A program made the position numbers and the translations under genes. Source: Candidatus Hydrogenedentota bacterium (GTDB lineage: Bacteria > Hydrogenedentota > Hydrogenedentia > Hydrogenedentales > JAGMZX01). Taken from it: DNA of 64,000 nt. The stretch is taken from positions 82,729 to 146,728 of the forward strand of contig JAKQEQ010000042.1 in assembly GCA_029556545.1 (NCBI GenBank), in the 5' to 3' direction. Under the pieces are notes generated by a model. The model worked only from the letters and a program-made list of their open reading frames with translations, ran no database searches and was not told where the DNA came from. Positions 1-64,000 of this stretch are shown piece by piece; position 1 is the first letter of the stretch; every line of letters starts with the position of its first letter.

Positions 1-527
1 GCCGTCTTCTCGCGCTGTTCCGGCGTACAGACACGATAGAAGACAATATTGTCGATCTTCAGGCCTGAGAAACGGCTGGCAAAGGCCATGTCGCCGCAGA
101 GCTGCCCCCGGGCCTCGTTGTATGCGGCTTCGCTCCGGCCCAGATCAAATCTGTCGAAAACCGTGCCCAGCCGGTCCTGAAGATACTGCCGAATTTCCTG
201 ATAGGGGAGCCGAAGAACGTCGCGCGCTGCTTGCGTGGTCGCGTAAAGCGCGGCGCTGTCTTCCACATGTATCGTCACCAGGCACCAGACAAGAAGGTCC
301 TGCTCCCGTCTGTCACTGCTGACCTGAAGTTCATGAAATGGGACCTGGACCAGATCCCAATGGACGAAGACACTTTCCCCGTCCCGAAGGCGCGTGCGAT
401 CTTCCGCAATGGGTGGCTGCTCGATGCCGGAAGGCGTGGCGCGAAAGGCCGTAGTCTCGGCCTGACGCTCATACACGCCATCGGGTGCGTGAATGATTCT
501 GGCGACTTCGTTGCGGTGCAGGATCAT
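1..527 (-). CDS. SPFH/band-7-like protein, 3' end cut by window edge
   Basis: An open frame runs from an ATG at 527 to the window edge, giving 175 codons with no stop. Its ATG overlaps the stop of the upstream gene (ATGA at 524-527), so translation is probably coupled. The visible part is soluble, with no signal peptide or membrane segment. It has a beta-rich stretch with FVHWDLVQVP, then a helical stretch with DVLRLPYQEIRQYLQDRLG. That layout and the spacing to GLKIDNIVFYRV resemble the SPFH/band-7 fold and the N-terminal half of the SPFH-FHA gene at 5137-7053. SPFH proteins scaffold membrane microdomains. The family call is an inference from resemblance; the reading frame itself is well supported by the overlap and continuous coding character. 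Confidence 0.6.
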   Translation of the reverse strand, partial: MILHRNEVARIIHAPDGVYERQAETTAFRATPSGIEQPPIAEDRTRLRDGESVFVHWDLVQVPFHELQVSSDRREQDLLVWCLVTIHVEDSAALYATTQAARDVLRLPYQEIRQYLQDRLGTVFDRFDLGRSEAAYNEARGQLCGDMAFASRFSGLKIDNIVFYRVCTPEQREKT

Positions 528-1876
528 CGCGTTTTCCTTTCCGCAGGCGATACGCCTTCCCAATAGACGGAATCAAGGAAAAACTCGACGGGCTCGTTCT
601 GATGCGGTTGCGCGGACTTGTTGGTTACCCAGCAAAAACCTGTGACCACCCGGGACAAGTCCACCCCCTTCAGGCCGATCGCGTATTCTTTCCACTCCGG
701 CGTCAAGGTGGTCCATTCCGTCGCGGGGCCAAACGGCGACGAATCGCCATACTTTTTGTCCCCGATGAACGCCGCTTTGAACTGCACCTTGCACGGTCGA
801 GGCGCGCGCGCCCAGAAGACCACGCGCTGCGCGCCGCTCAGGTCCCAGCCGGGCGCGGGCGTCTCGCCCCAATACGCCTTTTCCGGGTCGTCCGGATTCA
901 GTGTCCCCCATCCGATGCCGCACCAATACGGCGCCTGCCACTCCTGAATCTTCACCTGGATGCAGTTCTCGCCGGATTGCGGGTTATCGCGGCTGTCCGG
1001 CACGAACGTGACCATCTTGGACGCTTCCGCGGGCATCCAGTTGGCGGGGACCCAGTCGTTCATGTTCTTGTCAGCATAGACCCAGAAGCGGTTCGGCTCG
1101 GGGGCCGCCGGCGCCGAAGCGCTGGACGAGATGGTGGTCTCAGCCGGCTTCTCCGGGAATTCCCAATAGATTTCGTCGAGGTAGAAGTCGATCGCCTTGT
1201 TGGGTTCCGATTGCGCATCGCGGCTGGTCACAAAGCAGAAGCCCGTAACGACGCGCGACAAGTCCGCATTGCCCACATCGATGGAATACTCCTGCCAGTC
1301 CGGCGTCAAGGTGATGTAGGATGTCGCCGCGGGCCGCTTCTGCGAGTCGCCATACGGTTTATCACCCATGATACACGCCTTGAACTGAATCCGGCTTTGA
1401 GACGGTGAACGCGCCCAGAACACCACCCTCTTCGCACCGCGCAGGTCCCAGCCGCCTGCCTCGGTTTCCCCCCAGTAAGGCTTGTCCACGTCTTCGGGAT
1501 TGGGCACGGCGCAGGCCACGCCCGCCCAGTAGGGCTGCGACCATTCCTCAATGCGCACGTGCAGACACGACGTCCCGCTCTTCGGCTGGTCGGCGCAGGC
1601 AGGGTCAAACACGCGAATGATCTTCGCCGACTCCGCGGGCATCCAGTTCCCCGGTATCCACGAGTTCAGGAACGTGTCCCGGTACACCCAGAAGCGGTTC
1701 CCCGCAGCCAAGTCGGGCGCGTGATTGCTGGTGGCTGCCGCCTCGGCCACACTTGCGCGCAACAGCGACGGCAACCAGTCGTGGCCGACCCAACCGCCGC
1801 TGAAAATCAGGGCAACAAGGCAAGCCACTGCCGCGATGGCTCCAACTCCTGTACAAACACGCTTTGTGGTCTTCAT
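524..1876 (-). CDS. Exported protein with two tandem beta-sandwich-like repeats
   Basis: The 450-residue product begins at ATG 1876 behind a strong AGGAGG site. A longer TTG-started frame from 1918 lacks such a site. The N-terminus has a basic MKTTKR start and a hydrophobic core (about residues 8-27), so it is a signal peptide or membrane anchor. Two homologous units of about 190 residues follow (roughly 50-250 and 255-445). Each opens with NRFWVY and carries W-x-PxNWMPAE, PYWGET, WDLxGAxRVVFWAR and DLSRVVTGFC. The Trp-rich, beta-predicted units resemble galactose-binding or carbohydrate-binding sandwiches. That function is an inference and no catalytic motif was seen. The gene lies 145 bp downstream of a kinase-TPR gene and overlaps the SPFH-like gene by 4 nt. 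Confidence 0.75.
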   Translation of the reverse strand: MKTTKRVCTGVGAIAAVACLVALIFSGGWVGHDWLPSLLRASVAEAAATSNHAPDLAAGNRFWVYRDTFLNSWIPGNWMPAESAKIIRVFDPACADQPKSGTSCLHVRIEEWSQPYWAGVACAVPNPEDVDKPYWGETEAGGWDLRGAKRVVFWARSPSQSRIQFKACIMGDKPYGDSQKRPAATSYITLTPDWQEYSIDVGNADLSRVVTGFCFVTSRDAQSEPNKAIDFYLDEIYWEFPEKPAETTISSSASAPAAPEPNRFWVYADKNMNDWVPANWMPAEASKMVTFVPDSRDNPQSGENCIQVKIQEWQAPYWCGIGWGTLNPDDPEKAYWGETPAPGWDLSGAQRVVFWARAPRPCKVQFKAAFIGDKKYGDSSPFGPATEWTTLTPEWKEYAIGLKGVDLSRVVTGFCWVTNKSAQPHQNEPVEFFLDSVYWEGVSPAERKTR

Positions 1877-2021
1877 CTGAAGTCCTCCTTTACGTGATAC
1901 ACCGCAATTTTCGGACAAGCTTGTGCTCTGACCTTCTCATACGCAGAAAAGGCGGATATCAATTCACACAAATGCTGCGGATCCCATTCCATTCCTTGGC
2001 CCTATATCCAGCAAAGCGTTC

Positions 2022-5018
2022 CTATGTCAGACTCCTAAACGTTTTCTCCGCCAACTGCAGAACGCCTTGAAGGTCACCGCGGCCCGTGCGGGCGATTTCC
2101 TCGCGGAGCACCTGCATGGCGTCGTGCGCCTTGTGTATGGCCTGCTCCCGTTGCGTCGTATCAAGCAGGAGTTTCGCGCGATAGATCTGCGCCCGCGCCA
2201 AATCGCCGCGCAGTGCTGTCCGGCCCGCCGCCACCCGCCGCTCAAAAAGCGCAATGCTCCGGTCGTAATACCCGAGCGCCTCCCGATCCTCGCCCAGAAT
2301 ATCCAGTGCCAACCCGTTATTCATGTACGCCGCGGCGAGGTCCGGCTCGAATGCCGTCAGGCCCATCGCCACCATCCGTTCGAAAGCTTCCAATTCGCCC
2401 GGCGCGTTGCCCCTGGTCATGTAAGCATTGGCGAGGTCCGGCTCGAGTTCCGTCCGGCCCTCGGAAACCAGCCGCTCAAGAAGCGCAATGCACCGGTCGT
2501 AAACCCCGAGCGCATCCAGGTACTCTCCCTGGGACCGCAGCGCACCGCCCTTGGTCATGTACAGCCTGGCGAGGTCGGGCTCGAGTTCCGTCCGGCCCGC
2601 CGCCACCAGCCGCTCGCGGATCGCGATGCACCGGTCGTAATACCCGAGCGCCTCACGGCCCTGTCCCAGGGACCGCAGCGCCACGGCCTTGTTCATGTAC
2701 GCCGTGGCGAGGTACGGCTCGAGTTCCGTGTGGCCCGCCGCCACCAGCCGCTCGTGGATTGCGATGCACCGGTCGTAAAGCCCGAGCGCCTCACGGCCCT
2801 CGCCCAAGGACCATAGCGCCGCGGCCTTGTTCAGGTACGCCGCAGCGAGGTCCGGCTCGAGTTCCGTCCGGCCCGCCGCCACCAGCCACTCGAAAAGCGC
2901 GATGCACGGGTCGTAAAGCCCGAGCGCCTCACGGCCCTGTCCCAGGGACCTAAGCGCATTGCCCTTGTTCATGTACGCCGCAGCGAGGTCCGGCTCGAGT
3001 TCCGTCCGGCCCGCCGCAACCAGCCGCTCGTGGATTGCGATGCACCGGTCGTAAAGCCCGAGCGCCTCCCGGCCCTCGCCCAGGGTCTGAAGCGCATTGC
3101 CCTTGTTGATGTACGCCGAGGCAAGGTTCGGCTCGAGTTCCGTCCGGCCCGCCGCCACCAGCCGCTCGAAAAGCGCGATGCACCGGTCGTAAAGCCCGAG
3201 CGCCTCCCGGCCTTCGCCCAGGGAGTTTGCCGCCAAGCCCTTGTTCATGTACGCCGTGGCGAGGTACGGCTCGAGTTCCGTCCGGCCCGCCGAAACCAGC
3301 CGCTCATACAACGCGATGCACCGGTCGTAATACCCGAGCGCCTCACGGCCCTCGCCCTGGGTCTGAAGTGCATTGCCCTTGTTCATGTTCGCGAGGGCGA
3401 GGTGGGGCTCGAGTTGCGTCCGGCCCTCGGAAACTAGCCGGTCGCGGATCGCGATGCACCGGTCGTAATACCCGAGTGCCTCCCGGTCCTGACCCACAGA
3501 CCGCAGCACACTGCCTTTGTTCATGTATGCGTCTGCGAGAAGCGGCTCGAGATCCCACCGGACCGCAGAAACCAGCCGCTCGTACAACGCGATGCACCGG
3601 CCGTAACATGCCAGCGCCGCGCCCGAGTCGCCAAGGTTCTCGTGCAGCAACGCCTTGCTCGTACATAGCGTGGCAAAGTCTGTTTCGAGATACTGGCGAC
3701 CCTCTCCTATCAGACGCTCATAAATTCGCGCCGCTTCCTCGTATGCCGCTAGGTCCGAGACCAACTGCGCCGCGCGCGGCCCCGTCCGGTCGAGCATCAG
3801 GCGCTCCGCCTCGCGCGGGTCCCGGCCCGCCGCACGCAACGCACGCTCCAGCCATATCCGAGGGTCGTCCCACTGGATGCACCGTATCGTCCAGCGGTCC
3901 GATTCGGTCCAGCCCTCTTTCGGCGGGCGCGGGAACCCAGGGAGGTCCCGGGGATACGGCCGTCCCACGCAGGCCGCGTATATATCCCGCAACGCGTCCG
4001 CGGCATCGAGCAAGGTCGCCCACCGCTCCCCCGGCTCCTGCCGGAAGCAACTCCGCAGCACTTCGACCACCGCAGGCGGCATCGGCGGCAGACTGGGCCG
4101 GGCCGGGCCCGTCTCCAGGTAGCGGTCGAGGAAGGCGTTCGCTTCCGCGCCCCTCTCCCAGTTCACGGTGCCATGGAACAGGGTCAACACGCTCAGCCCC
4201 CAACTCCACACATCCGTCCCGCGGTCCAAGGGTGCTCCCCGCCGCTGTTCCGGCGAGCAGAATGCCGGCGTCAGCCCGCCGAAACTCACCAGCGGTTCAC
4301 GAGAGCCGCCGGCCGTTGCCCCATCCGCCGTCTCGCCCGCCTGCGCCCGAGCACGCGCCAGCCCGAAATCCGTCACCAGCGCGCGCCCGTCCGGCGTCAT
4401 CAGGAAATTGCCCGGCTTCACGTCACGGTGCACCAGACCCCAGGTATGCGCCGCGTGCAACCCCCAAGCCGTCTGGATGGACACGTCGAGCATCTGCTCC
4501 AGCGCCATCAGCCTGCCCTCGTCTATCCACTGTTGCAGCGACCCGCCCTCGACGAAGTCCGCAAAGATGCCGATGGTGTCGCCGAACGCCCGGAAAAACC
4601 GGCACTTGACCACGTGCGGGTGTTCCGGAAAGGCAATCCAGCTGTGCAGTTCCCTGAAGAAGGCCCGATGATGTTCCGTGTCCCGGACAAGGTCGGGCCG
4701 GACCCGTTTCACGGCAAACCGGTCCTCCGTCTTCGTATTCTTCACGCAGTAGACCGCGCCCATGCCCCCGCGCCCGAGGATGCCGTCCACCGTGAATATC
4801 TCGTCCAATTGGACCCCCGGCGCCCAACCTTCGGCCCCGTCCTCACGCGGCCCCGTGTCCCGGCCCCTGCCGAACGCAGCCGAGTCGATGGGCCGGACCC
4901 GTTCCCGCGACTCGACCGGGGACACAATCTGCGTGTCGGGCAGCGCTGAGACCGTTGTTTGCCCCCTGTCCTTTGCGCTATCTTCAGATGGCGGTTGTGA
5001 AGAGTCTTCAGACGCCAT
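2022..5018 (-). CDS. Ser/Thr protein kinase with C-terminal TPR-like repeat array (paralogue 1)
   Basis: A 998-residue kinase starting at ATG 5018 behind AAGGAG. The Hanks-type kinase domain (about 75-345) has a glycine loop LGRGGMGAVY (81-90), catalytic Lys104, HRDVKPGN (from 197), DFG (217-219) and SPEQ in place of APE. The C-terminal half holds ten 46-residue helical repeats of the type GRTELEP-LATAYMNKG-ALxSLGEGREALGxYDRCIA, plus a diverged terminal unit, then a capping helix. No membrane segment is visible, so it is probably cytosolic. It phosphorylates Ser/Thr on unknown targets, and the FHA protein encoded upstream is an obvious candidate reader. Close paralogues lie at 16145 and 29481 with six and four repeats. 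Kinase activity is well supported by intact motifs; the role is unknown. Confidence 0.93.
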   Translation of the reverse strand: MASEDSSQPPSEDSAKDRGQTTVSALPDTQIVSPVESRERVRPIDSAAFGRGRDTGPREDGAEGWAPGVQLDEIFTVDGILGRGGMGAVYCVKNTKTEDRFAVKRVRPDLVRDTEHHRAFFRELHSWIAFPEHPHVVKCRFFRAFGDTIGIFADFVEGGSLQQWIDEGRLMALEQMLDVSIQTAWGLHAAHTWGLVHRDVKPGNFLMTPDGRALVTDFGLARARAQAGETADGATAGGSREPLVSFGGLTPAFCSPEQRRGAPLDRGTDVWSWGLSVLTLFHGTVNWERGAEANAFLDRYLETGPARPSLPPMPPAVVEVLRSCFRQEPGERWATLLDAADALRDIYAACVGRPYPRDLPGFPRPPKEGWTESDRWTIRCIQWDDPRIWLERALRAAGRDPREAERLMLDRTGPRAAQLVSDLAAYEEAARIYERLIGEGRQYLETDFATLCTSKALLHENLGDSGAALACYGRCIALYERLVSAVRWDLEPLLADAYMNKGSVLRSVGQDREALGYYDRCIAIRDRLVSEGRTQLEPHLALANMNKGNALQTQGEGREALGYYDRCIALYERLVSAGRTELEPYLATAYMNKGLAANSLGEGREALGLYDRCIALFERLVAAGRTELEPNLASAYINKGNALQTLGEGREALGLYDRCIAIHERLVAAGRTELEPDLAAAYMNKGNALRSLGQGREALGLYDPCIALFEWLVAAGRTELEPDLAAAYLNKAAALWSLGEGREALGLYDRCIAIHERLVAAGHTELEPYLATAYMNKAVALRSLGQGREALGYYDRCIAIRERLVAAGRTELEPDLARLYMTKGGALRSQGEYLDALGVYDRCIALLERLVSEGRTELEPDLANAYMTRGNAPGELEAFERMVAMGLTAFEPDLAAAYMNNGLALDILGEDREALGYYDRSIALFERRVAAGRTALRGDLARAQIYRAKLLLDTTQREQAIHKAHDAMQVLREEIARTGRGDLQGVLQLAEKTFRSLT
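2150..3570 (-). repeat. Tandem 138-bp repeats encoding 46-residue TPR-like units (about 10 copies)
   Basis: Within the kinase gene the DNA repeats every 138 bp, with near-identical blocks such as GGCTCGAGTTCCGTCCGGCC. The repeats are in frame and copy number differs between paralogues. Confidence 0.9.
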
Positions 5019-5136
5019 GACTTGACTCCTTGCTGTTCACAATCACATACGCGTTAGAAACCCGATCTGGCGATGTCTTCCAGGCCGCTATCAACCCGTT
5101 AGCGTTGGCGCCGTGGCACAACACCAACGAGCCTTC

Positions 5137-7053
5137 TCACAGCACGCAGTGCACGAGCAGGTCACAGTGTTTCTCTCCCTTGCTCAGGCGCACGATGTCG
5201 CCCGGATTGAGTACTTGCGTCTCATCCTTCTGCAACTGATGCCCGTTTACCTTGGTTCCATTGGTGGAACCGAGGTCGCGGACACAATACTGCTTCTCGC
5301 CCCGGGAAGTGCGCATGGATTCTATCTCCACATGCCTTCGGGATATTCCCTCGCTGCCGAGCACCAGGTCGCAGCCGGATTCCCTGTCTTTCCCGATTAC
5401 CCAGGCGGTCTTGGAATCGTCCAGCAAGAGCGACGCGCCCGCGCACGGCCCCTCGATGCACGTGAGCGCGAACCTGCCAGGAACGGGCCGGACCACGGCA
5501 AGCGCGCGGGCGCGTTCCTCCACGTTGCCCGCGAGCACAACCTTCATTCTGTACCCCCCGACCTCGATGATATCCCCTTGTTCGAGCCTCTTCTTCCGCT
5601 GCACCAATGCGCGGTTGACCGACAGGCCGCGCCCGCTGTGCAAGTCCTCGATGAACACGCCCGCGTCCGGCGTCCTGTCTTCGCGCGCGGGGGCGGCGTT
5701 CCAGTACACGATGGCGTGAAACCGGGCGACGCCCGCGCCCGTGATGCGTAAGTCGCAGGCGGGGTCGCTACCAATCAAAATGGGCGCGCTGTCGCTCGTG
5801 GGCGCGTGGCCTATGGACGAGACGAGTTGCACCATCGCGGACAAGCTCGTTTGGGGCGTCTCGGTTTTCCGCGCGAGTTCCGCATAATCGCTGGGTTCGA
5901 TGGTCTGTCCGGAAGACCCGATCGAGCGCAGCAGGTCGTCGCGCACCGCCTGCACTTCCTGCGAAGGGTCGATCTTGAACACCATCCAATAACCGCCCAT
6001 GCGCAGCACGTCGCCCGACTGCAGAAACCGCTGAGCGATGCGCTCCCCATTGAAAACCGTGCCGTACGTGCTGGCATGGTCAACGAGCAGCAGCCCGCCG
6101 TCAATCCGCGCGACCGTTGCGTGTAGCGCGCTCATCCCCGCCCCCGGCAGCTTCACATGGCAGTTCTCATCCCTGCCCGCCAGGCACCAGGGACGCCGCA
6201 TCTCGAAGTAGGCTGGATGCTCGTTCGCGGACAGCATGACAAAGCGCGGGTTCTCCTGGCCCTTTTCGGCGAGGAGAACGGGCCTGCCCTGAACGCTGGC
6301 TATGGGCTTGTCCTTATCGATAGAAGGCGCCGCGTCCGCTGCATGAAGCTTCCCGGCAAACTCCGCATCCTCAAGCGACACGTATGCTGTTTTCGCGGCC
6401 CGGTCGCCCTGGCTGGCGCGGCTGTTCAGGACCTTGCGCTGTTCTTCAAGGCTCTCTTCCAGGGCCATGTTTTTGGCCTCGGCCTCTGCACGTATGCGCT
6501 TGATGAGGTACTTGGCTTCCTCGCCTTCAACCATGCGCTGGAGATGTGTGAGCGAGAAGTCGCGCACCGCGAATCCCAGCGGTCCGTAGATACGCCCCAA
6601 TTGCTCATTGATGCTTGCTTCGACCCGCGCCTGCGCCACGCCGCCCACCATATCTTCCGGCCTGTACTTGCCGGCCTCACGGTGCAGCGCCCGGCACACT
6701 TTTTCGCTCACGTCCAACGAAAAGTCGGACAGGGACACCGACAAGGCGTCCCGCAGTAGAAACCGGTGCAGCGCGCTCGCGCTCGCGACATCGAGAGCCA
6801 CGTGTGACTCGATTTCAAAGCTGTTGGCGGGCGTCGGCACCTCACCGACGAATTCCGTACGCATCTGGACCAGCAATTCGGTCCAGTACAGCATTACTTC
6901 GCCCGCGCGGTCTTGCGCGTTTAGGGAGAAGGCCCCCGGTCCCGGACCATAAACCTGGCCGCTCGCAATGCCATAGGCGGCCACTTGGGAAGGCAAAGTC
7001 AATTGCCGGCCTTGGGCCGGGATAACACTGCAGATGTCCGCGGCTGGAAGCAT
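5137..7053 (-). CDS. SPFH-like protein with three FHA domains
   Basis: A 638-residue protein starting at ATG 7053 behind AGGAGAGAG. The first 230 residues resemble an SPFH/band-7 region: beta segments, then a long charged helix with EGEEAKYLIKRIRAEAEAKN. Three FHA-type modules follow, near 295-365 (AGRDENCHVKLPG, SALHA, TYGTVFNG), 430-515 (IGSDPACDLRI, RFHAIV, GRGLSVN) and 545-635 (SRRHVEI, STNGTKVNG). The third has the full phosphothreonine-binding signature (R, SRRH, STNGT); the first two are degenerate. No membrane segment is seen. It lies between a CHAT protease gene and a kinase gene, so it may gather kinase-phosphorylated partners onto a scaffold; that is inference. The FHA calls are firm and the SPFH call is moderate. 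Confidence 0.85.
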   Translation of the reverse strand: MLPAADICSVIPAQGRQLTLPSQVAAYGIASGQVYGPGPGAFSLNAQDRAGEVMLYWTELLVQMRTEFVGEVPTPANSFEIESHVALDVASASALHRFLLRDALSVSLSDFSLDVSEKVCRALHREAGKYRPEDMVGGVAQARVEASINEQLGRIYGPLGFAVRDFSLTHLQRMVEGEEAKYLIKRIRAEAEAKNMALEESLEEQRKVLNSRASQGDRAAKTAYVSLEDAEFAGKLHAADAAPSIDKDKPIASVQGRPVLLAEKGQENPRFVMLSANEHPAYFEMRRPWCLAGRDENCHVKLPGAGMSALHATVARIDGGLLLVDHASTYGTVFNGERIAQRFLQSGDVLRMGGYWMVFKIDPSQEVQAVRDDLLRSIGSSGQTIEPSDYAELARKTETPQTSLSAMVQLVSSIGHAPTSDSAPILIGSDPACDLRITGAGVARFHAIVYWNAAPAREDRTPDAGVFIEDLHSGRGLSVNRALVQRKKRLEQGDIIEVGGYRMKVVLAGNVEERARALAVVRPVPGRFALTCIEGPCAGASLLLDDSKTAWVIGKDRESGCDLVLGSEGISRRHVEIESMRTSRGEKQYCVRDLGSTNGTKVNGHQLQKDETQVLNPGDIVRLSKGEKHCDLLVHCVL

Positions 7054-7211
7054 TGTCTCTCTCCTGTCCAGGCTTCTGGCTACCGTCGTTTTTCCTCTAC
7101 GGCGGAAAGCGCGACATCAATTCAAATCAAGTAGAACCACTGCCCTCTGCCCGCAGGAAGAACATCATGGTTACCCCGCCCCCGTGGCAAGCATCGGCGC
7201 ACATATCTTCA

Positions 7212-9914
7212 TTAGACGCGGTGCGAACGGTGTGCTGCCCGCTCCTTCGCGGTGGCGGGGCGCAGCGCAGCTTTCCCATTCACTTCCTCTCTGCGGAATT
7301 TCCCCTCGTCCTGTAACAAATCAAATACGAAGAGCACTTCGTCCACGGCTATGGTGGTGCGCAATGTCGTCTCCACGGCGTCCTGGACCTTGCTTGTCGT
7401 CACGAATTCAAATGCGTCGAGATATTCGACCACCCACTTCCGAATCGCTTCCATGCGCTGATGAACAGTCTCTGGTTCGAGGCTTTCCGCGAATTTGCGC
7501 ACGCCGGTGGCCATGCCCGGCAGGGCCGGTCTGCGCACGCGCCACGTGTCGCCGCTTGGCTCGACCAGGATGAGCATCTCCGTCGGCAGGGCGACCGCCT
7601 TGACCTCCTTCACCCAGCCTTGGGGGGCAATGGCCACCCAGTACGCGTCTGGGATTTCTCCCTGGGGCGCTGTGTCCTTGAGCCAGGCCCTGACCGTGTT
7701 CTGGGCGATGCTCAAGTGCTTTGCGTTGCATGGCATGAATACGGGGCCAAGATTCTCCATAAAATCCACGGGCGTCAAGACGGCCAATACGACGATGACG
7801 GGACGCCCCCATAGTCCCGACAGCCGGAACACCCGCACATAGTTCACCGCATTCAGGTCATTCAGCCAGTTCTCGGGGGGATGCCATCTCACGGCCTGCG
7901 CCAGGCCATTGGGCAGCCGCCATTCGCTCTCCATGTGTTGTTGCAGTGCGGCCGAGACCTGACTCCGGTCAAGTTCGACGAGACTGCGAACACGCGGATG
8001 CAGAAGGGAGATGTCCCGGCGTGCGGACGTAAGCCGAGGTACACGCGGACGATCCTGGGCTGCTCGACCAATGTTCACGGCCATTGCCGATTCGATGTCG
8101 TTCAGCATGCCCCGGTATTGCACGAGCCTGGTCCGCGTTGCCACATTCATGTTCTGAATGCCGCGATCTTCCAGCGATTTCAGCCACTCCGTGTCTTTTT
8201 CCGTATTCGACCGCGTCGTGTCCGGGCAATACATGGTCTGCTCATGCCACAGGCCGCACGTTTCACGTGAACACAGTTGCCGCCCGCAGTCGGCACAGAC
8301 ACCATGCCACGGGTTTTCAGCCGTGATGAAGGCGCCGCAGTGGCCGCATGCCTGCGGTTGACCTGTCGGCGACGCCTCCGCCAGGCAAGCATCACAAAGA
8401 CCACGAAACCAACCGTCATCGCGGGGGCAGATGGAACGCTTCTCATTGCGATGCCGTCCCTGAGGATCCGCACACTCCTTGCTCAGCCCATGCCGAATCG
8501 GGTGTCCATTGTTGCAGCAGTGTTCCCAACAGAGTCCCTGTCCAGCCCCCCGGCAATGGGAACATACCATGTTCCCGCACTCTGCCACTCTACACGGCGC
8601 AAGCTGCACCCCATCGGCCACTGGATGCCCCGCGGAACAGGTGATCGGCGTATCTGCCGCACAGTGAACGTCACACAACTGTTGGGCGTAACCGCGGTCG
8701 TGCGGGCAAATGACCCGTCCACAAAACACGCCAGCGTCCAATCCGCCACAAAAGGCGATAGGAGCGCTATCAACGCGATGGCCGTTGCCGCAGAGGTAGG
8801 CATCCCCCGGATCGCCATACAGGACATATGCCAAGCCGAGCAATGTCCCGGCATCAAGCGGGTTCCCCTCGCTACCGCGCAACGCCCGACGCGCGATCCG
8901 AAGGGACTCCCCAACGGTTCGTCCCTCACCCAAGGCCTTGTAGAAGTCCACCATGGCAAGCGGGCAGCGTTGAAGCGGCAACTCCACCGTGGTACAGATG
9001 TAATGGCGAATGCCTGCCCTTAATGCGGCATCAGCCATGCCATACAATCGCGTTGTTTCCGGCCATTCGGCTTCCCAGCCGCACGTTACGCCCGACTCGC
9101 AACTGGTGGAGAAAAGAAGTAATGGCGGAAGCGCACCTGCATCAAAGGATCGCAGCAGGTCCTCGGCGGTGAACACGCTTTCAGGGTCGCCACTGATTAC
9201 AAAGCCGCTCTTCTCCGGATTTTCCTCGTCATACTTGTAGTGAGAGCAAATGTTCACCGCCTCAAAAACACGCATGGCGGACTGTATATCGGAAATGGCG
9301 AGCGTTTGGGAAACCACACCGGAATCCAAATTAAAACTTCCAGCCAAATCGACGGTGGTCCAGGAAGTCGCAAGATCATTCACCGGCCCTTCAGGAAGCT
9401 GCATACCGGGATCGATCATTGTATGCACGCGATAGGGCAGACTGGCACCAAGTCTTTGGCCTTTGGCCGGCCCTGGCCGTTTCGGATTGAGCAACTCCTT
9501 TCCCGTCGCATATTCGAATGCCAGGAAGTCATTCCACAAATAGATTCCGTCAAACGGCACCCCGTTCAGAAGGGGGTCTACCCTGAAGAGAATCTGTCGT
9601 ATCGAGCGGTCGTTGCGCAGTCTGTCCAGAAGCTCCGCCGGCATCAGATGCGTGCGCAATCGTTCGCTGATGGGTTGAAGGACAGTCTGAATCCACGCTG
9701 TGAGGTCCGGCAGCGGTTCCCAATGCTGCGCTGAGACAATTCCTTCCCCTAGACACTCGATAAACGTCCTGGAATCGTCTAACAGTCCCTCATAGCCGCA
9801 CACGCGCGGTATAAACAAAGCCGGTAGTGTCTTTCCTTGGTCTGTCCGGATTTCCGCGAGCAATTCCACGCGATCGTCGGGGAAGACGCGATATTGAAGA
9901 ACAAGCGTCGCCAT
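7212..9914 (-). CDS. CHAT-domain cysteine protease with tandem zinc-binding modules
   Basis: A 900-residue protein whose ATG overlaps the stop of the upstream anti-sigma-like gene by one base (TGATG at 9912-9916). Residues about 100-370 look like a CHAT (caspase-like, clan CD) peptidase. A candidate catalytic His225 sits in NICSHYKYDE and Cys272 in FSTSCESG, followed by the typical RLYGMADAALRAGIRHYICTT and FYKALGEGRTVGESLRIARRAL. Residues 375-565 carry three Cys/His modules of the pattern CxxGHxV...C...C...LC..HC plus a fourth Cys-rich unit, so they probably bind zinc. The remaining C-terminal region of about 330 residues is unrecognised. There is no signal peptide. Its context with a sigma factor suggests regulated proteolysis. 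The CHAT call is good but substrate and trigger are unknown. Confidence 0.85.
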   Translation of the reverse strand: MATLVLQYRVFPDDRVELLAEIRTDQGKTLPALFIPRVCGYEGLLDDSRTFIECLGEGIVSAQHWEPLPDLTAWIQTVLQPISERLRTHLMPAELLDRLRNDRSIRQILFRVDPLLNGVPFDGIYLWNDFLAFEYATGKELLNPKRPGPAKGQRLGASLPYRVHTMIDPGMQLPEGPVNDLATSWTTVDLAGSFNLDSGVVSQTLAISDIQSAMRVFEAVNICSHYKYDEENPEKSGFVISGDPESVFTAEDLLRSFDAGALPPLLLFSTSCESGVTCGWEAEWPETTRLYGMADAALRAGIRHYICTTVELPLQRCPLAMVDFYKALGEGRTVGESLRIARRALRGSEGNPLDAGTLLGLAYVLYGDPGDAYLCGNGHRVDSAPIAFCGGLDAGVFCGRVICPHDRGYAQQLCDVHCAADTPITCSAGHPVADGVQLAPCRVAECGNMVCSHCRGAGQGLCWEHCCNNGHPIRHGLSKECADPQGRHRNEKRSICPRDDGWFRGLCDACLAEASPTGQPQACGHCGAFITAENPWHGVCADCGRQLCSRETCGLWHEQTMYCPDTTRSNTEKDTEWLKSLEDRGIQNMNVATRTRLVQYRGMLNDIESAMAVNIGRAAQDRPRVPRLTSARRDISLLHPRVRSLVELDRSQVSAALQQHMESEWRLPNGLAQAVRWHPPENWLNDLNAVNYVRVFRLSGLWGRPVIVVLAVLTPVDFMENLGPVFMPCNAKHLSIAQNTVRAWLKDTAPQGEIPDAYWVAIAPQGWVKEVKAVALPTEMLILVEPSGDTWRVRRPALPGMATGVRKFAESLEPETVHQRMEAIRKWVVEYLDAFEFVTTSKVQDAVETTLRTTIAVDEVLFVFDLLQDEGKFRREEVNGKAALRPATAKERAAHRSHRV

Positions 9915-10672
9915 CAGTAGTCCGTCTCCTTCTGCTCCTCAGTTGCATCAGGAGATGACCCGAGCGCGATGACGTACTCTGCGTCGGGACAGACTATTTT
10001 TAGCAGGCCGTCGGAGCAGGGCGAAAGCACTGCCGGTTGCCTGGTCTGAGGCATGCCGATACTGCGCTCGCGTAGAGCGGTGCCTTCGGGAATCAACTGC
10101 TTGAATTGTACACGTCCTCCCGTTTTCCCCTCCGGAAGCGTCACCTGGACCTCATACCTGTCGCCTGGGAGGGGCCGAACCGATATCACGGTGCCATCGG
10201 GCGCTTGGATATCTTGCGACTTCCCAGCTTTTTCCACATCCGCCTGCTTTTCTCCCGGCTTCTTCAACGTCCTTGGGCCGAGGGTATAGGCCGGCGCGAG
10301 TCGTAGAAGACTCCATTCTTGCCTCAGGAATGGGGTCAGCAATTCCTCGCCAACACGAACTACAATGGCGAAGACCATCATCTTCTTATCCATCATGTTC
10401 TTCAGGATTTCCGCCCCTTTGGCCCTCGCCTTCTCCAAACGTGATGGTTGACCAGTCATCGCCAATGCACTGCGAATCGCCTCAAGTTCCCTTTGTGTCT
10501 CCTCACTGACAGCAATCATTTCCATGACCGCGTCCCGCTCGTCGGGCTCCAGCAAGTCCAACTCATAGGCCCATAGCAAGTCCTCGGGAACCCGCGGGAC
10601 ATGACTTGCCGGATCGTCCAAAGCCCGCGCTAATCTCTCGGAAATCTCACGAATATCTTCTTCTCGTGTCAT
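9914..10672 (-). CDS. Anti-sigma-factor-like protein
   Basis: A 252-residue protein starting at ATG 10672, between a sigma-factor-like gene (96 bp upstream) and the CHAT protease gene (one-base overlap). Residues 20-75 have the shape of an anti-sigma N-terminal helical domain: ASHVPRVPEDLLWAYELDLL, then EPDERDAVMEMI and TQRELEAIRSAL. The zinc ligands of the zf-HC2 type (HxxxCxxC) are absent. A central region is charged. The C-terminal part (about 145-240) is beta-predicted with GTVISVRPLPGDRYEVQVTLPEG. No clear transmembrane helix is present, so it should be a soluble inhibitor, unlike many anti-sigmas. The function rests on resemblance plus position. A CHAT protease could cleave it to release the sigma factor; that is inference. 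Confidence 0.65.
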   Translation of the reverse strand: MTREEDIREISERLARALDDPASHVPRVPEDLLWAYELDLLEPDERDAVMEMIAVSEETQRELEAIRSALAMTGQPSRLEKARAKGAEILKNMMDKKMMVFAIVVRVGEELLTPFLRQEWSLLRLAPAYTLGPRTLKKPGEKQADVEKAGKSQDIQAPDGTVISVRPLPGDRYEVQVTLPEGKTGGRVQFKQLIPEGTALRERSIGMPQTRQPAVLSPCSDGLLKIVCPDAEYVIALGSSPDATEEQKETDY

Positions 10673-10768
10673 CTTGGTTCCAACTCTTTCAGCCTTCGAA
10701 TCGAAGGCTTGTCCTCGACTGCCCTATTCTTTCTATACACAGAAGACGCGCACATCTATGCACACGTC

Positions 10769-12229
10769 TTATTCTTCGTCACCTGGAAAGCCATCACCTC
10801 CGCCACGCAGTATGTCCCTTCCCTCTTCCAGACGTCTGTGCGCGGTAGACTGCGAGAACCCCATCCGTCCACCGATTTCAGCCTCCGTGCGCACCCACTG
10901 CGAATGCTTTCTGAAACTGAGGTACTTCGCTCTCTCAATGCGCAATGCTTCCAGTCTGTTCTGCGCCGCCTTCCTTCGCTTGAAGGCGTGCATATACGCA
11001 AGTTCCTTGATTGTGAAGGCCAAACCCTTGGCTCTCGCTGCTATTGCCACCTTACCGTGGCAGCCGCCCTCTTCTGAACACGCTAACTCCCGCTGCGAAA
11101 GCAAGAGTGCCGCCTTCTCCTTCGTGATGTGTTCCTGTTCATCCAGTTGCTCATGGGTTAGCGCTAGCGCCTTTACCCCCAGGTCATCAATCAGGTTCTC
11201 TTTGGCCTCCCGGCTTCCGCCCCATTCATCTTCCAATAACGCCCTGCGAGCCCCTTCCTCCAAAGCCTGCGCCTCATCGAAATGACTCTTGGCTTCAGGA
11301 AGTTCTTCTTCGGACAACTTCTTCCACGCGCAGGCCGCCTTCACATATTCCTGATGGATACGGCGGAGATCGTCTTGTGATAATCTTTCAATCGTCTCGC
11401 GGAACATATCGTTTGTGTCGAGGTAGGCCTTGAGGTAGAGTTCCCATGCCATTCGCGCCTCGGACGGAAGACTGCGCAAGATATGCGTTATCGTCTCTGT
11501 TAGGTTATCTGCTCGCTCAGCCGGCTCTCCAGCAGAGCAGGTAGTCTCCGATGAAATCGATGTCTGCATGAATTCATCTTCTTGGGGAGGATTTTCCAAT
11601 TTGCGAATAGCGTCGAGAAACCTACGCAAGATGGTTGTTTTCAAGAACCTGTCAAAGGTCTTACCCTTCGCCGGGTCGTAAGCGCGAGCACATGCCGCGA
11701 AACCTGATCCACGAAAAACGGCGTTTTCGGCGTGGTCTATAACCGTGGTACAATACAAATCGACCACGTGGTGTTTGTCCAAACGATCCCGGAATCTGTA
11801 CAACAGCCGGGCATGCGCGGTTCGTTCTATCCACGACTGTGTCCGTAACCAGTAGTAATCCTCGATTTCGCGCTTGCGCTCCGGCGTACACGATGCGGAC
11901 CGGTACTCCGCAACGTATTCACAATCGGAAACATACAATTCCTTCAAGACCTGTTGGGAGATATCCTTTGCTCGCGCATTCAGCCATTCTTTGAAGGCGT
12001 CGGGGTCTTCGGGGATATCCGCGAATTCCGTCTGCAGTTGCGCTGTAAGATGCTGGGATTTCTGCAGTTGCTTCCGCACCAACAAGAGCACAGCATCCAG
12101 AGAGGCGTATCTGAGTTTGAGGCAATCGCGCAATCTGGCCTCGACCGCGCTTAGAAGCAGACTCTGCAGTTGTTCCACCGTGGCGGGCTTTTTCGTTGAC
12201 CCGACGCCACCGATTTCATGTATCGACAT
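10769..12229 (-). CDS. Unusual sigma-70-family factor with long spacer between regions 2 and 4
   Basis: A 486-residue protein from ATG 12229. The open frame extends upstream to 12622, but that part overlaps the neighbouring gene, and a sigma-70-like promoter lies at 12389-12417, so the later start is preferred. ATG 12436 is an alternative. Residues 165-212 fit sigma region 2 (AxxARAYDPAKGKTFDRFLKTTI, then LRRFLDAIRK). Residues 445-475 fit a region 4 helix-turn-helix (TEAEIGGRMGFSQSTAHRRLEEG). Between them lies a spacer of about 230 residues, mostly charged helix, far longer than in ECF factors. The N-terminal 160 residues are helical and unrecognised. It would direct RNA polymerase to unknown promoters and is followed by an anti-sigma-like gene. 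Confidence 0.72.
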   Translation of the reverse strand: MSIHEIGGVGSTKKPATVEQLQSLLLSAVEARLRDCLKLRYASLDAVLLLVRKQLQKSQHLTAQLQTEFADIPEDPDAFKEWLNARAKDISQQVLKELYVSDCEYVAEYRSASCTPERKREIEDYYWLRTQSWIERTAHARLLYRFRDRLDKHHVVDLYCTTVIDHAENAVFRGSGFAACARAYDPAKGKTFDRFLKTTILRRFLDAIRKLENPPQEDEFMQTSISSETTCSAGEPAERADNLTETITHILRSLPSEARMAWELYLKAYLDTNDMFRETIERLSQDDLRRIHQEYVKAACAWKKLSEEELPEAKSHFDEAQALEEGARRALLEDEWGGSREAKENLIDDLGVKALALTHEQLDEQEHITKEKAALLLSQRELACSEEGGCHGKVAIAARAKGLAFTIKELAYMHAFKRRKAAQNRLEALRIERAKYLSFRKHSQWVRTEAEIGGRMGFSQSTAHRRLEEGRDILRGGGDGFPGDEE

Positions 12230-12240
12230 ACGGCGGATAT

Positions 12241-12269
12241 CCCCACTTGCGCCCCTTGGCCAAGTGGGG
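12241..12269 (-). promoter_or_regulatory. Hairpin just upstream of the sigma-factor start
   Basis: A perfect 9-bp inverted repeat (CCCCACTTG / CAAGTGGGG, 11-nt loop) ends 12 nt upstream of ATG 12229 in the predicted leader. Its 3' arm contains the only G-rich stretch that could serve as a ribosome-binding site, so it could limit translation. There is no T-run, so it is not an intrinsic terminator. Confidence 0.45.
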
Positions 12270-12388
12270 GTAGACGGGAAGACCCGGTCAAGGGGCAGAT
12301 TGCGTTCCGGCAAGCGCCCGGCGACAGGAATCGCAGACGCTACCCTCCTCAGCGGGCCGCTTGCTGCTTCCCGCTGAACCCCAAGGAT

Positions 12389-12417
12389 ACGATAGCAAGG
12401 AGCATCCTTATTGTCAA
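12389..12417 (-). promoter_or_regulatory. Sigma-70-like promoter for the sigma/anti-sigma/CHAT unit
   Basis: On the minus strand TTGACA (12417-12412) is followed after 17 nt by TATCGT (12394-12389). It lies between the end of the 12444 gene and ATG 12229, leaving a leader of about 150 nt. Confidence 0.5.
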
Positions 12418-12443
12418 TAGCCAGCGAAGGATTCATGGCGGGG

Positions 12444-13301
12444 TTACTCCGGCAATCCTTCCAGGCGCAAGGCAAAACGCATGATGTAGGCGTTGTAGCA
12501 GATGGCGAAGCCGACGGCGACAAGGAACAGCAACAGGGCAAACCAGGAGGACAGGGCCGCGCCGAGCAGGAGATACGCGAGCAGCGCGTCGGCGGCGCTG
12601 TAGATGACGAGGGTCGCCGCATTCGACCGGTTCGTGTCCTTGCGGACCATGGCGCGGATGAAGCCGATGGTGAAGACCGGCAGCAACAGCACGGCGATCA
12701 GCCAGGCGAAGAATCGCTTCGGAGCGTTGATTCGCGCGATTTCTTCCCGGACGCGGCCCGTGTTCAGAATGCCGGGCGCGGTCTCTTTGGTGTACCGCCG
12801 GTCGAGCAGGAGCGCGCCGGAGGCCACATCGAGTAGGCGTACTTCGAGATCCAAGGCCGCTTCGCCTCCAAAGGACTCGAACGCGCGCACCGTGCCGAAG
12901 AGTACGCCCTCGACGCCCATCGCATGTCCCGTCGCACGCGCCGCTTCCGGCTCGCCGACCCCGGTTTCGCGCAAGTCCAGGAAGGCCCGGGCCTTCTCAG
13001 TCAGCGTCCGGTCGCGCAGGTCCAGGATGCCCGACGACGAAACAGCGGACCGTAGTTGATTCGTCACGTACCCGGAGGAATCGCCCGCGAACGGCAGCAA
13101 GGCCACCGTGCCGAGGCCGTCGCGCGCGTCGCGCAGGTCCCGCAGCATGACCGGGACGGCTTCGTCCGCCACTTGGACGCGCAGCGGACTGATCTCCGGC
13201 TTCTTCGGACCGACGGCGTCCCACGCCTGCGACCCCAGATAGAACGCGAGCAGCACCGTCCCCGCCCGGCTCGCCAGGTTCCACAGCCCCCGTATCAACA
13301 T
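12444..13301 (-). CDS. Membrane protein with CsgG/LpoB-like domain
   Basis: A 285-residue protein from ATG 13301 behind GGAGGAATAGG, 46 bp after the Vps4-like gene, so it is the last gene of that operon. One N-terminal hydrophobic segment (about 10-28) is followed by a domain of about 150 residues with VALLPFAGDSSGYVTNQLR, then ILDLRDRTLTEKA and GVEGVLFGTVRAFES. This pattern resembles the CsgG/FlgO/LpoB fold. The C-terminus has three further hydrophobic helices (about 190-280). This would place the CsgG-like domain on one side of the inner membrane, tethered at both ends. It may be the membrane anchor or cargo sensor for the ESCRT-like proteins encoded upstream, which is inference. The fold call is moderate and the topology call is good. 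Confidence 0.72.
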   Translation of the reverse strand: MLIRGLWNLASRAGTVLLAFYLGSQAWDAVGPKKPEISPLRVQVADEAVPVMLRDLRDARDGLGTVALLPFAGDSSGYVTNQLRSAVSSSGILDLRDRTLTEKARAFLDLRETGVGEPEAARATGHAMGVEGVLFGTVRAFESFGGEAALDLEVRLLDVASGALLLDRRYTKETAPGILNTGRVREEIARINAPKRFFAWLIAVLLLPVFTIGFIRAMVRKDTNRSNAATLVIYSAADALLAYLLLGAALSSWFALLLFLVAVGFAICYNAYIMRFALRLEGLPE

Positions 13302-13347
13302 GGCCTATTCCTCCACGGGCGGAACGCCCATGCCACGCTTCTTGTGA

Positions 13348-14481
13348 TCAGTCGTCGCCATAATCGTCGCTCGAGGCGGCGTGGCCCGCGCGCCAGGCGT
13401 CAAACTCCGCCAGGTGTTCGGGCGTGACCGAAGGCCGCACCTTCCCCAGCGCCGCCTCGAAGTCCTCCTGCGTCACGTCTTCATCCTGGCCGCTGGCGAG
13501 TTGCCGATTCTTCGCCGAACGCTTGGCCCGGTCGCATAGCGACGCCATGTCCGCGCCGCTGAAGCGGTCCGTCCGCGCGGCGATGGCGGCATAATCCACG
13601 TCGTCCGCCACAGGGACGCCTTCCATGTTCAGGCGCACGATGGCCTCGCGCGCGGGCGCGTCCGGCGGCCCGACGTAGATGTGGTCGCCCAAACGGCCCG
13701 GCCGCAGCACCGCCGGGTCGAGCAGCCACGGCTTATTCGTCGCGGCCAGCACCAGCAGGCAGTTCTTCGTCTCGACGAGGCCGTCCGTCAGCGTCAGGAA
13801 CTGGGTCACCATGCCGATCTTCCGGTTGCCGCGCCGCGCGAGGATGGCGTCCACTTCATCGAGGAAGATGACCGCACGATCGTGTTTGCGGGCCTCGTCA
13901 AAGAGCCGCTGCATGTTCTTCTCGGTTTCCCCGACGTACTTGTCCTTGACCTGCGAGGCGTTCACGTTAAAGAAGGCCGCGTCCAGTTCGCCCGCGATGG
14001 CCTTGGCGATGTACGTCTTGCCGTTGCCCGGCGGACCGTACATGAGCACGCCGCCGCCCTTGCGCAGTCTGAACCGCTCATGAACCTCCGGGTGCAGGAA
14101 CGGCTCGATGACCTTCTCGCGCAACTCGACCTTCACGTCTTCAAGCCCCGCCACGTCGATCAGCTTCTCGCGCGGCCGCTCCTTGAGTTCCCACTGCGAT
14201 TGCGACACGTCCTCGTCGGGGCCGGCTTTTTCCTTCGCCCGTTGCAGGCCCTCCCGCGACTGCGCCCGCGCCTTCTCCTTCAGTTGCTCAGCGATATCGA
14301 GCAGTTCGTAGGCGTCCTCGACGTACTGCTCCGCCACCTTGCCCTCGCTCTGCTCCGCCAGCTTGAGCCCGAACTCGGCCGCCTTCGCCGTGTGGAAGAA
14401 CGCTTTGCCGAAATGCTTCTCGCACAATGCCGCCTCGGCGGCAGCCTCGTGCTCCCGCTTTTTGTCGGCATTGAAACTCAT
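13348..14481 (-). CDS. Vps4-like AAA ATPase with N-terminal MIT-like domain
   Basis: A 377-residue protein from ATG 14481 (GGAGGATGAGAA upstream), overlapping the stop of the preceding gene by 4 nt (ATGA). Residues 1-75 form three helices ending in LLDIAEQLKEKA, closely resembling a MIT domain. Residues 105-345 are a classical AAA module: VAGLEDVK, Walker A GPPGNGKT (149-156), pore loop KYVGE (181-185), Walker B VIFLDE (204-209), and sensor ATNKPW (247-252), where PW is typical of the Vps4/katanin clade. An RPGR arginine-finger region follows. The C-terminal SVTPEHLAEFDAW (351-363) resembles the Vps4 C-terminal helix. In eukaryotes and archaea such enzymes pull ESCRT-III subunits out of polymers. 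The adjacent genes encode ESCRT-III-like proteins. The AAA call is certain, and the MIT/Vps4 assignment is strong by motif. Confidence 0.85.
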   Translation of the reverse strand: MSFNADKKREHEAAAEAALCEKHFGKAFFHTAKAAEFGLKLAEQSEGKVAEQYVEDAYELLDIAEQLKEKARAQSREGLQRAKEKAGPDEDVSQSQWELKERPREKLIDVAGLEDVKVELREKVIEPFLHPEVHERFRLRKGGGVLMYGPPGNGKTYIAKAIAGELDAAFFNVNASQVKDKYVGETEKNMQRLFDEARKHDRAVIFLDEVDAILARRGNRKIGMVTQFLTLTDGLVETKNCLLVLAATNKPWLLDPAVLRPGRLGDHIYVGPPDAPAREAIVRLNMEGVPVADDVDYAAIAARTDRFSGADMASLCDRAKRSAKNRQLASGQDEDVTQEDFEAALGKVRPSVTPEHLAEFDAWRAGHAASSDDYGDD

Positions 14482-15125
14482 TTCTCATCCTCCATCAGTC
14501 TCCGAAGCCGCGCGCGGCCCTCGCCAATCTTCTCCGCCAGACCGCCCTCCGCCTCGGTAGCCTTGCGCGCACCCGTCCGCTCGCCGATGTCCGCCGCCAC
14601 CTCGTCCTCCAACAGCTTCTCCATTTCGTCCAGCGACGGCACCACGTCGGTCATCTTCGTCTCGACCCCGGCCATCTCCTTGCCGTAAGCGCGCTCCCAA
14701 ATCTTGTCGAGGTCCACCTGCTCACCCAGCTTGTCCTCGACCGCGCCCAGCACGTCTTCGACCCGCTCGGGGTCGATGGCGATGACGGCATCGAGCGATT
14801 GCAGCGCGTTCGTGAAGTCCTGGTCCGTCTGCGACAACTCCATCTTCGCGATCAGTTGCTCGAAGACCCAACGTTTCATGTCCAGCTTCGTCATCAGAAT
14901 TTCACAGGCGCGGCAGGATTGCAGGCTCCGCTGGCTTGCCCCCTTCTGGCCGTCCTTGAGGTATCGGCGCGCCTCGCTCCACGCGGCGTCCCGCTCCGCC
15001 TTGAGCTTCTGGATGCGCTCCTTCACCGTGTCAACCGCGCCTTCCGCCTGGCGCTTGGCCCGGCGCTGCTTTACCCGAAGGTCCTTCTCCCGCTGCGCCT
15101 TCGACTTGAACAGGTCCTCGAACAT
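14478..15125 (-). CDS. Snf7/ESCRT-III-like protein with C-terminal MIM1-like motif
   Basis: A 215-residue protein. ATG 15125 is chosen because GAGGAGG sits 8 nt upstream and the product then begins MFEDLFKSK, an amphipathic start like ESCRT-III helix 0. A basic helix (8-55) turns at KDGQKGAS (57-64) into a second long helix (65-115), the ESCRT-III hairpin layout. An acidic C-terminal half follows, with DEMEKLLEDE (166-175). The last residues, GEGRARLRRLMEDEK, contain RLxxL as in the MIM1 motif that binds MIT domains. The stop overlaps the Vps4-like gene start. It should polymerise on membranes and be recycled by the ATPase. Family assignment is by pattern and gene order, not by a search. A generic coiled coil is the alternative. 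Confidence 0.7.
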   Translation of the reverse strand: MFEDLFKSKAQREKDLRVKQRRAKRQAEGAVDTVKERIQKLKAERDAAWSEARRYLKDGQKGASQRSLQSCRACEILMTKLDMKRWVFEQLIAKMELSQTDQDFTNALQSLDAVIAIDPERVEDVLGAVEDKLGEQVDLDKIWERAYGKEMAGVETKMTDVVPSLDEMEKLLEDEVAADIGERTGARKATEAEGGLAEKIGEGRARLRRLMEDEK

Positions 15126-15203
15126 GGGCTGTGCCTCCTCTTTGCTCGCTTGCCGCCACGCGTGTTCCCGCTGTCGGGTCATCCTGACCACTGCGCCAAC
15201 GCC

Positions 15204-15812
15204 CTACTCCTCTTCCGTCTCCAACTGCTTCAGCCACTTCGCCGTATCCTCGGAGAGCGCCTCCTTGGCGGGCGGCTCCACGACGTCCATCGCCTCGGGA
15301 CGAACCGTCTCCGTCACGGGCTTGCGCTCGCGCTGGTACTGCACGCGTTTCAGGTCGCGCGCCGCCTTGTCCTCGTCTTTCAGGTCGGCAAGGGCGCCAT
15401 CGAGATCGACCGCGATGTCGTCCAGGACTTCCTGACCCACCCCCCGCTTCCGGGCCGCTTCGAGTTCATCGAGCTTCGCCAGCGCCGTATTTACGTTGCT
15501 GATCCGGCTGACGAGGATGTCCTGGCGGCCCTTCTGGCCGTCAAGTTCTTCTCGCGCGAGTTCGATCTGCTCGATGATGACGCGCTTGCCCTCGCCCTTG
15601 GTTTGATCGAATTCCTGCTTGAGTTTGAGCGCGCGCTGTTCGAGGACATGGATGTCCGTCTTCAGATTGTCCAGTTCGTCGTTCAGCGTCCGGCGGAGTC
15701 CCAACAGCGCGCGGCGCTGCGCCTCGAGCCGCGCCTGCTCCGACTTGCGCAAGCCCAGAAACTCCGCCAACTTGGCCAATACGGCCCTGACCAGGTCCGG
15801 TAACGTGTTCAT
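15204..15812 (-). CDS. Second ESCRT-III-like coiled-coil protein
   Basis: A 202-residue, almost wholly helical, charged protein from ATG 15812 with GGAGGGG 9 nt upstream. It is the first gene of the operon, 78 bp before the MIM1-bearing protein. An N-terminal amphipathic helix (LPDLVRAVLAKLAEFLGL) precedes a long helix (32-70), a turn DQTKGEGK (69-76), and a second long helix (77-120). An acidic helix (128-155), a Pro-rich linker and a terminal helix DTAKWLKQLETEEE complete it. This order of basic hairpin, acidic regulatory helix and short C-terminal helix is that of ESCRT-III subunits, and PspA/Vipp1 are known bacterial members. It lacks the PspA signature, so it is not simply PspA. Assignment is mainly from architecture and context. 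Confidence 0.65.
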   Translation of the reverse strand: MNTLPDLVRAVLAKLAEFLGLRKSEQARLEAQRRALLGLRRTLNDELDNLKTDIHVLEQRALKLKQEFDQTKGEGKRVIIEQIELAREELDGQKGRQDILVSRISNVNTALAKLDELEAARKRGVGQEVLDDIAVDLDGALADLKDEDKAARDLKRVQYQRERKPVTETVRPEAMDVVEPPAKEALSEDTAKWLKQLETEEE

Positions 15813-15871
15813 CAGACTACCCCTCCAATTAGGACACCCTTATGAGATAGGACTTTGGTCGCTCGAACGCT

Positions 15872-15900
15872 AATATACGCCACAACCGATGTCTTCACAA
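15872..15900 (-). promoter_or_regulatory. Promoter of the ESCRT-like operon
   Basis: On the minus strand TTGTGA (15900-15895), 17 nt, TATATT (15877-15872). It predicts a leader of about 50 nt before ATG 15812. The rest of the gap 15813-16144 shows no gene or further signal. Confidence 0.5.
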
Positions 15901-16144
15901 GACCTATGAGCCCCAGCCGTATCCCGTGTGCCCGGATTGGGTCTTGCCTCGACGCCATGAATTTGCTCTCCTCGATTCGCATGCCATGGCCGCCCCGCGC
16001 GGACCACGGAGCGGTCTCTCCCTTGTTAATACGCCCGGAAATGCCGAGTCTATTCAGCCTGGCGACAAGCCGGCATTATGGGGCGCTGTTCTCGGTCGGC
16101 ATGATTTCCCGCACCCCCAATTCTGTCCGGGAAGATCTGTGGCA

Positions 16145-18634
16145 TTACGACAATTCCCCGAACGTTTTCTCTGCCCACTTGAGCACGCCCTGCAAGTCGC
16201 TGCGGCCGGTACGGGCGATTTCTCCGCGCAGCACCAGCATCGCGCGGCGCGCCTCCTGGATGGCTTGCTCCCGCTGAGGCGTCCCGAGCAAGAGCTTCGC
16301 GCGATAGACTTGCGCCCAAGCCAAATCGCCGCGGAGTTCCGTCCGGCCCGCCGCCACCAGCCGCTCGTGGATCGCGATGCATCGCTCGTAATGCCCGAGT
16401 GCCTCCCGGCTCTCGCCCAGGGTATCCAGCGCCACGCCTTTGCTCATGTACGCCGTGGCGAGGTTCGGCTCGAGTTCTGTCCGGCCCGCCGCCACCAGCC
16501 GCTCGCGTATTGCGATGCACCGGTCGTAAACCCCGAGTGCCTCCCGGCCCTCGCCCAGGGTATCCAGCGCCGCGGCCTTGTTCAGGTACGCCGTGGCGAG
16601 GCCCGGCTCGAGTTCCGTCCGGCCCGCAGAAACCAGCCGTTCGCGGAGCCCGATGCACCGGTCGTGGTACGCGAGCGCCTCCCGCCCCTCGCCCTGGGTA
16701 TTTAGCGCCACGCCCTTGTTCAGGTACGCCTGGGCGAGGTCCGGCTCGAGTTCCGTGCGGCCCGCCAAAACCAGCCGTTCGCGGAGCCCGATGCACCGGT
16801 CGTGGTACGCGAGCGCCTCCCGCCCCTCGCCTAGGGTGTCCAGCGCCACGGCCTTGTTCAGGTACGCCGTGGCGAGGTCCGGCTCGAGTTCCGTCCGGCC
16901 CGCCGAAACCAGTCGCTCGTACAACGCGATGCACCGGTCGTGGTACGCGAGCGCCTCCCGCCCCTGACCCAGGGAATCCAGCGCCACGCCCTTGTTCATG
17001 TACGCCGTGGCGAGGTCCGGTTCGAGTTCCGTCCGGCCCGCCGCCACCAGCCGCTCGTACAGCGCGATGCACCGGTCGTGGTACGCGAGCGCCTCCCGCC
17101 CCTGACCCAGGGAATCCAGCGCCACGCCCTTGCTCAGGTACGCCGTGGCGAGGTCCGGCTCGAGTTCCGTCCGGCCCGCAGAAACCAGCCGCTCGTGCAG
17201 CGCGATGCACCGGTCGTGGTACGCGAGCGCTGCGCCAGAATCGCTTAGGTTGTCGTGAAGAAACGCCTTGTTCAAACATAGGATGGCAAAGTCGTCTTCG
17301 AGATCCTGGCGACCCTCCCCTATCAGACGCTGATAAATCTGCGCCGCCTCCTCGTACGCCGCGAGGTCCGCGACCGACTGCGCCACACGCGGACCCGTCC
17401 GCTCGAGCATCAGCCGCTCCGCTTCGCGCGGGTCTCGACCCGCCGCCGTCAGCGCACAAACGAGAAACGTCCGCGGGTCCTCCCACTGCACGCCGACTGT
17501 CGTCCAGCGGTCCGTCTCCGCCCAGCCCTCCTTCGGCGGACGCGGGAACCCAGGCAGGTCCCGGGGATACGGCTGCCCCGCGCAGGCCGCGTATACATCC
17601 CGCAAGGCATCCGCCGCATCGAGCAGTGTACCCCACCGTTCCCCCGGCTCCTGCCGGAAGCAGCGGCGCAGCACCTCGGCCACCGCCGGCGGCATCACAG
17701 GCAGGCCCGGCCGCGCCGGGCCCGTTACCAGATACCGGTCCAGAAGGGCATTCGCTTCCATGCCCCACTCCCAGGTCACGGCGCCGTGGAACAGCGTCAA
17801 CACGCTCAGACCCCAGCTCCACACGTCCGTACCATGGTCCAGCGCCACCCCCCGACGCTGTTCCGGCGAACAGAACGCCGGCGTCAGACCGCCGAAGCTC
17901 AGCAGCGGCTTGTGAGAAGCATCTGTCGGTGCCCCGTCCGGCGTCTCGCCCGCCTGCGCCCGCGCCCGAGCCAAACCAAAATCCGTCACCAGCGCGCGGC
18001 CGTCCGGAGTCATCAGGAAGTTCCCCGGCTTCACGTCCCGATGCACCAAGCCCCACACGTGCGCTGCATGCAGCCCCCACGCCGTCTGGATGGACACGTC
18101 GAGCATCTGCTCGAGCGTCGTCAGCCGGTCCTCGTCTATCCACTGCTGTAACGAACTGCCCCCCACCAGATCCGCGAAGATGCCAATGGTGTCTCCGAAC
18201 GCCCGGAAGAACCGGCACTTGACCACGTGCGGGTGTTCCGGCAAGGCGATCCAGCTCTGCAGTTCCCTGAAAAAGGCCCGATGATGTTTCGTGTCCCGGA
18301 CAAGGTCTGGCCGGACCCGTTTCACGGCAAATCGGTCGCCCGTCTTCGTGTTCTTCACGCAGTAGACCGCGCCCATGCCCCCGCGCCCGAGGATGCCGTC
18401 CACCGTGAATATTTCGTCCAGCGCCGTCCCCGGCGCCCAGCCCTCGGCGCCGTCCTCCTGCTGCATGGTGTCCCGGTCCTTGCTCCACGCAGCCGAGTCG
18501 ATAGGCTTGACCCGTTCCCGCGACTCCGCTACCGCAGACGCCACCCGCGTCCCGGACGGCTGGGCTGCCGGTTCCGCTGGTGTTTCCTTCGGTCCTTTGC
18601 CGAACAACCGCCTGAAAATGCCCCCGGACGCCAT
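16145..18634 (-). CDS. Ser/Thr protein kinase with C-terminal TPR-like repeat array (paralogue 2)
   Basis: An 829-residue paralogue of the kinase at 2022-5018. The start ATG 18634 gives the N-terminus MASGGIFRRLFGKGPKE, shared with the copy at 29481 and basic/amphipathic, so it may touch the membrane. The kinase domain is intact: LGRGGMGAVY, Lys105, HRDVKPGN (198-), DFG (218-220), SPEQ. Six 46-residue repeats plus a terminal half-unit follow, against ten in the first copy, and the length difference is close to four repeats. Homology to the 29481 copy continues about 50 bp upstream of the start. It lies upstream of the ESCRT-like operon on the same strand, separated by a promoter and 332 bp. 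Substrate unknown. Confidence 0.93.
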   Translation of the reverse strand: MASGGIFRRLFGKGPKETPAEPAAQPSGTRVASAVAESRERVKPIDSAAWSKDRDTMQQEDGAEGWAPGTALDEIFTVDGILGRGGMGAVYCVKNTKTGDRFAVKRVRPDLVRDTKHHRAFFRELQSWIALPEHPHVVKCRFFRAFGDTIGIFADLVGGSSLQQWIDEDRLTTLEQMLDVSIQTAWGLHAAHVWGLVHRDVKPGNFLMTPDGRALVTDFGLARARAQAGETPDGAPTDASHKPLLSFGGLTPAFCSPEQRRGVALDHGTDVWSWGLSVLTLFHGAVTWEWGMEANALLDRYLVTGPARPGLPVMPPAVAEVLRRCFRQEPGERWGTLLDAADALRDVYAACAGQPYPRDLPGFPRPPKEGWAETDRWTTVGVQWEDPRTFLVCALTAAGRDPREAERLMLERTGPRVAQSVADLAAYEEAAQIYQRLIGEGRQDLEDDFAILCLNKAFLHDNLSDSGAALAYHDRCIALHERLVSAGRTELEPDLATAYLSKGVALDSLGQGREALAYHDRCIALYERLVAAGRTELEPDLATAYMNKGVALDSLGQGREALAYHDRCIALYERLVSAGRTELEPDLATAYLNKAVALDTLGEGREALAYHDRCIGLRERLVLAGRTELEPDLAQAYLNKGVALNTQGEGREALAYHDRCIGLRERLVSAGRTELEPGLATAYLNKAAALDTLGEGREALGVYDRCIAIRERLVAAGRTELEPNLATAYMSKGVALDTLGESREALGHYERCIAIHERLVAAGRTELRGDLAWAQVYRAKLLLGTPQREQAIQEARRAMLVLRGEIARTGRSDLQGVLKWAEKTFGELS
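16350..17182 (-). repeat. Tandem 138-bp repeats encoding 46-residue TPR-like units (about 6 copies)
   Basis: Same repeat unit as at 2150-3570, in frame inside the kinase gene, six full copies plus a diverged end copy. Confidence 0.9.
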
Positions 18635-18718
18635 GATTTCGGACCCTCCGCTCGCAGTCTACGCCGGGCTGCGCCGGCCTTCAACCGTCTCGCGCATGCG
18701 GTGCTCACACTTCCTAGT

Positions 18719-21703
18719 TCACGGCGCGTAGCGCGGCTTGATGGAAAAAGTGGGCTTCACGTGATACCAGTGCGGCGCATTCAGGTAGTAGCTCTTGACT
18801 ACCGTGAACGATGAGCCATCCCACGAGAGGACATCGATGCCGCGCTTGTGCTTGTACCCCTGTGTGACCGTGCCCGTGCCGAAGTGGTCCACGTAGTGCG
18901 TGCTCACATAGACGAGACCGTCCGGTCCCACTGCGACGGACGACGCGCCGAATTGCGGGTAGAAAGTCACCAACGACGTATCGGCCAAGTCGAAAGCGTA
19001 CAGGCCGCCCCCGCCGTAGTAGCTGTTGCCGTAGCCGCCCGCGAAGGCGGTCAGACCGTCTTCGGAAAACGCCACCTGGCCCATATAGTCGGCAAGCAGA
19101 TCAAATACGGCGAGCGTTTCCTGCGTCGTAAGACTTCCGATGTCCACCGCGCCCGCGGCATACGAGTACGAGGTGACAACCCCATAGGCGCCCGAGGGAT
19201 CGATGGCCGACGTGCCCCATAACGACCGAAGCAAGGAGAGTTCCGCCTCATTGATCGCCACGTTCGTGGTCAGGTCAACTGTTGTGAAACCCGTCAGGTT
19301 ATGACATTGCACCAGGATATCGCCCGGAAGCAGACGTGCAAACCGCCCGTCCGCCATGACCGGGAAGTCGTCCGCGACCACCGCGCGCGATGCGAAGTCG
19401 ATGACCCGCCTTGCCGCGTAGCAGTACTGATCATTGCCGCGGAACACGGGGTACGCGGGAGCACTCGCGAACGGCAACGCGCCGACAACCGTGTGATTGC
19501 CCGCGTCATAGACATTGCCCGAAGTGTCCACGACGAAATCCCCCGCGTGCGTGGAAGCCACAATCTGCACACCGGGCAGGAGACCGAGGATTTCCCCCGC
19601 GTCCAGGTCCAAGACAATCGTTTCACTGCCCGTGGGGCCATAATTGTAAAGCAGTGCATGACCAGACGTTGAGAACTCCGGATCGTAGGTAGCCTCGAGC
19701 ACAAGGCCGTTGGCGGGGTCTTTGTCTCCGTCAATCGGCGCTACGGTGAACGTGTTCACGCCTTCCGACAGCGTCACGTCGTGACGCAGCCCGCCGTCCG
19801 CATCGAGCGCCACCGTCTCACCATTGATGGACACGGCGGTTGCCTCCGCGAAATAGCCCATGATCGGATAGTTGGGCAGATTCGTCGTCACGCGCCGCAT
19901 GCCTTCCCCTTCGCCCTCGCCCTCGCCGGGCTCTCCCCACGCCGGTGGTTCGGGTTGCCAGGCAAAATCCGTGACGAGCACCTCGACCGGCTGCCCGTCG
20001 GTTGGCGCGGTTCCGTTGAACAACCAGAGATTCAGCCGGAAGTTCTCATTGCCGGGGACGGGTATGTCCGCACCTTCGAAAACCTTATATCCCGCCAGTT
20101 GTTCCGCCGGCGGCACTTCCCCCGCGCCGTACTTGCCGTAATAGCTCCTGAACTCCGCGCGATCCGGCGTCCAGACAAGGTAGCTGGTCAACTCGGAGTC
20201 TTCATCCGTCAGGTCAGCCCGGAAGCGGTGACAATGATCGCCGCAACCCGGACACGCGCTACAAGGCTGCACCACGTATTGCGCGTTCGTATCCAAGGCG
20301 GCGTTGCCCCAGCGCGCGAATTCGATGTCCAACTCACGGTAGTACTCCTGGTATGCCGCCGTTTCCCACGTGAACATGCCAAACACCACATTCGGGTCCA
20401 GCATATCCACGCGGCTCCCCGTTACGACCCGATACGCGCCGTAACCATAGGACGCATTCAAGATGACTTCGGTGCAGGCCAGGTGGCCGTCGCGCTCGCT
20501 TATCGTGAGGTGCAGGCCCTTCTCGTCGGCCCACACGGCATCCTCCGCATCCGAGAAATAGTTGCCCCCAGGCCCCGCCGGGAAATCCCGGCGTTTCACC
20601 GACCAGTCGTAACCAAAGGCGGATATCCGGCGCACTTCCGGGCTACGGTCAATGATCAGCGTGTCGATGGCTTCGGGGATCACGGGCAGTTCGTGGCACG
20701 GGTCGCAGCTCGTTGCCGCCGTGCCCGCCGGGATCAGGTACACGGTGATCCCGGTCGCATACTGGTCGTAGCCGCCCGTCACAATCGGACAGGACCAAGT
20801 CCCGTCAACGCCGATCCCCGTCAACGGCGCCGCGTAATACGGTTTCGTCCACCAGACCTCCTCGACCTCGATGTAAACCTCTATTCCGAGGCTCACGGGA
20901 TCATTCGGCGGGATACACGTCACGTGCCCGGCAAGATTGCCGTACGTCCCATAGGGAGGCACGAAATCAATGACGATCTCGGGCTCACAGGGCTGACCTT
21001 CACCCTCACCCTCACCCTCGCCTTCACCTTCACCCTCGCCTTCACCTTCACCTTCACCTTCACCTTCACCCTCACCCTCACCCTCGCCCTCACCCTCACC
21101 TTCACCTTCACCCTCACCTTCACCTTCACCTTCACCTTCACCTTCGCCCTCGCCTTCACCTTCACCTTCACCATGCAAGACAGGACAGAACTGGTCTTCC
21201 GTGCCCTGATCCGGGCAATAGGCGTAGCCGCCTGTGTTATAGAACTGAATGAGACGCAGCAACTCCGTCAGGGCTATGGTCCAATCCGGTCCGGCAGGAT
21301 AATAGTCACCGTCGTGAGGGCAACAACCCACGTTGACGCCCCAACCGGGCACGTAGCCGTCTTCCGTGCTCTCCGGCTCATCCGCACAATGGAACCCGCC
21401 TGAGTTATAGAACTGAACAACACGCAGCAACTCGGTCAGGACAATCCTGCCGTCTTGGTCCTGGTCGGCGGTATGCCACCGATCAACGCAAGAATGACCC
21501 TCTCCCTCTGCGTTGCGGTAGTCCTCGCCACCAGAAATGGGTGTGAAGAGTGTAGTCGAAGAATCGTGGGACTCGAACACGCTGCCGCCTGTCGCGGCTG
21601 CGTAACCCCTTTGTGCCGGGAAAGCCAGGATCACACACATGCTGATTCCCAGCAGGCCGGCCCACTTTGTAGCAGTGTTCAGGAGCGCAATTTGCCGAAT
21701 CAT
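18719..21703 (-). CDS. Large exported protein: paired EF-hand-like module, Gly-Glu linker, GH16-like domain
   Basis: A 994-residue protein from ATG 21703 (AAGGA 8 nt upstream). A 50-residue longer frame exists but would bury the signal peptide (about 1-35). Residues 75-176 are a paired dockerin-like module with ADQDQDGRIVLTELLRVVQF and WTIALTELLRLIQFYN. A 59-residue Gly-Glu linker follows (178-236). A beta domain leads to a GH16-like region (about 355-590) with the intact catalytic signature ELDIE (457-461), including GYGAYRV and VVFGMFTWE. The C-terminal third is beta-rich and may form a propeller. It would act on beta-glucan-like polysaccharide outside the inner membrane if active. The GH16 call is by motif only. 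Confidence 0.82.
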   Translation of the reverse strand: MIRQIALLNTATKWAGLLGISMCVILAFPAQRGYAAATGGSVFESHDSSTTLFTPISGGEDYRNAEGEGHSCVDRWHTADQDQDGRIVLTELLRVVQFYNSGGFHCADEPESTEDGYVPGWGVNVGCCPHDGDYYPAGPDWTIALTELLRLIQFYNTGGYAYCPDQGTEDQFCPVLHGEGEGEGEGEGEGEGEGEGEGEGEGEGEGEGEGEGEGEGEGEGEGEGEGEGEGEGEGEGQPCEPEIVIDFVPPYGTYGNLAGHVTCIPPNDPVSLGIEVYIEVEEVWWTKPYYAAPLTGIGVDGTWSCPIVTGGYDQYATGITVYLIPAGTAATSCDPCHELPVIPEAIDTLIIDRSPEVRRISAFGYDWSVKRRDFPAGPGGNYFSDAEDAVWADEKGLHLTISERDGHLACTEVILNASYGYGAYRVVTGSRVDMLDPNVVFGMFTWETAAYQEYYRELDIEFARWGNAALDTNAQYVVQPCSACPGCGDHCHRFRADLTDEDSELTSYLVWTPDRAEFRSYYGKYGAGEVPPAEQLAGYKVFEGADIPVPGNENFRLNLWLFNGTAPTDGQPVEVLVTDFAWQPEPPAWGEPGEGEGEGEGMRRVTTNLPNYPIMGYFAEATAVSINGETVALDADGGLRHDVTLSEGVNTFTVAPIDGDKDPANGLVLEATYDPEFSTSGHALLYNYGPTGSETIVLDLDAGEILGLLPGVQIVASTHAGDFVVDTSGNVYDAGNHTVVGALPFASAPAYPVFRGNDQYCYAARRVIDFASRAVVADDFPVMADGRFARLLPGDILVQCHNLTGFTTVDLTTNVAINEAELSLLRSLWGTSAIDPSGAYGVVTSYSYAAGAVDIGSLTTQETLAVFDLLADYMGQVAFSEDGLTAFAGGYGNSYYGGGGLYAFDLADTSLVTFYPQFGASSVAVGPDGLVYVSTHYVDHFGTGTVTQGYKHKRGIDVLSWDGSSFTVVKSYYLNAPHWYHVKPTFSIKPRYAP
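20996..21172 (-). repeat. 6-bp microsatellite encoding a (Gly-Glu)n tract
   Basis: About 177 bp of GGTGAA/GGTGAG/GGCGAG codons in frame, encoding Gly followed by 29 Glu-Gly pairs. Slippage would change tract length in steps of two residues without a frameshift. Confidence 0.95.
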
Positions 21704-21940
21704 CTTTGTATTCCTTCTCCCCATCCGTGGGTGTCTCATGGTGTTACGGGTGTCAGGTCTTGATTTCATAGTCTTGTCATGCCTTTTCTTGTGCCGGTCA
21801 GCGGCGGTCTCGACACGTTGTCCCTTGGCGCCGCAGGCCACGCTTGCCTTCATCTCCTCTATACGCGGGGAACGTCGATGTAATTCGCCTCGACCGTTTC
21901 ACCTCGCCATACGGAGTCTCTTCGCGCTTGACGGGCATCC

Positions 21941-23449
21941 TCAGTTATTGCTCGTGTCATTGTGGGTCATCCTTCGGATTTCGGACAGGAGTGCGTAGGC
22001 GCCCGTGAAGAAGGGGTCGATATCCACCGCCTTCTCGGCACAAGAGGCCGCTTCCGTCAGATATTCGTTTCCCACTGCCGTCTCGCGTGCCTGCTCAAGA
22101 AGGGCTACGCCCTTGTAAAACCACGCATGGCAGTCGTGGTCGTTGATCCGCAAGACATGGTCGAAGCACGCCGCTGCGTCCAGCCACTGTCGGAGCCGAA
22201 GCAAACAGTGGCCTTTTCCACTCCAGGCGTTAGGGAACTCCTCGTCGATCTGCGTCGCGACTTCAAAGCACAGGAGCGCTTCGTCACATCGGTCTTGTTC
22301 GAGCAGCAAATACCCTTTGTTACAATAGGGATGTACAAACGTGGGGTCCAACGTCATAGCCTGTTCGAAACACTGAAGAGCCTCCGTGTGCCGCTCTAAG
22401 TCCCACAGTGCGACGCCGCGATCATTCCAGGCGTTGGAAAATGTCGCGTCCAGATTGATGGCCTCGTCATGATAGACCAGCGCTTCCGCGGGCAGCCCCA
22501 GATGTTTCATGGCCACGCCCTGCTGATTGACCTCGCGCGCTGTTTTCAAAGGCGGCGTTACCTGTGCCGCCGGGATTGGTTCACCTGTATGTCCGCGCCA
22601 CAATGACTCCAAGTCTTCCCGCAGTTCGGAAAAATTGCTGTACCGCTCGGGGACTGCTTTGCTGAGGCATTTGTGGATAACCGGATACAACGGACTCTCA
22701 ATCGGCGGCTCAGGAACCGTGCAATGCAGCCGCTGGAACGCATCCCGCGCCGACGCAAGCGTGGATGCTTCCGTGGCAAAGGGCAGGCGCCCCGAGGCCA
22801 TCTGGTAGAGCACCACGCCGAAAGAGTAAACATCACTCTGGATCGTACAACGGTCCGTGCCCTCGAATTGCTCGGGCGCCATCCAAGGCAGTGTGCCGAG
22901 AACGCCGCCACCGGTCGCATCATCCACATCAAGCGCCTTGGCCAGCCCGAGGTCCGTGATCTTAAGGGTGCCGTCCGGCGCAATCATGAGGTTATCCGGC
23001 TTGATGTCACGGTGTACGCTAAGTCCGTTGTCGGTGGCATGTTCCATGCCCCGACAGAACTGGATGCCCCAGAGCAGGCTCTTTTCAAGCGATAAGGGCG
23101 CGCCTTCGCGGAAGTGATCGGACAGCGTGCGCCGGCCCTGGGCGTCTCTTGGAACATGTTCCATGACGATGTAGATGCGCCCGTCAAGACGATGCACCCA
23201 GAATGCCCTTACAATATGAGGATGAGCGCCCAAGCGCATCCACAACTGTGCCTCGTTGTGGAATGCGTTGCGGAACGCGCGAAAGATCCCGTAGCGCTGC
23301 TGATACGTCTTGAGCACGTAGCACGCCTGATGCCATCGGTAGAAGCACAAATAGACTTCGCCCATGCCCGAGCGCCCGGGACCGCCCAGCACCTCCCGAA
23401 CCTCGTAAAGCCCTCCGATCTTGTCACCTATCTTGCGACTGTCGAACAT
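21941..23449 (-). CDS. Ser/Thr protein kinase with TPR repeats (distinct subfamily)
   Basis: A 502-residue kinase. ATG 23449 (AAAGGG upstream) is preferred over a TTG at 23548 that adds 33 poorly conserved-looking residues. The kinase domain (about 12-280) has an expanded glycine loop LGGPGRSGMGEVY, Lys47 in CYVLKTY, HRDIKPDNL (146-), APEQ (191-) and SDVYSFGVVLYQM. The magnesium-binding DFG is DLG (166-168), a substitution seen in some active kinases. Four to five conventional 34-residue TPRs fill the C-terminus (about 320-490). It is unrelated in its repeats to the three 46-residue-repeat kinases. It is the last gene of a run of exported-protein genes, 117 bp after the previous one. Activity is likely; targets unknown. 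Confidence 0.9.
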   Translation of the reverse strand: MFDSRKIGDKIGGLYEVREVLGGPGRSGMGEVYLCFYRWHQACYVLKTYQQRYGIFRAFRNAFHNEAQLWMRLGAHPHIVRAFWVHRLDGRIYIVMEHVPRDAQGRRTLSDHFREGAPLSLEKSLLWGIQFCRGMEHATDNGLSVHRDIKPDNLMIAPDGTLKITDLGLAKALDVDDATGGGVLGTLPWMAPEQFEGTDRCTIQSDVYSFGVVLYQMASGRLPFATEASTLASARDAFQRLHCTVPEPPIESPLYPVIHKCLSKAVPERYSNFSELREDLESLWRGHTGEPIPAAQVTPPLKTAREVNQQGVAMKHLGLPAEALVYHDEAINLDATFSNAWNDRGVALWDLERHTEALQCFEQAMTLDPTFVHPYCNKGYLLLEQDRCDEALLCFEVATQIDEEFPNAWSGKGHCLLRLRQWLDAAACFDHVLRINDHDCHAWFYKGVALLEQARETAVGNEYLTEAASCAEKAVDIDPFFTGAYALLSEIRRMTHNDTSNN

Positions 23450-23566
23450 GGCTAATGCCCTTTCGTCTGTAATATTCACGCCAACAACAGGGAAGCGGAC
23501 CGCGCTACGGCAGGGCAAGGCGCGCCGCTTGGCGAACCTTGCCCTCAACCAGCATGGCGCCGACGA

Positions 23567-24940
23567 TTACTGGCGCACATTGCGAGTCAGCGAGGTTTCG
23601 CCCACCTGCAAGCAGTCATCGAGAATGCGGTCATGCTCCGCAAGTTTCAGTTCAAATTCCGAAGCGTTTACCAGGGACATAATGACCAAGAGATGGCCAG
23701 GCCGCTTGAGCACAAGCGAGCGCCCTTTGAGCCCGGGCATATTGGGCGTTACGATCGCCTCATAGGCCAGACTGTTTTTGATCTTCGTGAAGCGCTCGCG
23801 CTCTATCTGGCCGAGAATCATCGTGCCGCCGCGGCCCGCCCCGATAAGCGAGTCCCGCTCCTGCTCTTCGGAACCGAGCATCTCATCCAACTGAGGACCG
23901 TACATGATGTTCGTGTCCACCGCCATGACAATCAGCCCCTCTCCGTATACACTGTACTTGTCCTCGATCAACACCATCTGCATGGCGCCCGCTGTTTCCG
24001 CGGTCAGGTTCCACTTATCCGCATCGGGGTTCTTGAGACGTACGCCATAGGCAGGGATCGCTCCGGTATCCCCGTTGACGCAAGCCTGGGGCAGCCGCTG
24101 ATAGAAGAGCAGGCGCAGGTCCGCCAAGTCCTCCGCGGCAGCGTTGTATTCGCCCAGCCGCGCAAGGTTCTCGGCGCACTTCAGCACCGACGCGATATCT
24201 TGGCGGTCGCAGTCGTCCCGGTGTTCATTGATGGCGGCGAGGTCTGCGGGCTTATGGTCGAAGCTGGCGGTCTTGATCAGGTCCTCCAATTTCGCGTTGC
24301 AGGCGCTCATATCCGTCGCCGTCGAGACCAGGACGAACGAAAAGACCAGACCGTCCCGGGCCAGGAGCACCATGCGCCCCGCGGTTCCGTACACAGGCGG
24401 GGCAATTTCCACGGAAAGCACGCGATGATCGCCGATGGTGGTAGCGGCGCTGCCCTTCGCCACACCAAAGAGCTCACTTGTCATCTGCGCCAGCAATTGC
24501 AGGCCAACCTCGGAGTCGAACGACGGCATCTGGTCAGCAACGCCCGTACGACGCTCAAGCTGCTTGCCGTTGATCAGGAAGACGGCCACGCGCTTTCCCG
24601 CCGTGGGATCTTCCAGCAACAGGAGCGGGACAAACCCCGTCATCACGATTTCCTTGGGTATGTCCAGTTCTTCCGGACTGACTTCCCTCCAGCCGTCAAA
24701 GGGATTGTGAAACGAGATATGCGCCGCCTCGCTCTGGAAGAGCCCCATCTCGAAGGTGGGCGCCTTGTACTGGGTCAGAAGTTCCTGCTCGTATTCCGCG
24801 GCGATACGGATGCCGCCCAGGTAGTCCTCCCGCGCGATACAGGCCCGGATTTCCGCCGGGAAATCCCGGTTGGCGCACCAGGTCTGCGCCGTGATGGCGA
24901 CAAGCGCCAGAACAAGAATCGATGTACCGTTTGCTTTCAT
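23567..24940 (-). CDS. Exported protein of unknown function
   Basis: A 457-residue protein from ATG 24940, behind GAGGAGG, with a clear signal peptide (MKANGTSILVLALVAITAQ, cleaved near residue 20-23). I do not recognise the family. The N-terminal half is beta-rich (about 60-240), including GFVPLLLLEDPTAGKRVAVFLING and RMVLLARDGLVFSFVLVS. A helical middle with ASVLKCAENLARLGEYNAAAEDL looks like one TPR hairpin, and the C-terminal part has SLAYEAIVTPNMPGLKGRSLV. No catalytic motif is evident. It stands in a run of genes for exported or membrane proteins ending in a kinase gene, 71 bp after the DUF1598-like gene, so a shared envelope role is likely. Confidence 0.8.
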   Translation of the reverse strand: MKANGTSILVLALVAITAQTWCANRDFPAEIRACIAREDYLGGIRIAAEYEQELLTQYKAPTFEMGLFQSEAAHISFHNPFDGWREVSPEELDIPKEIVMTGFVPLLLLEDPTAGKRVAVFLINGKQLERRTGVADQMPSFDSEVGLQLLAQMTSELFGVAKGSAATTIGDHRVLSVEIAPPVYGTAGRMVLLARDGLVFSFVLVSTATDMSACNAKLEDLIKTASFDHKPADLAAINEHRDDCDRQDIASVLKCAENLARLGEYNAAAEDLADLRLLFYQRLPQACVNGDTGAIPAYGVRLKNPDADKWNLTAETAGAMQMVLIEDKYSVYGEGLIVMAVDTNIMYGPQLDEMLGSEEQERDSLIGAGRGGTMILGQIERERFTKIKNSLAYEAIVTPNMPGLKGRSLVLKRPGHLLVIMSLVNASEFELKLAEHDRILDDCLQVGETSLTRNVRQ

Positions 24941-25011
24941 GGTCGGACCTCCTCTCGTTTGAGTCGTGATTCTCAATCTCGCGTTTCCTCACTAAAGCTT
25001 CGAATGCATCC

Positions 25012-26376
25012 TCACTTTTCTTCTACGATCAAAACCGCCGGACAATTCAGGAACGGGTCCTGTTCAAGCGCTTTCGTGTAGTAGTCCGCGGCGCAGGCGA
25101 CCATACCTTTGCGCTCAAAAGCCCGGCCGATCCGCCAGAAGACCTCGCCTGATTCCGGGCACTGTCGCGCCACCTCAAGCCAGCAAGCGATGGCATGGTC
25201 ATAGTCTTTGGCGCGGAAAAGATGGTCTCCGCGACTGTAGGCTTCCACTACGGAATACATGGCAGCGCCGTCACCAAGGCCCAGCGCCCTTATCTCGTTG
25301 TCCGGAGAAACGGCCACGCTCCAGGTCAGTGCGTCTGCGGAAGGGCGCGATTCGATAATGGCGTTAGAAAACGCCGTAAGGTCGCCGTCTTTCAGGCGCA
25401 GGGACAACGCTTCCAGGCAGACGCCGCCGTATACTTCGACGCCAAGTTCCGCCGAGGTGTTGCCCAATACGTCTGCTTCCGTGGTTGTGGGAACTACGGG
25501 CACCTCGTACTCGTGCATCCAGTAATCGAGACGTGGCGCGGGTTCGGTCCTCGCCAGACCACGGCACAGCGCGGAGAACGCTGTTATGCCGCGCAATTCG
25601 TCAATGGACGTCCAAGCGCCAGCCAACGCATCAAAATGGCTGCTGAACGACTTGGAATAGGTGTCCGCGGGACCGTCGCAGAAGCGATCGAGATCGCGCA
25701 CGGGAGCGCCGTCCACCGTTGCGGCAAGTACCTCCGTGAGCACGGCAAGTTCGCAGCGGTCCAACAGCACGCCGTTGCCCACGGAGATGACCCTGGCGAT
25801 AACCGGGTAGAACCAGAAGCGGCTCACCACCTCGGTGGTCTGTGCGGTCCCGTTTCGCGCGTCTTCCTTTACGGCGTCCCAGTAGACGATGACCCCGCCC
25901 ACCCGCGGCGGCTCAAGCCCCAACCCGATCCGCTTCATCAGGTAGTCGGAATCGAAACACACCGCCGCTACGTGCGTGCCCTCGATGTGGCCAAAGTACC
26001 GGACGATCTGTTTGCCCGTACGCGGGCTATCCGGATTCGGATCGATGGTCACCCCCGGCGCTTCGGAATCTTGATACAGGAAAACCGTGCGCAGAAGCAC
26101 AACGAGATCGTCGAGGCGCAGCGGCGGCGACGACGGGTCGGCTTCGCCGATCAGGATGCAGTCCCCGATTGCTGGGTCCACGATGAGACCCTTGACGCGG
26201 GTGATCCCGCCCAGGAACTGCACGGCGTCAAGCTTGGCATTGGAAGATGCGCGCAACCGCCCTTCTGCCGCCCCCAGGGAAAAGGCACTGAAGACTTTGC
26301 CGCCCGGGTCCTGGCCGGCGGCTGTCAGCGCCGCGGCCAGCAACCCGAAAATGACGATAATGCGTGAGACGTTCAT
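25012..26376 (-). CDS. DUF1598-like exported protein with C-terminal TPR
   Basis: A 454-residue protein from ATG 26376 (GAAGGA upstream), 4 bp after the preceding stop. A signal peptide covers about residues 1-21. The core (45-180) has LDAVQFLGGITRVKGLIVDPAIG, then CILIGEAD and LRLDDLVVLLR, then ARYFGHIEGTHVA-like and DYLMKRIGLGLE. This matches the pattern I know from planctomycete DUF1598 proteins, whose function is unknown. The last 70 residues form one or two TPRs (HLFRAKDYDHAIACWLEVAR). Its family supports a planctomycete-like host or neighbour phylum. The call rests on remembered family features rather than a search. Confidence 0.75.
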   Translation of the reverse strand: MNVSRIIVIFGLLAAALTAAGQDPGGKVFSAFSLGAAEGRLRASSNAKLDAVQFLGGITRVKGLIVDPAIGDCILIGEADPSSPPLRLDDLVVLLRTVFLYQDSEAPGVTIDPNPDSPRTGKQIVRYFGHIEGTHVAAVCFDSDYLMKRIGLGLEPPRVGGVIVYWDAVKEDARNGTAQTTEVVSRFWFYPVIARVISVGNGVLLDRCELAVLTEVLAATVDGAPVRDLDRFCDGPADTYSKSFSSHFDALAGAWTSIDELRGITAFSALCRGLARTEPAPRLDYWMHEYEVPVVPTTTEADVLGNTSAELGVEVYGGVCLEALSLRLKDGDLTAFSNAIIESRPSADALTWSVAVSPDNEIRALGLGDGAAMYSVVEAYSRGDHLFRAKDYDHAIACWLEVARQCPESGEVFWRIGRAFERKGMVACAADYYTKALEQDPFLNCPAVLIVEEK

Positions 26377-26380
26377 GGCA

Positions 26381-28843
26381 TCATTCCTTCACCGGGTTCG
26401 TATCCTGGAAGATCAGGAATGGACACCGCAGTGTCGGTTGTCCGGAAGTCCCTGAATGGCCGCCGTTGCCCAGGAGCGTTTCCGTTCCGGCCTCGGCAGC
26501 ACTGATGATCTCAAGGTTGCTGTCATCGACTGTGAAGACCCCCTTGCGGCTGTCCGCAGTCAAATACGGCGGTCCCGGCTCCGGCGGCCACGGGTCGCCG
26601 ATCAATGGCGGCTCCGGTTCGGGCCAAGGATCGGCAATAGACGGCGGCTCCGGCTCGGGCAGGGGATAACCATGAAGAATGGGCGGGCGAAGGAAATCGT
26701 CGCCGTCAGCGGGTCCCGGAATGATCGTGACGCCGTTAGGCCCGACAAGGATAGTGGCCGCTCTCACGGTGTCAGGGGGATTCGAGGTTCCCTCATCTTG
26801 TTTGGGCGGCTCCTCCGTCTCGGGCGGCTCTTGCTGTCCTGTCTTGCCGCCGTCTTCTTCCTTGTCGCCTTCCCGTGGCCCGCCTACCGTGATGGTCTTA
26901 TCCCCGACCTTGATGACTTTTTCGCCGTTCGGGCCGGTTGTGATTGTACCTATGGTCTGTCCGCCGCCTGTGACCGTCGTGGTTCCATCGGGCTTTTGCG
27001 TGATCTCGACTTCTTCCTGGTTCTCGGCTTCGGGCACGTCATAGACCTTTACGATCTCGCCGTTGACCTTGATTGTCACTTCGCCCTTGCCGACCACGAC
27101 CGTGACTTCGTCATCCGGGCCTATTTCTATCCCGTCCTTGTCCGTGTGGATGTTCTTGCCGCCGTGCTCGATGTTGATATGTGGCTTCTGGCCATGCGTG
27201 TTATGAACATCAATACGGACCTCCACGCCGCCGTGCGCTCCGGACACAATCACCTGGGGACTGCCGCCGTTGGAGACGCCGGTATACACCCCCCCCGGTC
27301 CCCGCACGCTCGCGCCGCCCGGTCCATACCCTGTGGGCTTCGGCAAAGGCAGGAATGCGCCATGACTGCCTCCTGGAGTTGAGAGCAGACAGACCTGAGG
27401 GGACGTCGCCGGCCGCGCCCCCGCCTTTGCTGTCCAGGCTGACGCGAGCTGCGCCGCCAAACCCGAGATGGGACTCGACGCGGGGCCGTCTTCCGAAAAC
27501 ATATGACCGGACGGTAGCTGGAAGACGCGCATGCCTGCCTGCTGAAGCGCCGGCAAGTTGTCCCACGCGCGCGATGCGTCGAAGGCGGTGTAGCCGCGCA
27601 CGTCCACGCCACGGGCGCGCAAGCGCAGCCCCGTTTCCGCCAGCGCAGCGGCTTCCCGTTCCCCGGAACCGCCATCGAGGAAACCGACGGCATCCCAACT
27701 CTCTATCGCGAGTACCGCGCGCGGCGCCTCGTCCATAACCTGCTCGAGGGCCCCTGCAAGGGCCGCCGCAGAAACGGGACCGTTAGACACGAAGTACACG
27801 GCGGCGTCGGGCGCTTCATCCACGATTCCTTCCAGCGCAACAGCGAGGCCACGGCCATTGGAAGCCAGGTCAGCAGGAGCAACTGCCGCCACCACCGGAC
27901 CTGATTCAGTCTGGATAGCCTCCACTGCCTCTCCGGTAGTCTCGTAGTAGCGGGGTTCGATACCGGTCGCCGCTTCGACGGCGGCTATCACTGTGTCCGC
28001 CGCTGCCTGCTTCTCGACTTCTTCCGCAACTACAACCGCGAGCGTGCGCCTGCCCAAAGCGCCCGCGCGCCGGCCCGCCACAATCCCGATACGTGTCCGG
28101 GCGCGTCCTTCACTGCACAATCGCGTTGCGGCGTCGGCATTGGTCCGGGCAACGGTAAACGCCTGCGAAAGTTCTTGCGCCAGAACAAAAGCGCGCAGAC
28201 CTTCTTCGTAGCGACCCTGCTGGCACAACGCCACGCCCAGACCATTGACGGCAGCCGGGAATTCCGGCGAGATGTCCAGCGCCTGCTCGAAGGCCCGCGC
28301 CGCTTCCTCCGGTTTTCCCTCGCCGATAAGCACGACCCCTTGCGCCGCGTAGGCGTCCGCCAAGTCCGGGGACAGATGCAGGGCCTGAGCGAAGTCCGAC
28401 TGCGCCCGGGCATCCTCCCCCGCAAAGGCATGGACCACACCCCGCACGTGGTACGCAAGGGCCTGGTCGCGACCGAGCCGCACCGCCTCGTCCGCCGCCT
28501 TCAGCGCTTCCTCGTACTGACCGGCCTGGGCGAGACGATCCGCGCGCAACAGATGGCCCACCCAGGTGTCGGAATCCACGGGCGCGGCGGTTTCGTAATA
28601 CCGAACGGCCGCCGGACTGAACGCAGCCGTTGCCTCCACATAGTCCCCGGTCATCAGCAGCACGTACCCCGCGAGCCGCCGGTCCGTTCCGGGCTGCCTC
28701 AAGTCTGCGAGACGGAAGTTTTCCTTCAGTGCCCGCCAATTGCCTGCCACAAGCAGTCGTTCCCAGTCCGTCCGAGGACCGGCCCACAGTGCGCCGTGAA
28801 CATAGACGGCCAGGAACAGGCAGTAGAACCATCTGTTCTTCAT
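26381..28843 (-). CDS. Exported TPR protein with Pro-rich C-terminus
   Basis: An 820-residue protein from ATG 28843 (GGGAG upstream). A signal peptide MKNRWFYCLFLAVYVHGALWA precedes five to six TPR motifs (about 25-240; for example PEEAARAFEQALDISPEFPAA). A middle domain (270-500) alternates hydrophobic strands and helices, VVAAVAPADLASNGRG and AVLAIESWDAVGFLDGGS, and recalls a CHAT/caspase-like or Rossmann-like fold without an obvious Cys-His pair. Residues 520-660 are Gly-rich and beta-predicted with repeated Val/Thr/Gly/Asp stretches. A Pro/Glu-rich segment (690-760, PEPEPPSIADPWPEPEPP) leads to the end. Function unknown. It sits second in the five-gene run, 19 bp after a small membrane protein gene. 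Confidence 0.8.
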   Translation of the reverse strand: MKNRWFYCLFLAVYVHGALWAGPRTDWERLLVAGNWRALKENFRLADLRQPGTDRRLAGYVLLMTGDYVEATAAFSPAAVRYYETAAPVDSDTWVGHLLRADRLAQAGQYEEALKAADEAVRLGRDQALAYHVRGVVHAFAGEDARAQSDFAQALHLSPDLADAYAAQGVVLIGEGKPEEAARAFEQALDISPEFPAAVNGLGVALCQQGRYEEGLRAFVLAQELSQAFTVARTNADAATRLCSEGRARTRIGIVAGRRAGALGRRTLAVVVAEEVEKQAAADTVIAAVEAATGIEPRYYETTGEAVEAIQTESGPVVAAVAPADLASNGRGLAVALEGIVDEAPDAAVYFVSNGPVSAAALAGALEQVMDEAPRAVLAIESWDAVGFLDGGSGEREAAALAETGLRLRARGVDVRGYTAFDASRAWDNLPALQQAGMRVFQLPSGHMFSEDGPASSPISGLAAQLASAWTAKAGARPATSPQVCLLSTPGGSHGAFLPLPKPTGYGPGGASVRGPGGVYTGVSNGGSPQVIVSGAHGGVEVRIDVHNTHGQKPHINIEHGGKNIHTDKDGIEIGPDDEVTVVVGKGEVTIKVNGEIVKVYDVPEAENQEEVEITQKPDGTTTVTGGGQTIGTITTGPNGEKVIKVGDKTITVGGPREGDKEEDGGKTGQQEPPETEEPPKQDEGTSNPPDTVRAATILVGPNGVTIIPGPADGDDFLRPPILHGYPLPEPEPPSIADPWPEPEPPLIGDPWPPEPGPPYLTADSRKGVFTVDDSNLEIISAAEAGTETLLGNGGHSGTSGQPTLRCPFLIFQDTNPVKE

Positions 28844-28862
28844 GGAAATGTTCTCCCGAATC

Positions 28863-29207
28863 TCAGAAACCCTGGTTGGCAACGAGCGCGACACCCGCGA
28901 GGCTGGCCGCGATGAAGGCAATCATCCCGGGCCAGCCCTTGGCCTCGAACGACAAGCCAATGAAGTAATAGCCGAGCAGGCCGCCGATAAGACCCGCGGC
29001 GCCCAGCACGATGACGTCCCACAGGATGTAATAGCCGACGGCGATGCCCTGGTAGCGCTTCTTCGCCTCTTCCGGCAGCGCATCGAACTGCTCCGCCGCA
29101 ATCCCGTCCGTAGCCAGCCGATGCGCCACGCTGACGTTCGTCAGCGGCATGACCAAGACAAGGTTCAGAACGAAGAGAACCGCCGTTCCAATCAGTACGC
29201 CTTCCAT
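28863..29207 (-). CDS. Small membrane protein, three predicted helices
   Basis: A 114-residue protein from ATG 29207 with GGAGG 8 nt upstream. It has hydrophobic segments at about 3-22, 58-82 and 90-112, joined by a charged loop with EEAKKRYQGIAVGYY. I do not recognise the family. It is the first gene of the run that continues to 21941 and is divergent from the kinase at 29481. The 273-bp gap between them holds leader sequence shared with another kinase gene but no convincing promoter. Confidence 0.75.
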   Translation of the reverse strand: MEGVLIGTAVLFVLNLVLVMPLTNVSVAHRLATDGIAAEQFDALPEEAKKRYQGIAVGYYILWDVIVLGAAGLIGGLLGYYFIGLSFEAKGWPGMIAFIAASLAGVALVANQGF

Positions 29208-29480
29208 TATCCTACCCTCCGTTTCGCCGTCCACGCGGCTTGTTGTCCACTCACACTGTCGTTACGCGGCGGAACGTGCTTTCAATTCACCGGCGGCCTG
29301 GAGGACCATGGATGGCGGCGCGACAACGTAGGCGGCGGGGAGGGGAGGCGTACCGAGGATCAGGGAACTTGGAATGGACTCAAATGCTTCCCGCATGAAT
29401 CGAATGGTCAAGTCAGCACGTATAAGAGGATTGAAGGCCAGCGTGGTCCGGCGTAAACTGCAAGCGGAGGGTTCAGAACC

Positions 29481-31685
29481 ATGGCGTCCGGGGGCATTTT
29501 CAGACGGTTGTTCGGTAAAGGACCGAAGGAAACACCAGCAAGACCGGCAGCCCAGCCGTCTAGGACGCGGGTGGTGTCTGCGGCAGCGAAATCGCGGGAA
29601 CGGGTCAAGCCCATCGAGTCGGCTGCGTTCGCCAAGGGCGGGACCGGGCCACGAGAGGACGGCGCCGAAGGTTGGGCGCCGGGGATGCCACTGGACGAGG
29701 TATTCACGGTGGACGGCATCCTCGGGCGCGGGGGCATGGGTGCGGTCTACTGCGTGAAGAATGCGAAGACGGAGGACCGGTTTGCCGTGAAACGGGTCCG
29801 GCCCGACCTTGTCCGGGACACGGAACATCATCGGGCCTTCTTCAAGGAACTGCAGAGCTGGATTGCCTTTCCGGAACACCCGCACGTGGTCAAGTGCCGG
29901 TTCTTCCGGGCATTCGGGGACACCATCGGCATCTTTGCGGACTTCGTCGAGGGCGGGTCGCTGCAACAGTGGATAGACGAGGGCAGGCTGACGACGCTCG
30001 AGCAGATGCTCGACGTGTCCATCCAGACGGCGTGGGGGCTGCACGCGGCGCATGCGTGGAGCCTGACGCACCGGGACGTAAAGCCGGGCAATTTCCTGAT
30101 GACGCGGGACGGGCGCGCACTGGTGACGGATTTCGGGCTGGCGCGGGCGCGGGCGCAAGCGGGCGAGTCGGCGGATGGGGCAACGTCAGGCGCCTCACAT
30201 GAACCGCTGGTGAGCTTCGGCGGGCTGACGCCGGCCTTCTGTTCGCCGGAGCAGCGGCGAGGTGCACCCTTGGACCACCGGACGGACGTGTGGAGTTGGG
30301 GTGTCACCCTGTTAACGCTGTTCAATGGTGCCGTGACCTGGGAGTCAGGCGCGCAAGCAAACGCTGTCCTGGACCGGTATCTGGAGGCGGGTCCAGCGCG
30401 GCCGGGTTTGCCGCCGATGCCCCCCGCCGTGGCCGAAGTATTGCGCGGGTGTTTCCGGCAAGAGCCGGGGGAACGGTGGGGAACCCTTTTGGAAGCCGCG
30501 GACGCCTTGCGGGACGTGTATGCGGACTGTGTGGGGCAGGTGTATACCCGCGACCTTCCGGGGTTCCCGCGCCCGCCGAAAGAGGGCTGGACCGAATCGG
30601 ACCGGTGGACGACAACGGGCGTGCAGTGGGCCGACCCGCGGACTTGGATCGAGCGGGCGCTGCGCGCGGCGGGCCGGAACCCGCGGGAAGCGCACAGCCT
30701 AATGCTGGAGCGGACCGGGCCGCGCGTGGCGCAGTCAGTAGCGGACCTGGCGGCGTACGAGGAGGCGGCGCGCCTATACGAGGGGCTGATGGCGGCGGGC
30801 CACACAGAGATCGAAGCGGACTACGCTGTACTGTGTCAGAACAAGGCGTTTCTTCATGAAAACCTTGGCGACTCAGGCGCAGCGCTGGCGTGTAAAGACC
30901 GGTGCATCGCGATCCGCGAGTGGCTGGTGGCGGCGGGCCGGACGGAACTCGAGCCGGACCTCGCCAAGGCGTACCTGAACAAGGGCGTGGCGCTGTGGTC
31001 CCTGGGCGCGGGCCGGGAGGCGCTCGGGGTTTACGACCGGTGCATCGCCTTGTACGAGCGGCTGGTGGCGGCGGGCCGGACGGAACTCGAGCCGGACCTC
31101 GCCACGGCGTACCTGAACAAGGCCGTGGCGCTTAGGTCCCTGGGCGCGGGCCGGGAGGCGCTCGGGCTTTACGACCGGTGCATCGCGCTGTACGAGCGGC
31201 TGGTGGCGGCGGGCCGGACGGAACTTGAGCCGGACCTCGCAAGTGCTTACCTGAACAAGGGCGTGGCGCTGCAGTCCCTGGGACAGGGCCGGGAGGCGCT
31301 CGGGGTTTACGACCGGTGCATCGAAATCCGCGAGCGGCTGGTGGCGGCGGGCCGGACGGAACTTGAGCCGGAACTCGCCACGGCGTACCTGAACAAGGCC
31401 GTGGCGCTTAGGTCCCTGGGTCAAGGCCGGGAGGCGCTCGGGCTTTACGACCGGTGCATCGCGATCCGCGAGCGGCTGGTGGCGGCGGGCCGCACGGAAC
31501 TGTGCGGCGATTTGGCGTGGGTACAGGTCTATCGTGCGCAACTCCTGCTCGATACGCCGCAACGCAAGCAGGCCATCCACGAAGCGCGTGGCGCCATGCA
31601 GGTGCTCCGCGAGGAAATCGCCCGCACGGGCCGAGGCGACCTGCAAGGCGTCCTCCAGTGGGCGGAGAAGACATTCGCGGGCTGA
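29481..31685 (+). CDS. Ser/Thr protein kinase with C-terminal TPR-like repeat array (paralogue 3)
   Basis: A 734-residue paralogue of the kinases at 2022 and 16145, here on the plus strand. It has the same MASGGIFRRLFGKGPKE start and an intact kinase domain: LGRGGMGAVY, Lys104, HRDVKPGN (197-), DFG (217-219), SPEQ. Four 46-residue repeats plus the terminal unit follow, so this copy is about two repeats shorter than paralogue 2. The C-terminal cap (KQAIHEARGAMQVLREEIARTGRGDLQGVL) is shared by all three. About 50 bp upstream of the ATG is also conserved with paralogue 2, including GCGGAGGGT before the start. Targets unknown. Confidence 0.93.
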   Translation: MASGGIFRRLFGKGPKETPARPAAQPSRTRVVSAAAKSRERVKPIESAAFAKGGTGPREDGAEGWAPGMPLDEVFTVDGILGRGGMGAVYCVKNAKTEDRFAVKRVRPDLVRDTEHHRAFFKELQSWIAFPEHPHVVKCRFFRAFGDTIGIFADFVEGGSLQQWIDEGRLTTLEQMLDVSIQTAWGLHAAHAWSLTHRDVKPGNFLMTRDGRALVTDFGLARARAQAGESADGATSGASHEPLVSFGGLTPAFCSPEQRRGAPLDHRTDVWSWGVTLLTLFNGAVTWESGAQANAVLDRYLEAGPARPGLPPMPPAVAEVLRGCFRQEPGERWGTLLEAADALRDVYADCVGQVYTRDLPGFPRPPKEGWTESDRWTTTGVQWADPRTWIERALRAAGRNPREAHSLMLERTGPRVAQSVADLAAYEEAARLYEGLMAAGHTEIEADYAVLCQNKAFLHENLGDSGAALACKDRCIAIREWLVAAGRTELEPDLAKAYLNKGVALWSLGAGREALGVYDRCIALYERLVAAGRTELEPDLATAYLNKAVALRSLGAGREALGLYDRCIALYERLVAAGRTELEPDLASAYLNKGVALQSLGQGREALGVYDRCIEIRERLVAAGRTELEPELATAYLNKAVALRSLGQGREALGLYDRCIAIRERLVAAGRTELCGDLAWVQVYRAQLLLDTPQRKQAIHEARGAMQVLREEIARTGRGDLQGVLQWAEKTFAG
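30925..31482 (+). repeat. Tandem 138-bp repeats encoding 46-residue TPR-like units (about 4 copies)
   Basis: Same unit as in the other two kinase genes, four full copies in frame. Confidence 0.9.
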
Positions 31686-31803
31686 CTGTGAGTACGTGCT
31701 TCTGTGATGAATGCTTCGCGGGTTGGAATCCGCGTTTCTATCGTGGAAGGCGGGCGGACTCAAGAACTTGGCGCTGGCATATTCAAGGGAAGGAAGCGCA
31801 CCG

Positions 31804-32139
31804 ATGCCGACCGATCTGGAAACCGCAGCCAGAGAACCACAATCGGGATGCTTCCCGCTTCCCCGACGCTGGTGGTCACGGTTGCTGCTGTGCCTGCTGC
31901 TCCTGTATATGGCAAGCTATGCCGTGATGAGCCTGTCCGGGGAGTATGTCTTCAACAATCACGGCGGCGCCGACTGGCGCGAGGAGTGGTGCCCCCGCTA
32001 CCTCGTGTATCCGTATCGCGCCCCCACCGGCAGAACCCGCATCGCCGTCAGCCGTCTGGGCATGGCATATCTGCCCCTGATTATCCTGGACTGGCTGTTG
32101 TGGCACAAGACGGTCTGGGAAGCCGATACTTTGTACTGA
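31804..32139 (+). CDS. Small membrane protein of unknown function
   Basis: A 111-residue protein. ATG 31804 is preferred over an upstream in-frame start at 31711 because GGAAGGA lies at a usable distance and the next segment is hydrophobic. Predicted membrane helices lie at about 25-43 and 88-103, and between them is a loop with EYVFNNHGGADWREEW and YLVYPYRAP. The family is not recognised. It follows the kinase gene on the same strand by 118 bp but has no visible link to it. From 32140 to 32525 (386 bp) I see no convincing gene, promoter or repeat. Confidence 0.65.
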   Translation: MPTDLETAAREPQSGCFPLPRRWWSRLLLCLLLLYMASYAVMSLSGEYVFNNHGGADWREEWCPRYLVYPYRAPTGRTRIAVSRLGMAYLPLIILDWLLWHKTVWEADTLY

Positions 32140-32525
32140 CGACAGTTTTCAGCTTGCATATGTCCCTCGGGGCCAGATCGGGACCATTGCAGAGCCCCGA
32201 AAAGAAGCTTTGACTACAGGAAAGAATGGAACCAACCTGCATAGCCGTTCTCGGTAATACGAGCTTCCAGCTCTTGCCTATCGACTTCCGTCAATTCCAC
32301 GATGTATCATGCGCAAGGGTCATAACATGGTCAAGGCTTGACGGCAACCAGGGCAACGAGCAATTGAATGATGCCGATGTTGGATTGCGAACGCAGACTT
32401 CCGAATCACTGCTCAAGCGCGATCGTCTTTCGAGAAGCAATGGCCAAGACACCGCGACAGGCCGATAGCCGAACATCTTGTGACAGGCGCATGTGCGCCA
32501 AGACTCCATCTGATCGGACCGTATC

Positions 32526-33629
32526 ATGAAAACGAGCCGCTATAACGGGGGTTACATCCGCCCAACTCGCCACGGCAGCTTCATTGCGGAGGTCAATTAC
32601 GCATACAAACGCCACAAGAAGACCTGCAAGAACGTGGACGACGCCCGCGCATGGATAGACGGTGTCCAGATCGAACTCGCCAAGCGCACCCGGCCCCTCG
32701 ACCCCTGGGACCTTCGAGACGCCCGCATCGCCCGAGACATCCTTCCCGAAGGCGTTACGCTCGCCGACGCCGCACGCTTCTACCAAGCCCACCACCGCGG
32801 AGACCCCGGTCTCACCATAGAGACCGTCATCCAACGCCACCTGGACGAGAAACACAAACGACGTCTCCGCGAAAAGACCCTCACCATACTCACACAACGC
32901 CTACGTCTGTTGCAGACTGCCCTGGGCGCGCGGCCAGTGGCAGCCGTCACACCCGACGAACTGCGCGCTTGGCTCGACGCCCGTGGCCTCTACGGTCGCA
33001 CCAGAAACCACTATCGCGCCATGCTCCATGATCTCTTCCGATTCGCGGTGCTCTCCGGCTACCGCGAGACAAACCCTGTCGCCGCCATCGCCACTGTCCA
33101 TATAGATGATACGCAGCCGGGCATACTCACCGTGGACCAGACCAAAGCCCTGCTCCGCGCTGCCGAAACCCGCGATCCGGACTGTATCCCGTACCTTGCC
33201 ATTGGTCTTTTCGCCGGCATCCGTCCCGCGGAACTCGACCGCTTGACATGGCGCGAATGTGGGCCAACGGAAATACACGTCACCGGTGCTATAGCCAAGA
33301 CACGACGCCACCGCTATGTTACCATTGCCCCCAATTTGGCCGCGTGGCTCAACCGCTACCGCGGCTTTGACGAAACCGCCGTACGCCCCGTGAACTTCCG
33401 CGCGCGATTCAGGCAACTGCGCGCGGACGCCGACGCCGACCCGTGGCCTCACGATGCGCTCCGTCACAGCTTCGCCTCCTACCACTTGGCCCACCACCGG
33501 GATGCCGCCCTCACCGCCCACGAACTCGGCCACCGCAACCCCGACCTCCTCTATCGCCATTACCGGGCCCTCGTCACCCCCGCCGCAGCCGCCCGTTATT
33601 GGTCCCTTACCCCCGATCCCGAAGGATAA
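32526..33629 (+). CDS. Tyrosine recombinase (phage-type integrase)
   Basis: A 367-residue integrase. The N-terminal part (about 75-190) fits a SAM-like core-binding domain. The catalytic domain carries Arg233 in AGIRPAEL, Lys258 in IAKTRRHRYV, Arg313 in ALRHSFASYH, His336 in ELGHRNP and the probable nucleophile Tyr346 in YRHYRALV. These are the conserved residues of the family, so it is probably active in DNA strand exchange. It ends 55 bp before a 3' fragment of tRNA-Ser, the usual position of an element's integrase beside its attachment site. No excisionase or phage genes are visible nearby. Confidence 0.93.
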   Translation: MKTSRYNGGYIRPTRHGSFIAEVNYAYKRHKKTCKNVDDARAWIDGVQIELAKRTRPLDPWDLRDARIARDILPEGVTLADAARFYQAHHRGDPGLTIETVIQRHLDEKHKRRLREKTLTILTQRLRLLQTALGARPVAAVTPDELRAWLDARGLYGRTRNHYRAMLHDLFRFAVLSGYRETNPVAAIATVHIDDTQPGILTVDQTKALLRAAETRDPDCIPYLAIGLFAGIRPAELDRLTWRECGPTEIHVTGAIAKTRRHRYVTIAPNLAAWLNRYRGFDETAVRPVNFRARFRQLRADADADPWPHDALRHSFASYHLAHHRDAALTAHELGHRNPDLLYRHYRALVTPAAAARYWSLTPDPEG

Positions 33630-33683
33630 TTCGTCCAAATTTTGTACAGGCGTCTCGTAAGTCCAATAACCACAAGAAAATGG

Positions 33684-33742
33684 GACGGTCTTGAAAACCG
33701 GCGCCTTCGGGCTTGGGGGTTCGAGTCCCCCACCCTCCGCCA
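33684..33742 (+). pseudogene. 3' part of tRNA-Ser(UGA), probable attachment site
   Basis: The sequence runs from an anticodon arm (loop CTTGAAA, anticodon TGA) through a variable region and a perfect T-arm (GGGGG TTCGAGT CCCCC) to the acceptor 3' strand ACCCTCC, discriminator G and encoded CCA. The matching 5' strand GGAGGGT and the D-arm are absent upstream. It is therefore a 59-nt remnant, as left when an element integrates into a tRNA gene. Confidence 0.75.
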
Positions 33743-33824
33743 TCCCCGTAAGAAGGGCTTTTCCCCAACGAGACGCATCATGTGGTATTCTGGCACTTCG
33801 TTCTCGCTGGGAGTGAAATGTCCT

Positions 33825-34598
33825 ATGACCGGATCATTTGTCATTTGTGCTGTTGCGAGTACTGTCTTCGCCGCGCCGGCGCCCATCCCCCTCTTCAACG
33901 GGGAAGACCTGACCGGCTGGTATACCTTCCTGCGGGACCGGGGGCGAGACAATGACCCGAAAAAAGTGTTCACGGTAACCGACGGTGTGCTGCGTATCTC
34001 GGGCGAGGAGTGGGGATGCATCACCACGGTCGAGGAATACGCGGATTACCACCTTGCCGTCGAATTCCGCTGGGGCGAGGCGGCCCATGCGCCGCGCGCG
34101 GACCGCGCCCGCGACTCCGGCGTGCTGCTGCATTCGGTGGGTGCTGACGGCGCCTACGGCGGCGTGTGGATGCACGCGATCGAGTGCCAGATTATCGAGG
34201 GGGGCACCGGCGACTTCATCGTGGTGGGGGACGGATCGGAGGACTACGCCGTCACTTGCCCGGTCGCACCGGAGATGCAGGGGCAGTCGCATGTGTACCA
34301 GCCGGACGGCGCGCCGGTCACGGTGCATAGCGGCCGCATCAACTGGTGGGGACGCGACGCCGGCTGGCGCGACGAGAAGGGCTTCCGCGGCGCTCGCGAC
34401 GTGGAGAAGCCCGTGGGCGAGTGGAACCTGCTCGAATGCATCGCGCGCGGCGGTGCCATCACGGTGCGGCTCAACGGGGTCGAGGTAAACCGCGCGGTGG
34501 ACTGTCGCCCGCGGCAAGGGCGCATCCAGGTGCAGTCCGAAGGCGCGGAAATCTTCTTCCGGCGGATCGAACTCACGCCGTTGGACGCGAGTCCGTAA
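33825..34598 (+). CDS. DUF1080/3-keto-disaccharide-hydrolase-like exported protein
   Basis: A 257-residue protein. ATG 33825 places a short signal peptide (MTGSFVICAVASTVFAAPAP) at the start; the frame extends upstream through the tRNA remnant and is not credible there. The body has the family landmarks FNGEDLTGWYTF near the start, YHLAVEFRWGE, DSGVLLHSVGADG, EWNLLECIARGGAITVRLNGVEVNRA, GRIQVQSEGAEIFFRRIEL. Such concanavalin-like proteins are abundant in planctomycetes and related phyla, and some act on 3-keto-sugars. The specific substrate cannot be read here. Confidence 0.88.
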   Translation: MTGSFVICAVASTVFAAPAPIPLFNGEDLTGWYTFLRDRGRDNDPKKVFTVTDGVLRISGEEWGCITTVEEYADYHLAVEFRWGEAAHAPRADRARDSGVLLHSVGADGAYGGVWMHAIECQIIEGGTGDFIVVGDGSEDYAVTCPVAPEMQGQSHVYQPDGAPVTVHSGRINWWGRDAGWRDEKGFRGARDVEKPVGEWNLLECIARGGAITVRLNGVEVNRAVDCRPRQGRIQVQSEGAEIFFRRIELTPLDASP

Positions 34599-34683
34599 CC
34601 TTTCGGACGCCTCTTGTGACATAGATTCACCTCCGTCGGCATCGTGGCAGCGCGAGGCCGCCGGGCCAATCCGCGCGGCACCT

Positions 34684-35499
34684 TCAGTCTGGGTTGCGCG
34701 CCGCGGCTTGCCGCGCGTACGCGGATTCGAGAATGGGCACGAGTTCCTCCCGTTGAAGCGCCCGGGCATAGGCCAGCGGTGTTCTCCCTTGCTCGTCCGT
34801 GACCGTTTGTGTTGCGCCTTTCGCGACAAGCGTGCGCACCGCTTCCACATCGTCTTGCCGTATTGCCCCGAAGAGTCGATGCCCTGCAATCGTTCGCTTT
34901 CGTTCGCGATGGAAGACGACGTCCCAAGGGAGGAATCCGGCTACGGCCAAGGCGTTTCTGAGCATCGGATCGCCAGCCTGCGCAACCGCATACTCCAGGA
35001 GGTCGCCATACTTCCTGATGTCGGCGCGAAGGACGCGTACGAGCGTTTCGAGCAGCGAGGTATTTCTCGTCTGGCGCGCGACATCAACGCACGTAGTCAG
35101 CCAGCTATTGTAGACTTCGGGGTCGCATGGGACGCGGGCGACGAGATAGAAGAACACCAGGTCCAGGAACCAAACGTGTTGTCTGGCATAGGGAAGCCAA
35201 GCCGAGAATATGGGTCCCCAATCCAGCGTAATTCCGCGCAAGATAGACGTAATTCGCAGTGCGCAACACCACAGGGGCAGCGGGGGAACGGGCGGTTCGT
35301 AGAGACCTTCTATTTCACGGACGCGCCACTGGTCATAGGACGTGAGTTCGGATAAATCGACCGTTTCGAGGGCTGATTGAAGATCGTTGATAAGCGCGAT
35401 AGCCGAACGGTACTCCGTGAGGTAACAACCGCAGAACCTCGTCACACACCACCTCTTCCGCTCGGTTTCCGCGAGTAATTGAAGGAAGCTGTTGCTCAT
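34684..35499 (-). CDS. Ankyrin-repeat-like protein of unknown function
   Basis: A 271-residue soluble protein from ATG 35499 (GAGGAC upstream). Residues 1-190 are helical with several Trp and Cys (CALRITSILRGITLDWGP, VYNSWLTTCVDVARQT) and are not recognised. The C-terminal 60 residues have an ankyrin-like pair: HRLFGAIRQDDVEAVRTLVAKGA, then VTDEQGRTPLAYARAL. Ankyrin repeats mediate protein binding. It stands alone between a convergent exported protein gene and the VIT/VWA gene on the same strand, 144 bp downstream of the latter. Confidence 0.7.
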   Translation of the reverse strand: MSNSFLQLLAETERKRWCVTRFCGCYLTEYRSAIALINDLQSALETVDLSELTSYDQWRVREIEGLYEPPVPPLPLWCCALRITSILRGITLDWGPIFSAWLPYARQHVWFLDLVFFYLVARVPCDPEVYNSWLTTCVDVARQTRNTSLLETLVRVLRADIRKYGDLLEYAVAQAGDPMLRNALAVAGFLPWDVVFHRERKRTIAGHRLFGAIRQDDVEAVRTLVAKGATQTVTDEQGRTPLAYARALQREELVPILESAYARQAAARNPD

Positions 35500-35643
35500 G
35501 GCATTCGTCCTCACTGAACAGGTTGGCGGCGATCCGCCACACCAGGCGATTCTCAGACGCGACCGGTACACACCCGATCGCGTCGTGTAATAGGATCGAC
35601 GGAGCGGATACACGTCCCGCGCAGCACAGGGTATGCGCTTGAA

Positions 35644-38025
35644 CTACGGGGCCAACGACCGCAATGCGTGCCAGACCGCATGCGCGAAGGCGGCGTTTTC
35701 ACGGACGCGGGAGGCAAGTTGCAGCCAGTCCGCGGCGTGGGCGGCCGCCGCTTCGGGTTGACGCAGGACGGCCTCAAGAATCCTCGTTTCGTTTTCGCCC
35801 AGTTCCTTCGTGTCCACTTGACACAGGAATTCGAGCAGCCGCCGCACGTGTGCCGCAAACGGTCCTTGCTGTTCGCTGCTGCCGTTGGCGACGAACGCCA
35901 GCAGCAGCGCCACGGACGCGGCCACGCGCGCCGCGATCGTGTCGCCCGGCAAGCCGCCGTCCGCTTCGAGCATGGCCGCGTGCGCGACCAGGCCGATCAT
36001 GCGGTCCGGCGAATCCTGGCGACGCACCGGCACGCTCACATCGGAAAACATCACGTCGCTCTGACGGACGACCATGTCCTGTTTGAGGCGAAGACCGCGC
36101 CCGCGCGGCGAACGAACGAACTGGGGAATGGGAAAGTCGGCGACATCCTCTCGCGAGCATTCACATAGGTCCACCCATGACGATCCCAAATCGGAGAAGT
36201 AGGACTCGAACTGCACGCCTTCCGGCATGCCCACTGGTACGACGCGCGTCTCGGGCGTTTCGCCGGCGGCGTCGCCCGCGCGCGCGACGACGGCGACGAG
36301 CGCCATGGCGCGGCTGCTCAGTTCGTATTCGCGGCTGAGTCGTTCGAGCGTCGCGCTGTCTTCCTCGGAAATCACGGCCAGCGCGCTTTCCGCGTCGGTA
36401 ATCAACCGCGCGCCCTGCAATTGCCGCAGGGTCTCGCCCATGCCGTTGCCGCTCGGCTCAATGGAAACCCGATGTGTCCTGGCCTCGCCCGCGTGGTCCC
36501 ACGCGAGGATCAGCGCGCCCGGCGCGTCCGCCCGGCAGGACCCGAACAGCAGCAGCGGCCCGCCCTGGAAGACGACGTCGGCGGGCTGCGGCGCGATCGC
36601 GGCATCCTCCATGCCCTCGAACGTGCAGCGCAGGCGTCTCGCGACCGGCTCGGTGACCGCGGAGAACAGGCGCAGCGTTTCCAAGTCCACGCGTTCGCGC
36701 GGGGTGGCGAACCGGCTCACGCCGGAGGTCTGCCGCGCGAGCAGTGCGAGGAACCGGTCCTGACTCGCGCTGCCAATCCCGAGACAGTGTAGCCGCGCGT
36801 TGCACTGCTTCACCCGCGCCACAATGTCCTCGGTTCCGAAGACCTGGCCGTCTGTAACGAGAAACAGGTCGCCGCCCTCCTTGCCGAGCAGCCGCAGCGC
36901 GGCTTCGAGCCCCCGGACCAGTTCGGTGCCGCCGCGCGCGTCCACCGTTTCCAGGAAACGCGCCGCGGCGTCGCGATGGCCCGAAGTCCCAGTGACCAGC
37001 GATGGCGAGAACCGCTCGGTCTCCGAGTCAAACGCGACGATGCCGAAAGTGTCCGTCTCCGCCAGCGCGCCGAGACAGGCCCTCACGGCGTTGCGCGCCT
37101 GCCGCATGGGTTCGCCCCCCATGGACCCGGATCGGTCCAGCACGAAGACCACGCGCCGCGCCGCCTCGACGGGCGCGCCGAAGACGGTGGACGGAACCAG
37201 CACGGCAAAGCGGCCGGAATCGCGCAGGTCCTTGCCCGCAAAGGAGATGATGCTGGGCGTTTCACGCCGGGCTTCGATCACCAGATCGCGATTGGGCAGG
37301 TCGCCTTCCGTCGCAAGGCGCACGCGCGCGCCCTCGGCGCGGTTCAGGCAGCGGATAGCGTGCGAGGGCGAACTCACTTCGACCGGCGCGCCTCCCAGCC
37401 GCACGTCCAAGTCGAAACCCACGCGGTGCAGCGAGGAGGCGTCCTGTTTCCATTCCGGCAGGACCACGTCGTCAAACAAGGCCGCCGGCAGTTCGAGTTC
37501 CCCGGTGGCATCGTCGCTTGCGACGGCGCGCGCCTGGGCGTGGTAGGCGGGCGCAAGCGTGAAGGGGAACCGGAACCGCAGGCCGTCGTCGCGCGCCTCG
37601 ACGCCCGCCAGCAGTTCGATCAACACCTGCACGTCTTCGCCCGGCTTCAGGTTGCCCACCGTGAGGTTCACGACGCCGTCGCGGTACGTGCGCGCCAGCG
37701 TCGCGAGATGCCCCGCCTCGAGGCCGGCCTCATAGGCCCGCTGCGCGTCCGCAACGGATTGCAGTTCCGAATGCACGTCAAACCCGGCGCCCACCACGCG
37801 AAACCGCTTCAGCGTGGCGTCGCGCGGGAGCATGAACGCATACACCACCTCGATCGGATGGTCCTCGCCCGAGCGGAAGCCGTGCCGCACGACCAGATGC
37901 GCCCCCACGGGCAGCGCCGTGCCGCTCAGCCACAACTCCTGCATCGCGAGCCGCGCCTCTCGTCCATCCTCCGCGCCGCATACCGTGAACGCGGTGTTCT
38001 CAAGTGTTGTTGTCTGTGTTCTCAT
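35644..38025 (-). CDS. VIT and von Willebrand factor A domain protein
   Basis: A 793-residue protein from ATG 38025, overlapping the MerR-type gene by 26 nt. Residues 1-145 form a VIT domain (VVYAFMLPRDATLKRFRVVG, then RAYEAGLEAGH). Residues 290-460 are a vWA domain with an intact MIDAS, D297-R-S299-G-S301, in VFVLDRSGSMGG. The remaining 330 residues are mixed and include RLSREYELSSRAMALVAV, common in this family. There is no signal peptide or sorting signal, so it may be cytosolic. VIT/VWA proteins bind metal-dependent partners, often in large assemblies. Here it is probably controlled by the adjacent regulator. Confidence 0.9.
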   Translation of the reverse strand: MRTQTTTLENTAFTVCGAEDGREARLAMQELWLSGTALPVGAHLVVRHGFRSGEDHPIEVVYAFMLPRDATLKRFRVVGAGFDVHSELQSVADAQRAYEAGLEAGHLATLARTYRDGVVNLTVGNLKPGEDVQVLIELLAGVEARDDGLRFRFPFTLAPAYHAQARAVASDDATGELELPAALFDDVVLPEWKQDASSLHRVGFDLDVRLGGAPVEVSSPSHAIRCLNRAEGARVRLATEGDLPNRDLVIEARRETPSIISFAGKDLRDSGRFAVLVPSTVFGAPVEAARRVVFVLDRSGSMGGEPMRQARNAVRACLGALAETDTFGIVAFDSETERFSPSLVTGTSGHRDAAARFLETVDARGGTELVRGLEAALRLLGKEGGDLFLVTDGQVFGTEDIVARVKQCNARLHCLGIGSASQDRFLALLARQTSGVSRFATPRERVDLETLRLFSAVTEPVARRLRCTFEGMEDAAIAPQPADVVFQGGPLLLFGSCRADAPGALILAWDHAGEARTHRVSIEPSGNGMGETLRQLQGARLITDAESALAVISEEDSATLERLSREYELSSRAMALVAVVARAGDAAGETPETRVVPVGMPEGVQFESYFSDLGSSWVDLCECSREDVADFPIPQFVRSPRGRGLRLKQDMVVRQSDVMFSDVSVPVRRQDSPDRMIGLVAHAAMLEADGGLPGDTIAARVAASVALLLAFVANGSSEQQGPFAAHVRRLLEFLCQVDTKELGENETRILEAVLRQPEAAAAHAADWLQLASRVRENAAFAHAVWHALRSLAP

Positions 38026-38428
38026 GCCCTGTGTCCCTTTCCTGTTCCTCGTCCAGGTGTTCCGCAAACACGGCAATACCGCGCAGGACGCGCTTCAGGC
38101 GCCAGCCGTCCAGGTCGCCCCGGACTATGACCTCCACGTCCGGCGTCACCGCGTAACGCCACCAAGGCACAGGCTGCGGCGGCTGCTTCGCCTTGCCGTC
38201 CTCCGCCAGCCGCAACCGGATTTCCGCCAGCGTCGCGCCTTGCGCCTGCCACGCCTGGATGCGCCGAATGCGCTCCAAATGTGCCAACGTGTACGCCGCG
38301 CCCCGTCCCGCCCGCACCGGGCCCGGCAGGACCCCTTTCGCAATGTACAGGCGCACCGTCCGCGGCGAGACCCCGGCTGCGGCGGCGAGGGCTCCGAGCT
38401 TCATTTCCTTGGTCAGCGTTGTGTCCAT
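38000..38428 (-). CDS. MerR-type helix-turn-helix regulator
   Basis: A 142-residue protein from ATG 38428 (GGAAGG upstream), 25 nt inside a transcript starting from a consensus promoter. Residues 9-75 form a MerR winged helix: MKLGALAAAAGVSPRTVRLY, IAKGVLPGP, and LERIRRIQAWQAQGATLAEI. The C-terminal 60 residues are short, lack metal-binding Cys, and include VEVIVRGDLDGWRLKRVLRG. It overlaps the VIT/VWA gene, so the two are co-expressed. An inverted repeat overlaps the -35 box of its own promoter, which suggests self-control. Confidence 0.85.
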   Translation of the reverse strand: MDTTLTKEMKLGALAAAAGVSPRTVRLYIAKGVLPGPVRAGRGAAYTLAHLERIRRIQAWQAQGATLAEIRLRLAEDGKAKQPPQPVPWWRYAVTPDVEVIVRGDLDGWRLKRVLRGIAVFAEHLDEEQERDTGHENTDNNT

Positions 38429-38459
38429 GATGCCTTCCGCTTTCCTGTCGTCCACGCCT

Positions 38460-38488
38460 ATTATATCGCCATAATTCGACAGTGTCAA
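38460..38488 (-). promoter_or_regulatory. Consensus sigma-70 promoter with inverted repeat, merR-type/VWA unit
   Basis: On the minus strand TTGACA (38488-38483), 17 nt, TATAAT (38465-38460): a perfect match. The -35 box lies in an imperfect palindrome TTGACA-C-TGTCGAA (38475-38488) that could be an operator. Confidence 0.8.
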
Positions 38489-38604
38489 GTTAAAAAAGGC
38501 GACTGCCAGCCGTTGGAGGAGGCGGGAGCGGTCCCTGCCCATTTCTTGGCCCTGGATTCCCCGCTTCGCCCCGGGGAGGCCGGGCAAAGTCCGGCGGTAA
38601 GTGA

Positions 38605-38633
38605 TTGACAACGGGGCGCGGGAGTGCTACCTT
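38605..38633 (+). promoter_or_regulatory. Probable promoter of the large surface-protein gene
   Basis: TTGACA (38605-38610), 17 nt, TACCTT (38628-38633). The -35 is perfect and the -10 weak. It lies about 95 nt before ATG 38727. Confidence 0.4.
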
Positions 38634-38726
38634 ATGCTTGGGTAAAGAAGGCGGGAGCGTGCCGCACGTGGCGCGTATGTGGGCGCGCTTCCTGTTCAGG
38701 CTACCTAGTGCTTGGGAGATCATGTC

Positions 38727-41700
38727 ATGCACACCCGGCAATTATTCCTACTAGCGGCTCTCACTGTACTCGCTGCGACATCCGCCCACGGCATAGTTTG
38801 GAACTGGGACACAGCGGGAAATTTCCAGGGGTGGGGCTCGTGGAACTGTGTTACCGGCGCGTCGGTGTCCGGGGGTTCATTGAACGGAACCATTAATTGC
38901 GGCGACCCGCACGTGTATTCGCCCGACAACTTAGGGCTTGCGGGGTCGAATCACAATTGGCTGAAAGTGTACATCACCTATTCGCCGGGGCCGGGCACGG
39001 CTACTCCGTTTCAATTGTTCTACAACAGCGGGAACGGCATCCGCGAAGCGGATTCCTTCCGTTTTACGGTCCACCCGGGCACGGAGTTATACCAAGTGCA
39101 TATTCCGCGAGCGATTGCGGAACAGGGCAAGACGAACATGTGGACGGGAAGGACCATCAGCCGAGTGCGTTTCGACCTGGGCAGCCACGCGTCCGGCACC
39201 TTCAACATCCACTGGCTGGCCATCGAGAACTACCCGCACCCGGACTGGGATTTCAACATCACGCCCGCCGGCGTCGCTCACCCCTCCGGTTGGTACGTGG
39301 CCAATCAACTAGCGAACTGGCAGGTGACCAATGATCGCAAGCTCCAATTCACCGTGACGGGCGGGGACCCGCACTTCGCGGTCGCCCCGCTGGCGTTCGA
39401 CCCGGCTAGTTACCGCTATGTCTATATGCGCCACGAGGTGGCCGGATTTTCATCCAATCTCCCGCAAACGGCTCAGATATTCGGCTTCCCAGGCACGGGC
39501 GGAACGGGTTTTGTCTGGAAGAATTGGGGCTACTACCCAAACGTAGGTTACGAAACCGTCGTTGTGGACATGCACACCGGCACGTCAAACGCAAGCTGGA
39601 ACGGCGCGTACGGCAGCATCTCCACCTTCCGTGTGGACCCCGCGACCAGCGCCGACACTTCCGGAACACACCGGTATGACCGAATCGGCATATACCCGGC
39701 CAGTTCCATTGACAGCGGCACGCGCCTATGGAACAGCATGTCCGGACCCGGCGCCTGGATCGCGCCGAAACACGGCAGTTACGCCGGAAGCACCGTGAGT
39801 ATTTCGGGTGGCGTGGCCACGCTGAGCCGGACGGGGTCCAACCCGTTCGGCGTCATGAACATCGACTTCGCGGTACAGTCCGGGAACCGGTATCTCTACC
39901 TCGACGTCGAGCCGGTCACCAGTACGCCGCGCGATAACGTCGCCATGACCGTGCAGTGGCGCGTAGACGGTGCGGACTTCGCCGCGCAAAACCGCCAGCG
40001 TCGCTACACAAACCTGCGGGGCGGCCAGGGCATGAACCGCCACGTCTTCGACTTGGGCGCGACACAGGCATCTCCCTACAACGGCGCCTGGAGCGGCATT
40101 CCCCACGGCTTGCTCCTGCATTTCGACCACGCCGCCGATCTAACGTCCGTGCGCATCGCGAACGTGGGCCTGGTCAGTTCGGTGCGCACCATAACGGCGA
40201 CGGCGGGCGCGAACGGATCGATCTGGCCGTCCGGGAGCGTCCTGGTGGTCAATGGCTCGAATGCCACGTTCTCCATCACGCCCAGCGCGGGCTACCGGGT
40301 CTTTGATGTCCTCGTGAATTCGAGCCGCTTGGCGGATCCAGTCACCTCGTACACGTTTACGAACGTCACCGCCAACCAAGCAATCCATGCGAACTTCGCG
40401 CGCCCGAATTGGCAGTTTGACACGCCGGGCTATCGCGAGGGATGGACGCCGAACGCGCATATCGGAACGTGGAACGTTGCCGCGGGCATCCTGCAATATG
40501 CGACCAATTTCCCTGTGCCGGGACCTCCGAACCCGGACCCGTACTGGCCCTCGCAGGCACTGTCGCTTCCGCGCGACCAGTTTTCCTGGCTTAAGGTCCG
40601 CGCGCGTAACGCGACCAACGCCACCCGGGGGCAGATGTTCTTCGCCACGGACCTCGGCGGCTTCTCCGAGCCGCGCTCCGTAAGTTACGACGTTATCCCA
40701 AACGACACCACCTACCGGGACTATTGGGTAAGCTTGGACGCGAACGCCAACTGGTTGGCCGCTACGACGATCACCCAATTGCGGAACGATTTGCCGAGCA
40801 ATCCCACCGTGAACGGAACGATCTATCTGGACCAGATTCTGCTCTCGCCCACGCCGCCGCCCAGCGCGACGCTGAGTTCCGGCGCGCCGAATCCGACCAA
40901 CGCCGCCATCCCCGTCGCCGTGACACTAAATCTGTCCAGCAGCGATTTCACAGAAGCGGATATTGCGGCGACAAACGCCACCGTGGTCGGGTTCTCGGGG
41001 AGCGGGACAAGCTACTCCTTTACGCTCAATCCCACGGCGCAAGGCGCGGTTTCGTGTTACGCTAGCGCGTATACGTTCACCGATGCCGCCGGGAATCTCA
41101 ATCCGCAGGCGTCCAACACCATTTCACGAACCTATGACACCGTGCCCCCGAATGCGCCGAGCGTAACCAGCGTATTGGCCTTCACGAACGACACCACGCC
41201 CACGTGGAACTGGTCGACGGGCGGCGGCGGCAACGGCCAATACCGCTACGGTTGGACGGAGGGCGTCTGGATCGCGGAAAACGTGGCCGTTACCCAATAC
41301 ACTCCACCCGCGCCGTTGGCGGACGGACCACACACACTTTACGTGCAGGAACGGGATGCGGCGGGTAACTGGAGCATGCCCGGCAGTTTCACGGTCACGG
41401 TCGACGGAACCCCGCCGACGGCCCCGGACCCGGGAACGGACGTCGAGGTGTATCTGAACGCGAACGGGACCGCGACGCTTACACCTGCTCATATCGCGGC
41501 GATGGGCGCCGGCGCCGCGGATGCCAACGGCATTGACTGGGCGGCGACCCACGCGACCGCCGGACCTGTTATCGACTTCGACTGCACCGACTTGAATCAA
41601 GCCATTGCCGTGACGTTCACCGTGACGGACACCGCAGGCAATCCGGCCGCGAATACCACGACGGCTAATGCTATCGTTCGCGATGCCATTCCTCCCCAAG

Positions 41701-44700
41701 CCGTGCCGCGGGCGGGGCCCATTTCGGTCTATCTGTCGAGTCCGACCTTGACGGGGCAGGACCTCGACCTCAATAGCAGCGATAACTGCGCGGTTTTCGA
41801 TTGGAAAATCGACGACCAGGATTCGGTGACCTACACCTGCGGCGACGTGGGCGCAACCCTACCCGCGAAACTGACGGTATTCGACGAGTCGGGCAACAAC
41901 CATAGCGCCTTTACCTCCGTGCGGGTATATGACGACATACCGCCCGTGGCGATTTGCACGAACGTAACGCTTCAACTCGATGCGTTGGGGAACGCCACGC
42001 TGGCCGCGGCGGACGTCGATGATGGCAGCAACGATGCCTGCGGGCCGCTCGCTTCCCTGCTTATCAAGCGCTCGGCTGATCCGGACTCTGCCTATGCACA
42101 GCAGCTTGTGTTCGGCTGCGGCGACCGCGGCGCGCCCGTAAGCGTGACCCTCCAGGTCACGGACGGCGCAAATCCCCCGAATACCGCCACGTGCCCGGCC
42201 GATGTCACGGTCGAGGACAACGTGAAACCGGTCATTGTGCTGAACGGCGCGAATCCCATGGCGGTGATGCAGGGACAGCCGTACAACGAGCCGGGCGCCG
42301 TGGCGAACGACAACTGCGACGGGCCGGGCAATACGGTCACGGATATTACCGGTACGGTGGATACCAGCGTTCTCGGCGCCAGTTACGAGGTGCGATACAA
42401 CTACACGGACGAGAGCGGCAATGCGGCTGATGAGGTCGTGCGCACGGTAAACGTTGTCGAGAATCCGCCGCCCGAGATCACGATTCTCGGCGACAATCCG
42501 GCGACGGTCGAATGCACCGGTGTCTACACGGATGCCGGCGCCACGGCGTTCGACGTCCCCGACGGCGATCTCACGGACGACATCATTACGACCGGAGTGG
42601 AATCCGTTGATACCGCCACCCCGGGTTCATATACGGTGTCCTACGAGGTAACGGACAGCAATGACACGACGGTGGTCGTTTCCCGTACAGTGGAGGTAGT
42701 CGATACGACGCCCCCGGTCATTTCGTTGATCGGCGGCGATACGGCGCAGCACGAATGCAGCACCGACTACGTGGACCTCGGCGCGGTCGCCGAGGACGAC
42801 TGCGAAGGTGTGCTCGCCACGCCCGTCACCGTGACGAGCCCGGTGAACAGGAATTCACCGCCCGGCACGTATCTCGTTCTTTACGACGTAAGCGACGCCA
42901 CCGGCAACGCGGCGGCGCAGATCACACGCACGGTCGAGGTCGTGGATACGACCCCGCCGGTGCTTGTCCTATTAGGCAGTCCCGCCGTCGTCACCGAGTG
43001 CGGACAGCCTTACACGGATGCTGGCGCGATCGCTAACGATTCCTGCGGCGGCGACCTGACCGGCGAAATCACCGTGGACAATCCGGTGTCCGCCGATTCG
43101 GGACTTGGCTTCTATACCGTCACGTACTATGTCCTCGACGCCGCCGGCAACGCGGCCACGCCGATTACGCGGCAAGTCGAGGTCAGGGACACCACGCCGC
43201 CGTTGCTGACGCTTAATGGCGCGGCCACCGTCATCATCTTCAGGGGAACGTCTTTCACCGACCCCAGGGCGACGGCGGTGGATGGTTGCGACGCCGGCGT
43301 GGCGGTTGTCACCGGCGGCGACCTGGTGAATACGGCGGTTCCCGGGACTTACACGATTACTTACGATGCCCAGGACTCGAGCGGCAACGCCGCGCCGCAG
43401 GTCACCCGCACCGTCCAAGTGATCGGGACCGGCGGTCCGCCCGCGTTCCTCGAACAGCCGGTGGACCAGACCGTCCACTATGGCGACGACGCTGTCTTCT
43501 CCGTGGTGGTGGTGGTGGCGCTTGAGACGTTAACTTACGAATGGCGCAAGGACGGCGTGCCCTTGACTGAGTCGGCGGAGTACTCCGGCGTCAACACCCG
43601 TACCCTGACAGTCAACAACGCCGACAACGCGAAGGAGGGGCTCTACCGCTGTACCGTCGCGAACGCGGAAGGCACCGCCACGTCGCAAGCGGCGCGGCTT
43701 ACGGTCCTTGACCCGGCCATTATCGGCCAGCCTCTCGGCCAAGCGCTGGCCCCAGGCCAGACGGCCGCCTTCACGCTCGAGGCTGTGGGCAGTGGAACGC
43801 TTGTCTACCAGTGGTTCAAGTCGCCAAGCACGCCACTTGCCGATGCGCCGGGCAAGATCGTCGGGAGCGCCACACACACGCTTCAGATTCTGGACGCCCA
43901 AAACGCCGACGAAGGCCTGTACTTCTGCGAAGTGACCGGCGCGGACGGCACGCTGCGGTCCCAGGCGGCCCGACTGCGCGTGGGCGACCCGATCATCATT
44001 ACGGACCCGCAGTCGCAAACCGTGCCCCCCGGGGTGACGGTACAATTCTCGGTCGAGGTGGCGGGCACGCCCCCGCTGCTGTTCCGGTGGCGCAAAGACG
44101 GCGCGGGGCTCAGCGACGGCGGGCGCATCTCCGGTTCCAGCACCACCACGCTTACGATAACCAATGTGCAGAAGTCCGACGAGGGCAACTACACCATTGC
44201 CGTGGTCGGCCAGAATACCGCCGAGTCCAATCCGGCCGTCTTGCGCATCGGCGACGCGCCGGTCATCGGCGGCATCGTCATGTCTCCCGCCGACGGCAAT
44301 GTGCCGGTGAGCGGTTATCTGGCGTTGACGGTCGTCATGGCGGGCGGCGATACGCCGTTCAGCTACCAGTGGTACAAGGATGATCAGCCGCTCGCCGACG
44401 ATGCCCGCATCTCGGGGAGCAACGGGCCGACATTGAATATCGTGGGAACCCAACCGTCGGATGCCGGCCAATACAAGGTGACGGTCACGAACGTGATTGG
44501 CAGCGCCACTTCGCAGCCGGTCTCGGTGATCGTCGGCCTGCGGTTCATAAAGAACTTGTCCGATGCCGTCGTCGAGGAGGGCGACCCCTTTATCTGGTCC
44601 GTCGAGATTACGGGCGCCATCGGGTTCATCGACTACCAATGGCTGAAGGAGGACGCCGGCAAAGCGCTGCTTCCCTTGTCGGACGGGCCCGGACTCTCGG

Positions 44701-44960
44701 GCTCCAACAGCAATACCCTGGTTTTCGAGGCGGTGGACTACAGCGACGCCGGTCTCTACGCAGTCGAGGTGACCGATAGCTTCGCCGTGGCGTTGTCGCG
44801 CACGGCGAAACTCGAAGTGGTCGAGCAATTGCCCATCGCCACATCGGGTCTACTGGCGGTCATGGCCAGCACGCTTGCGGCGCTGGGCGCGTTGCGCGTG
44901 CGCCCTAGAGCGCTTCAGACACGCGCGACGTCGTCACAGACGACTTCACGGAAGTCCTGA
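38727..44960 (+). CDS. Giant exported surface protein with Ig-like/HYR-like repeats
   Basis: A 2,077-residue protein. ATG 38727 has GGGAG 8 nt upstream; a TTG five codons earlier is less likely. A signal peptide spans 1-21. Three beta-sandwich, Trp-rich carbohydrate-binding-like regions (about 20-480 and 560-710) surround one InlB-type repeat (ITATAGANGSIWPSGS). Several bacterial Ig-like and DUF5011-type modules follow (about 1175-1570; GxYxDxGA..A.D pattern), then five I-set-like Ig modules (1575-2030; EGLYRCTV, EGNYTIAV, AGQYKVTV). The C-terminus has a short LPIATSG segment, a hydrophobic helix and a basic end, RVRPRAL, which is the layout of a membrane-sorting signal. It is likely an adhesin or matrix-binding protein on the cell surface. 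Confidence 0.88.
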   Translation: MHTRQLFLLAALTVLAATSAHGIVWNWDTAGNFQGWGSWNCVTGASVSGGSLNGTINCGDPHVYSPDNLGLAGSNHNWLKVYITYSPGPGTATPFQLFYNSGNGIREADSFRFTVHPGTELYQVHIPRAIAEQGKTNMWTGRTISRVRFDLGSHASGTFNIHWLAIENYPHPDWDFNITPAGVAHPSGWYVANQLANWQVTNDRKLQFTVTGGDPHFAVAPLAFDPASYRYVYMRHEVAGFSSNLPQTAQIFGFPGTGGTGFVWKNWGYYPNVGYETVVVDMHTGTSNASWNGAYGSISTFRVDPATSADTSGTHRYDRIGIYPASSIDSGTRLWNSMSGPGAWIAPKHGSYAGSTVSISGGVATLSRTGSNPFGVMNIDFAVQSGNRYLYLDVEPVTSTPRDNVAMTVQWRVDGADFAAQNRQRRYTNLRGGQGMNRHVFDLGATQASPYNGAWSGIPHGLLLHFDHAADLTSVRIANVGLVSSVRTITATAGANGSIWPSGSVLVVNGSNATFSITPSAGYRVFDVLVNSSRLADPVTSYTFTNVTANQAIHANFARPNWQFDTPGYREGWTPNAHIGTWNVAAGILQYATNFPVPGPPNPDPYWPSQALSLPRDQFSWLKVRARNATNATRGQMFFATDLGGFSEPRSVSYDVIPNDTTYRDYWVSLDANANWLAATTITQLRNDLPSNPTVNGTIYLDQILLSPTPPPSATLSSGAPNPTNAAIPVAVTLNLSSSDFTEADIAATNATVVGFSGSGTSYSFTLNPTAQGAVSCYASAYTFTDAAGNLNPQASNTISRTYDTVPPNAPSVTSVLAFTNDTTPTWNWSTGGGGNGQYRYGWTEGVWIAENVAVTQYTPPAPLADGPHTLYVQERDAAGNWSMPGSFTVTVDGTPPTAPDPGTDVEVYLNANGTATLTPAHIAAMGAGAADANGIDWAATHATAGPVIDFDCTDLNQAIAVTFTVTDTAGNPAANTTTANAIVRDAIPPQAVPRAGPISVYLSSPTLTGQDLDLNSSDNCAVFDWKIDDQDSVTYTCGDVGATLPAKLTVFDESGNNHSAFTSVRVYDDIPPVAICTNVTLQLDALGNATLAAADVDDGSNDACGPLASLLIKRSADPDSAYAQQLVFGCGDRGAPVSVTLQVTDGANPPNTATCPADVTVEDNVKPVIVLNGANPMAVMQGQPYNEPGAVANDNCDGPGNTVTDITGTVDTSVLGASYEVRYNYTDESGNAADEVVRTVNVVENPPPEITILGDNPATVECTGVYTDAGATAFDVPDGDLTDDIITTGVESVDTATPGSYTVSYEVTDSNDTTVVVSRTVEVVDTTPPVISLIGGDTAQHECSTDYVDLGAVAEDDCEGVLATPVTVTSPVNRNSPPGTYLVLYDVSDATGNAAAQITRTVEVVDTTPPVLVLLGSPAVVTECGQPYTDAGAIANDSCGGDLTGEITVDNPVSADSGLGFYTVTYYVLDAAGNAATPITRQVEVRDTTPPLLTLNGAATVIIFRGTSFTDPRATAVDGCDAGVAVVTGGDLVNTAVPGTYTITYDAQDSSGNAAPQVTRTVQVIGTGGPPAFLEQPVDQTVHYGDDAVFSVVVVVALETLTYEWRKDGVPLTESAEYSGVNTRTLTVNNADNAKEGLYRCTVANAEGTATSQAARLTVLDPAIIGQPLGQALAPGQTAAFTLEAVGSGTLVYQWFKSPSTPLADAPGKIVGSATHTLQILDAQNADEGLYFCEVTGADGTLRSQAARLRVGDPIIITDPQSQTVPPGVTVQFSVEVAGTPPLLFRWRKDGAGLSDGGRISGSSTTTLTITNVQKSDEGNYTIAVVGQNTAESNPAVLRIGDAPVIGGIVMSPADGNVPVSGYLALTVVMAGGDTPFSYQWYKDDQPLADDARISGSNGPTLNIVGTQPSDAGQYKVTVTNVIGSATSQPVSVIVGLRFIKNLSDAVVEEGDPFIWSVEITGAIGFIDYQWLKEDAGKALLPLSDGPGLSGSNSNTLVFEAVDYSDAGLYAVEVTDSFAVALSRTAKLEVVEQLPIATSGLLAVMASTLAALGALRVRPRALQTRATSSQTTSRKS

Positions 44961-45179
44961 CATAGCGTCTGTCGCAATCGAGACAAAGTGAGCGGGTCGG
45001 CTGCGCGGGGCACAGTGCGAACCTCGGCCAGCGGACCGCGCCCCGCATATTCCCGCCGAGTTATGCATGGGCGAGCGCCAGCGTGTCGTGTTTGCTGGCC
45101 TGTTGATGAACGACCTCAAGTCCCTCCTGGCCGACGCGCGCAGCGGGAACTCGGTCGGAGAAGACGCGGGAATCGTGTT
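44961..45179. other. No feature seen
   Basis: GC-rich sequence with short imperfect inverted repeats and no convincing gene. A 55-codon frame at 45066-45233 has no recognisable product. Confidence 0.5.
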
Positions 45180-45182
45180 GGT

Positions 45183-45437
45183 CACTTGCCCAGATTCGCG
45201 GAAGACGACGGCGCGCCGAACCGGCGGCAAGCATTGAAAGGCGCTATCCGCGGTCTCCGTAACGTCCTCAATCATGATCCATGGCGCGTCGTGTTCCGGT
45301 GGCGCGACAACAACGCGAGAGCGGTCCGCATTACGGACTATCACTTGGCAATGAGCAAGACGCGACGCCCAGGCGACGAACGACGACGAGCCGGTGGACT
45401 CACCCGCTGCCCAAGTACGATTGCCCGTTTGGCCTAA
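45183..45437 (+). pseudogene. Decayed higB toxin running into a higA-like start
   Basis: In one frame the sequence encodes NRRQALKG, then DPWRVVFRWRDNNARAVRITDYH, which is the C-terminal signature of HigB/RelE-type toxins (WRxxFRW...V.I.DYH). The usual stop after DYH is missing. The frame instead runs through LA into MSKTRRP at 45351, a typical HigA antitoxin start, but the HigA helix-turn-helix that should follow is absent. The HigB N-terminus is not found upstream. HigB cleaves mRNA at the ribosome and HigA neutralises it; this copy should be inactive. Recognition is by motif and gene order only. Confidence 0.5.
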
Positions 45438-45739
45438 TCAACACATCGCCAAGAGATTACGCCGCACACTTCTAAGGCCCGCCAACCTATTGCCCGTCGA
45501 CGACTTACACCACCCCACCCAGAATTCGTTGGGGGGAATCTTGGGTCTGGTGTCAGAGTCGCACAGCGTCCCGGCGGGTGTTCTCCGACGAAAATGGGGG
45601 CAGAGGGCGGAGAGCTGCGGTTGGAGTGGCCGGGGGAAGGTGGGAAGGACAGTTGGTGGGCCGTTCTTCTATTTGTAAGGGCCCGGTGAAGGCCATCTTC
45701 CGCCGTCGGCCGGTTGGTGCGAAAGTGCGAAATGCGGGA

Positions 45740-45768
45740 TTGACATATCCAGCCAGTTATGGTAGAAG
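45740..45768 (+). promoter_or_regulatory. Possible promoter of the 45967-50441 unit
   Basis: TTGACA (45740-45745), 17 nt, TAGAAG (45763-45768). The -35 is perfect and the -10 matches four of six. It implies a leader of about 190 nt. The gap 45438-45966 holds nothing else I can support. Confidence 0.35.
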
Positions 45769-45966
45769 GAAATCGCTGGCGGAGGAGGTTCGGGGCGCGC
45801 GGCCCGGGGGTAGTATGCTGGACGGCGTGGTTAGTTTCTGTTGCGGAAAAGCCATTTTTCACTGACCGCCATCGGCACAGCGCGTCCGGTCATCCTTGCG
45901 TTGACCGCAGAATGCCGAAAACGGCTGGATGCAAACCGCAGGCGCGGTGCCGCAAGGAGAAGCCTT

Positions 45967-46707
45967 ATGAACAAATTGCGGCAAGCGCTTTTCCCCGGAA
46001 TACTCATTTTGATCGGAGGCGCCGCCCATGGGCTCGCCATGCACATGAGCTTCCCGGAGGTTATCCAATCTTCGAAGCTCGTGTTCATCGGCACGGTGAA
46101 AGAAACAGCCCCGCGCTTAAGTCCCACGGGTAAGATGGTCTTCACAGATGTGTATTTCACGGACGTCGAACTGATACACAAGGAAGCGTCCTTCGCCTTG
46201 GGCAGCGCGGACGGCGTCACCCTCAGCTTCGCCGGTGGAGAATGGCAGGAACGGCGCGTAGTGGTTTCTGGGGTTCCCACGTTCAAAGCCGGCGAACGTT
46301 TCCTGCTTTGCGTGGCTTACGACGACCCTTTCGTGGCGAATCCGCTGACGGGCGGCCCGCAAGGCCTCTTCCGCATCGAGTTTGATGAAGAGACGGGACA
46401 GGAGTATCCACTCGCTTACGGACGGCGCGGCATCATGGGGCTCGACAGCCACGGCGAACTGCGACTATCCAGCCCAATCGAGTCTATCGTCTCCGGACGC
46501 GCAGCCTACGCATTCGATCCGCTCGAGGACCTCCGCTATCTCGTGGCGCCGACTCGAACTCCGGACAGTCCCTCCCCGGGATCTACGGCCCGCGTTTCGG
46601 AAGTCATGGCGACCAAGCAAGTGCCGCTTTCCAGTCTTCTGGATTTGGAGGCTTTCCTCAAACTGGTCGAGCCGCTTTGGAACGGGAAAAAAGGGGCTGA
46701 ACCATGA
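45967..46707 (+). CDS. Exported protein of unknown function paired with a metalloprotease
   Basis: A 246-residue protein from ATG 45967 behind AAGGAG. A signal peptide covers about 1-25. The core (30-150) is beta-rich with SSKLVFIGTVKETAPRLSP, FTDVYFTDVELIHK and GERFLLCVAYDDPF, a pattern that recalls OB-fold proteins of the NTR/TIMP sort, though that is only a suggestion. The C-terminal 60 residues are helical. Its stop overlaps the start of the metalloprotease gene (ATGA at 46704-46707), so the two are translated together. A role as inhibitor, chaperone or partner of the protease is a reasonable inference. Confidence 0.75.
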   Translation: MNKLRQALFPGILILIGGAAHGLAMHMSFPEVIQSSKLVFIGTVKETAPRLSPTGKMVFTDVYFTDVELIHKEASFALGSADGVTLSFAGGEWQERRVVVSGVPTFKAGERFLLCVAYDDPFVANPLTGGPQGLFRIEFDEETGQEYPLAYGRRGIMGLDSHGELRLSSPIESIVSGRAAYAFDPLEDLRYLVAPTRTPDSPSPGSTARVSEVMATKQVPLSSLLDLEAFLKLVEPLWNGKKGAEP

Positions 46708-49700
46708 CACGGTGCGTTCTCCTTGTGATGATGGCAGCCCTCATCTCGGCTGGATCGGGGCAGGCCGCCCAGACCTTGGAGCAGTGCGGCTATCAGGAAC
46801 TACCCCTTGTCATGGAACAAACGTCTAAGGGCTCGTGGACCTTCACGCCCAACAGCGACGCCATGGCGATCTACAACGTCTATATGCCCATCTATGAATG
46901 GATCCCCACCGATGGCTCGTGGGGACACAACGGTGTAAACGAATTCGGAGGTTTTCCCAGTGACAGTTCGTTGTACAACGTGTGGGATACCCATTGGGGG
47001 GGTAACTTGGCCCTCTGCAAGATTGAGTGGTTGTGCGAATGCTGCGAGCTGACGGAATCCGATATTGTCTTCAATCCCGCCCGCACGTGGACTACCGACA
47101 TCGACGCGGCAGTGGGCACGGGCCTAGTCTACTATCCTTCAGTGCTGCTTCATGAACTTGGCCATTCCTGGGGCCTGATGTGCGTCGATGAGACCTACGA
47201 ATACGCCGTGCCGACGGTCATGCACGCCTACAACCGAAACGTATTCCAAGACCTGAATGTCATTCATGCTCCTGATGCCTATTTGATCCGAAGAGGATAC
47301 AATGACCAGGTGTCTATCACGGCGCTAAACGACGTGGGTGTGCACAGCAAGTACTCGGACGGTATGCGCTGGGCCAATGCCACGCTCAGCGGCTCGGCTT
47401 TCACCGCGGGCGAAACGCTGTCCATATACAATATGCTGGTCGAAAACACCGGCTTTTCCAACGCGGCAAATGTCCACGTCCGGCTTTACCTGTCCAGCAA
47501 TGCGTTCATCGGGACCAACGACGCCTTCCTCGGCGATTTCTCCTGGGGCACGTTCTCCGCCGAGAGTTACGGGGTGTACGACTTCGAGAATCTCACCATC
47601 CCGGAGAATCTGAAATCCGGGGACTACTTCGTTGGGGGGGTGGTCACTACGAACGGATACGGCTCCGATGGCGTTTGGCAGAACGATGCCACCCGGCTCG
47701 TGGACACCATCAAGGTGGCCTGTGCTCCAGACATCTATGAACCAGACAACACCTATGCTGAGGCCCAAGAAATCGTCTCCGGCGGGATACAAACCCATAG
47801 ATTATGCCCTCTGTACGAAAGAGACTACCTGTACTTTGAACTCTGGGAGAGGGCCCAAGTCACCATCGAGACCGCCGGCCCGCCCGGCGGCGACACGAAG
47901 CTGTATCTGTTCACAAGTGGTGGTGGCTATATGATCGCGTCCGACGACGATAGCGGCGAAGGCAACTACTCCTACATCGAGCGCCTGAAAAAAGACTCCC
48001 TGGACGCGGGCACCTACCACATCATGGTCGAGGAGTCTGACAACAACGAGCAGATTGAAGAGTACACGATAAACCTTACGGCTCTTCCCATTCCAGTGAC
48101 ACACGCCGTCACCGTCAACACTATCGGCAATGCAGTGAATGGGGATTGCAGTTCAATCACCGACCTCATCTGGTCACCGGGAGTGGATGGGCACATATCG
48201 CTGAGTGAGACAATCCTTGCCGCCAACAACACGCCGGGAGCCGACACCATCGATTTCTCGTTTTCAGGCACGATCTCGCCCTCTACGCCCCTGCCGCACT
48301 TGGAAGACCTCAGTGGCGGCACTACCATCCTTGGGGGAGGAGGCATCGTCATTGACGGGCGCCTGCTCCATGGCGCAGGGGACGGGCTCTGTATCACGTC
48401 TGCCCAGAACGTGGTGGACGGGCTTTCAATCATCAATTTTCCCGGTGACGCCATTGTGCTGGACGGCATCCGGGCCACAGGGAATACCATTCGCAACTGC
48501 GAGATCGGCACCGTGAACTACTCTCCCAGGCACAACACCGGAGGGGGTATCCTGGTGCGCAATGGCGCATCGAACAATCTGGTGGGCGGCGGCGAAGGCG
48601 ATGGCAACATCATCGCCTACAACTATTATAACGGCGTATCCGTCCAGGCCGGCTCGGGCAATCGAATCTCCCATAACTCCATTCACGACAATGGCTTAAA
48701 GGGTATTTCGATCAGCCCCGGCGCGAACGGAGACATTGCAGACCCGTCAGTCAGCGTCGAAAACACTGGAGGGACCTTCCTCATCCAAGGCATGGCGCCG
48801 GAGTTCTCCACGCTCGAATTCTTCGTCGATACCGCCGGCCAGGGAGAGATCTATGTCGGTTCAACCACGACCGCGCTCGGGGGGGTATTCTCGTTCAACT
48901 TGGGTCTCAGCCCCTATGTTGGACTGAACGTCACCGCCACCGCCACGGACGGATTAGGCAATACGTCTCAATTCAGTGTTCCGGTCCCGGCCGACCCGGA
49001 GGTCGATCCACCGCCGAATGATGACTGCGCCAATGCCGAGCCGATCAGTGAGGACACTACCGTCATAGTCAGAACCTACGGAGCAACACAGGACGCCAGT
49101 TCGAGTTGTGACACCGGCCCAGCCTACGACGTATGGTATACCTATACTCCAAGCGTGACCGGCGAAGTGAGCGCAACGCTGTGTAACGATGTTAACTATG
49201 ACAGCACCCTGACGGTTTTCGACGGCTGCAGCGGCAGCGAACTCGTCTGCAACGATGACTATTGCGCGCTCGGATCCCGAATCCTGTTCAATGTCGAAGC
49301 CGACGCGACATACCTACTCCGCGTGTCGGGATATAACGGGGCCACGGGACACGGGGACTTGCGTGTCGAACGCGCAGACAACCTGATGTGTATGGAGGAC
49401 TCGCTTTTCAGTCAGACCCCACAAGCGCCCTGGGAGGATTGGGATGGTATTGTCAGCACCGAACCTCCCGCTACTGCTGCCGTCGAGGACTTCTCGGGCG
49501 TGAGCGGCTCCATTGACACGGTGCGCTGGTGGGGCTTCGAAGTAGACGCCGGTCCTATGGTCACCACGCCCTGCGATCGTATTAGTGACCAGTTCGCTGT
49601 AACCTTCATCGATGGCTTTGGCACTCTTTCTGAGACGGTAGTCTATAGCGAGACTGTTACGGCCACTGTCGATCAGACTGCCGGAACCTACGGGTCGTTC

Positions 49701-50441
49701 AGCCTGCGCCGCTACACGGCGACACTATCCTCCGCCGTGGTCTTGCTTGAAGGACACATCCGTATCCAGGGCACGGGCGATCCTGATTGTGCGCTCATGT
49801 GGCTCTCCTCTAATCTGGGCAACAACCAATCCTGGGTCTGTGACGGCGACGCATGCACGGCCCTTTCCTTTGATCTCGCCTTTTGCCTTGGAGGCGAAGC
49901 AGGAGAAGGCGAAGGTGAGGGCGAGGGTGAAGGTGAGGGCGAACCGCCCCTGTCGGATTTGACTGTGGCCGCAATGGAATTTCTGGCGAATTTCGCCGCC
50001 ACGGACACCGATGGCAGCGGCGGTATTTCCTTCCAGGAAGCGCTAGCCGTTAATCCTGAACTCAGCCGCGAGCAGTTTGACAGCCTCAACGGTGGCGCCG
50101 ACAGCGTTCTAACGCAACGAGACCTTGTTGGAGCGACCTTGCCGGGGAAATGCCAGAGCGCCGACATCGATGGGGACTACGTCGTAAGACTATCCGAGCT
50201 ACTTCGGCTAATTCAGTTCTATAACTCGAACGGGTTCTCGTGCCTATTGGGTACTGAGGACGGTTTTACCCCAGGTCCGGGAGACCGGGGATGTCTACGC
50301 CATAGTACGGACGTAAACTTCGATTGGCGCATTAGCCTGTCCGAACTGCTCCGGGTGATTCAATTCTTCAACATCGGCGGGTACTATTACTGCCCAAGCC
50401 AAGGCACGGAAGACGGTTACTGCCCAGGACTGTTGGACTGA
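46704..50441 (+). CDS. Multidomain exported zinc metalloprotease with PPC-like, beta-helix and dockerin-like modules
   Basis: A 1,245-residue protein coupled to the gene before it. After a signal peptide (1-22) comes a matrixin-like peptidase domain (about 45-200) with HELGHSWG (H150, E151, H154) and a possible Met-turn at VMHA (172-175). The expected third ligand in HExxHxxGxxH is Cys160. A CARDB-like beta domain and a pre-peptidase C-terminal-like domain (about 350-460, EPDNTYAEAQEI) follow. A right-handed beta-helix (about 500-680, NxIxxN repeats) and a second PPC-like domain come next. A short Gly-Glu linker, an EF-hand (DTDGSGGISFQEAL), and a paired ELLRxIQF module end the protein. It probably degrades extracellular protein. 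Confidence 0.87.
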   Translation: MTRCVLLVMMAALISAGSGQAAQTLEQCGYQELPLVMEQTSKGSWTFTPNSDAMAIYNVYMPIYEWIPTDGSWGHNGVNEFGGFPSDSSLYNVWDTHWGGNLALCKIEWLCECCELTESDIVFNPARTWTTDIDAAVGTGLVYYPSVLLHELGHSWGLMCVDETYEYAVPTVMHAYNRNVFQDLNVIHAPDAYLIRRGYNDQVSITALNDVGVHSKYSDGMRWANATLSGSAFTAGETLSIYNMLVENTGFSNAANVHVRLYLSSNAFIGTNDAFLGDFSWGTFSAESYGVYDFENLTIPENLKSGDYFVGGVVTTNGYGSDGVWQNDATRLVDTIKVACAPDIYEPDNTYAEAQEIVSGGIQTHRLCPLYERDYLYFELWERAQVTIETAGPPGGDTKLYLFTSGGGYMIASDDDSGEGNYSYIERLKKDSLDAGTYHIMVEESDNNEQIEEYTINLTALPIPVTHAVTVNTIGNAVNGDCSSITDLIWSPGVDGHISLSETILAANNTPGADTIDFSFSGTISPSTPLPHLEDLSGGTTILGGGGIVIDGRLLHGAGDGLCITSAQNVVDGLSIINFPGDAIVLDGIRATGNTIRNCEIGTVNYSPRHNTGGGILVRNGASNNLVGGGEGDGNIIAYNYYNGVSVQAGSGNRISHNSIHDNGLKGISISPGANGDIADPSVSVENTGGTFLIQGMAPEFSTLEFFVDTAGQGEIYVGSTTTALGGVFSFNLGLSPYVGLNVTATATDGLGNTSQFSVPVPADPEVDPPPNDDCANAEPISEDTTVIVRTYGATQDASSSCDTGPAYDVWYTYTPSVTGEVSATLCNDVNYDSTLTVFDGCSGSELVCNDDYCALGSRILFNVEADATYLLRVSGYNGATGHGDLRVERADNLMCMEDSLFSQTPQAPWEDWDGIVSTEPPATAAVEDFSGVSGSIDTVRWWGFEVDAGPMVTTPCDRISDQFAVTFIDGFGTLSETVVYSETVTATVDQTAGTYGSFSLRRYTATLSSAVVLLEGHIRIQGTGDPDCALMWLSSNLGNNQSWVCDGDACTALSFDLAFCLGGEAGEGEGEGEGEGEGEPPLSDLTVAAMEFLANFAATDTDGSGGISFQEALAVNPELSREQFDSLNGGADSVLTQRDLVGATLPGKCQSADIDGDYVVRLSELLRLIQFYNSNGFSCLLGTEDGFTPGPGDRGCLRHSTDVNFDWRISLSELLRVIQFFNIGGYYYCPSQGTEDGYCPGLLD

Positions 50442-50653
50442 TTGATCCGGGTTGCGTGTGATTTGGTGGGGAGGGAGAGTCATGGTTGCATGTTGCCAGG
50501 ATGATGCCCAAGGAGGCGGGAACGGGTTACTATACTGAGGCAATTCAAGGCGAGGAAGGAATCGGGCATAGTAACGTATAGTAATCCATGCTCCACGCAT
50601 ATACGGGTATGCTTTATCAGGCCATAACTCACTGCAAATAAATGAGTTACTGA

Positions 50654-50729
50654 TGGTGGGCCGTGCAGGAGTCGAACCTGCGACCTTGTGATTAAGAGTC
50701 ACCTGCTCTACCGGCTGAGCTAACGGCCC
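50654..50729 (-). tRNA. tRNA-Lys(CUU)
   Basis: The 76-nt minus-strand sequence folds as a cloverleaf: acceptor GGGCCGT / ACGGCCC, anticodon loop CTCTTAA (anticodon CTT), T-loop TTCGACT and encoded CCA. It lies 12 bp downstream of tRNA-Gly and shares its promoter. The gap 50442-50653 holds only an AT-rich inverted repeat (50625-50649). Confidence 0.97.
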
Positions 50730-50741
50730 CGGAAGGGAAGA

Positions 50742-50816
<75 letters not shown>

Positions 50817-50830
50817 TCAACAATCAAGAG

Positions 50831-50859
50831 ATTCTAGCAGACCCTTCCCGCGCTGTCAA
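50831..50859 (-). promoter_or_regulatory. Promoter of the tRNA-Gly/tRNA-Lys unit
   Basis: On the minus strand TTGACA (50859-50854), 17 nt, TAGAAT (50836-50831), ending 15 nt before the tRNA-Gly gene. Confidence 0.75.
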
Positions 50860-50945
50860 CAAAGCAACGCGCCAAAACCCGCGAACGATCACGGACGACC
50901 CGGCGCGTCATTTGGTTCATACCCGGGAACTGGGTGAAGAACTGC

Positions 50946-52334
50946 TTATTCGGCTTCAAGGCCGTATTTCTGCAAGCGGTAGCGCAGCGAGCGCGGGGTG
51001 AGGCCGAGGAGTTCCGCCGCTTTCTTCTGGGAGTAGCGCGCGCGCTCAAGGGCCTGCTTGATGAGGGCGGTCTCGAGCTCCGCGACGCGATCCTCAAGGT
51101 TCGCGCCTTCCGGGGGCAAGGCGACGCTGGTCGTTTCCACGGGCAAGTATTCGCGAACCTCGCGGGGTAGGTCCTCCACCTCGATCTGTTCGTTGCCGCA
51201 CAGGGCCACCACGCGTTCGAGCACGTTGCCCAGTTCGCGCACGTTCCCCGGCCAGTAATACCGCGTCAACGCGTCCAGCGCCTCCGGGCTCACGCGGAGC
51301 ACCGGCCTGCCGATCTTGACCGCGTGCCGCTGCACAAAATGACGCACGAGGAGGGGAATGTCGTCCCGGCGCTCGCGCAAGGCCGGCACGCGAATGGGAA
51401 TGACGTTGAGTCGATAGTAGAGATCGCCGCGAAATGCGCCCTTCTCGACCATGGCCTCGAGGTCCCGGTTGGTCGCGCTGATGATGCGGACGTCGACACG
51501 GATTTCCGAGACGCCGCCAACGGGCGTGATCGTCTGGTTGTCGAGCACGCGCAGGAGTTTCGCCTGCAGCATGATCGGCATCTCGCCGATTTCGTCGAGG
51601 AAGACGGCGCCGCCGTTGGCCGCCACGAACAACCCCTCCTTGTCCTCCGTGGCGCCGGTGAACGCGCCGCGCTTGTACCCGAAGAGTTCGCTTTCGAGCA
51701 GGCTCTCCGGGATGCCGCCGCAGTTGATGGCGACAAAGGGCTTATCCGCCCGGTTGCTGAGCTGGTGCAGCGCCCGCGCCACGAGTTCCTTGCCGGCCCC
51801 GCTTTCGCCGAGCAGGGCCACGGTGCTGGGCAGGGTCGCGACCTTGCGCACCATCTCGACCATTTCGAGTAAGGCGGGACTCTGCCCGATCATATTCTCG
51901 ATGCTGCCGCGGCGCGCCTGTTCCTGGCGCAAGGCTTCATTTTCGCGCTGGAGAACGCGCCGTGCGATAGCCTGCTTGACACGCAGGCGGATCTCGTCGT
52001 TGTCTTTAAACGGCTTCTGGATGTAATCGGCCGCTCCGCGGCGCATGGCTTCGATGGCGGTCTCTACGGACCCGTAGGCGGTCATCATGATGGCCGGCGT
52101 GTGCGGCGCTTCCTGCTGCAGGTGCGAAAGCAACTTCAGCCCCGCCTCGCGATCATTCCCCATGTTAAGATCGGTGAGTACGGCGTCGAAATGCTCCTCC
52201 GCCACCAGCGCGCGGGCGGCCTCGGGCGTCGCGGCAAGATGCACATCGTACCCCGCGTTCTGCAACACGATCTCGAGCGTTTCGCGCATGCCGAGTTCGT
52301 CGTCAACCACCAGCACGCGATGTTGTACCGGCAT
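50946..52334 (-). CDS. pilR: NtrC-family sigma-54 response regulator, PilR-like
   Basis: A 462-residue regulator. The receiver (5-120) has Asp11/Asp12, phosphoacceptor Asp55 and Lys in QKPF. The AAA domain (about 145-370) has GESGAGKE and the sigma-54 contact loop GAFTGA. A Fis-type helix-turn-helix ends the protein (KKAAELLGLTPRSLRYRLQ). It activates sigma-54 promoters when phosphorylated. Its start overlaps the sensor kinase gene by 32 nt, and the cluster with pilT and pilB makes a PilS-PilR pair controlling pilus genes likely. The ortholog name rests on context, and other NtrC-type roles are possible. Confidence 0.9.
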   Translation of the reverse strand: MPVQHRVLVVDDELGMRETLEIVLQNAGYDVHLAATPEAARALVAEEHFDAVLTDLNMGNDREAGLKLLSHLQQEAPHTPAIMMTAYGSVETAIEAMRRGAADYIQKPFKDNDEIRLRVKQAIARRVLQRENEALRQEQARRGSIENMIGQSPALLEMVEMVRKVATLPSTVALLGESGAGKELVARALHQLSNRADKPFVAINCGGIPESLLESELFGYKRGAFTGATEDKEGLFVAANGGAVFLDEIGEMPIMLQAKLLRVLDNQTITPVGGVSEIRVDVRIISATNRDLEAMVEKGAFRGDLYYRLNVIPIRVPALRERRDDIPLLVRHFVQRHAVKIGRPVLRVSPEALDALTRYYWPGNVRELGNVLERVVALCGNEQIEVEDLPREVREYLPVETTSVALPPEGANLEDRVAELETALIKQALERARYSQKKAAELLGLTPRSLRYRLQKYGLEAE

Positions 52335-53988
52335 CGGGCATGCTCCCTTTTTCCAACAATTCGGCCTTGTTCACGGTCGGCAACCGCACGCTAATGGAGG
52401 CGCCGCCCCCGGGACGCGACGCCGCCTGGATGGCGCCATCGTGCACGGTGACTATGCGATGGCAAATGGCGAGTCCCATGCCGACCCCCCGCTCTTTCTC
52501 AGTATAGAAAGGCTCGAAGATTCGTGCAACCTTGTCCGGCGCGATGCCGGGTCCTTCGTCGTCGAAGCGGATCTCGACCGGACCGCGCGTCGGATTCAAG
52601 GTGATGTGTAGTTCGCCGCACTCCTCCATGGCCTCGACGGCGTTCTGGGCAAGATTGGCAAACACCTGGCGAATCTGCGTTGCGTCTCCCATCACGTAGC
52701 AGGGCGCGTCCGGAAGGCTCACGGTCACGGCCAGCTCCGACGCGTCGCGGTATTTCAGCAGCATCTGGTCGCGGACTTCGCTGATGAGTTGTCCCAGTTC
52801 GATGGCGTCATGGCGACGGCTCGGGTCCCGCGCGAAATCCAGGAAAGCGGTGACAATCTCGTTGAGATGCTCCGACTCACGGATAGCGATGTTCGCCAGA
52901 CGTCGCACCAGCGCCTCGTTGCCGGTCGCGCGCCGTAATTCGTCCATGGCGCCGCGAATGGCCGCCACGGGGTTGCGAATCTCGTGGGCCAGACCGGCGG
53001 CCAGTTCTCCGACCACCGCGAGGCGATCATGCTGTTGCAGCTCCTGGCGCATACGCGCCATTTCCGTCAAATCCGTAAACGACGCGATAAGCCCCGTGAC
53101 CTGCCCGCGCGCGTCGCGGATGCGGTTGGTCGTGATCCCGACCAGGAGCGAACTGTCTGCGTGCGTCCGGACGTAGAACTCATAACTGGTGAAATCCTTG
53201 CCCAGCCGCAGTGCCGTGGTTACGGGGCATTCCGCGCCGGTGTCCGAACGCAGGATGCCGTCGACATGCCGGCCGATTACGTCCCCCTCGATGAGATGCA
53301 GAATGCGGCACGCCGACTTGTTAATTGCCGTGACGACGCCCTTCTCGTCGGTCAGGAGAAAGCCGCTGTTCATGTTGTCCAAGATGTCGCGCTGGAATTC
53401 CTTCATGCGGCTGACGCGCTGGTGCCAGTAGCCGCTGATGAACGCCGTGAAATAGAACGCGATGCCCTGGATAAGGAAGTTGTACCAGTGCCAGACGGGG
53501 TTGGCAAGGCCCGCCGTGGCGGGGAGCGTCTGTACAAACATGAACAGACCGGCCAGCGTGGCGAATACGAAGCCATGGGGCAGGCCCAGCAGCACGCCCG
53601 CTTCGAGAATGACAATGACGAGTAAGAAGGTGAAAAGACTCGTGTGACCGCCAGTGAATCCGATGGTCGCGCCGACCACGGCGAAATCGACCAGGACCTG
53701 CGTCCAGGTCAGCGTGGCGGATACCGAACCTTCATGCCAGAGGGACAACAGGTACCAGACCGCGCTGATCAACGCGCCGACGTAGATGGCGGTCAGGAGC
53801 GGACTGAATTGGACGCCGCGCTCGATGGCGTGCGCGCCGGTGGCGACGACGGCCAGCACCAGGATGCGGCCGCCTCCCACGAACCACAGCCAAGCGACGG
53901 GCCCGTCATAGGTCGGGCGCAAGACGGCGTATAAGCCCCGCAACGGGGCGGCAAGCCTCTGAGAAATTCCGCGCAAACGGAGAATCAC
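52303..53988 (-). CDS. pilS: PilS-like membrane sensor histidine kinase
   Basis: A 561-residue kinase. The start chosen is GTG 53988, overlapping the pilT stop as GTGA. The frame extends further, but only antisense to pilT. Six hydrophobic helices (about 35-195) are followed by a PAS domain (ILDNMNSGFLLTDEKGVV), a HisKA helix with the phosphoacceptor in AHEIRNP, and an ATPase domain with NLAQNAVEAM, DEGPGI and GVGMGLAIC. This order matches PilS. It would phosphorylate the regulator encoded just downstream in response to a membrane signal. Confidence 0.9.
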   Translation of the reverse strand: MILRLRGISQRLAAPLRGLYAVLRPTYDGPVAWLWFVGGGRILVLAVVATGAHAIERGVQFSPLLTAIYVGALISAVWYLLSLWHEGSVSATLTWTQVLVDFAVVGATIGFTGGHTSLFTFLLVIVILEAGVLLGLPHGFVFATLAGLFMFVQTLPATAGLANPVWHWYNFLIQGIAFYFTAFISGYWHQRVSRMKEFQRDILDNMNSGFLLTDEKGVVTAINKSACRILHLIEGDVIGRHVDGILRSDTGAECPVTTALRLGKDFTSYEFYVRTHADSSLLVGITTNRIRDARGQVTGLIASFTDLTEMARMRQELQQHDRLAVVGELAAGLAHEIRNPVAAIRGAMDELRRATGNEALVRRLANIAIRESEHLNEIVTAFLDFARDPSRRHDAIELGQLISEVRDQMLLKYRDASELAVTVSLPDAPCYVMGDATQIRQVFANLAQNAVEAMEECGELHITLNPTRGPVEIRFDDEGPGIAPDKVARIFEPFYTEKERGVGMGLAICHRIVTVHDGAIQAASRPGGGASISVRLPTVNKAELLEKGSMPDAGTTSRAGG

Positions 53989-55058
53989 ATCCCCTTGTCC
54001 ACGAGTTTTTGCAGCCCTTCCGGGTTCGACGTGCGCTTGAAGGCCATATCCATCGTAATGACGCCGCGCCGCATGAGCCGGTAGAGCGACTGGTTCATAG
54101 TCATCATCCCCTCGCCGCGGCCGATCTCGATCATCGAGGGAATCTGTTCGAGTTTCGCGCTGCGGATCAGCGCGCGTATGGCGGGGTTGGGAAGCATGAT
54201 CTCCATGGCCAGGCATCGGCCCATGCCGTCGGCCCGCGGTATAAGTTGCTGCACCACGACGCCTTCGAGGACGAACGAAAGCTGCGTGCGCACCTGATCC
54301 TGCTGCGCAGACGGGAAGACGTCCACGATCCGGTTGATGGTCTGGAGCGCGTCGTTCGTGTGCAGCGTGGCGAACGCGAGGTGGCCCGTCTCCGCAACGG
54401 TCAGCGCCGCCATGATCGTCTCCGTATCGCGCATTTCGCCGATGAGAATGACGTCGGGGTCCTGGCGCAGCACGCGCTTAAGCGCGGCGGCGAAGCTCTT
54501 CGTATCCGCATGCACCTCCCGTTGGTTGATGATGGCGCGCCCGTGATGATGCAGGTACTCGATGGGGTCCTCGATGGTGATGACGTGGACGTTGCGTTCC
54601 TGGTTGATCTTGTCGATGACTGCGGCGAGGGTGGTGGACTTGCCGCTGCCGGTGGGACCGCAGATGAGCACCAGCCCTATGGGCCGGTACGCGAAATCGG
54701 CCACGATGTTCGGCACGCCCAGTTGCTCGAAGGACAATATCTCGAACGGGATCGTGCGGAACGCCGCCACGACTGAGCCGCGATCCCGATAGACGTTCAG
54801 ACGAAAACGACTTAACCCCTCGATGCCGAAAGAGAGGTCGCATTCCTGCTCGGACTCGAATTCGGCGACCTGCTCCTCGTTCATCACCGCGTAAATCAGT
54901 TCCTGCGACTGTTCCGGGGTGAGGGGATCTACGTTGTGCATGGGCTCGAGTCCGCCGTGCAAGCGGATCATCGGTGGCGCCCCGACGACGATGTGCATGT
55001 CACTGGCGCCCTCGCGGATCATCAGCGTCAACAATTCCTTGATGCTCGGCACCGCCAT
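53985..55058 (-). CDS. pilT: Type IV pilus retraction ATPase PilT
   Basis: A 357-residue ATPase from ATG 55058 (AAGGAG upstream). It has the ASDMHI opening, Walker A GPTGSGKS (134-141), an Asp box, Walker B VILIGE, the His box HLAFATLH, and AIRALIRSAK, close to the AIRNLIRE motif of PilT. Length is typical of the family. PilT drives pilus retraction at the inner-membrane base. It follows pilB by 105 bp and precedes pilS with a 4-nt overlap. Confidence 0.95.
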   Translation of the reverse strand: MAVPSIKELLTLMIREGASDMHIVVGAPPMIRLHGGLEPMHNVDPLTPEQSQELIYAVMNEEQVAEFESEQECDLSFGIEGLSRFRLNVYRDRGSVVAAFRTIPFEILSFEQLGVPNIVADFAYRPIGLVLICGPTGSGKSTTLAAVIDKINQERNVHVITIEDPIEYLHHHGRAIINQREVHADTKSFAAALKRVLRQDPDVILIGEMRDTETIMAALTVAETGHLAFATLHTNDALQTINRIVDVFPSAQQDQVRTQLSFVLEGVVVQQLIPRADGMGRCLAMEIMLPNPAIRALIRSAKLEQIPSMIEIGRGEGMMTMNQSLYRLMRRGVITMDMAFKRTSNPEGLQKLVDKGM

Positions 55059-55163
55059 GACCTTCTCCTTGCGGTGCCCGCTCGAATCGGGACGCCGCGT
55101 AAGGCGCGTCGCGGCCCCGGTCGCCGAGACCCGTGCGACACGCCGCTCCTTCCGTTCCTCGGA

Positions 55164-56885
55164 TCAGTCCGCTACCGTGTGGTCCAGCACTTGTTCAATC
55201 GTCGTCGTGCCCTTCGCCGCGCGGGCCAGCGCATTCTGCCGCAGCGTTTTCATGCCGCACGCCACGGCCTGCTGCTTGATCTGATACCCCGAGGCGCGGT
55301 TCAGGATCAACGGCTGCAATTCCGGCCAGTTCCGCATGGCCTCGAGCACCGCCACCCGGCCCCGATAGCCCGAATCCTTGCACTTGCTGCACCCGCGCCC
55401 CCGCACGAACTGCGGCCGATCGATGTAATCAAAACCGTGATATTGGATGCGGTCCAGCACCTCCTTCGGCACCGTGATCGGCTCGATACAGTCGGGGCAC
55501 ACCCGCTTGAGCAGTCGCTGCGCCGAAGTGAGCGCGACCGACGACTGCACGAGGAAGGGCTCGATGCCCATATCGGTCATCCGGGGGAACACGCCCGCTG
55601 CGTCGTTTGTGTGCAGCGTGCTCAGCACCAAGTGCCCCGTGAGCGCCGCCTTGACGGCCACGTCCGCGGTATCAAAGTCGCGGATTTCGCCGACCATAAC
55701 GATATCGGGGTCCTGGCGCAGAATCTGGCGCAACGCCTCGGCGAAGGTCAGGCCGATGGCCGCATGCGTCTGTACCTGGTTCACGCCGAACATCTCGTAC
55801 TCGATCGGGTCTTCCACCGTCACAATGTTGACGTCTATCGTATTGAGTTTGTGCAGGACGCTATAGAGGGTCGTCGTCTTGCCGCTGCCCGTGGGGCCCG
55901 TCACCAGGATCATGCCGTGGGGCAGTTTGATGGCTTCTTTGAACGCGGAAAGCGGCTGCGGCTCGAACCCGAGGCCGTCGAGATCCAGCGCGAGGCTGCC
56001 CTTGTCAAGCACGCGCAACACAACCTTCTCGCCGTACTTGCACGGCAGAAACGCGACGCGGAAATCGATCTCGCGCGCCTTGTAGCGAATGCGAAAACGG
56101 CCGTCCTGCGGCATGCGGTGCTCGTCGATGCGACAGCCCGCGAGGATTTTCAGGCGCGCCACGAGGTTGTGTTGCAGGTGCTTCGGCGGCCCTTTGGACT
56201 CCTCGAGGCTCCCATCCACGCGGTAGCGCAGCCGCACGCTCTTCTCGAACGGCTCGAGGTGTATGTCGCTCGCGCCGCGTTCGAGGGCGCTGAAGAGGAT
56301 GAGCCGCGTAAGCTTCTTTACGGGTTCATCTTCCGCGCCGTGCTCGAGCTTCGAAACGTCCTCGATGTCCTCGGCTTCCTTGACGAAGTCCATGCCCTCG
56401 CGATTGTCGTCCGCGGCCACGATTTCGTCGTAGAGATCCTCCGCCCTGTCGCCGCCGTAGTGGCGGTTGACGGCCTCCTCGAGTTCGGAGGTGACGGCGA
56501 CCACCGGCTCGATGTCGTAGCTCGTGAGCAGGCGCAGGTCGTCCAGGGCCATGATATTGAGGGGGTCGGCCATGGCGAGCGTCAGCACGTCGCCCGTCAC
56601 GGAGATGGGCAACATCTGATGCTGCCGCGCCAGGGCTTCCGGCACCTCGGCGAGCACCTCCTTCGGGATGGTGTAATGGGCGAGCCGGATATGCGGAATA
56701 CCCAGTTGTTCGCTCAGCGTAACCACCAGATTCTCTTCGCTCAGATAGCCCTTCGACACCAGAATTTTCGGCAGGCTCTGCCCGCTCCTGCGCTGGAGGA
56801 CCATGCACTCCTGCAACTGCTCCCGGGTAACCAGACCCTGCTCGATCAACATGTCCGGCAAGCGTTTCTTGACCACTTTCGCCAA
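55164..56885 (-). CDS. pilB: Type IV pilus assembly ATPase PilB
   Basis: A 573-residue ATPase. A TTG at 56885 is the chosen start because GGAGGAAATC lies 10 nt upstream, and no in-frame ATG precedes the conserved N-terminus. An MshEN/GspE N-terminal domain (5-145) is followed by the ATPase: ASDIHLEPF, Walker A GPTGSGKT (330-337), Asp box, and Walker B VMVGEIRD. The tetracysteine zinc motif CPDC...CSKC is intact. PilB powers pilus extension. It lies 40 bp after the DnaA-like fusion gene. Confidence 0.94.
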   Translation of the reverse strand: MAKVVKKRLPDMLIEQGLVTREQLQECMVLQRRSGQSLPKILVSKGYLSEENLVVTLSEQLGIPHIRLAHYTIPKEVLAEVPEALARQHQMLPISVTGDVLTLAMADPLNIMALDDLRLLTSYDIEPVVAVTSELEEAVNRHYGGDRAEDLYDEIVAADDNREGMDFVKEAEDIEDVSKLEHGAEDEPVKKLTRLILFSALERGASDIHLEPFEKSVRLRYRVDGSLEESKGPPKHLQHNLVARLKILAGCRIDEHRMPQDGRFRIRYKAREIDFRVAFLPCKYGEKVVLRVLDKGSLALDLDGLGFEPQPLSAFKEAIKLPHGMILVTGPTGSGKTTTLYSVLHKLNTIDVNIVTVEDPIEYEMFGVNQVQTHAAIGLTFAEALRQILRQDPDIVMVGEIRDFDTADVAVKAALTGHLVLSTLHTNDAAGVFPRMTDMGIEPFLVQSSVALTSAQRLLKRVCPDCIEPITVPKEVLDRIQYHGFDYIDRPQFVRGRGCSKCKDSGYRGRVAVLEAMRNWPELQPLILNRASGYQIKQQAVACGMKTLRQNALARAAKGTTTIEQVLDHTVAD

Positions 56886-56925
56886 TGGATGATTTCCTCC
56901 TTGGGCCGCACCACGCGGCCGCCGT

Positions 56926-59169
56926 TCAGGCGGCCACCTCGACACCCAGGTGGCTCAGGATTTCCTCGGCCAGTTCGCAAGTCATCTCCTGACCCACCAG
57001 TTTAGCAAATGCAACGACTTTTCGCAGCGCGCCCGTCATCTTGCGCACATCATTCTGAACGCGCATCGAAATCAGCGACAACACCGCCTCGGGCACGGGG
57101 GCGCCCGCCTCCTGCGCGGCATGGCGGAGAATTTCCATCCGCGTCTCCCACTCGGGCGCCTTTAATTGCGCCACGATCCCGCTGGCGAAGCGCGATACGA
57201 GCCGCTGTTCGAGCAGGCCGAGACGGTCCGGCGCCTTGTCGCTTGCGATAATGATTTGACGGTGCTGTTGTCGCAGCACGTTAAAAATGTGGAAGAACTC
57301 CTCCTGTGCCTCGACGCGCCCGCCCAAAAACTGAATATCGTCCAGGATCAGCATGTCCCAATGGCAGTAGTTCTCCCGAAAAGCATCCAGCGCGTTGGTT
57401 CGCATCGCGTCGGACAGCCGCCTCGAAAACCGGCTCGCCGAGACGTAACCGACCCGCGCCTTCGGGTTGCCGCGCAAGACCGCGTTGCCGATAGCGCTAA
57501 TCAGGTGCGTTTTCCCTACCCCAACGTCGCCGTAGAGGAAGAACGGGTTGTACTCGCCGCCGGGGTGTTCCGCCACCGCAAGGCCCACTTGATGGGTAAA
57601 AACGTTCGCCTTGCCTGGAAAGAATGTCTCGAAAGTGAACATCTCGACCGGGCGCTCGGATTCCATCGCCTCAACCACTTGCGCGTCCGCCTCCGCATAT
57701 TCCTCCGCCGGTCCCTCGCCCCCTCTGCCAAAAGGCGTCACGGATAAGTACTTACGGGGACCGCTCGCCGCCAACTCGTGCGCGTTCCCCGAAGCCACGG
57801 CGGAGGCCTCGACCAACTGGGAAACCTGCCGCACCGACGCAAGCATCGACTCCGCGATCTGGTTCAGGCGCTCGCCCTGAGCCGCCTGCGCCTCGAGGAC
57901 CCCCTCACGCACGGCCTGCGCCAGTTCCGCCGGTATCTGGCCGCCACCTTCGCCGTCGCGGCGACCCGCCATTGCGCGCAACTGCACCATGAGTGTCGCG
58001 ATGGCGTCTTCCATCGCGGTCGTAATGCTCTCGCGTATCGCCTCGGATATCCCGGAACCGCCCGCATCGGCTTGCGGCTGGGCGGCGGCAGCCGGCGCGG
58101 CCTGTAACCGGTCCGCAAGCCCCGCGAGCGCCTCCTGTACCGCGCCGCTCACGCCGTCGCGTATCATGCCCGCCAATTCCGCGGCGTTCATTGTCGGCGC
58201 GCCGCGAGCATGCGAGACTTCCGCCATTGCGGCTACTGCCTCGCGCATCGCCTCCCGCATCGCACTTACCAGTTCCCCCTTGGTCAGCCCTTGCGATTTC
58301 GCGGCCCCCGGTGTTTCGCCGCGCTGCATGGGCACGCCCGCCGGTGGCGTCTTCGGCTGTGGAGGCGCTTCGGAGGCGGCCTTTTGAATCAGGCTGTCCA
58401 CCGCATCCCGCAGGCTTGCCTCATCCACCTCCTTGTCACTCCGGGCCGCCGGGGAGCGCGCCTTTGCGGACGCCTGCTCGGTCGCGCCCGGACTGCCCGC
58501 GCTCGCCGCATCCGCCTGCTGCTCGGGCACGCCCGCCAGCCATTGCTCCTTTTCCTTTGGCGACATGTGGTCTGTCAGGCCGAGACTGCTTGCGCTCACC
58601 TCGGCGGGCCGGTCCTGCTGCGCGCCGTCCCGAAACAACCGTTGGGATACATTGACAAAGTGCTCCCAGTTGCACAGGATGGGCTTGATACGGAGTTCCG
58701 GACACAGCCGGCGCACTTCCTCGAGGGCATTCAGGTCCAGCGGGTCCACCATCGCCACCGTCAGAATGCGCCCCAGCTTGTCAATGGGAAGCAGGTTATA
58801 CTTCTGGCATATCTCGCGGGGGATTAGGCTCAGGACTTCCTTGGTGATGTCGTAGTCCAGGAGGCTCAGATGAGGAATCTTGCACTGTTTCACCAGGCAC
58901 GACGCCACCGCCTCCTGCGTCGTGTACCGCAACTTGACAAGAATCTGCCCAAGAAAACCGCCGTCCCGCTTCTGGATCGCCAGCGCCTCTTCAAGCTGCC
59001 CCCGGGTGATCGCCTCCTCCTCCAGGAGCACCTCGCCAAGGCGCTTGTGGGGAATAGGCGTGACTTCATCGGGGTGAGTGACGGGCGTCACATGGGGCAC
59101 GGGAGCAGTCGTGGCGCCGCGTGACGGCGCTTGCGGCTTCTCCTGTTCCTCCTTGCGACGACCGAACAT
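56926..59169 (-). CDS. MshEN domain fused to a DnaA-like AAA+ ATPase
   Basis: A 747-residue fusion from ATG 59169. Residues 42-182 are an MshEN/GspE N-terminal domain like that of the neighbouring PilB (GEVLLEEEAITRGQLEEAL, TVAMVDPLDLNAL). A low-complexity Ala/Glu/Gln-rich linker of about 340 residues follows. The C-terminal 220 residues are DnaA-type AAA+: NPFFLYGDVGVGKTHL (Walker A 547-554), LILDDIQFLGG, EEFFHIFNVLRQQ, LVSRFASGIVAQL. The DnaA DNA-binding domain IV is missing, so it is not an initiator. MshEN domains can bind cyclic di-GMP. It heads the pilus cluster behind its own promoter, suggesting an assembly or positioning role. Function unproven. Confidence 0.88.
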   Translation of the reverse strand: MFGRRKEEQEKPQAPSRGATTAPVPHVTPVTHPDEVTPIPHKRLGEVLLEEEAITRGQLEEALAIQKRDGGFLGQILVKLRYTTQEAVASCLVKQCKIPHLSLLDYDITKEVLSLIPREICQKYNLLPIDKLGRILTVAMVDPLDLNALEEVRRLCPELRIKPILCNWEHFVNVSQRLFRDGAQQDRPAEVSASSLGLTDHMSPKEKEQWLAGVPEQQADAASAGSPGATEQASAKARSPAARSDKEVDEASLRDAVDSLIQKAASEAPPQPKTPPAGVPMQRGETPGAAKSQGLTKGELVSAMREAMREAVAAMAEVSHARGAPTMNAAELAGMIRDGVSGAVQEALAGLADRLQAAPAAAAQPQADAGGSGISEAIRESITTAMEDAIATLMVQLRAMAGRRDGEGGGQIPAELAQAVREGVLEAQAAQGERLNQIAESMLASVRQVSQLVEASAVASGNAHELAASGPRKYLSVTPFGRGGEGPAEEYAEADAQVVEAMESERPVEMFTFETFFPGKANVFTHQVGLAVAEHPGGEYNPFFLYGDVGVGKTHLISAIGNAVLRGNPKARVGYVSASRFSRRLSDAMRTNALDAFRENYCHWDMLILDDIQFLGGRVEAQEEFFHIFNVLRQQHRQIIIASDKAPDRLGLLEQRLVSRFASGIVAQLKAPEWETRMEILRHAAQEAGAPVPEAVLSLISMRVQNDVRKMTGALRKVVAFAKLVGQEMTCELAEEILSHLGVEVAA

Positions 59170-59260
59170 GCGTTGATCTTCACCCTTTCTTGAATCGCGT
59201 CGAGGCGAGCTACCAGACCGCCCCCGACAATGCCGCGAGACACAATATTCACCAAGCGCA

Positions 59261-59289
59261 ATTGTATCACCTGACGTGCGAACCGTCAA
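59261..59289 (-). promoter_or_regulatory. Promoter of the pilus gene cluster
   Basis: On the minus strand TTGACG (59289-59284), 17 nt, TACAAT (59266-59261), about 85 nt before ATG 59169. A 14-bp palindrome CGTAAAGCTTTACG lies just upstream at 59303-59316. Confidence 0.65.
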
Positions 59290-59302
59290 GCGATATCCGT
59301 GC

Positions 59303-59316
59303 GTAAAGCTTTACGA
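59303..59316. promoter_or_regulatory. Perfect 14-bp palindrome, possible operator
   Basis: CGTAAAGCTTTACG sits 14 bp upstream of the -35 box of the pilus-cluster promoter, a place suited to an activator or repressor site. Confidence 0.35.
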
Positions 59317-59394
59317 ATCATGGGTTTGGGGGCATTATAAGGGGGTGTAACGAGGTTATCCGCCTTCCCGGCACGCCGCGAACCTGACGCCCAA

Positions 59395-60354
59395 TCAGGG
59401 TTTTACCGCCAGACCCGAGGTAATCGCGTCATTCGCGGCCAGAGTCACCGTCAACGTCTTGCGTCCGTCCGAATAGGTGCTCTTGATGCGGTTGCGCTTC
59501 CCGCTGACAACCGCATCGATAAACGCCTTGTTCTCCTCCTCATACATATCAAGGCCGCACCGGTACTCCGTGGTGACGCGGCCCTCGCACACGCGTAGCG
59601 TGGTCCGGTCAAAGCGCAGCGTCGCCTCCGGCGTGATGATATCAAGCCCGGTCTGCCCGCCGTTGTTGGCGACACAGGAAGACACGATGGACGCCGCGGC
59701 GCCGCTCTTCAGACGCATCGTGACGACGCTGCTGTCGTCCACGTCGAAGTGCTCGACCTGATTCATGCACCCGCTTGAGGCCACCGCATACACCTCCGCC
59801 ACCTCGCCGCACAGGTAGCGCATCAAGTCGACGATATGGGTGGTCTGCTCGACGACCTGCCCACCGCTGCGGGCGCGCTGCCGCCACCACCAGACTTCGG
59901 GCATCGCGCAGGCGTACCATCCCGCGACCAACGAGACGGCCTTGCCTTTGAGCAACTGCCGCGCCCGTTCAACGGTATCGCAGTACCGGAAACAGTATCC
60001 GACGCTCGTTATGATCTTGTGCTTGCGCGCCGCCGCGTCTATTCGCGTCGCCGTGGCGCGATCCAGGGCCACCGGCTTCTCGATGAACAGATGAATGCCC
60101 CGCTGCGCGGCGGCGGTCTCGATCTCGCCGTGGGCGAACGGCGGCACGCACACATAGACCGCGTCCGGCTTGGCCTTGTCGTACATCGTCGCCGGATCCG
60201 AAAACGCGCCGCCCCCGAAACGGTCCGCCACCTCCTCCGCGCGCGCTTTATCCGAGTCGCAATGCCCCACGAAGCGTACATGCTCCATCGCGCGAAGGTG
60301 TCGATAGTGCTCTTCCATCACCCCTCCGCACCCGACGACTGCGATCTTTGGCAT
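59395..60354 (-). CDS. Gfo/Idh/MocA-family oxidoreductase
   Basis: A 319-residue enzyme from ATG 60354 (GGGAG upstream). The N-terminal Rossmann fold has AVVGCGGVMEEHY and YVCVPPFAHGE. EKP (92-94) is the family signature, followed by a C-terminal beta-sheet domain with the HIVDLMRYLCGEV region. The family reduces or oxidises sugars and related compounds with NAD(P). The substrate cannot be told. It stands alone between divergent genes. Confidence 0.92.
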   Translation of the reverse strand: MPKIAVVGCGGVMEEHYRHLRAMEHVRFVGHCDSDKARAEEVADRFGGGAFSDPATMYDKAKPDAVYVCVPPFAHGEIETAAAQRGIHLFIEKPVALDRATATRIDAAARKHKIITSVGYCFRYCDTVERARQLLKGKAVSLVAGWYACAMPEVWWWRQRARSGGQVVEQTTHIVDLMRYLCGEVAEVYAVASSGCMNQVEHFDVDDSSVVTMRLKSGAAASIVSSCVANNGGQTGLDIITPEATLRFDRTTLRVCEGRVTTEYRCGLDMYEEENKAFIDAVVSGKRNRIKSTYSDGRKTLTVTLAANDAITSGLAVKP

Positions 60355-60523
60355 GGCGTGTCGCTCCCACGGTTCCACGGCCTCCCCGCCGCGTCGCGCT
60401 TCGAAGCAGGTCCGGAAGACAGAAGCATCCAGGCGCAACCGTCCCGACCGCCGCATCAGCGCGCGAAAGAATTCATTCTAGCAAATATCCGTTCGCATGT
60501 TAAGAAGAATTCGCCGCGCACTA

Positions 60524-60553
60524 TTGCTTGTGTCTCCGTGCCCTCCCTATAAT
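60524..60553 (+). promoter_or_regulatory. Promoter of the PilZ-like gene
   Basis: TTGCTT (60524-60529), 18 nt, TATAAT (60548-60553, perfect). It gives a leader of about 36 nt before ATG 60596. Confidence 0.5.
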
Positions 60554-60595
60554 CACGTTTGCCCAAACAATGATACAAGGCTTCCGAAAAGGGAT

Positions 60596-61786
60596 ATGGC
60601 CCAAGACGAACGACATAGGCGGCGCGCCGCGTTCACCACAGTCAGCATGGCCGCGCTGGCGGCGTGCAGTCCTGTTGCGTCCGCGGACACGTCGCGCATT
60701 TGGGACGTGGACGCGTCCGCCGGTGTAAATATCGCCCGCCATTGGCCCATGTTGCTCATCCTCGGATTTCTTGCCGTCGCCATACTCATCGAGATTGTCC
60801 GCCGCCTCCGGCAGCGCGCGGCTCACTTGCGGCAACAGTGGCGCGCCGTCCGCAAACTGGCCGAGGAACGCGAACTCTCCAGGAAGGAGCAGGAGCTGCT
60901 CGAATCGCTAGTGCGCCGGTATGCGGCCCGCGCTCCCTTCGAGGCCGTCAGCGGTTATCGCGATTTCGATGCCTGCGTCGCCCGGGACATCGAGGAACAG
61001 GCCCGCTCGCTGGACGCGCGCGCTATCGAGGCGCGCGGCGCCGCATTGCGGGAACTGCGGGTACGCCTCGGCCTGGACTACGTGCCGTTCGGCCTGCAAA
61101 TCCGATCCACCCGCGAACTGTGTGTCGGTCAGGTGCTCTGGGCGGCGCGCGAGGCGAACGCGCCGCAGTGGCACAAGATGCGCGTAGCCTCGGTGGATGA
61201 GGCCCGTTTTCGCGCGGACGTGGCGGCAGAGGACACGCGACCGCCCTTCGAGGCCGGCGAAACGCTGCGCTTCCGCATATGGCGCGACGAGGATGCCCGC
61301 TACACGTTCGCGACCCGGCTCGTACGGATCGAGGAACGCCCCGCGCAATGGGTCCTCGATCATACCCACGACCTTGACCGCGTTCAGGCCCGCGCCCATT
61401 ACCGCATTCGCTTCGACGAGACGGCTGCGGTCTCGATTCTCGGAGGACGCGAAGAAGACGACTACTCCGGCCTGGATCAGCGCCCGGTGATCGCCGCCGT
61501 ACGCGGACGCATCACCAGTCTGAGCGGCGGCGGTCTCGCCGTGATCCTCGAGGAAGCGCCTGCGTTGAACGCCGTGATCCGCGCCCCCCTCGAGTTGGCA
61601 GCAACCGCGCCGCTCGAAGTGTATGCCCGCGTCGTGAACGTCGCGCCCCTGGGCCGGGGCCGTTATCTCGTGCGCGGCGCATTCGTCGCCATTCCGGACG
61701 AGACGCGCGAGGCCGTCACGCGATACGTCTTTCACCAGCAGCAATTGCGGGCCGCACAAGAGGGGGATAAGGGAACCGCGCAATGA
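60596..61786 (+). CDS. Membrane-anchored PilZ-like protein
   Basis: A 396-residue protein from ATG 60596. A signal-like hydrophobic stretch (about 12-28) and a second hydrophobic helix (45-66) anchor a cytosolic part that begins with charged coiled-coil (RQRAAHLRQQWRAVRKLAEE). Two beta-rich regions follow. The second (about 290-385) has GRITSLSGGGLAVIL and a beta-barrel pattern as in PilZ domains, and the first (about 190-285) resembles a YcgR-type N-terminal domain. The RxxxR motif for cyclic di-GMP binding is not clear. It overlaps the next gene by 4 nt. Confidence 0.7.
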   Translation: MAQDERHRRRAAFTTVSMAALAACSPVASADTSRIWDVDASAGVNIARHWPMLLILGFLAVAILIEIVRRLRQRAAHLRQQWRAVRKLAEERELSRKEQELLESLVRRYAARAPFEAVSGYRDFDACVARDIEEQARSLDARAIEARGAALRELRVRLGLDYVPFGLQIRSTRELCVGQVLWAAREANAPQWHKMRVASVDEARFRADVAAEDTRPPFEAGETLRFRIWRDEDARYTFATRLVRIEERPAQWVLDHTHDLDRVQARAHYRIRFDETAAVSILGGREEDDYSGLDQRPVIAAVRGRITSLSGGGLAVILEEAPALNAVIRAPLELAATAPLEVYARVVNVAPLGRGRYLVRGAFVAIPDETREAVTRYVFHQQQLRAAQEGDKGTAQ

Positions 61787-62523
61787 CGGCCCGCGCCCTG
61801 TTTCTCGATGCTTGGGAATCGGTCCGCCGCAACTGGATGACGGTGACGGTGTTCATCGCGGTCGTATGCGTCAGCGAAGCGATCATCCGCCTGCTGAGTC
61901 TGGCCCTTGTCGGCGGGAGTCCGCCGGAGGCCTTGTCGCCGGCGCTGCGCGTCGCGGAACTCGCCCTCAAGATACTGCTCGCCGCCGTCTATAGCGCGGC
62001 TCAGGCCGTTTGTTACGCGCGCATGGGCAAGGACATCGACCGGCCGCTCTGGAAGTGTCCCAGCGATTGGGAGGCGCTTGCGCGATTCTTCACCCCCTGG
62101 TTCATCCTCAACCTTCTCCTGCTGCTCTTGTGGACGCTTCAAGGGGTCGTGGCGGCCCACGACAGCGCCGGTGGGGTCCTGCTGCTCGAATTCCTGATCA
62201 TGCTGCTGTACGTGCTCTGCGTGCCCATAGGCGCCTGCATCGTGTACGGCGGCGGTCTGCAATGGCAGGCGCTCGGCTACCTGCTGTACCCGCTGGCAAA
62301 ACAATTCTCTCTCGCCGTTATACCCATGCTCTTCGGGCTCATCGGTTTCACGCTTATCGGCTTGGTCTACGATCTCGTGCCGGGAATCGCGGGCATGCCC
62401 TTGACGCCGGTGCTGCTCTCCGCGCCCTTGGCGCTACTGGACTGTCTGGCGTTCGCGGCCATGTGGCGCGTCTGCATGATCCAGCGGGACACACCGCCGG
62501 ATGAAGACCTGGACTTCTTCTGA
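61783..62523 (+). CDS. Polytopic membrane protein of unknown function
   Basis: A 246-residue protein starting inside the previous stop (ATGA). It has about five to six hydrophobic helices with short loops (for example FILNLLLLLLWTLQGVV and FLIMLLYVLCVPIGACIVYGGG) and an acidic C-terminal tail, DTPPDEDLDFF. The family is not recognised, though the layout resembles DUF4013/YciC-type proteins. Coupling with the PilZ-like gene suggests a shared membrane complex. Confidence 0.78.
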   Translation: MTARALFLDAWESVRRNWMTVTVFIAVVCVSEAIIRLLSLALVGGSPPEALSPALRVAELALKILLAAVYSAAQAVCYARMGKDIDRPLWKCPSDWEALARFFTPWFILNLLLLLLWTLQGVVAAHDSAGGVLLLEFLIMLLYVLCVPIGACIVYGGGLQWQALGYLLYPLAKQFSLAVIPMLFGLIGFTLIGLVYDLVPGIAGMPLTPVLLSAPLALLDCLAFAAMWRVCMIQRDTPPDEDLDFF

Positions 62524-62546
62524 ACACGGAAAGGAACGTTCCGCCC

Positions 62547-63830
62547 GTGCGTATCGTGATGCCTTACGGCGACACCGAGCAGGAAACGGCCATAGCCTGG
62601 GGCCGCTGCCTCGGGATACTCGACGTCGCAAACGCGCCACCGCTCGCGGATATCGCTCAGGCCACTCGGGAGGCGCTGCGCCGCCCGATCGGCATGGAGC
62701 GTCCTGCGTTGGCGGGCGTCCGGCCCGGCGAGAAGATCGTAATCGTCGTCTCTGACGCTTTTCGGAAGACCGGGATTCACGAGATACTGCCGACTTTCCT
62801 CGAGTCTCTCGCGGAAGCGGGCGCACGAGACGACGATATCGCATTCCTCGTCGCGACGGGTTCCCATCGCGCGCCGACGGCGGTCGAGCAGGGCCGGATT
62901 CTCGGCGAGGCGGTGTACCGCCGTTTCCGCGCGCGCGCGTTTGTCCATGACCCGGTGGATACGGAAAACCTCGTCTACATGGGCCGGACCTCGCGCGGCA
63001 CGCCGGTCTCGCTGAACCGCAGACTCGTCGAGGCGGACCATGTCTTCGTTACGGGCACTGTGGTTCTGCATTATTTCGGGGGATTCGGCGGCGGACGCAA
63101 GTCCATCGTGCCCGGACTGGCCGGTATCGACACCATCGCGCATAATCACGCGCTCAACCTGCACCCGACGGAGGACCGGCTCAACCCGGCCGTGCGCATC
63201 GGCGTGCTGGACGGCAATCCCCTTGCCGAAGACATGATCGAGGCGGCGCGCATGTGCCGCGTCGATTGCATCATCAACACGGTGCTCAACCGGGACGGCG
63301 CGATTGCGGGCCTGTTTGTGGGAGAACTGGATGCCGCCCACCGCGCGGCGGCGGGCTTCGCGCGCGACCTGTACGCCGTGCAAATCAACGAGAAGGCCGA
63401 CCTCGTCGTCACGAGCGCGGGCAACGCCAAGAACTTCATCCAGAGCCACAAGGCGCTCTTCAACGGTTGCCAGGCCCTGAAACCCGGGGGGCGCATGGTC
63501 TTTCTGGCTGCAGCTCCAGAAGGGCTCGGCGGCAACAAGTTCATGCACTGGCTGGGCCTCGGCAGCCGGAGCGCCATCATCGCGGAGCTGCGCAAGAACG
63601 CCGAAATCAACGGCCAGACCGCGCTTTCGACCATCGAGAAGTCCATCATCACCACCTTTGTCACCGAACTCTCCGAAAACGAGGTGTCGCGTATGGGCGG
63701 GCGCAAGGCGTCCGACCTCGGGGAAGCCCTCGAACGCGTACGCGCGGACCTGGCCGCGGGCGGCGTCGCCGATCCCACGTACTACCTGATGCCGTCCGCT
63801 TCGTACACGGTCCCGACGCACGACGCCTGA
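62547..63830 (+). CDS. LarA-like nickel-pincer racemase family protein
   Basis: A 427-residue protein from GTG 62547, 23 bp after the previous stop. It has the LarA landmarks: SDAFRKTG, ATGSHR with His107, HYFGGFGGGRKSIVPG with His175 and Lys185, and HNHALNLHP. In lactate racemase the equivalent histidines do the catalysis and the lysine holds the nickel-pincer nucleotide, so the active site looks complete. The substrate may be lactate or another 2-hydroxy acid. No larB, larC or larE is visible in the window. Confidence 0.9.
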   Translation: MRIVMPYGDTEQETAIAWGRCLGILDVANAPPLADIAQATREALRRPIGMERPALAGVRPGEKIVIVVSDAFRKTGIHEILPTFLESLAEAGARDDDIAFLVATGSHRAPTAVEQGRILGEAVYRRFRARAFVHDPVDTENLVYMGRTSRGTPVSLNRRLVEADHVFVTGTVVLHYFGGFGGGRKSIVPGLAGIDTIAHNHALNLHPTEDRLNPAVRIGVLDGNPLAEDMIEAARMCRVDCIINTVLNRDGAIAGLFVGELDAAHRAAAGFARDLYAVQINEKADLVVTSAGNAKNFIQSHKALFNGCQALKPGGRMVFLAAAPEGLGGNKFMHWLGLGSRSAIIAELRKNAEINGQTALSTIEKSIITTFVTELSENEVSRMGGRKASDLGEALERVRADLAAGGVADPTYYLMPSASYTVPTHDA

Positions 63831-63850
63831 CGTTCATCGCAGCGAATTGT

Positions 63851-63880
63851 TTGACTGTTAACGAAACGGTCTGCTAGACT
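63851..63880 (+). promoter_or_regulatory. Probable promoter of the 63918 gene
   Basis: TTGACT (63851-63856), 18 nt, TAGACT (63875-63880), about 37 nt before the likely TTG start. Confidence 0.45.
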
Positions 63881-63917
63881 TGCGCCGATTTATCCCCACG
63901 CCCCGAGGGCCGAAGCC

Positions 63918-64000
63918 TTGGATTCGCTCAAGATTCCCCTTAGCGCCATTACCGAGCACGGCGAGCCTTTTGACGCCGCCGCGCCCGTGGCCGGTTTGCG
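63918..64000 (+). CDS. Probable YceD/DUF177 protein, cut by window edge
   Basis: An open frame starts at TTG 63918 with GAGGG 9 nt upstream and runs off the window. Its 27 visible residues, LDSLKIPLSAITEHGEPFDA and on, match the opening of DUF177/YceD proteins, which usually precede rpmF (ribosomal protein L32). Too little is visible for certainty. Confidence 0.45.
   Translation, partial: MDSLKIPLSAITEHGEPFDAAAPVAGL

Follow-up and report, generated by a model that had tools for sequence, protein, structure and literature searches.

The bacterial proteins PspA and Vipp1 have been recognized as members of ESCRT-III, and the matter of a bacterial disassembly ATPase was left open at that time (PMC8281802). 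A 2024 survey described the pairing of Vps4 with ESCRT-III as absent from bacteria and confined to archaea and eukaryotes. A 2024 PSP survey reported Vps4-like ATPases of bacteria from whose systems Snf7 has been displaced, and it also mentioned that some bacteria carry Snf7 homologs near other AAA+ proteins (PMC11237479). We analyzed here a stretch of 64,000 nucleotides from a Candidatus Hydrogenedentota bacterium (referred to as the window), in which a Snf7-type ESCRT-III gene lies beside a gene for a Vps4-like AAA ring. The fixed association of the two in several bacterial families contradicts the stated bacterial absence of the pair, and the question whether ESCRT-III polymers are taken apart by an ATPase in bacteria can now be put to a direct test.

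The locus is an operon of four real genes on the minus strand, encoding P1 (15204..15812, 202 aa), P2 (14478..15125, 215 aa), a Vps4/CdvC-like single AAA ATPase (13348..14481, 377 aa), and a conserved membrane protein whose N-terminus is hydrophobic and whose C-terminal part has several membrane spans (12444..13301). The end of P2 overlaps the ATPase gene by 4 bp. In a comparison with the sister species, all four genes were found to be under purifying selection (dN/dS of 0.10 for P2, 0.10 for the ATPase, 0.21 for P1, and 0.27 for the membrane protein). The four-gene run that had been described from the sequence is confirmed. The promoter placed at its head also found support: a sigma70-like pair, TTGTGA-17-TATATT, which is a match to the consensus only, lies about 60 bp upstream of P1 (15872..15900, minus strand), and the scanned region contains two such pairs against 0.4 expected in shuffles.

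Judged by its sequence and predicted fold, P2 is a genuine ESCRT-III protein of the Snf7/CdvB branch. When 177,635 PDB sequences were searched with the profile of the P2 family, all eight matches with E values up to 10 were ESCRT-III proteins; the best was yeast Snf7 (E = 3.7e-6), and Asgard ESCRT-IIIB was matched at E = 5.9e-4. The window P2 alone matched the Pfam Snf7 model (PF03357) at E = 0.025 and 14.7 bits, below the cut-off of 27.3 bits. Other family members match Snf7 independently (8.9e-5, 2.2e-4, and 4.2e-4), the P2 of genome G036 exceeds the curated cut-off, and Snf7 ranks first or second among the Pfam matches of all the members tested. The AlphaFold model of P2 shows a hairpin of two helices (residues 9-57 and 61-96), followed by helices at residues 101-115, 125-136, and 139-147. 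In a Foldseek search with this model, ESCRT-III proteins accounted for 22 of the 23 best matches, with CdvB2 and CdvB filaments at the top and the structures of PspA and Vipp1 lower in the list; the E values were weak (best 0.026, none below 0.001), and the ranking was consistent. An identity of P2 as PspA is ruled out by its matching the Snf7 but not the PspA model; the latter (PspA/IM30, PF04012) matched none of the P2 proteins tested. Separate PspA genes are present in four of the five genomes.

According to its sequence, the ATPase is a ring protein of the classical AAA type with one AAA domain; it lies between Cdc48 and CdvC, carries a Vps4_C end, and does not clearly belong to the Vps4 clade. 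Its Walker A (GPPGNGKT), Walker B (FLDEVD), and ATNKPW sensor motifs are intact, and its only AAA domain scores 125.8 bits with the Pfam AAA model. The Vps4-like C-terminal helix that had been noted together with the sensor is also recovered, with 21.8 bits for Vps4_C in the window protein, just above the cut-off of 21.3; related ATPases reach 30.8, 38.2, and 31.0 bits, and the G015 member falls below the cut-off. Among the NCBIfam models, CDC48 and CdvC gave 186-213 bits, CDC48 being ahead of CdvC in most members and CdvC being the best model in L009.

The N-terminal helical region of the ATPase (residues 1-75; 14257..14481, minus strand) is an MIT-like candidate. It matched VPS4B at E = 0.036 with a profile of 95 positions, but this match was lost with a profile trimmed to 74 positions, and the Pfam MIT model matched none of the ATPase N-termini from five genomes. 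In pairwise MIT comparisons with shuffles, the window protein gave p = 0.014, but four of the seven members gave non-significant values. The MIT-like N-terminus claimed by the sequence-only reading is thus seen with one profile and not with the other. The same reading had assigned an MIM1-like tail to P2, which ends in GRARLRRLMEDEK. The RLxxL motif is indeed present in the conserved C-terminal tail (residues 194-215; 14481..14546, minus strand), and this end is better conserved than the preceding linker, with 10 of 15 columns invariant against 4 of 15, which makes it a candidate ATPase-binding tail; the motif taken alone, however, is equally present in 20% of shuffled tails (chance 0.20). A strict MIM motif occurs in two distant P1 proteins, with chances in shuffles of 0.009 and 0.004. 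Because the MIT tests conflict and RLxxL by itself is no better than chance, the proposed docking of MIT with MIM1 was not established by the sequence tests. The suggestion that P2 starts with a helix 0 is weak, as the amphipathicity of this segment is not unusual.

The ESCRT-III hairpin had been attributed to both helical proteins of the operon. It is found in the model of P2, whereas P1 has a predicted helical hairpin whose Foldseek matches are a mixture of coiled-coil proteins, CdvB2 ranking 11th among them. The N-terminal helix of P1 is hydrophobic, more so than any other part of the window protein, and a disordered linker leads to a C-terminal helix. No relation between P1 and P2 was detected by profile-profile comparison. 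Neither this comparison nor the PDB profile nor Foldseek established P1 as an ESCRT-III protein; it is possible that P1 is an ESCRT-III-like nucleator or co-polymer. The CsgG/LpoB-like identity given to the last gene was not confirmed: one relative matches LpoB at E = 0.035, below the cut-off, and the best PDB profile match has an E value of 0.18. None of the PADLOC models matches P1, P2, or the membrane protein, and the matches in PHROGs are weak and of the coiled-coil type.

The pair of P2 and the ATPase recurs at six loci in five genomes, and the two genes are adjacent at all six loci whose contigs allow this to be seen; P1 is present in four of the six loci and the membrane protein in five. 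The idea of a bacterial operon in which an ESCRT-III protein is joined by an AAA ATPase of the ESCRT type is upheld and is stronger than could be known from the window alone, because P2 matches Snf7/CdvB and not PspA and because the pair is conserved. The module is patchy, being found in about 5 of 68 genomes of the phylum, and is therefore accessory. In a sample of 294 genomes from the phylum of L009, a Phycisphaeraceae MAG, P2 was found only in that MAG, and no P2 relatives were found in viral and plasmid collections. Every locus with both genes also encodes a protease or a kinase (CHAT, caspase, subtilase, papain, or Ser/Thr kinase), which makes the earlier description of the machine as self-contained doubtful. 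In the window, this neighbor is a CHAT-protease-domain protein (7212..9914, minus strand; CHAT E = 5.2e-12). Its winged-helix-like C-terminus may be shared, with weak similarity, by proteases or kinases encoded at related loci.

We suggest that the locus is probably a bacterial ESCRT-type membrane-remodelling module that is driven by ATP and tied to stress or conflict proteases. P2 would polymerize on the inner face of the cytoplasmic membrane with the help of P1 and the membrane protein, and the N-terminal helical region of the ATPase would bring the ring to the helical tails of P2 and P1, where the ring would pull subunits out and so remodel or dismantle the polymer. More speculatively, because a protease or kinase accompanies every two-gene locus, the machine may act in a stress, conflict, or cell-fate response and not in division, possibly in membrane repair or cutting once the protease has been activated. 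The module gives a hint that ESCRT and caspase-type responses are connected in bacteria. It is conceivable, though we hold this wider proposal only tentatively, that some bacteria own a complete ESCRT-III/Vps4 machine of the archaeal-eukaryotic type, connected to winged-helix proteins and to proteases of the caspase, CHAT, or subtilase kind, as a prokaryotic counterpart of ESCRT in membrane repair or cell death.

The protease genes could also be read as the sign of an IetAS-like anti-phage or conflict system, in which the AAA ring would unfold or regulate the substrates of a neighboring protease (subtilase, caspase, or CHAT), with the helical proteins serving as adaptors or sensors and not as membrane polymers. 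Caspase, papain, and CHAT neighbors, such as those found beside the module, are commonly seen in conflict systems. At two related loci the module adjoins a subtilase that matches IetS models, and the ATPase is distantly similar to IetA models (108 bits). However, this reading is unlikely, considering that the ATPase scores far higher with CdvC/CDC48 than with the anti-phage IteA model (110 bits, cut-off 510), that the proteases differ from locus to locus while ESCRT-III and the ATPase stay, and that both sequence and fold mark P2 as ESCRT-III. We also sought a subtilase in the window operon and found none, and IetAS membership was rejected on this result and on the IteA score. A cell-division or vesicle-budding machine of the archaeal (Cdv-like) type, gained by horizontal transfer, would fit the CdvB2 and CdvB filaments at the top of the fold matches and the CdvC assignment of the L009 ATPase, but it is very improbable given the patchy, accessory distribution and the presence of FtsZ, which is encoded elsewhere in all five genomes tested and makes a role in division unlikely. 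The least probable explanation is a generic operon of coiled-coil proteins and an AAA chaperone with a superficial ESCRT-III likeness, for which the weak single-sequence and Foldseek E values of the window P2 and the mixed coiled-coil matches of P1 could be cited, but against which stand the independent Snf7 matches of other members, one above the curated cut-off, and a family profile that retrieved only ESCRT-III from the PDB.

An ATP-driven ESCRT-type module, as preferred here, can be compared with four described systems. With PspA and Vipp1 it shares the ESCRT-III superfamily, both being in the Foldseek list of P2, but P2 differs from them in matching the Snf7 model and in coexisting with separate PspA genes, and its dedicated AAA partner is of a class other than PspF. 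The Vps4-like ATPases of bacteria whose partner is a TPR/6TM protein (Manfredi et al. 2024, PMC11237479) resemble the module in combining a Vps4-like AAA ATPase with a membrane-protein neighbor, but Snf7 has been lost there; such loci are found separately in G037, G023, and G034. IetAS has in common with the module an AAA ATPase and, at the two related loci, the subtilase neighbor, and it differs in that the ATPase of the module is much nearer to CDC48/CdvC and has an ESCRT-III partner. Compared with the archaeal CdvB/CdvC and the Asgard ESCRT-III/Vps4 operons, the module resides in a bacterial host whose genome has FtsZ, is accompanied by proteases or kinases, includes the additional conserved P1 and membrane protein, and has an MIT region that is only a candidate. 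It resembles these operons in that a Snf7-type ESCRT-III gene adjoins that of an ATPase that has one AAA domain and ends in Vps4_C, and its P2 finds its best fold matches in the archaeal CdvB filaments.

The operon lies on the minus strand in the order P1, a helical-hairpin protein (15812-15204), P2, an ESCRT-III protein of Snf7 type (15125-14478), a Vps4/CdvC-like single-AAA ATPase (14481-13348), which overlaps P2 by ATGA, and a membrane protein (13301-12444). P1 is preceded, at a distance of ~60 bp, by a sigma70-like site. In the comparison with the sister species G001, each of the genes is under purifying selection, with a dN/dS of ~0.10 for both P2 and the ATPase.

Profile searches and structure prediction show that P2 is an ESCRT-III protein. 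The window P2 alone matched Pfam Snf7 at E = 0.025, its relatives matched Snf7 at E = 8.9e-5, 2.2e-4, 4.2e-4, and 0.0097, and in a genome scan the P2 of genome G036, at 27.4 bits, exceeded the curated Snf7 cut-off of 27.3 bits. In the PDB (E up to 10), a six-member P2 family profile matched eight sequences, each of which is or contains ESCRT-III: four Snf7 sequences (best E, 3.7e-6), Asgard ESCRT-IIIB (5.9e-4), CHMP2A, GH13992p (0.002; the Shrub protein of Drosophila), and a construct that includes GH13992p. The AlphaFold model (mean pLDDT 77, ~90 in the hairpin) has a long hairpin followed by short helices, and 22 of its 23 best Foldseek matches were CdvB2, CdvB, Ist1, CHMP1B/IST1, or Snf7, with a best E-value of 0.026 and none below 0.001. 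None of the P2 proteins tested matched the PspA model. Of five ESCRT-bearing genomes tested, four carry true PspA genes away from the ESCRT locus, and the window genome is the one that yielded no PspA_IM30 gene. Among 651 ORFs, a model made exclusively from divergent P2 proteins retrieved the near P2 proteins as its first other matches.

In the predicted P1 fold, a hairpin (H4-70, H74-123) and a third helix are joined by a disordered linker to a helix at the C-terminus. Its structural matches are mixed coiled coils, CdvB2 and BAR domains among them, and no profile relation to P2 was detectable. P1 is nevertheless conserved as part of the module: a model of the near P1 proteins found a far member as its first other match, and a model of the far ones found a near member.

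The sequence-only reading had proposed a MIM1-like tail and an MIT domain. The P2 tail in the window has only RLxxL, which occurs in 20% of shuffled tails; strict MIM1-like motifs are found in P1 of G001:C3 and of G036 (chance 0.009 and 0.004). Conservation is higher in the final stretch of P2 than in the linker preceding it. With the ATPase N-terminus, a 95-position profile found VPS4B four times (E 0.036-1.5) amid designed helical proteins and stray matches, and a 74-position profile did not find it. Pfam MIT did not match the N-termini, and pairwise comparison with MIT gave p = 0.014 for the window protein and was not significant for four of seven members.

The rest of the window ATPase comprises one AAA domain, complete with the catalytic motifs, followed by AAA_lid_3 and by a Vps4_C match that is marginal here and clear in three relatives. 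Vps4_C also occurs outside Vps4. Among 68 genomes of the phylum, six full-length homologs scored at least 506 bits and all else at most 282. The G001 operon also carries a second, degenerate copy of the ATPase (L014:6030-6406, L043:48-632), which has neither the Walker B glutamate nor the arginine-finger motif.

The proposed pairing of ESCRT-III with this ATPase was borne out by a gene-neighbourhood survey, in which P2 and the ATPase occur together in six loci: the window, G001:C225 with its continuation C214 (the ATPase fragments of both overlap in protein sequence), G001:C3, G036:C682, G015:C127, and L009, a 4.8-kb contig of a Phycisphaeraceae MAG. The contig G056:C138 is cut off at the ATPase and is outside these six. 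P1 was present in four of these loci and the membrane protein in five. Across 386 genomes, mostly of other bacteria, members of the P2 family were found in this phylum alone. G015:C127, from a different family, has the order ATPase, ESCRT-III, long coiled-coil protein, and membrane protein; the coiled-coil protein (L049:6122-7726) adjoins the ESCRT-III gene and may be SPFH-like. SPFH-ESCRT links have been described in archaea (PMC10936438). In L009, an apparent diversity-generating retroelement (166-1976) immediately precedes the ESCRT-III gene; it comprises a reverse transcriptase, a small protein resembling Avd, and a template-like stretch rich in Asn.

Taken together, these results support a module at the membrane in which an AAA ring remodels an ESCRT-III polymer. 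The ring would dock on the polymer and respond to a trigger, and we infer both docking mode and trigger. The main rival is a proteolytic system like the anti-phage IetAS, an AAA ATPase (IetA) with a subtilase (IetS). A subtilase does adjoin the module in two loci, those of G015 and G001:C3, the latter also with a caspase, but the window operon has none beside it, and the ATPase is nearer CDC48/CdvC: NCBIfam scores of the window protein were 213 bits for CDC48, 204 for proteasome-activating nucleotidase, 189 for FtsH, 186 for CdvC, and 110 for anti-phage IteA. CdvC was the best-scoring model for the L009 ATPase, and a genuine FtsH reached only 132 bits against the CdvC model. In the window, a CHAT protein is encoded two genes downstream of the membrane protein; the remaining partners are a papain-like protease and a caspase at G001:C225/C214, a caspase at L009, and a kinase in G036. 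As a lead only, a C-terminal region that finishes in a winged-helix-like segment may be common to several of the CHAT, subtilase, kinase, and papain-like proteins (window 7212-9914, L039:2566-5028, L049:10200-13076, L040:10042-12267, L014:775-3420); leave-one-out searches recovered three of the five as the best other match. A role in division is unlikely, because FtsZ is present (five of five genomes) and the module is patchy.

Around the operon, the window also encodes three Ser/Thr kinases (2022-5018, 16145-18634, 29481-31685), which are paralogs that carry TPR repeats and are nearly identical at the N-terminus, a secreted-looking protein with a long (GE)n tract from a simple repeat (18719-21853), and, ~17 kb away, a phage-type tyrosine integrase (32526-33629). 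GEGEGE tracts of this sort are reminiscent of Hydrogenedentota and may point to that phylum.

We found no published description of the P2-ATPase module in the open-licence, non-preprint papers searched. Bacterial Vps4-like ATPases have been described with a TPR/6TM protein as partner instead of Snf7, and some bacteria have Snf7 homologs near other AAA+ proteins (PMC11237479). G037, G023, and G034 contain loci of this TPR/TM kind, distinct from the P2-ATPase module; there, a Vps4-like AAA protein with a TPR-type N-terminus lies beside a TPR/membrane protein (L086:4842-7647, L087:4762-7503, L088:2603-5300), like the published bacterial Vps4-like type without Snf7.
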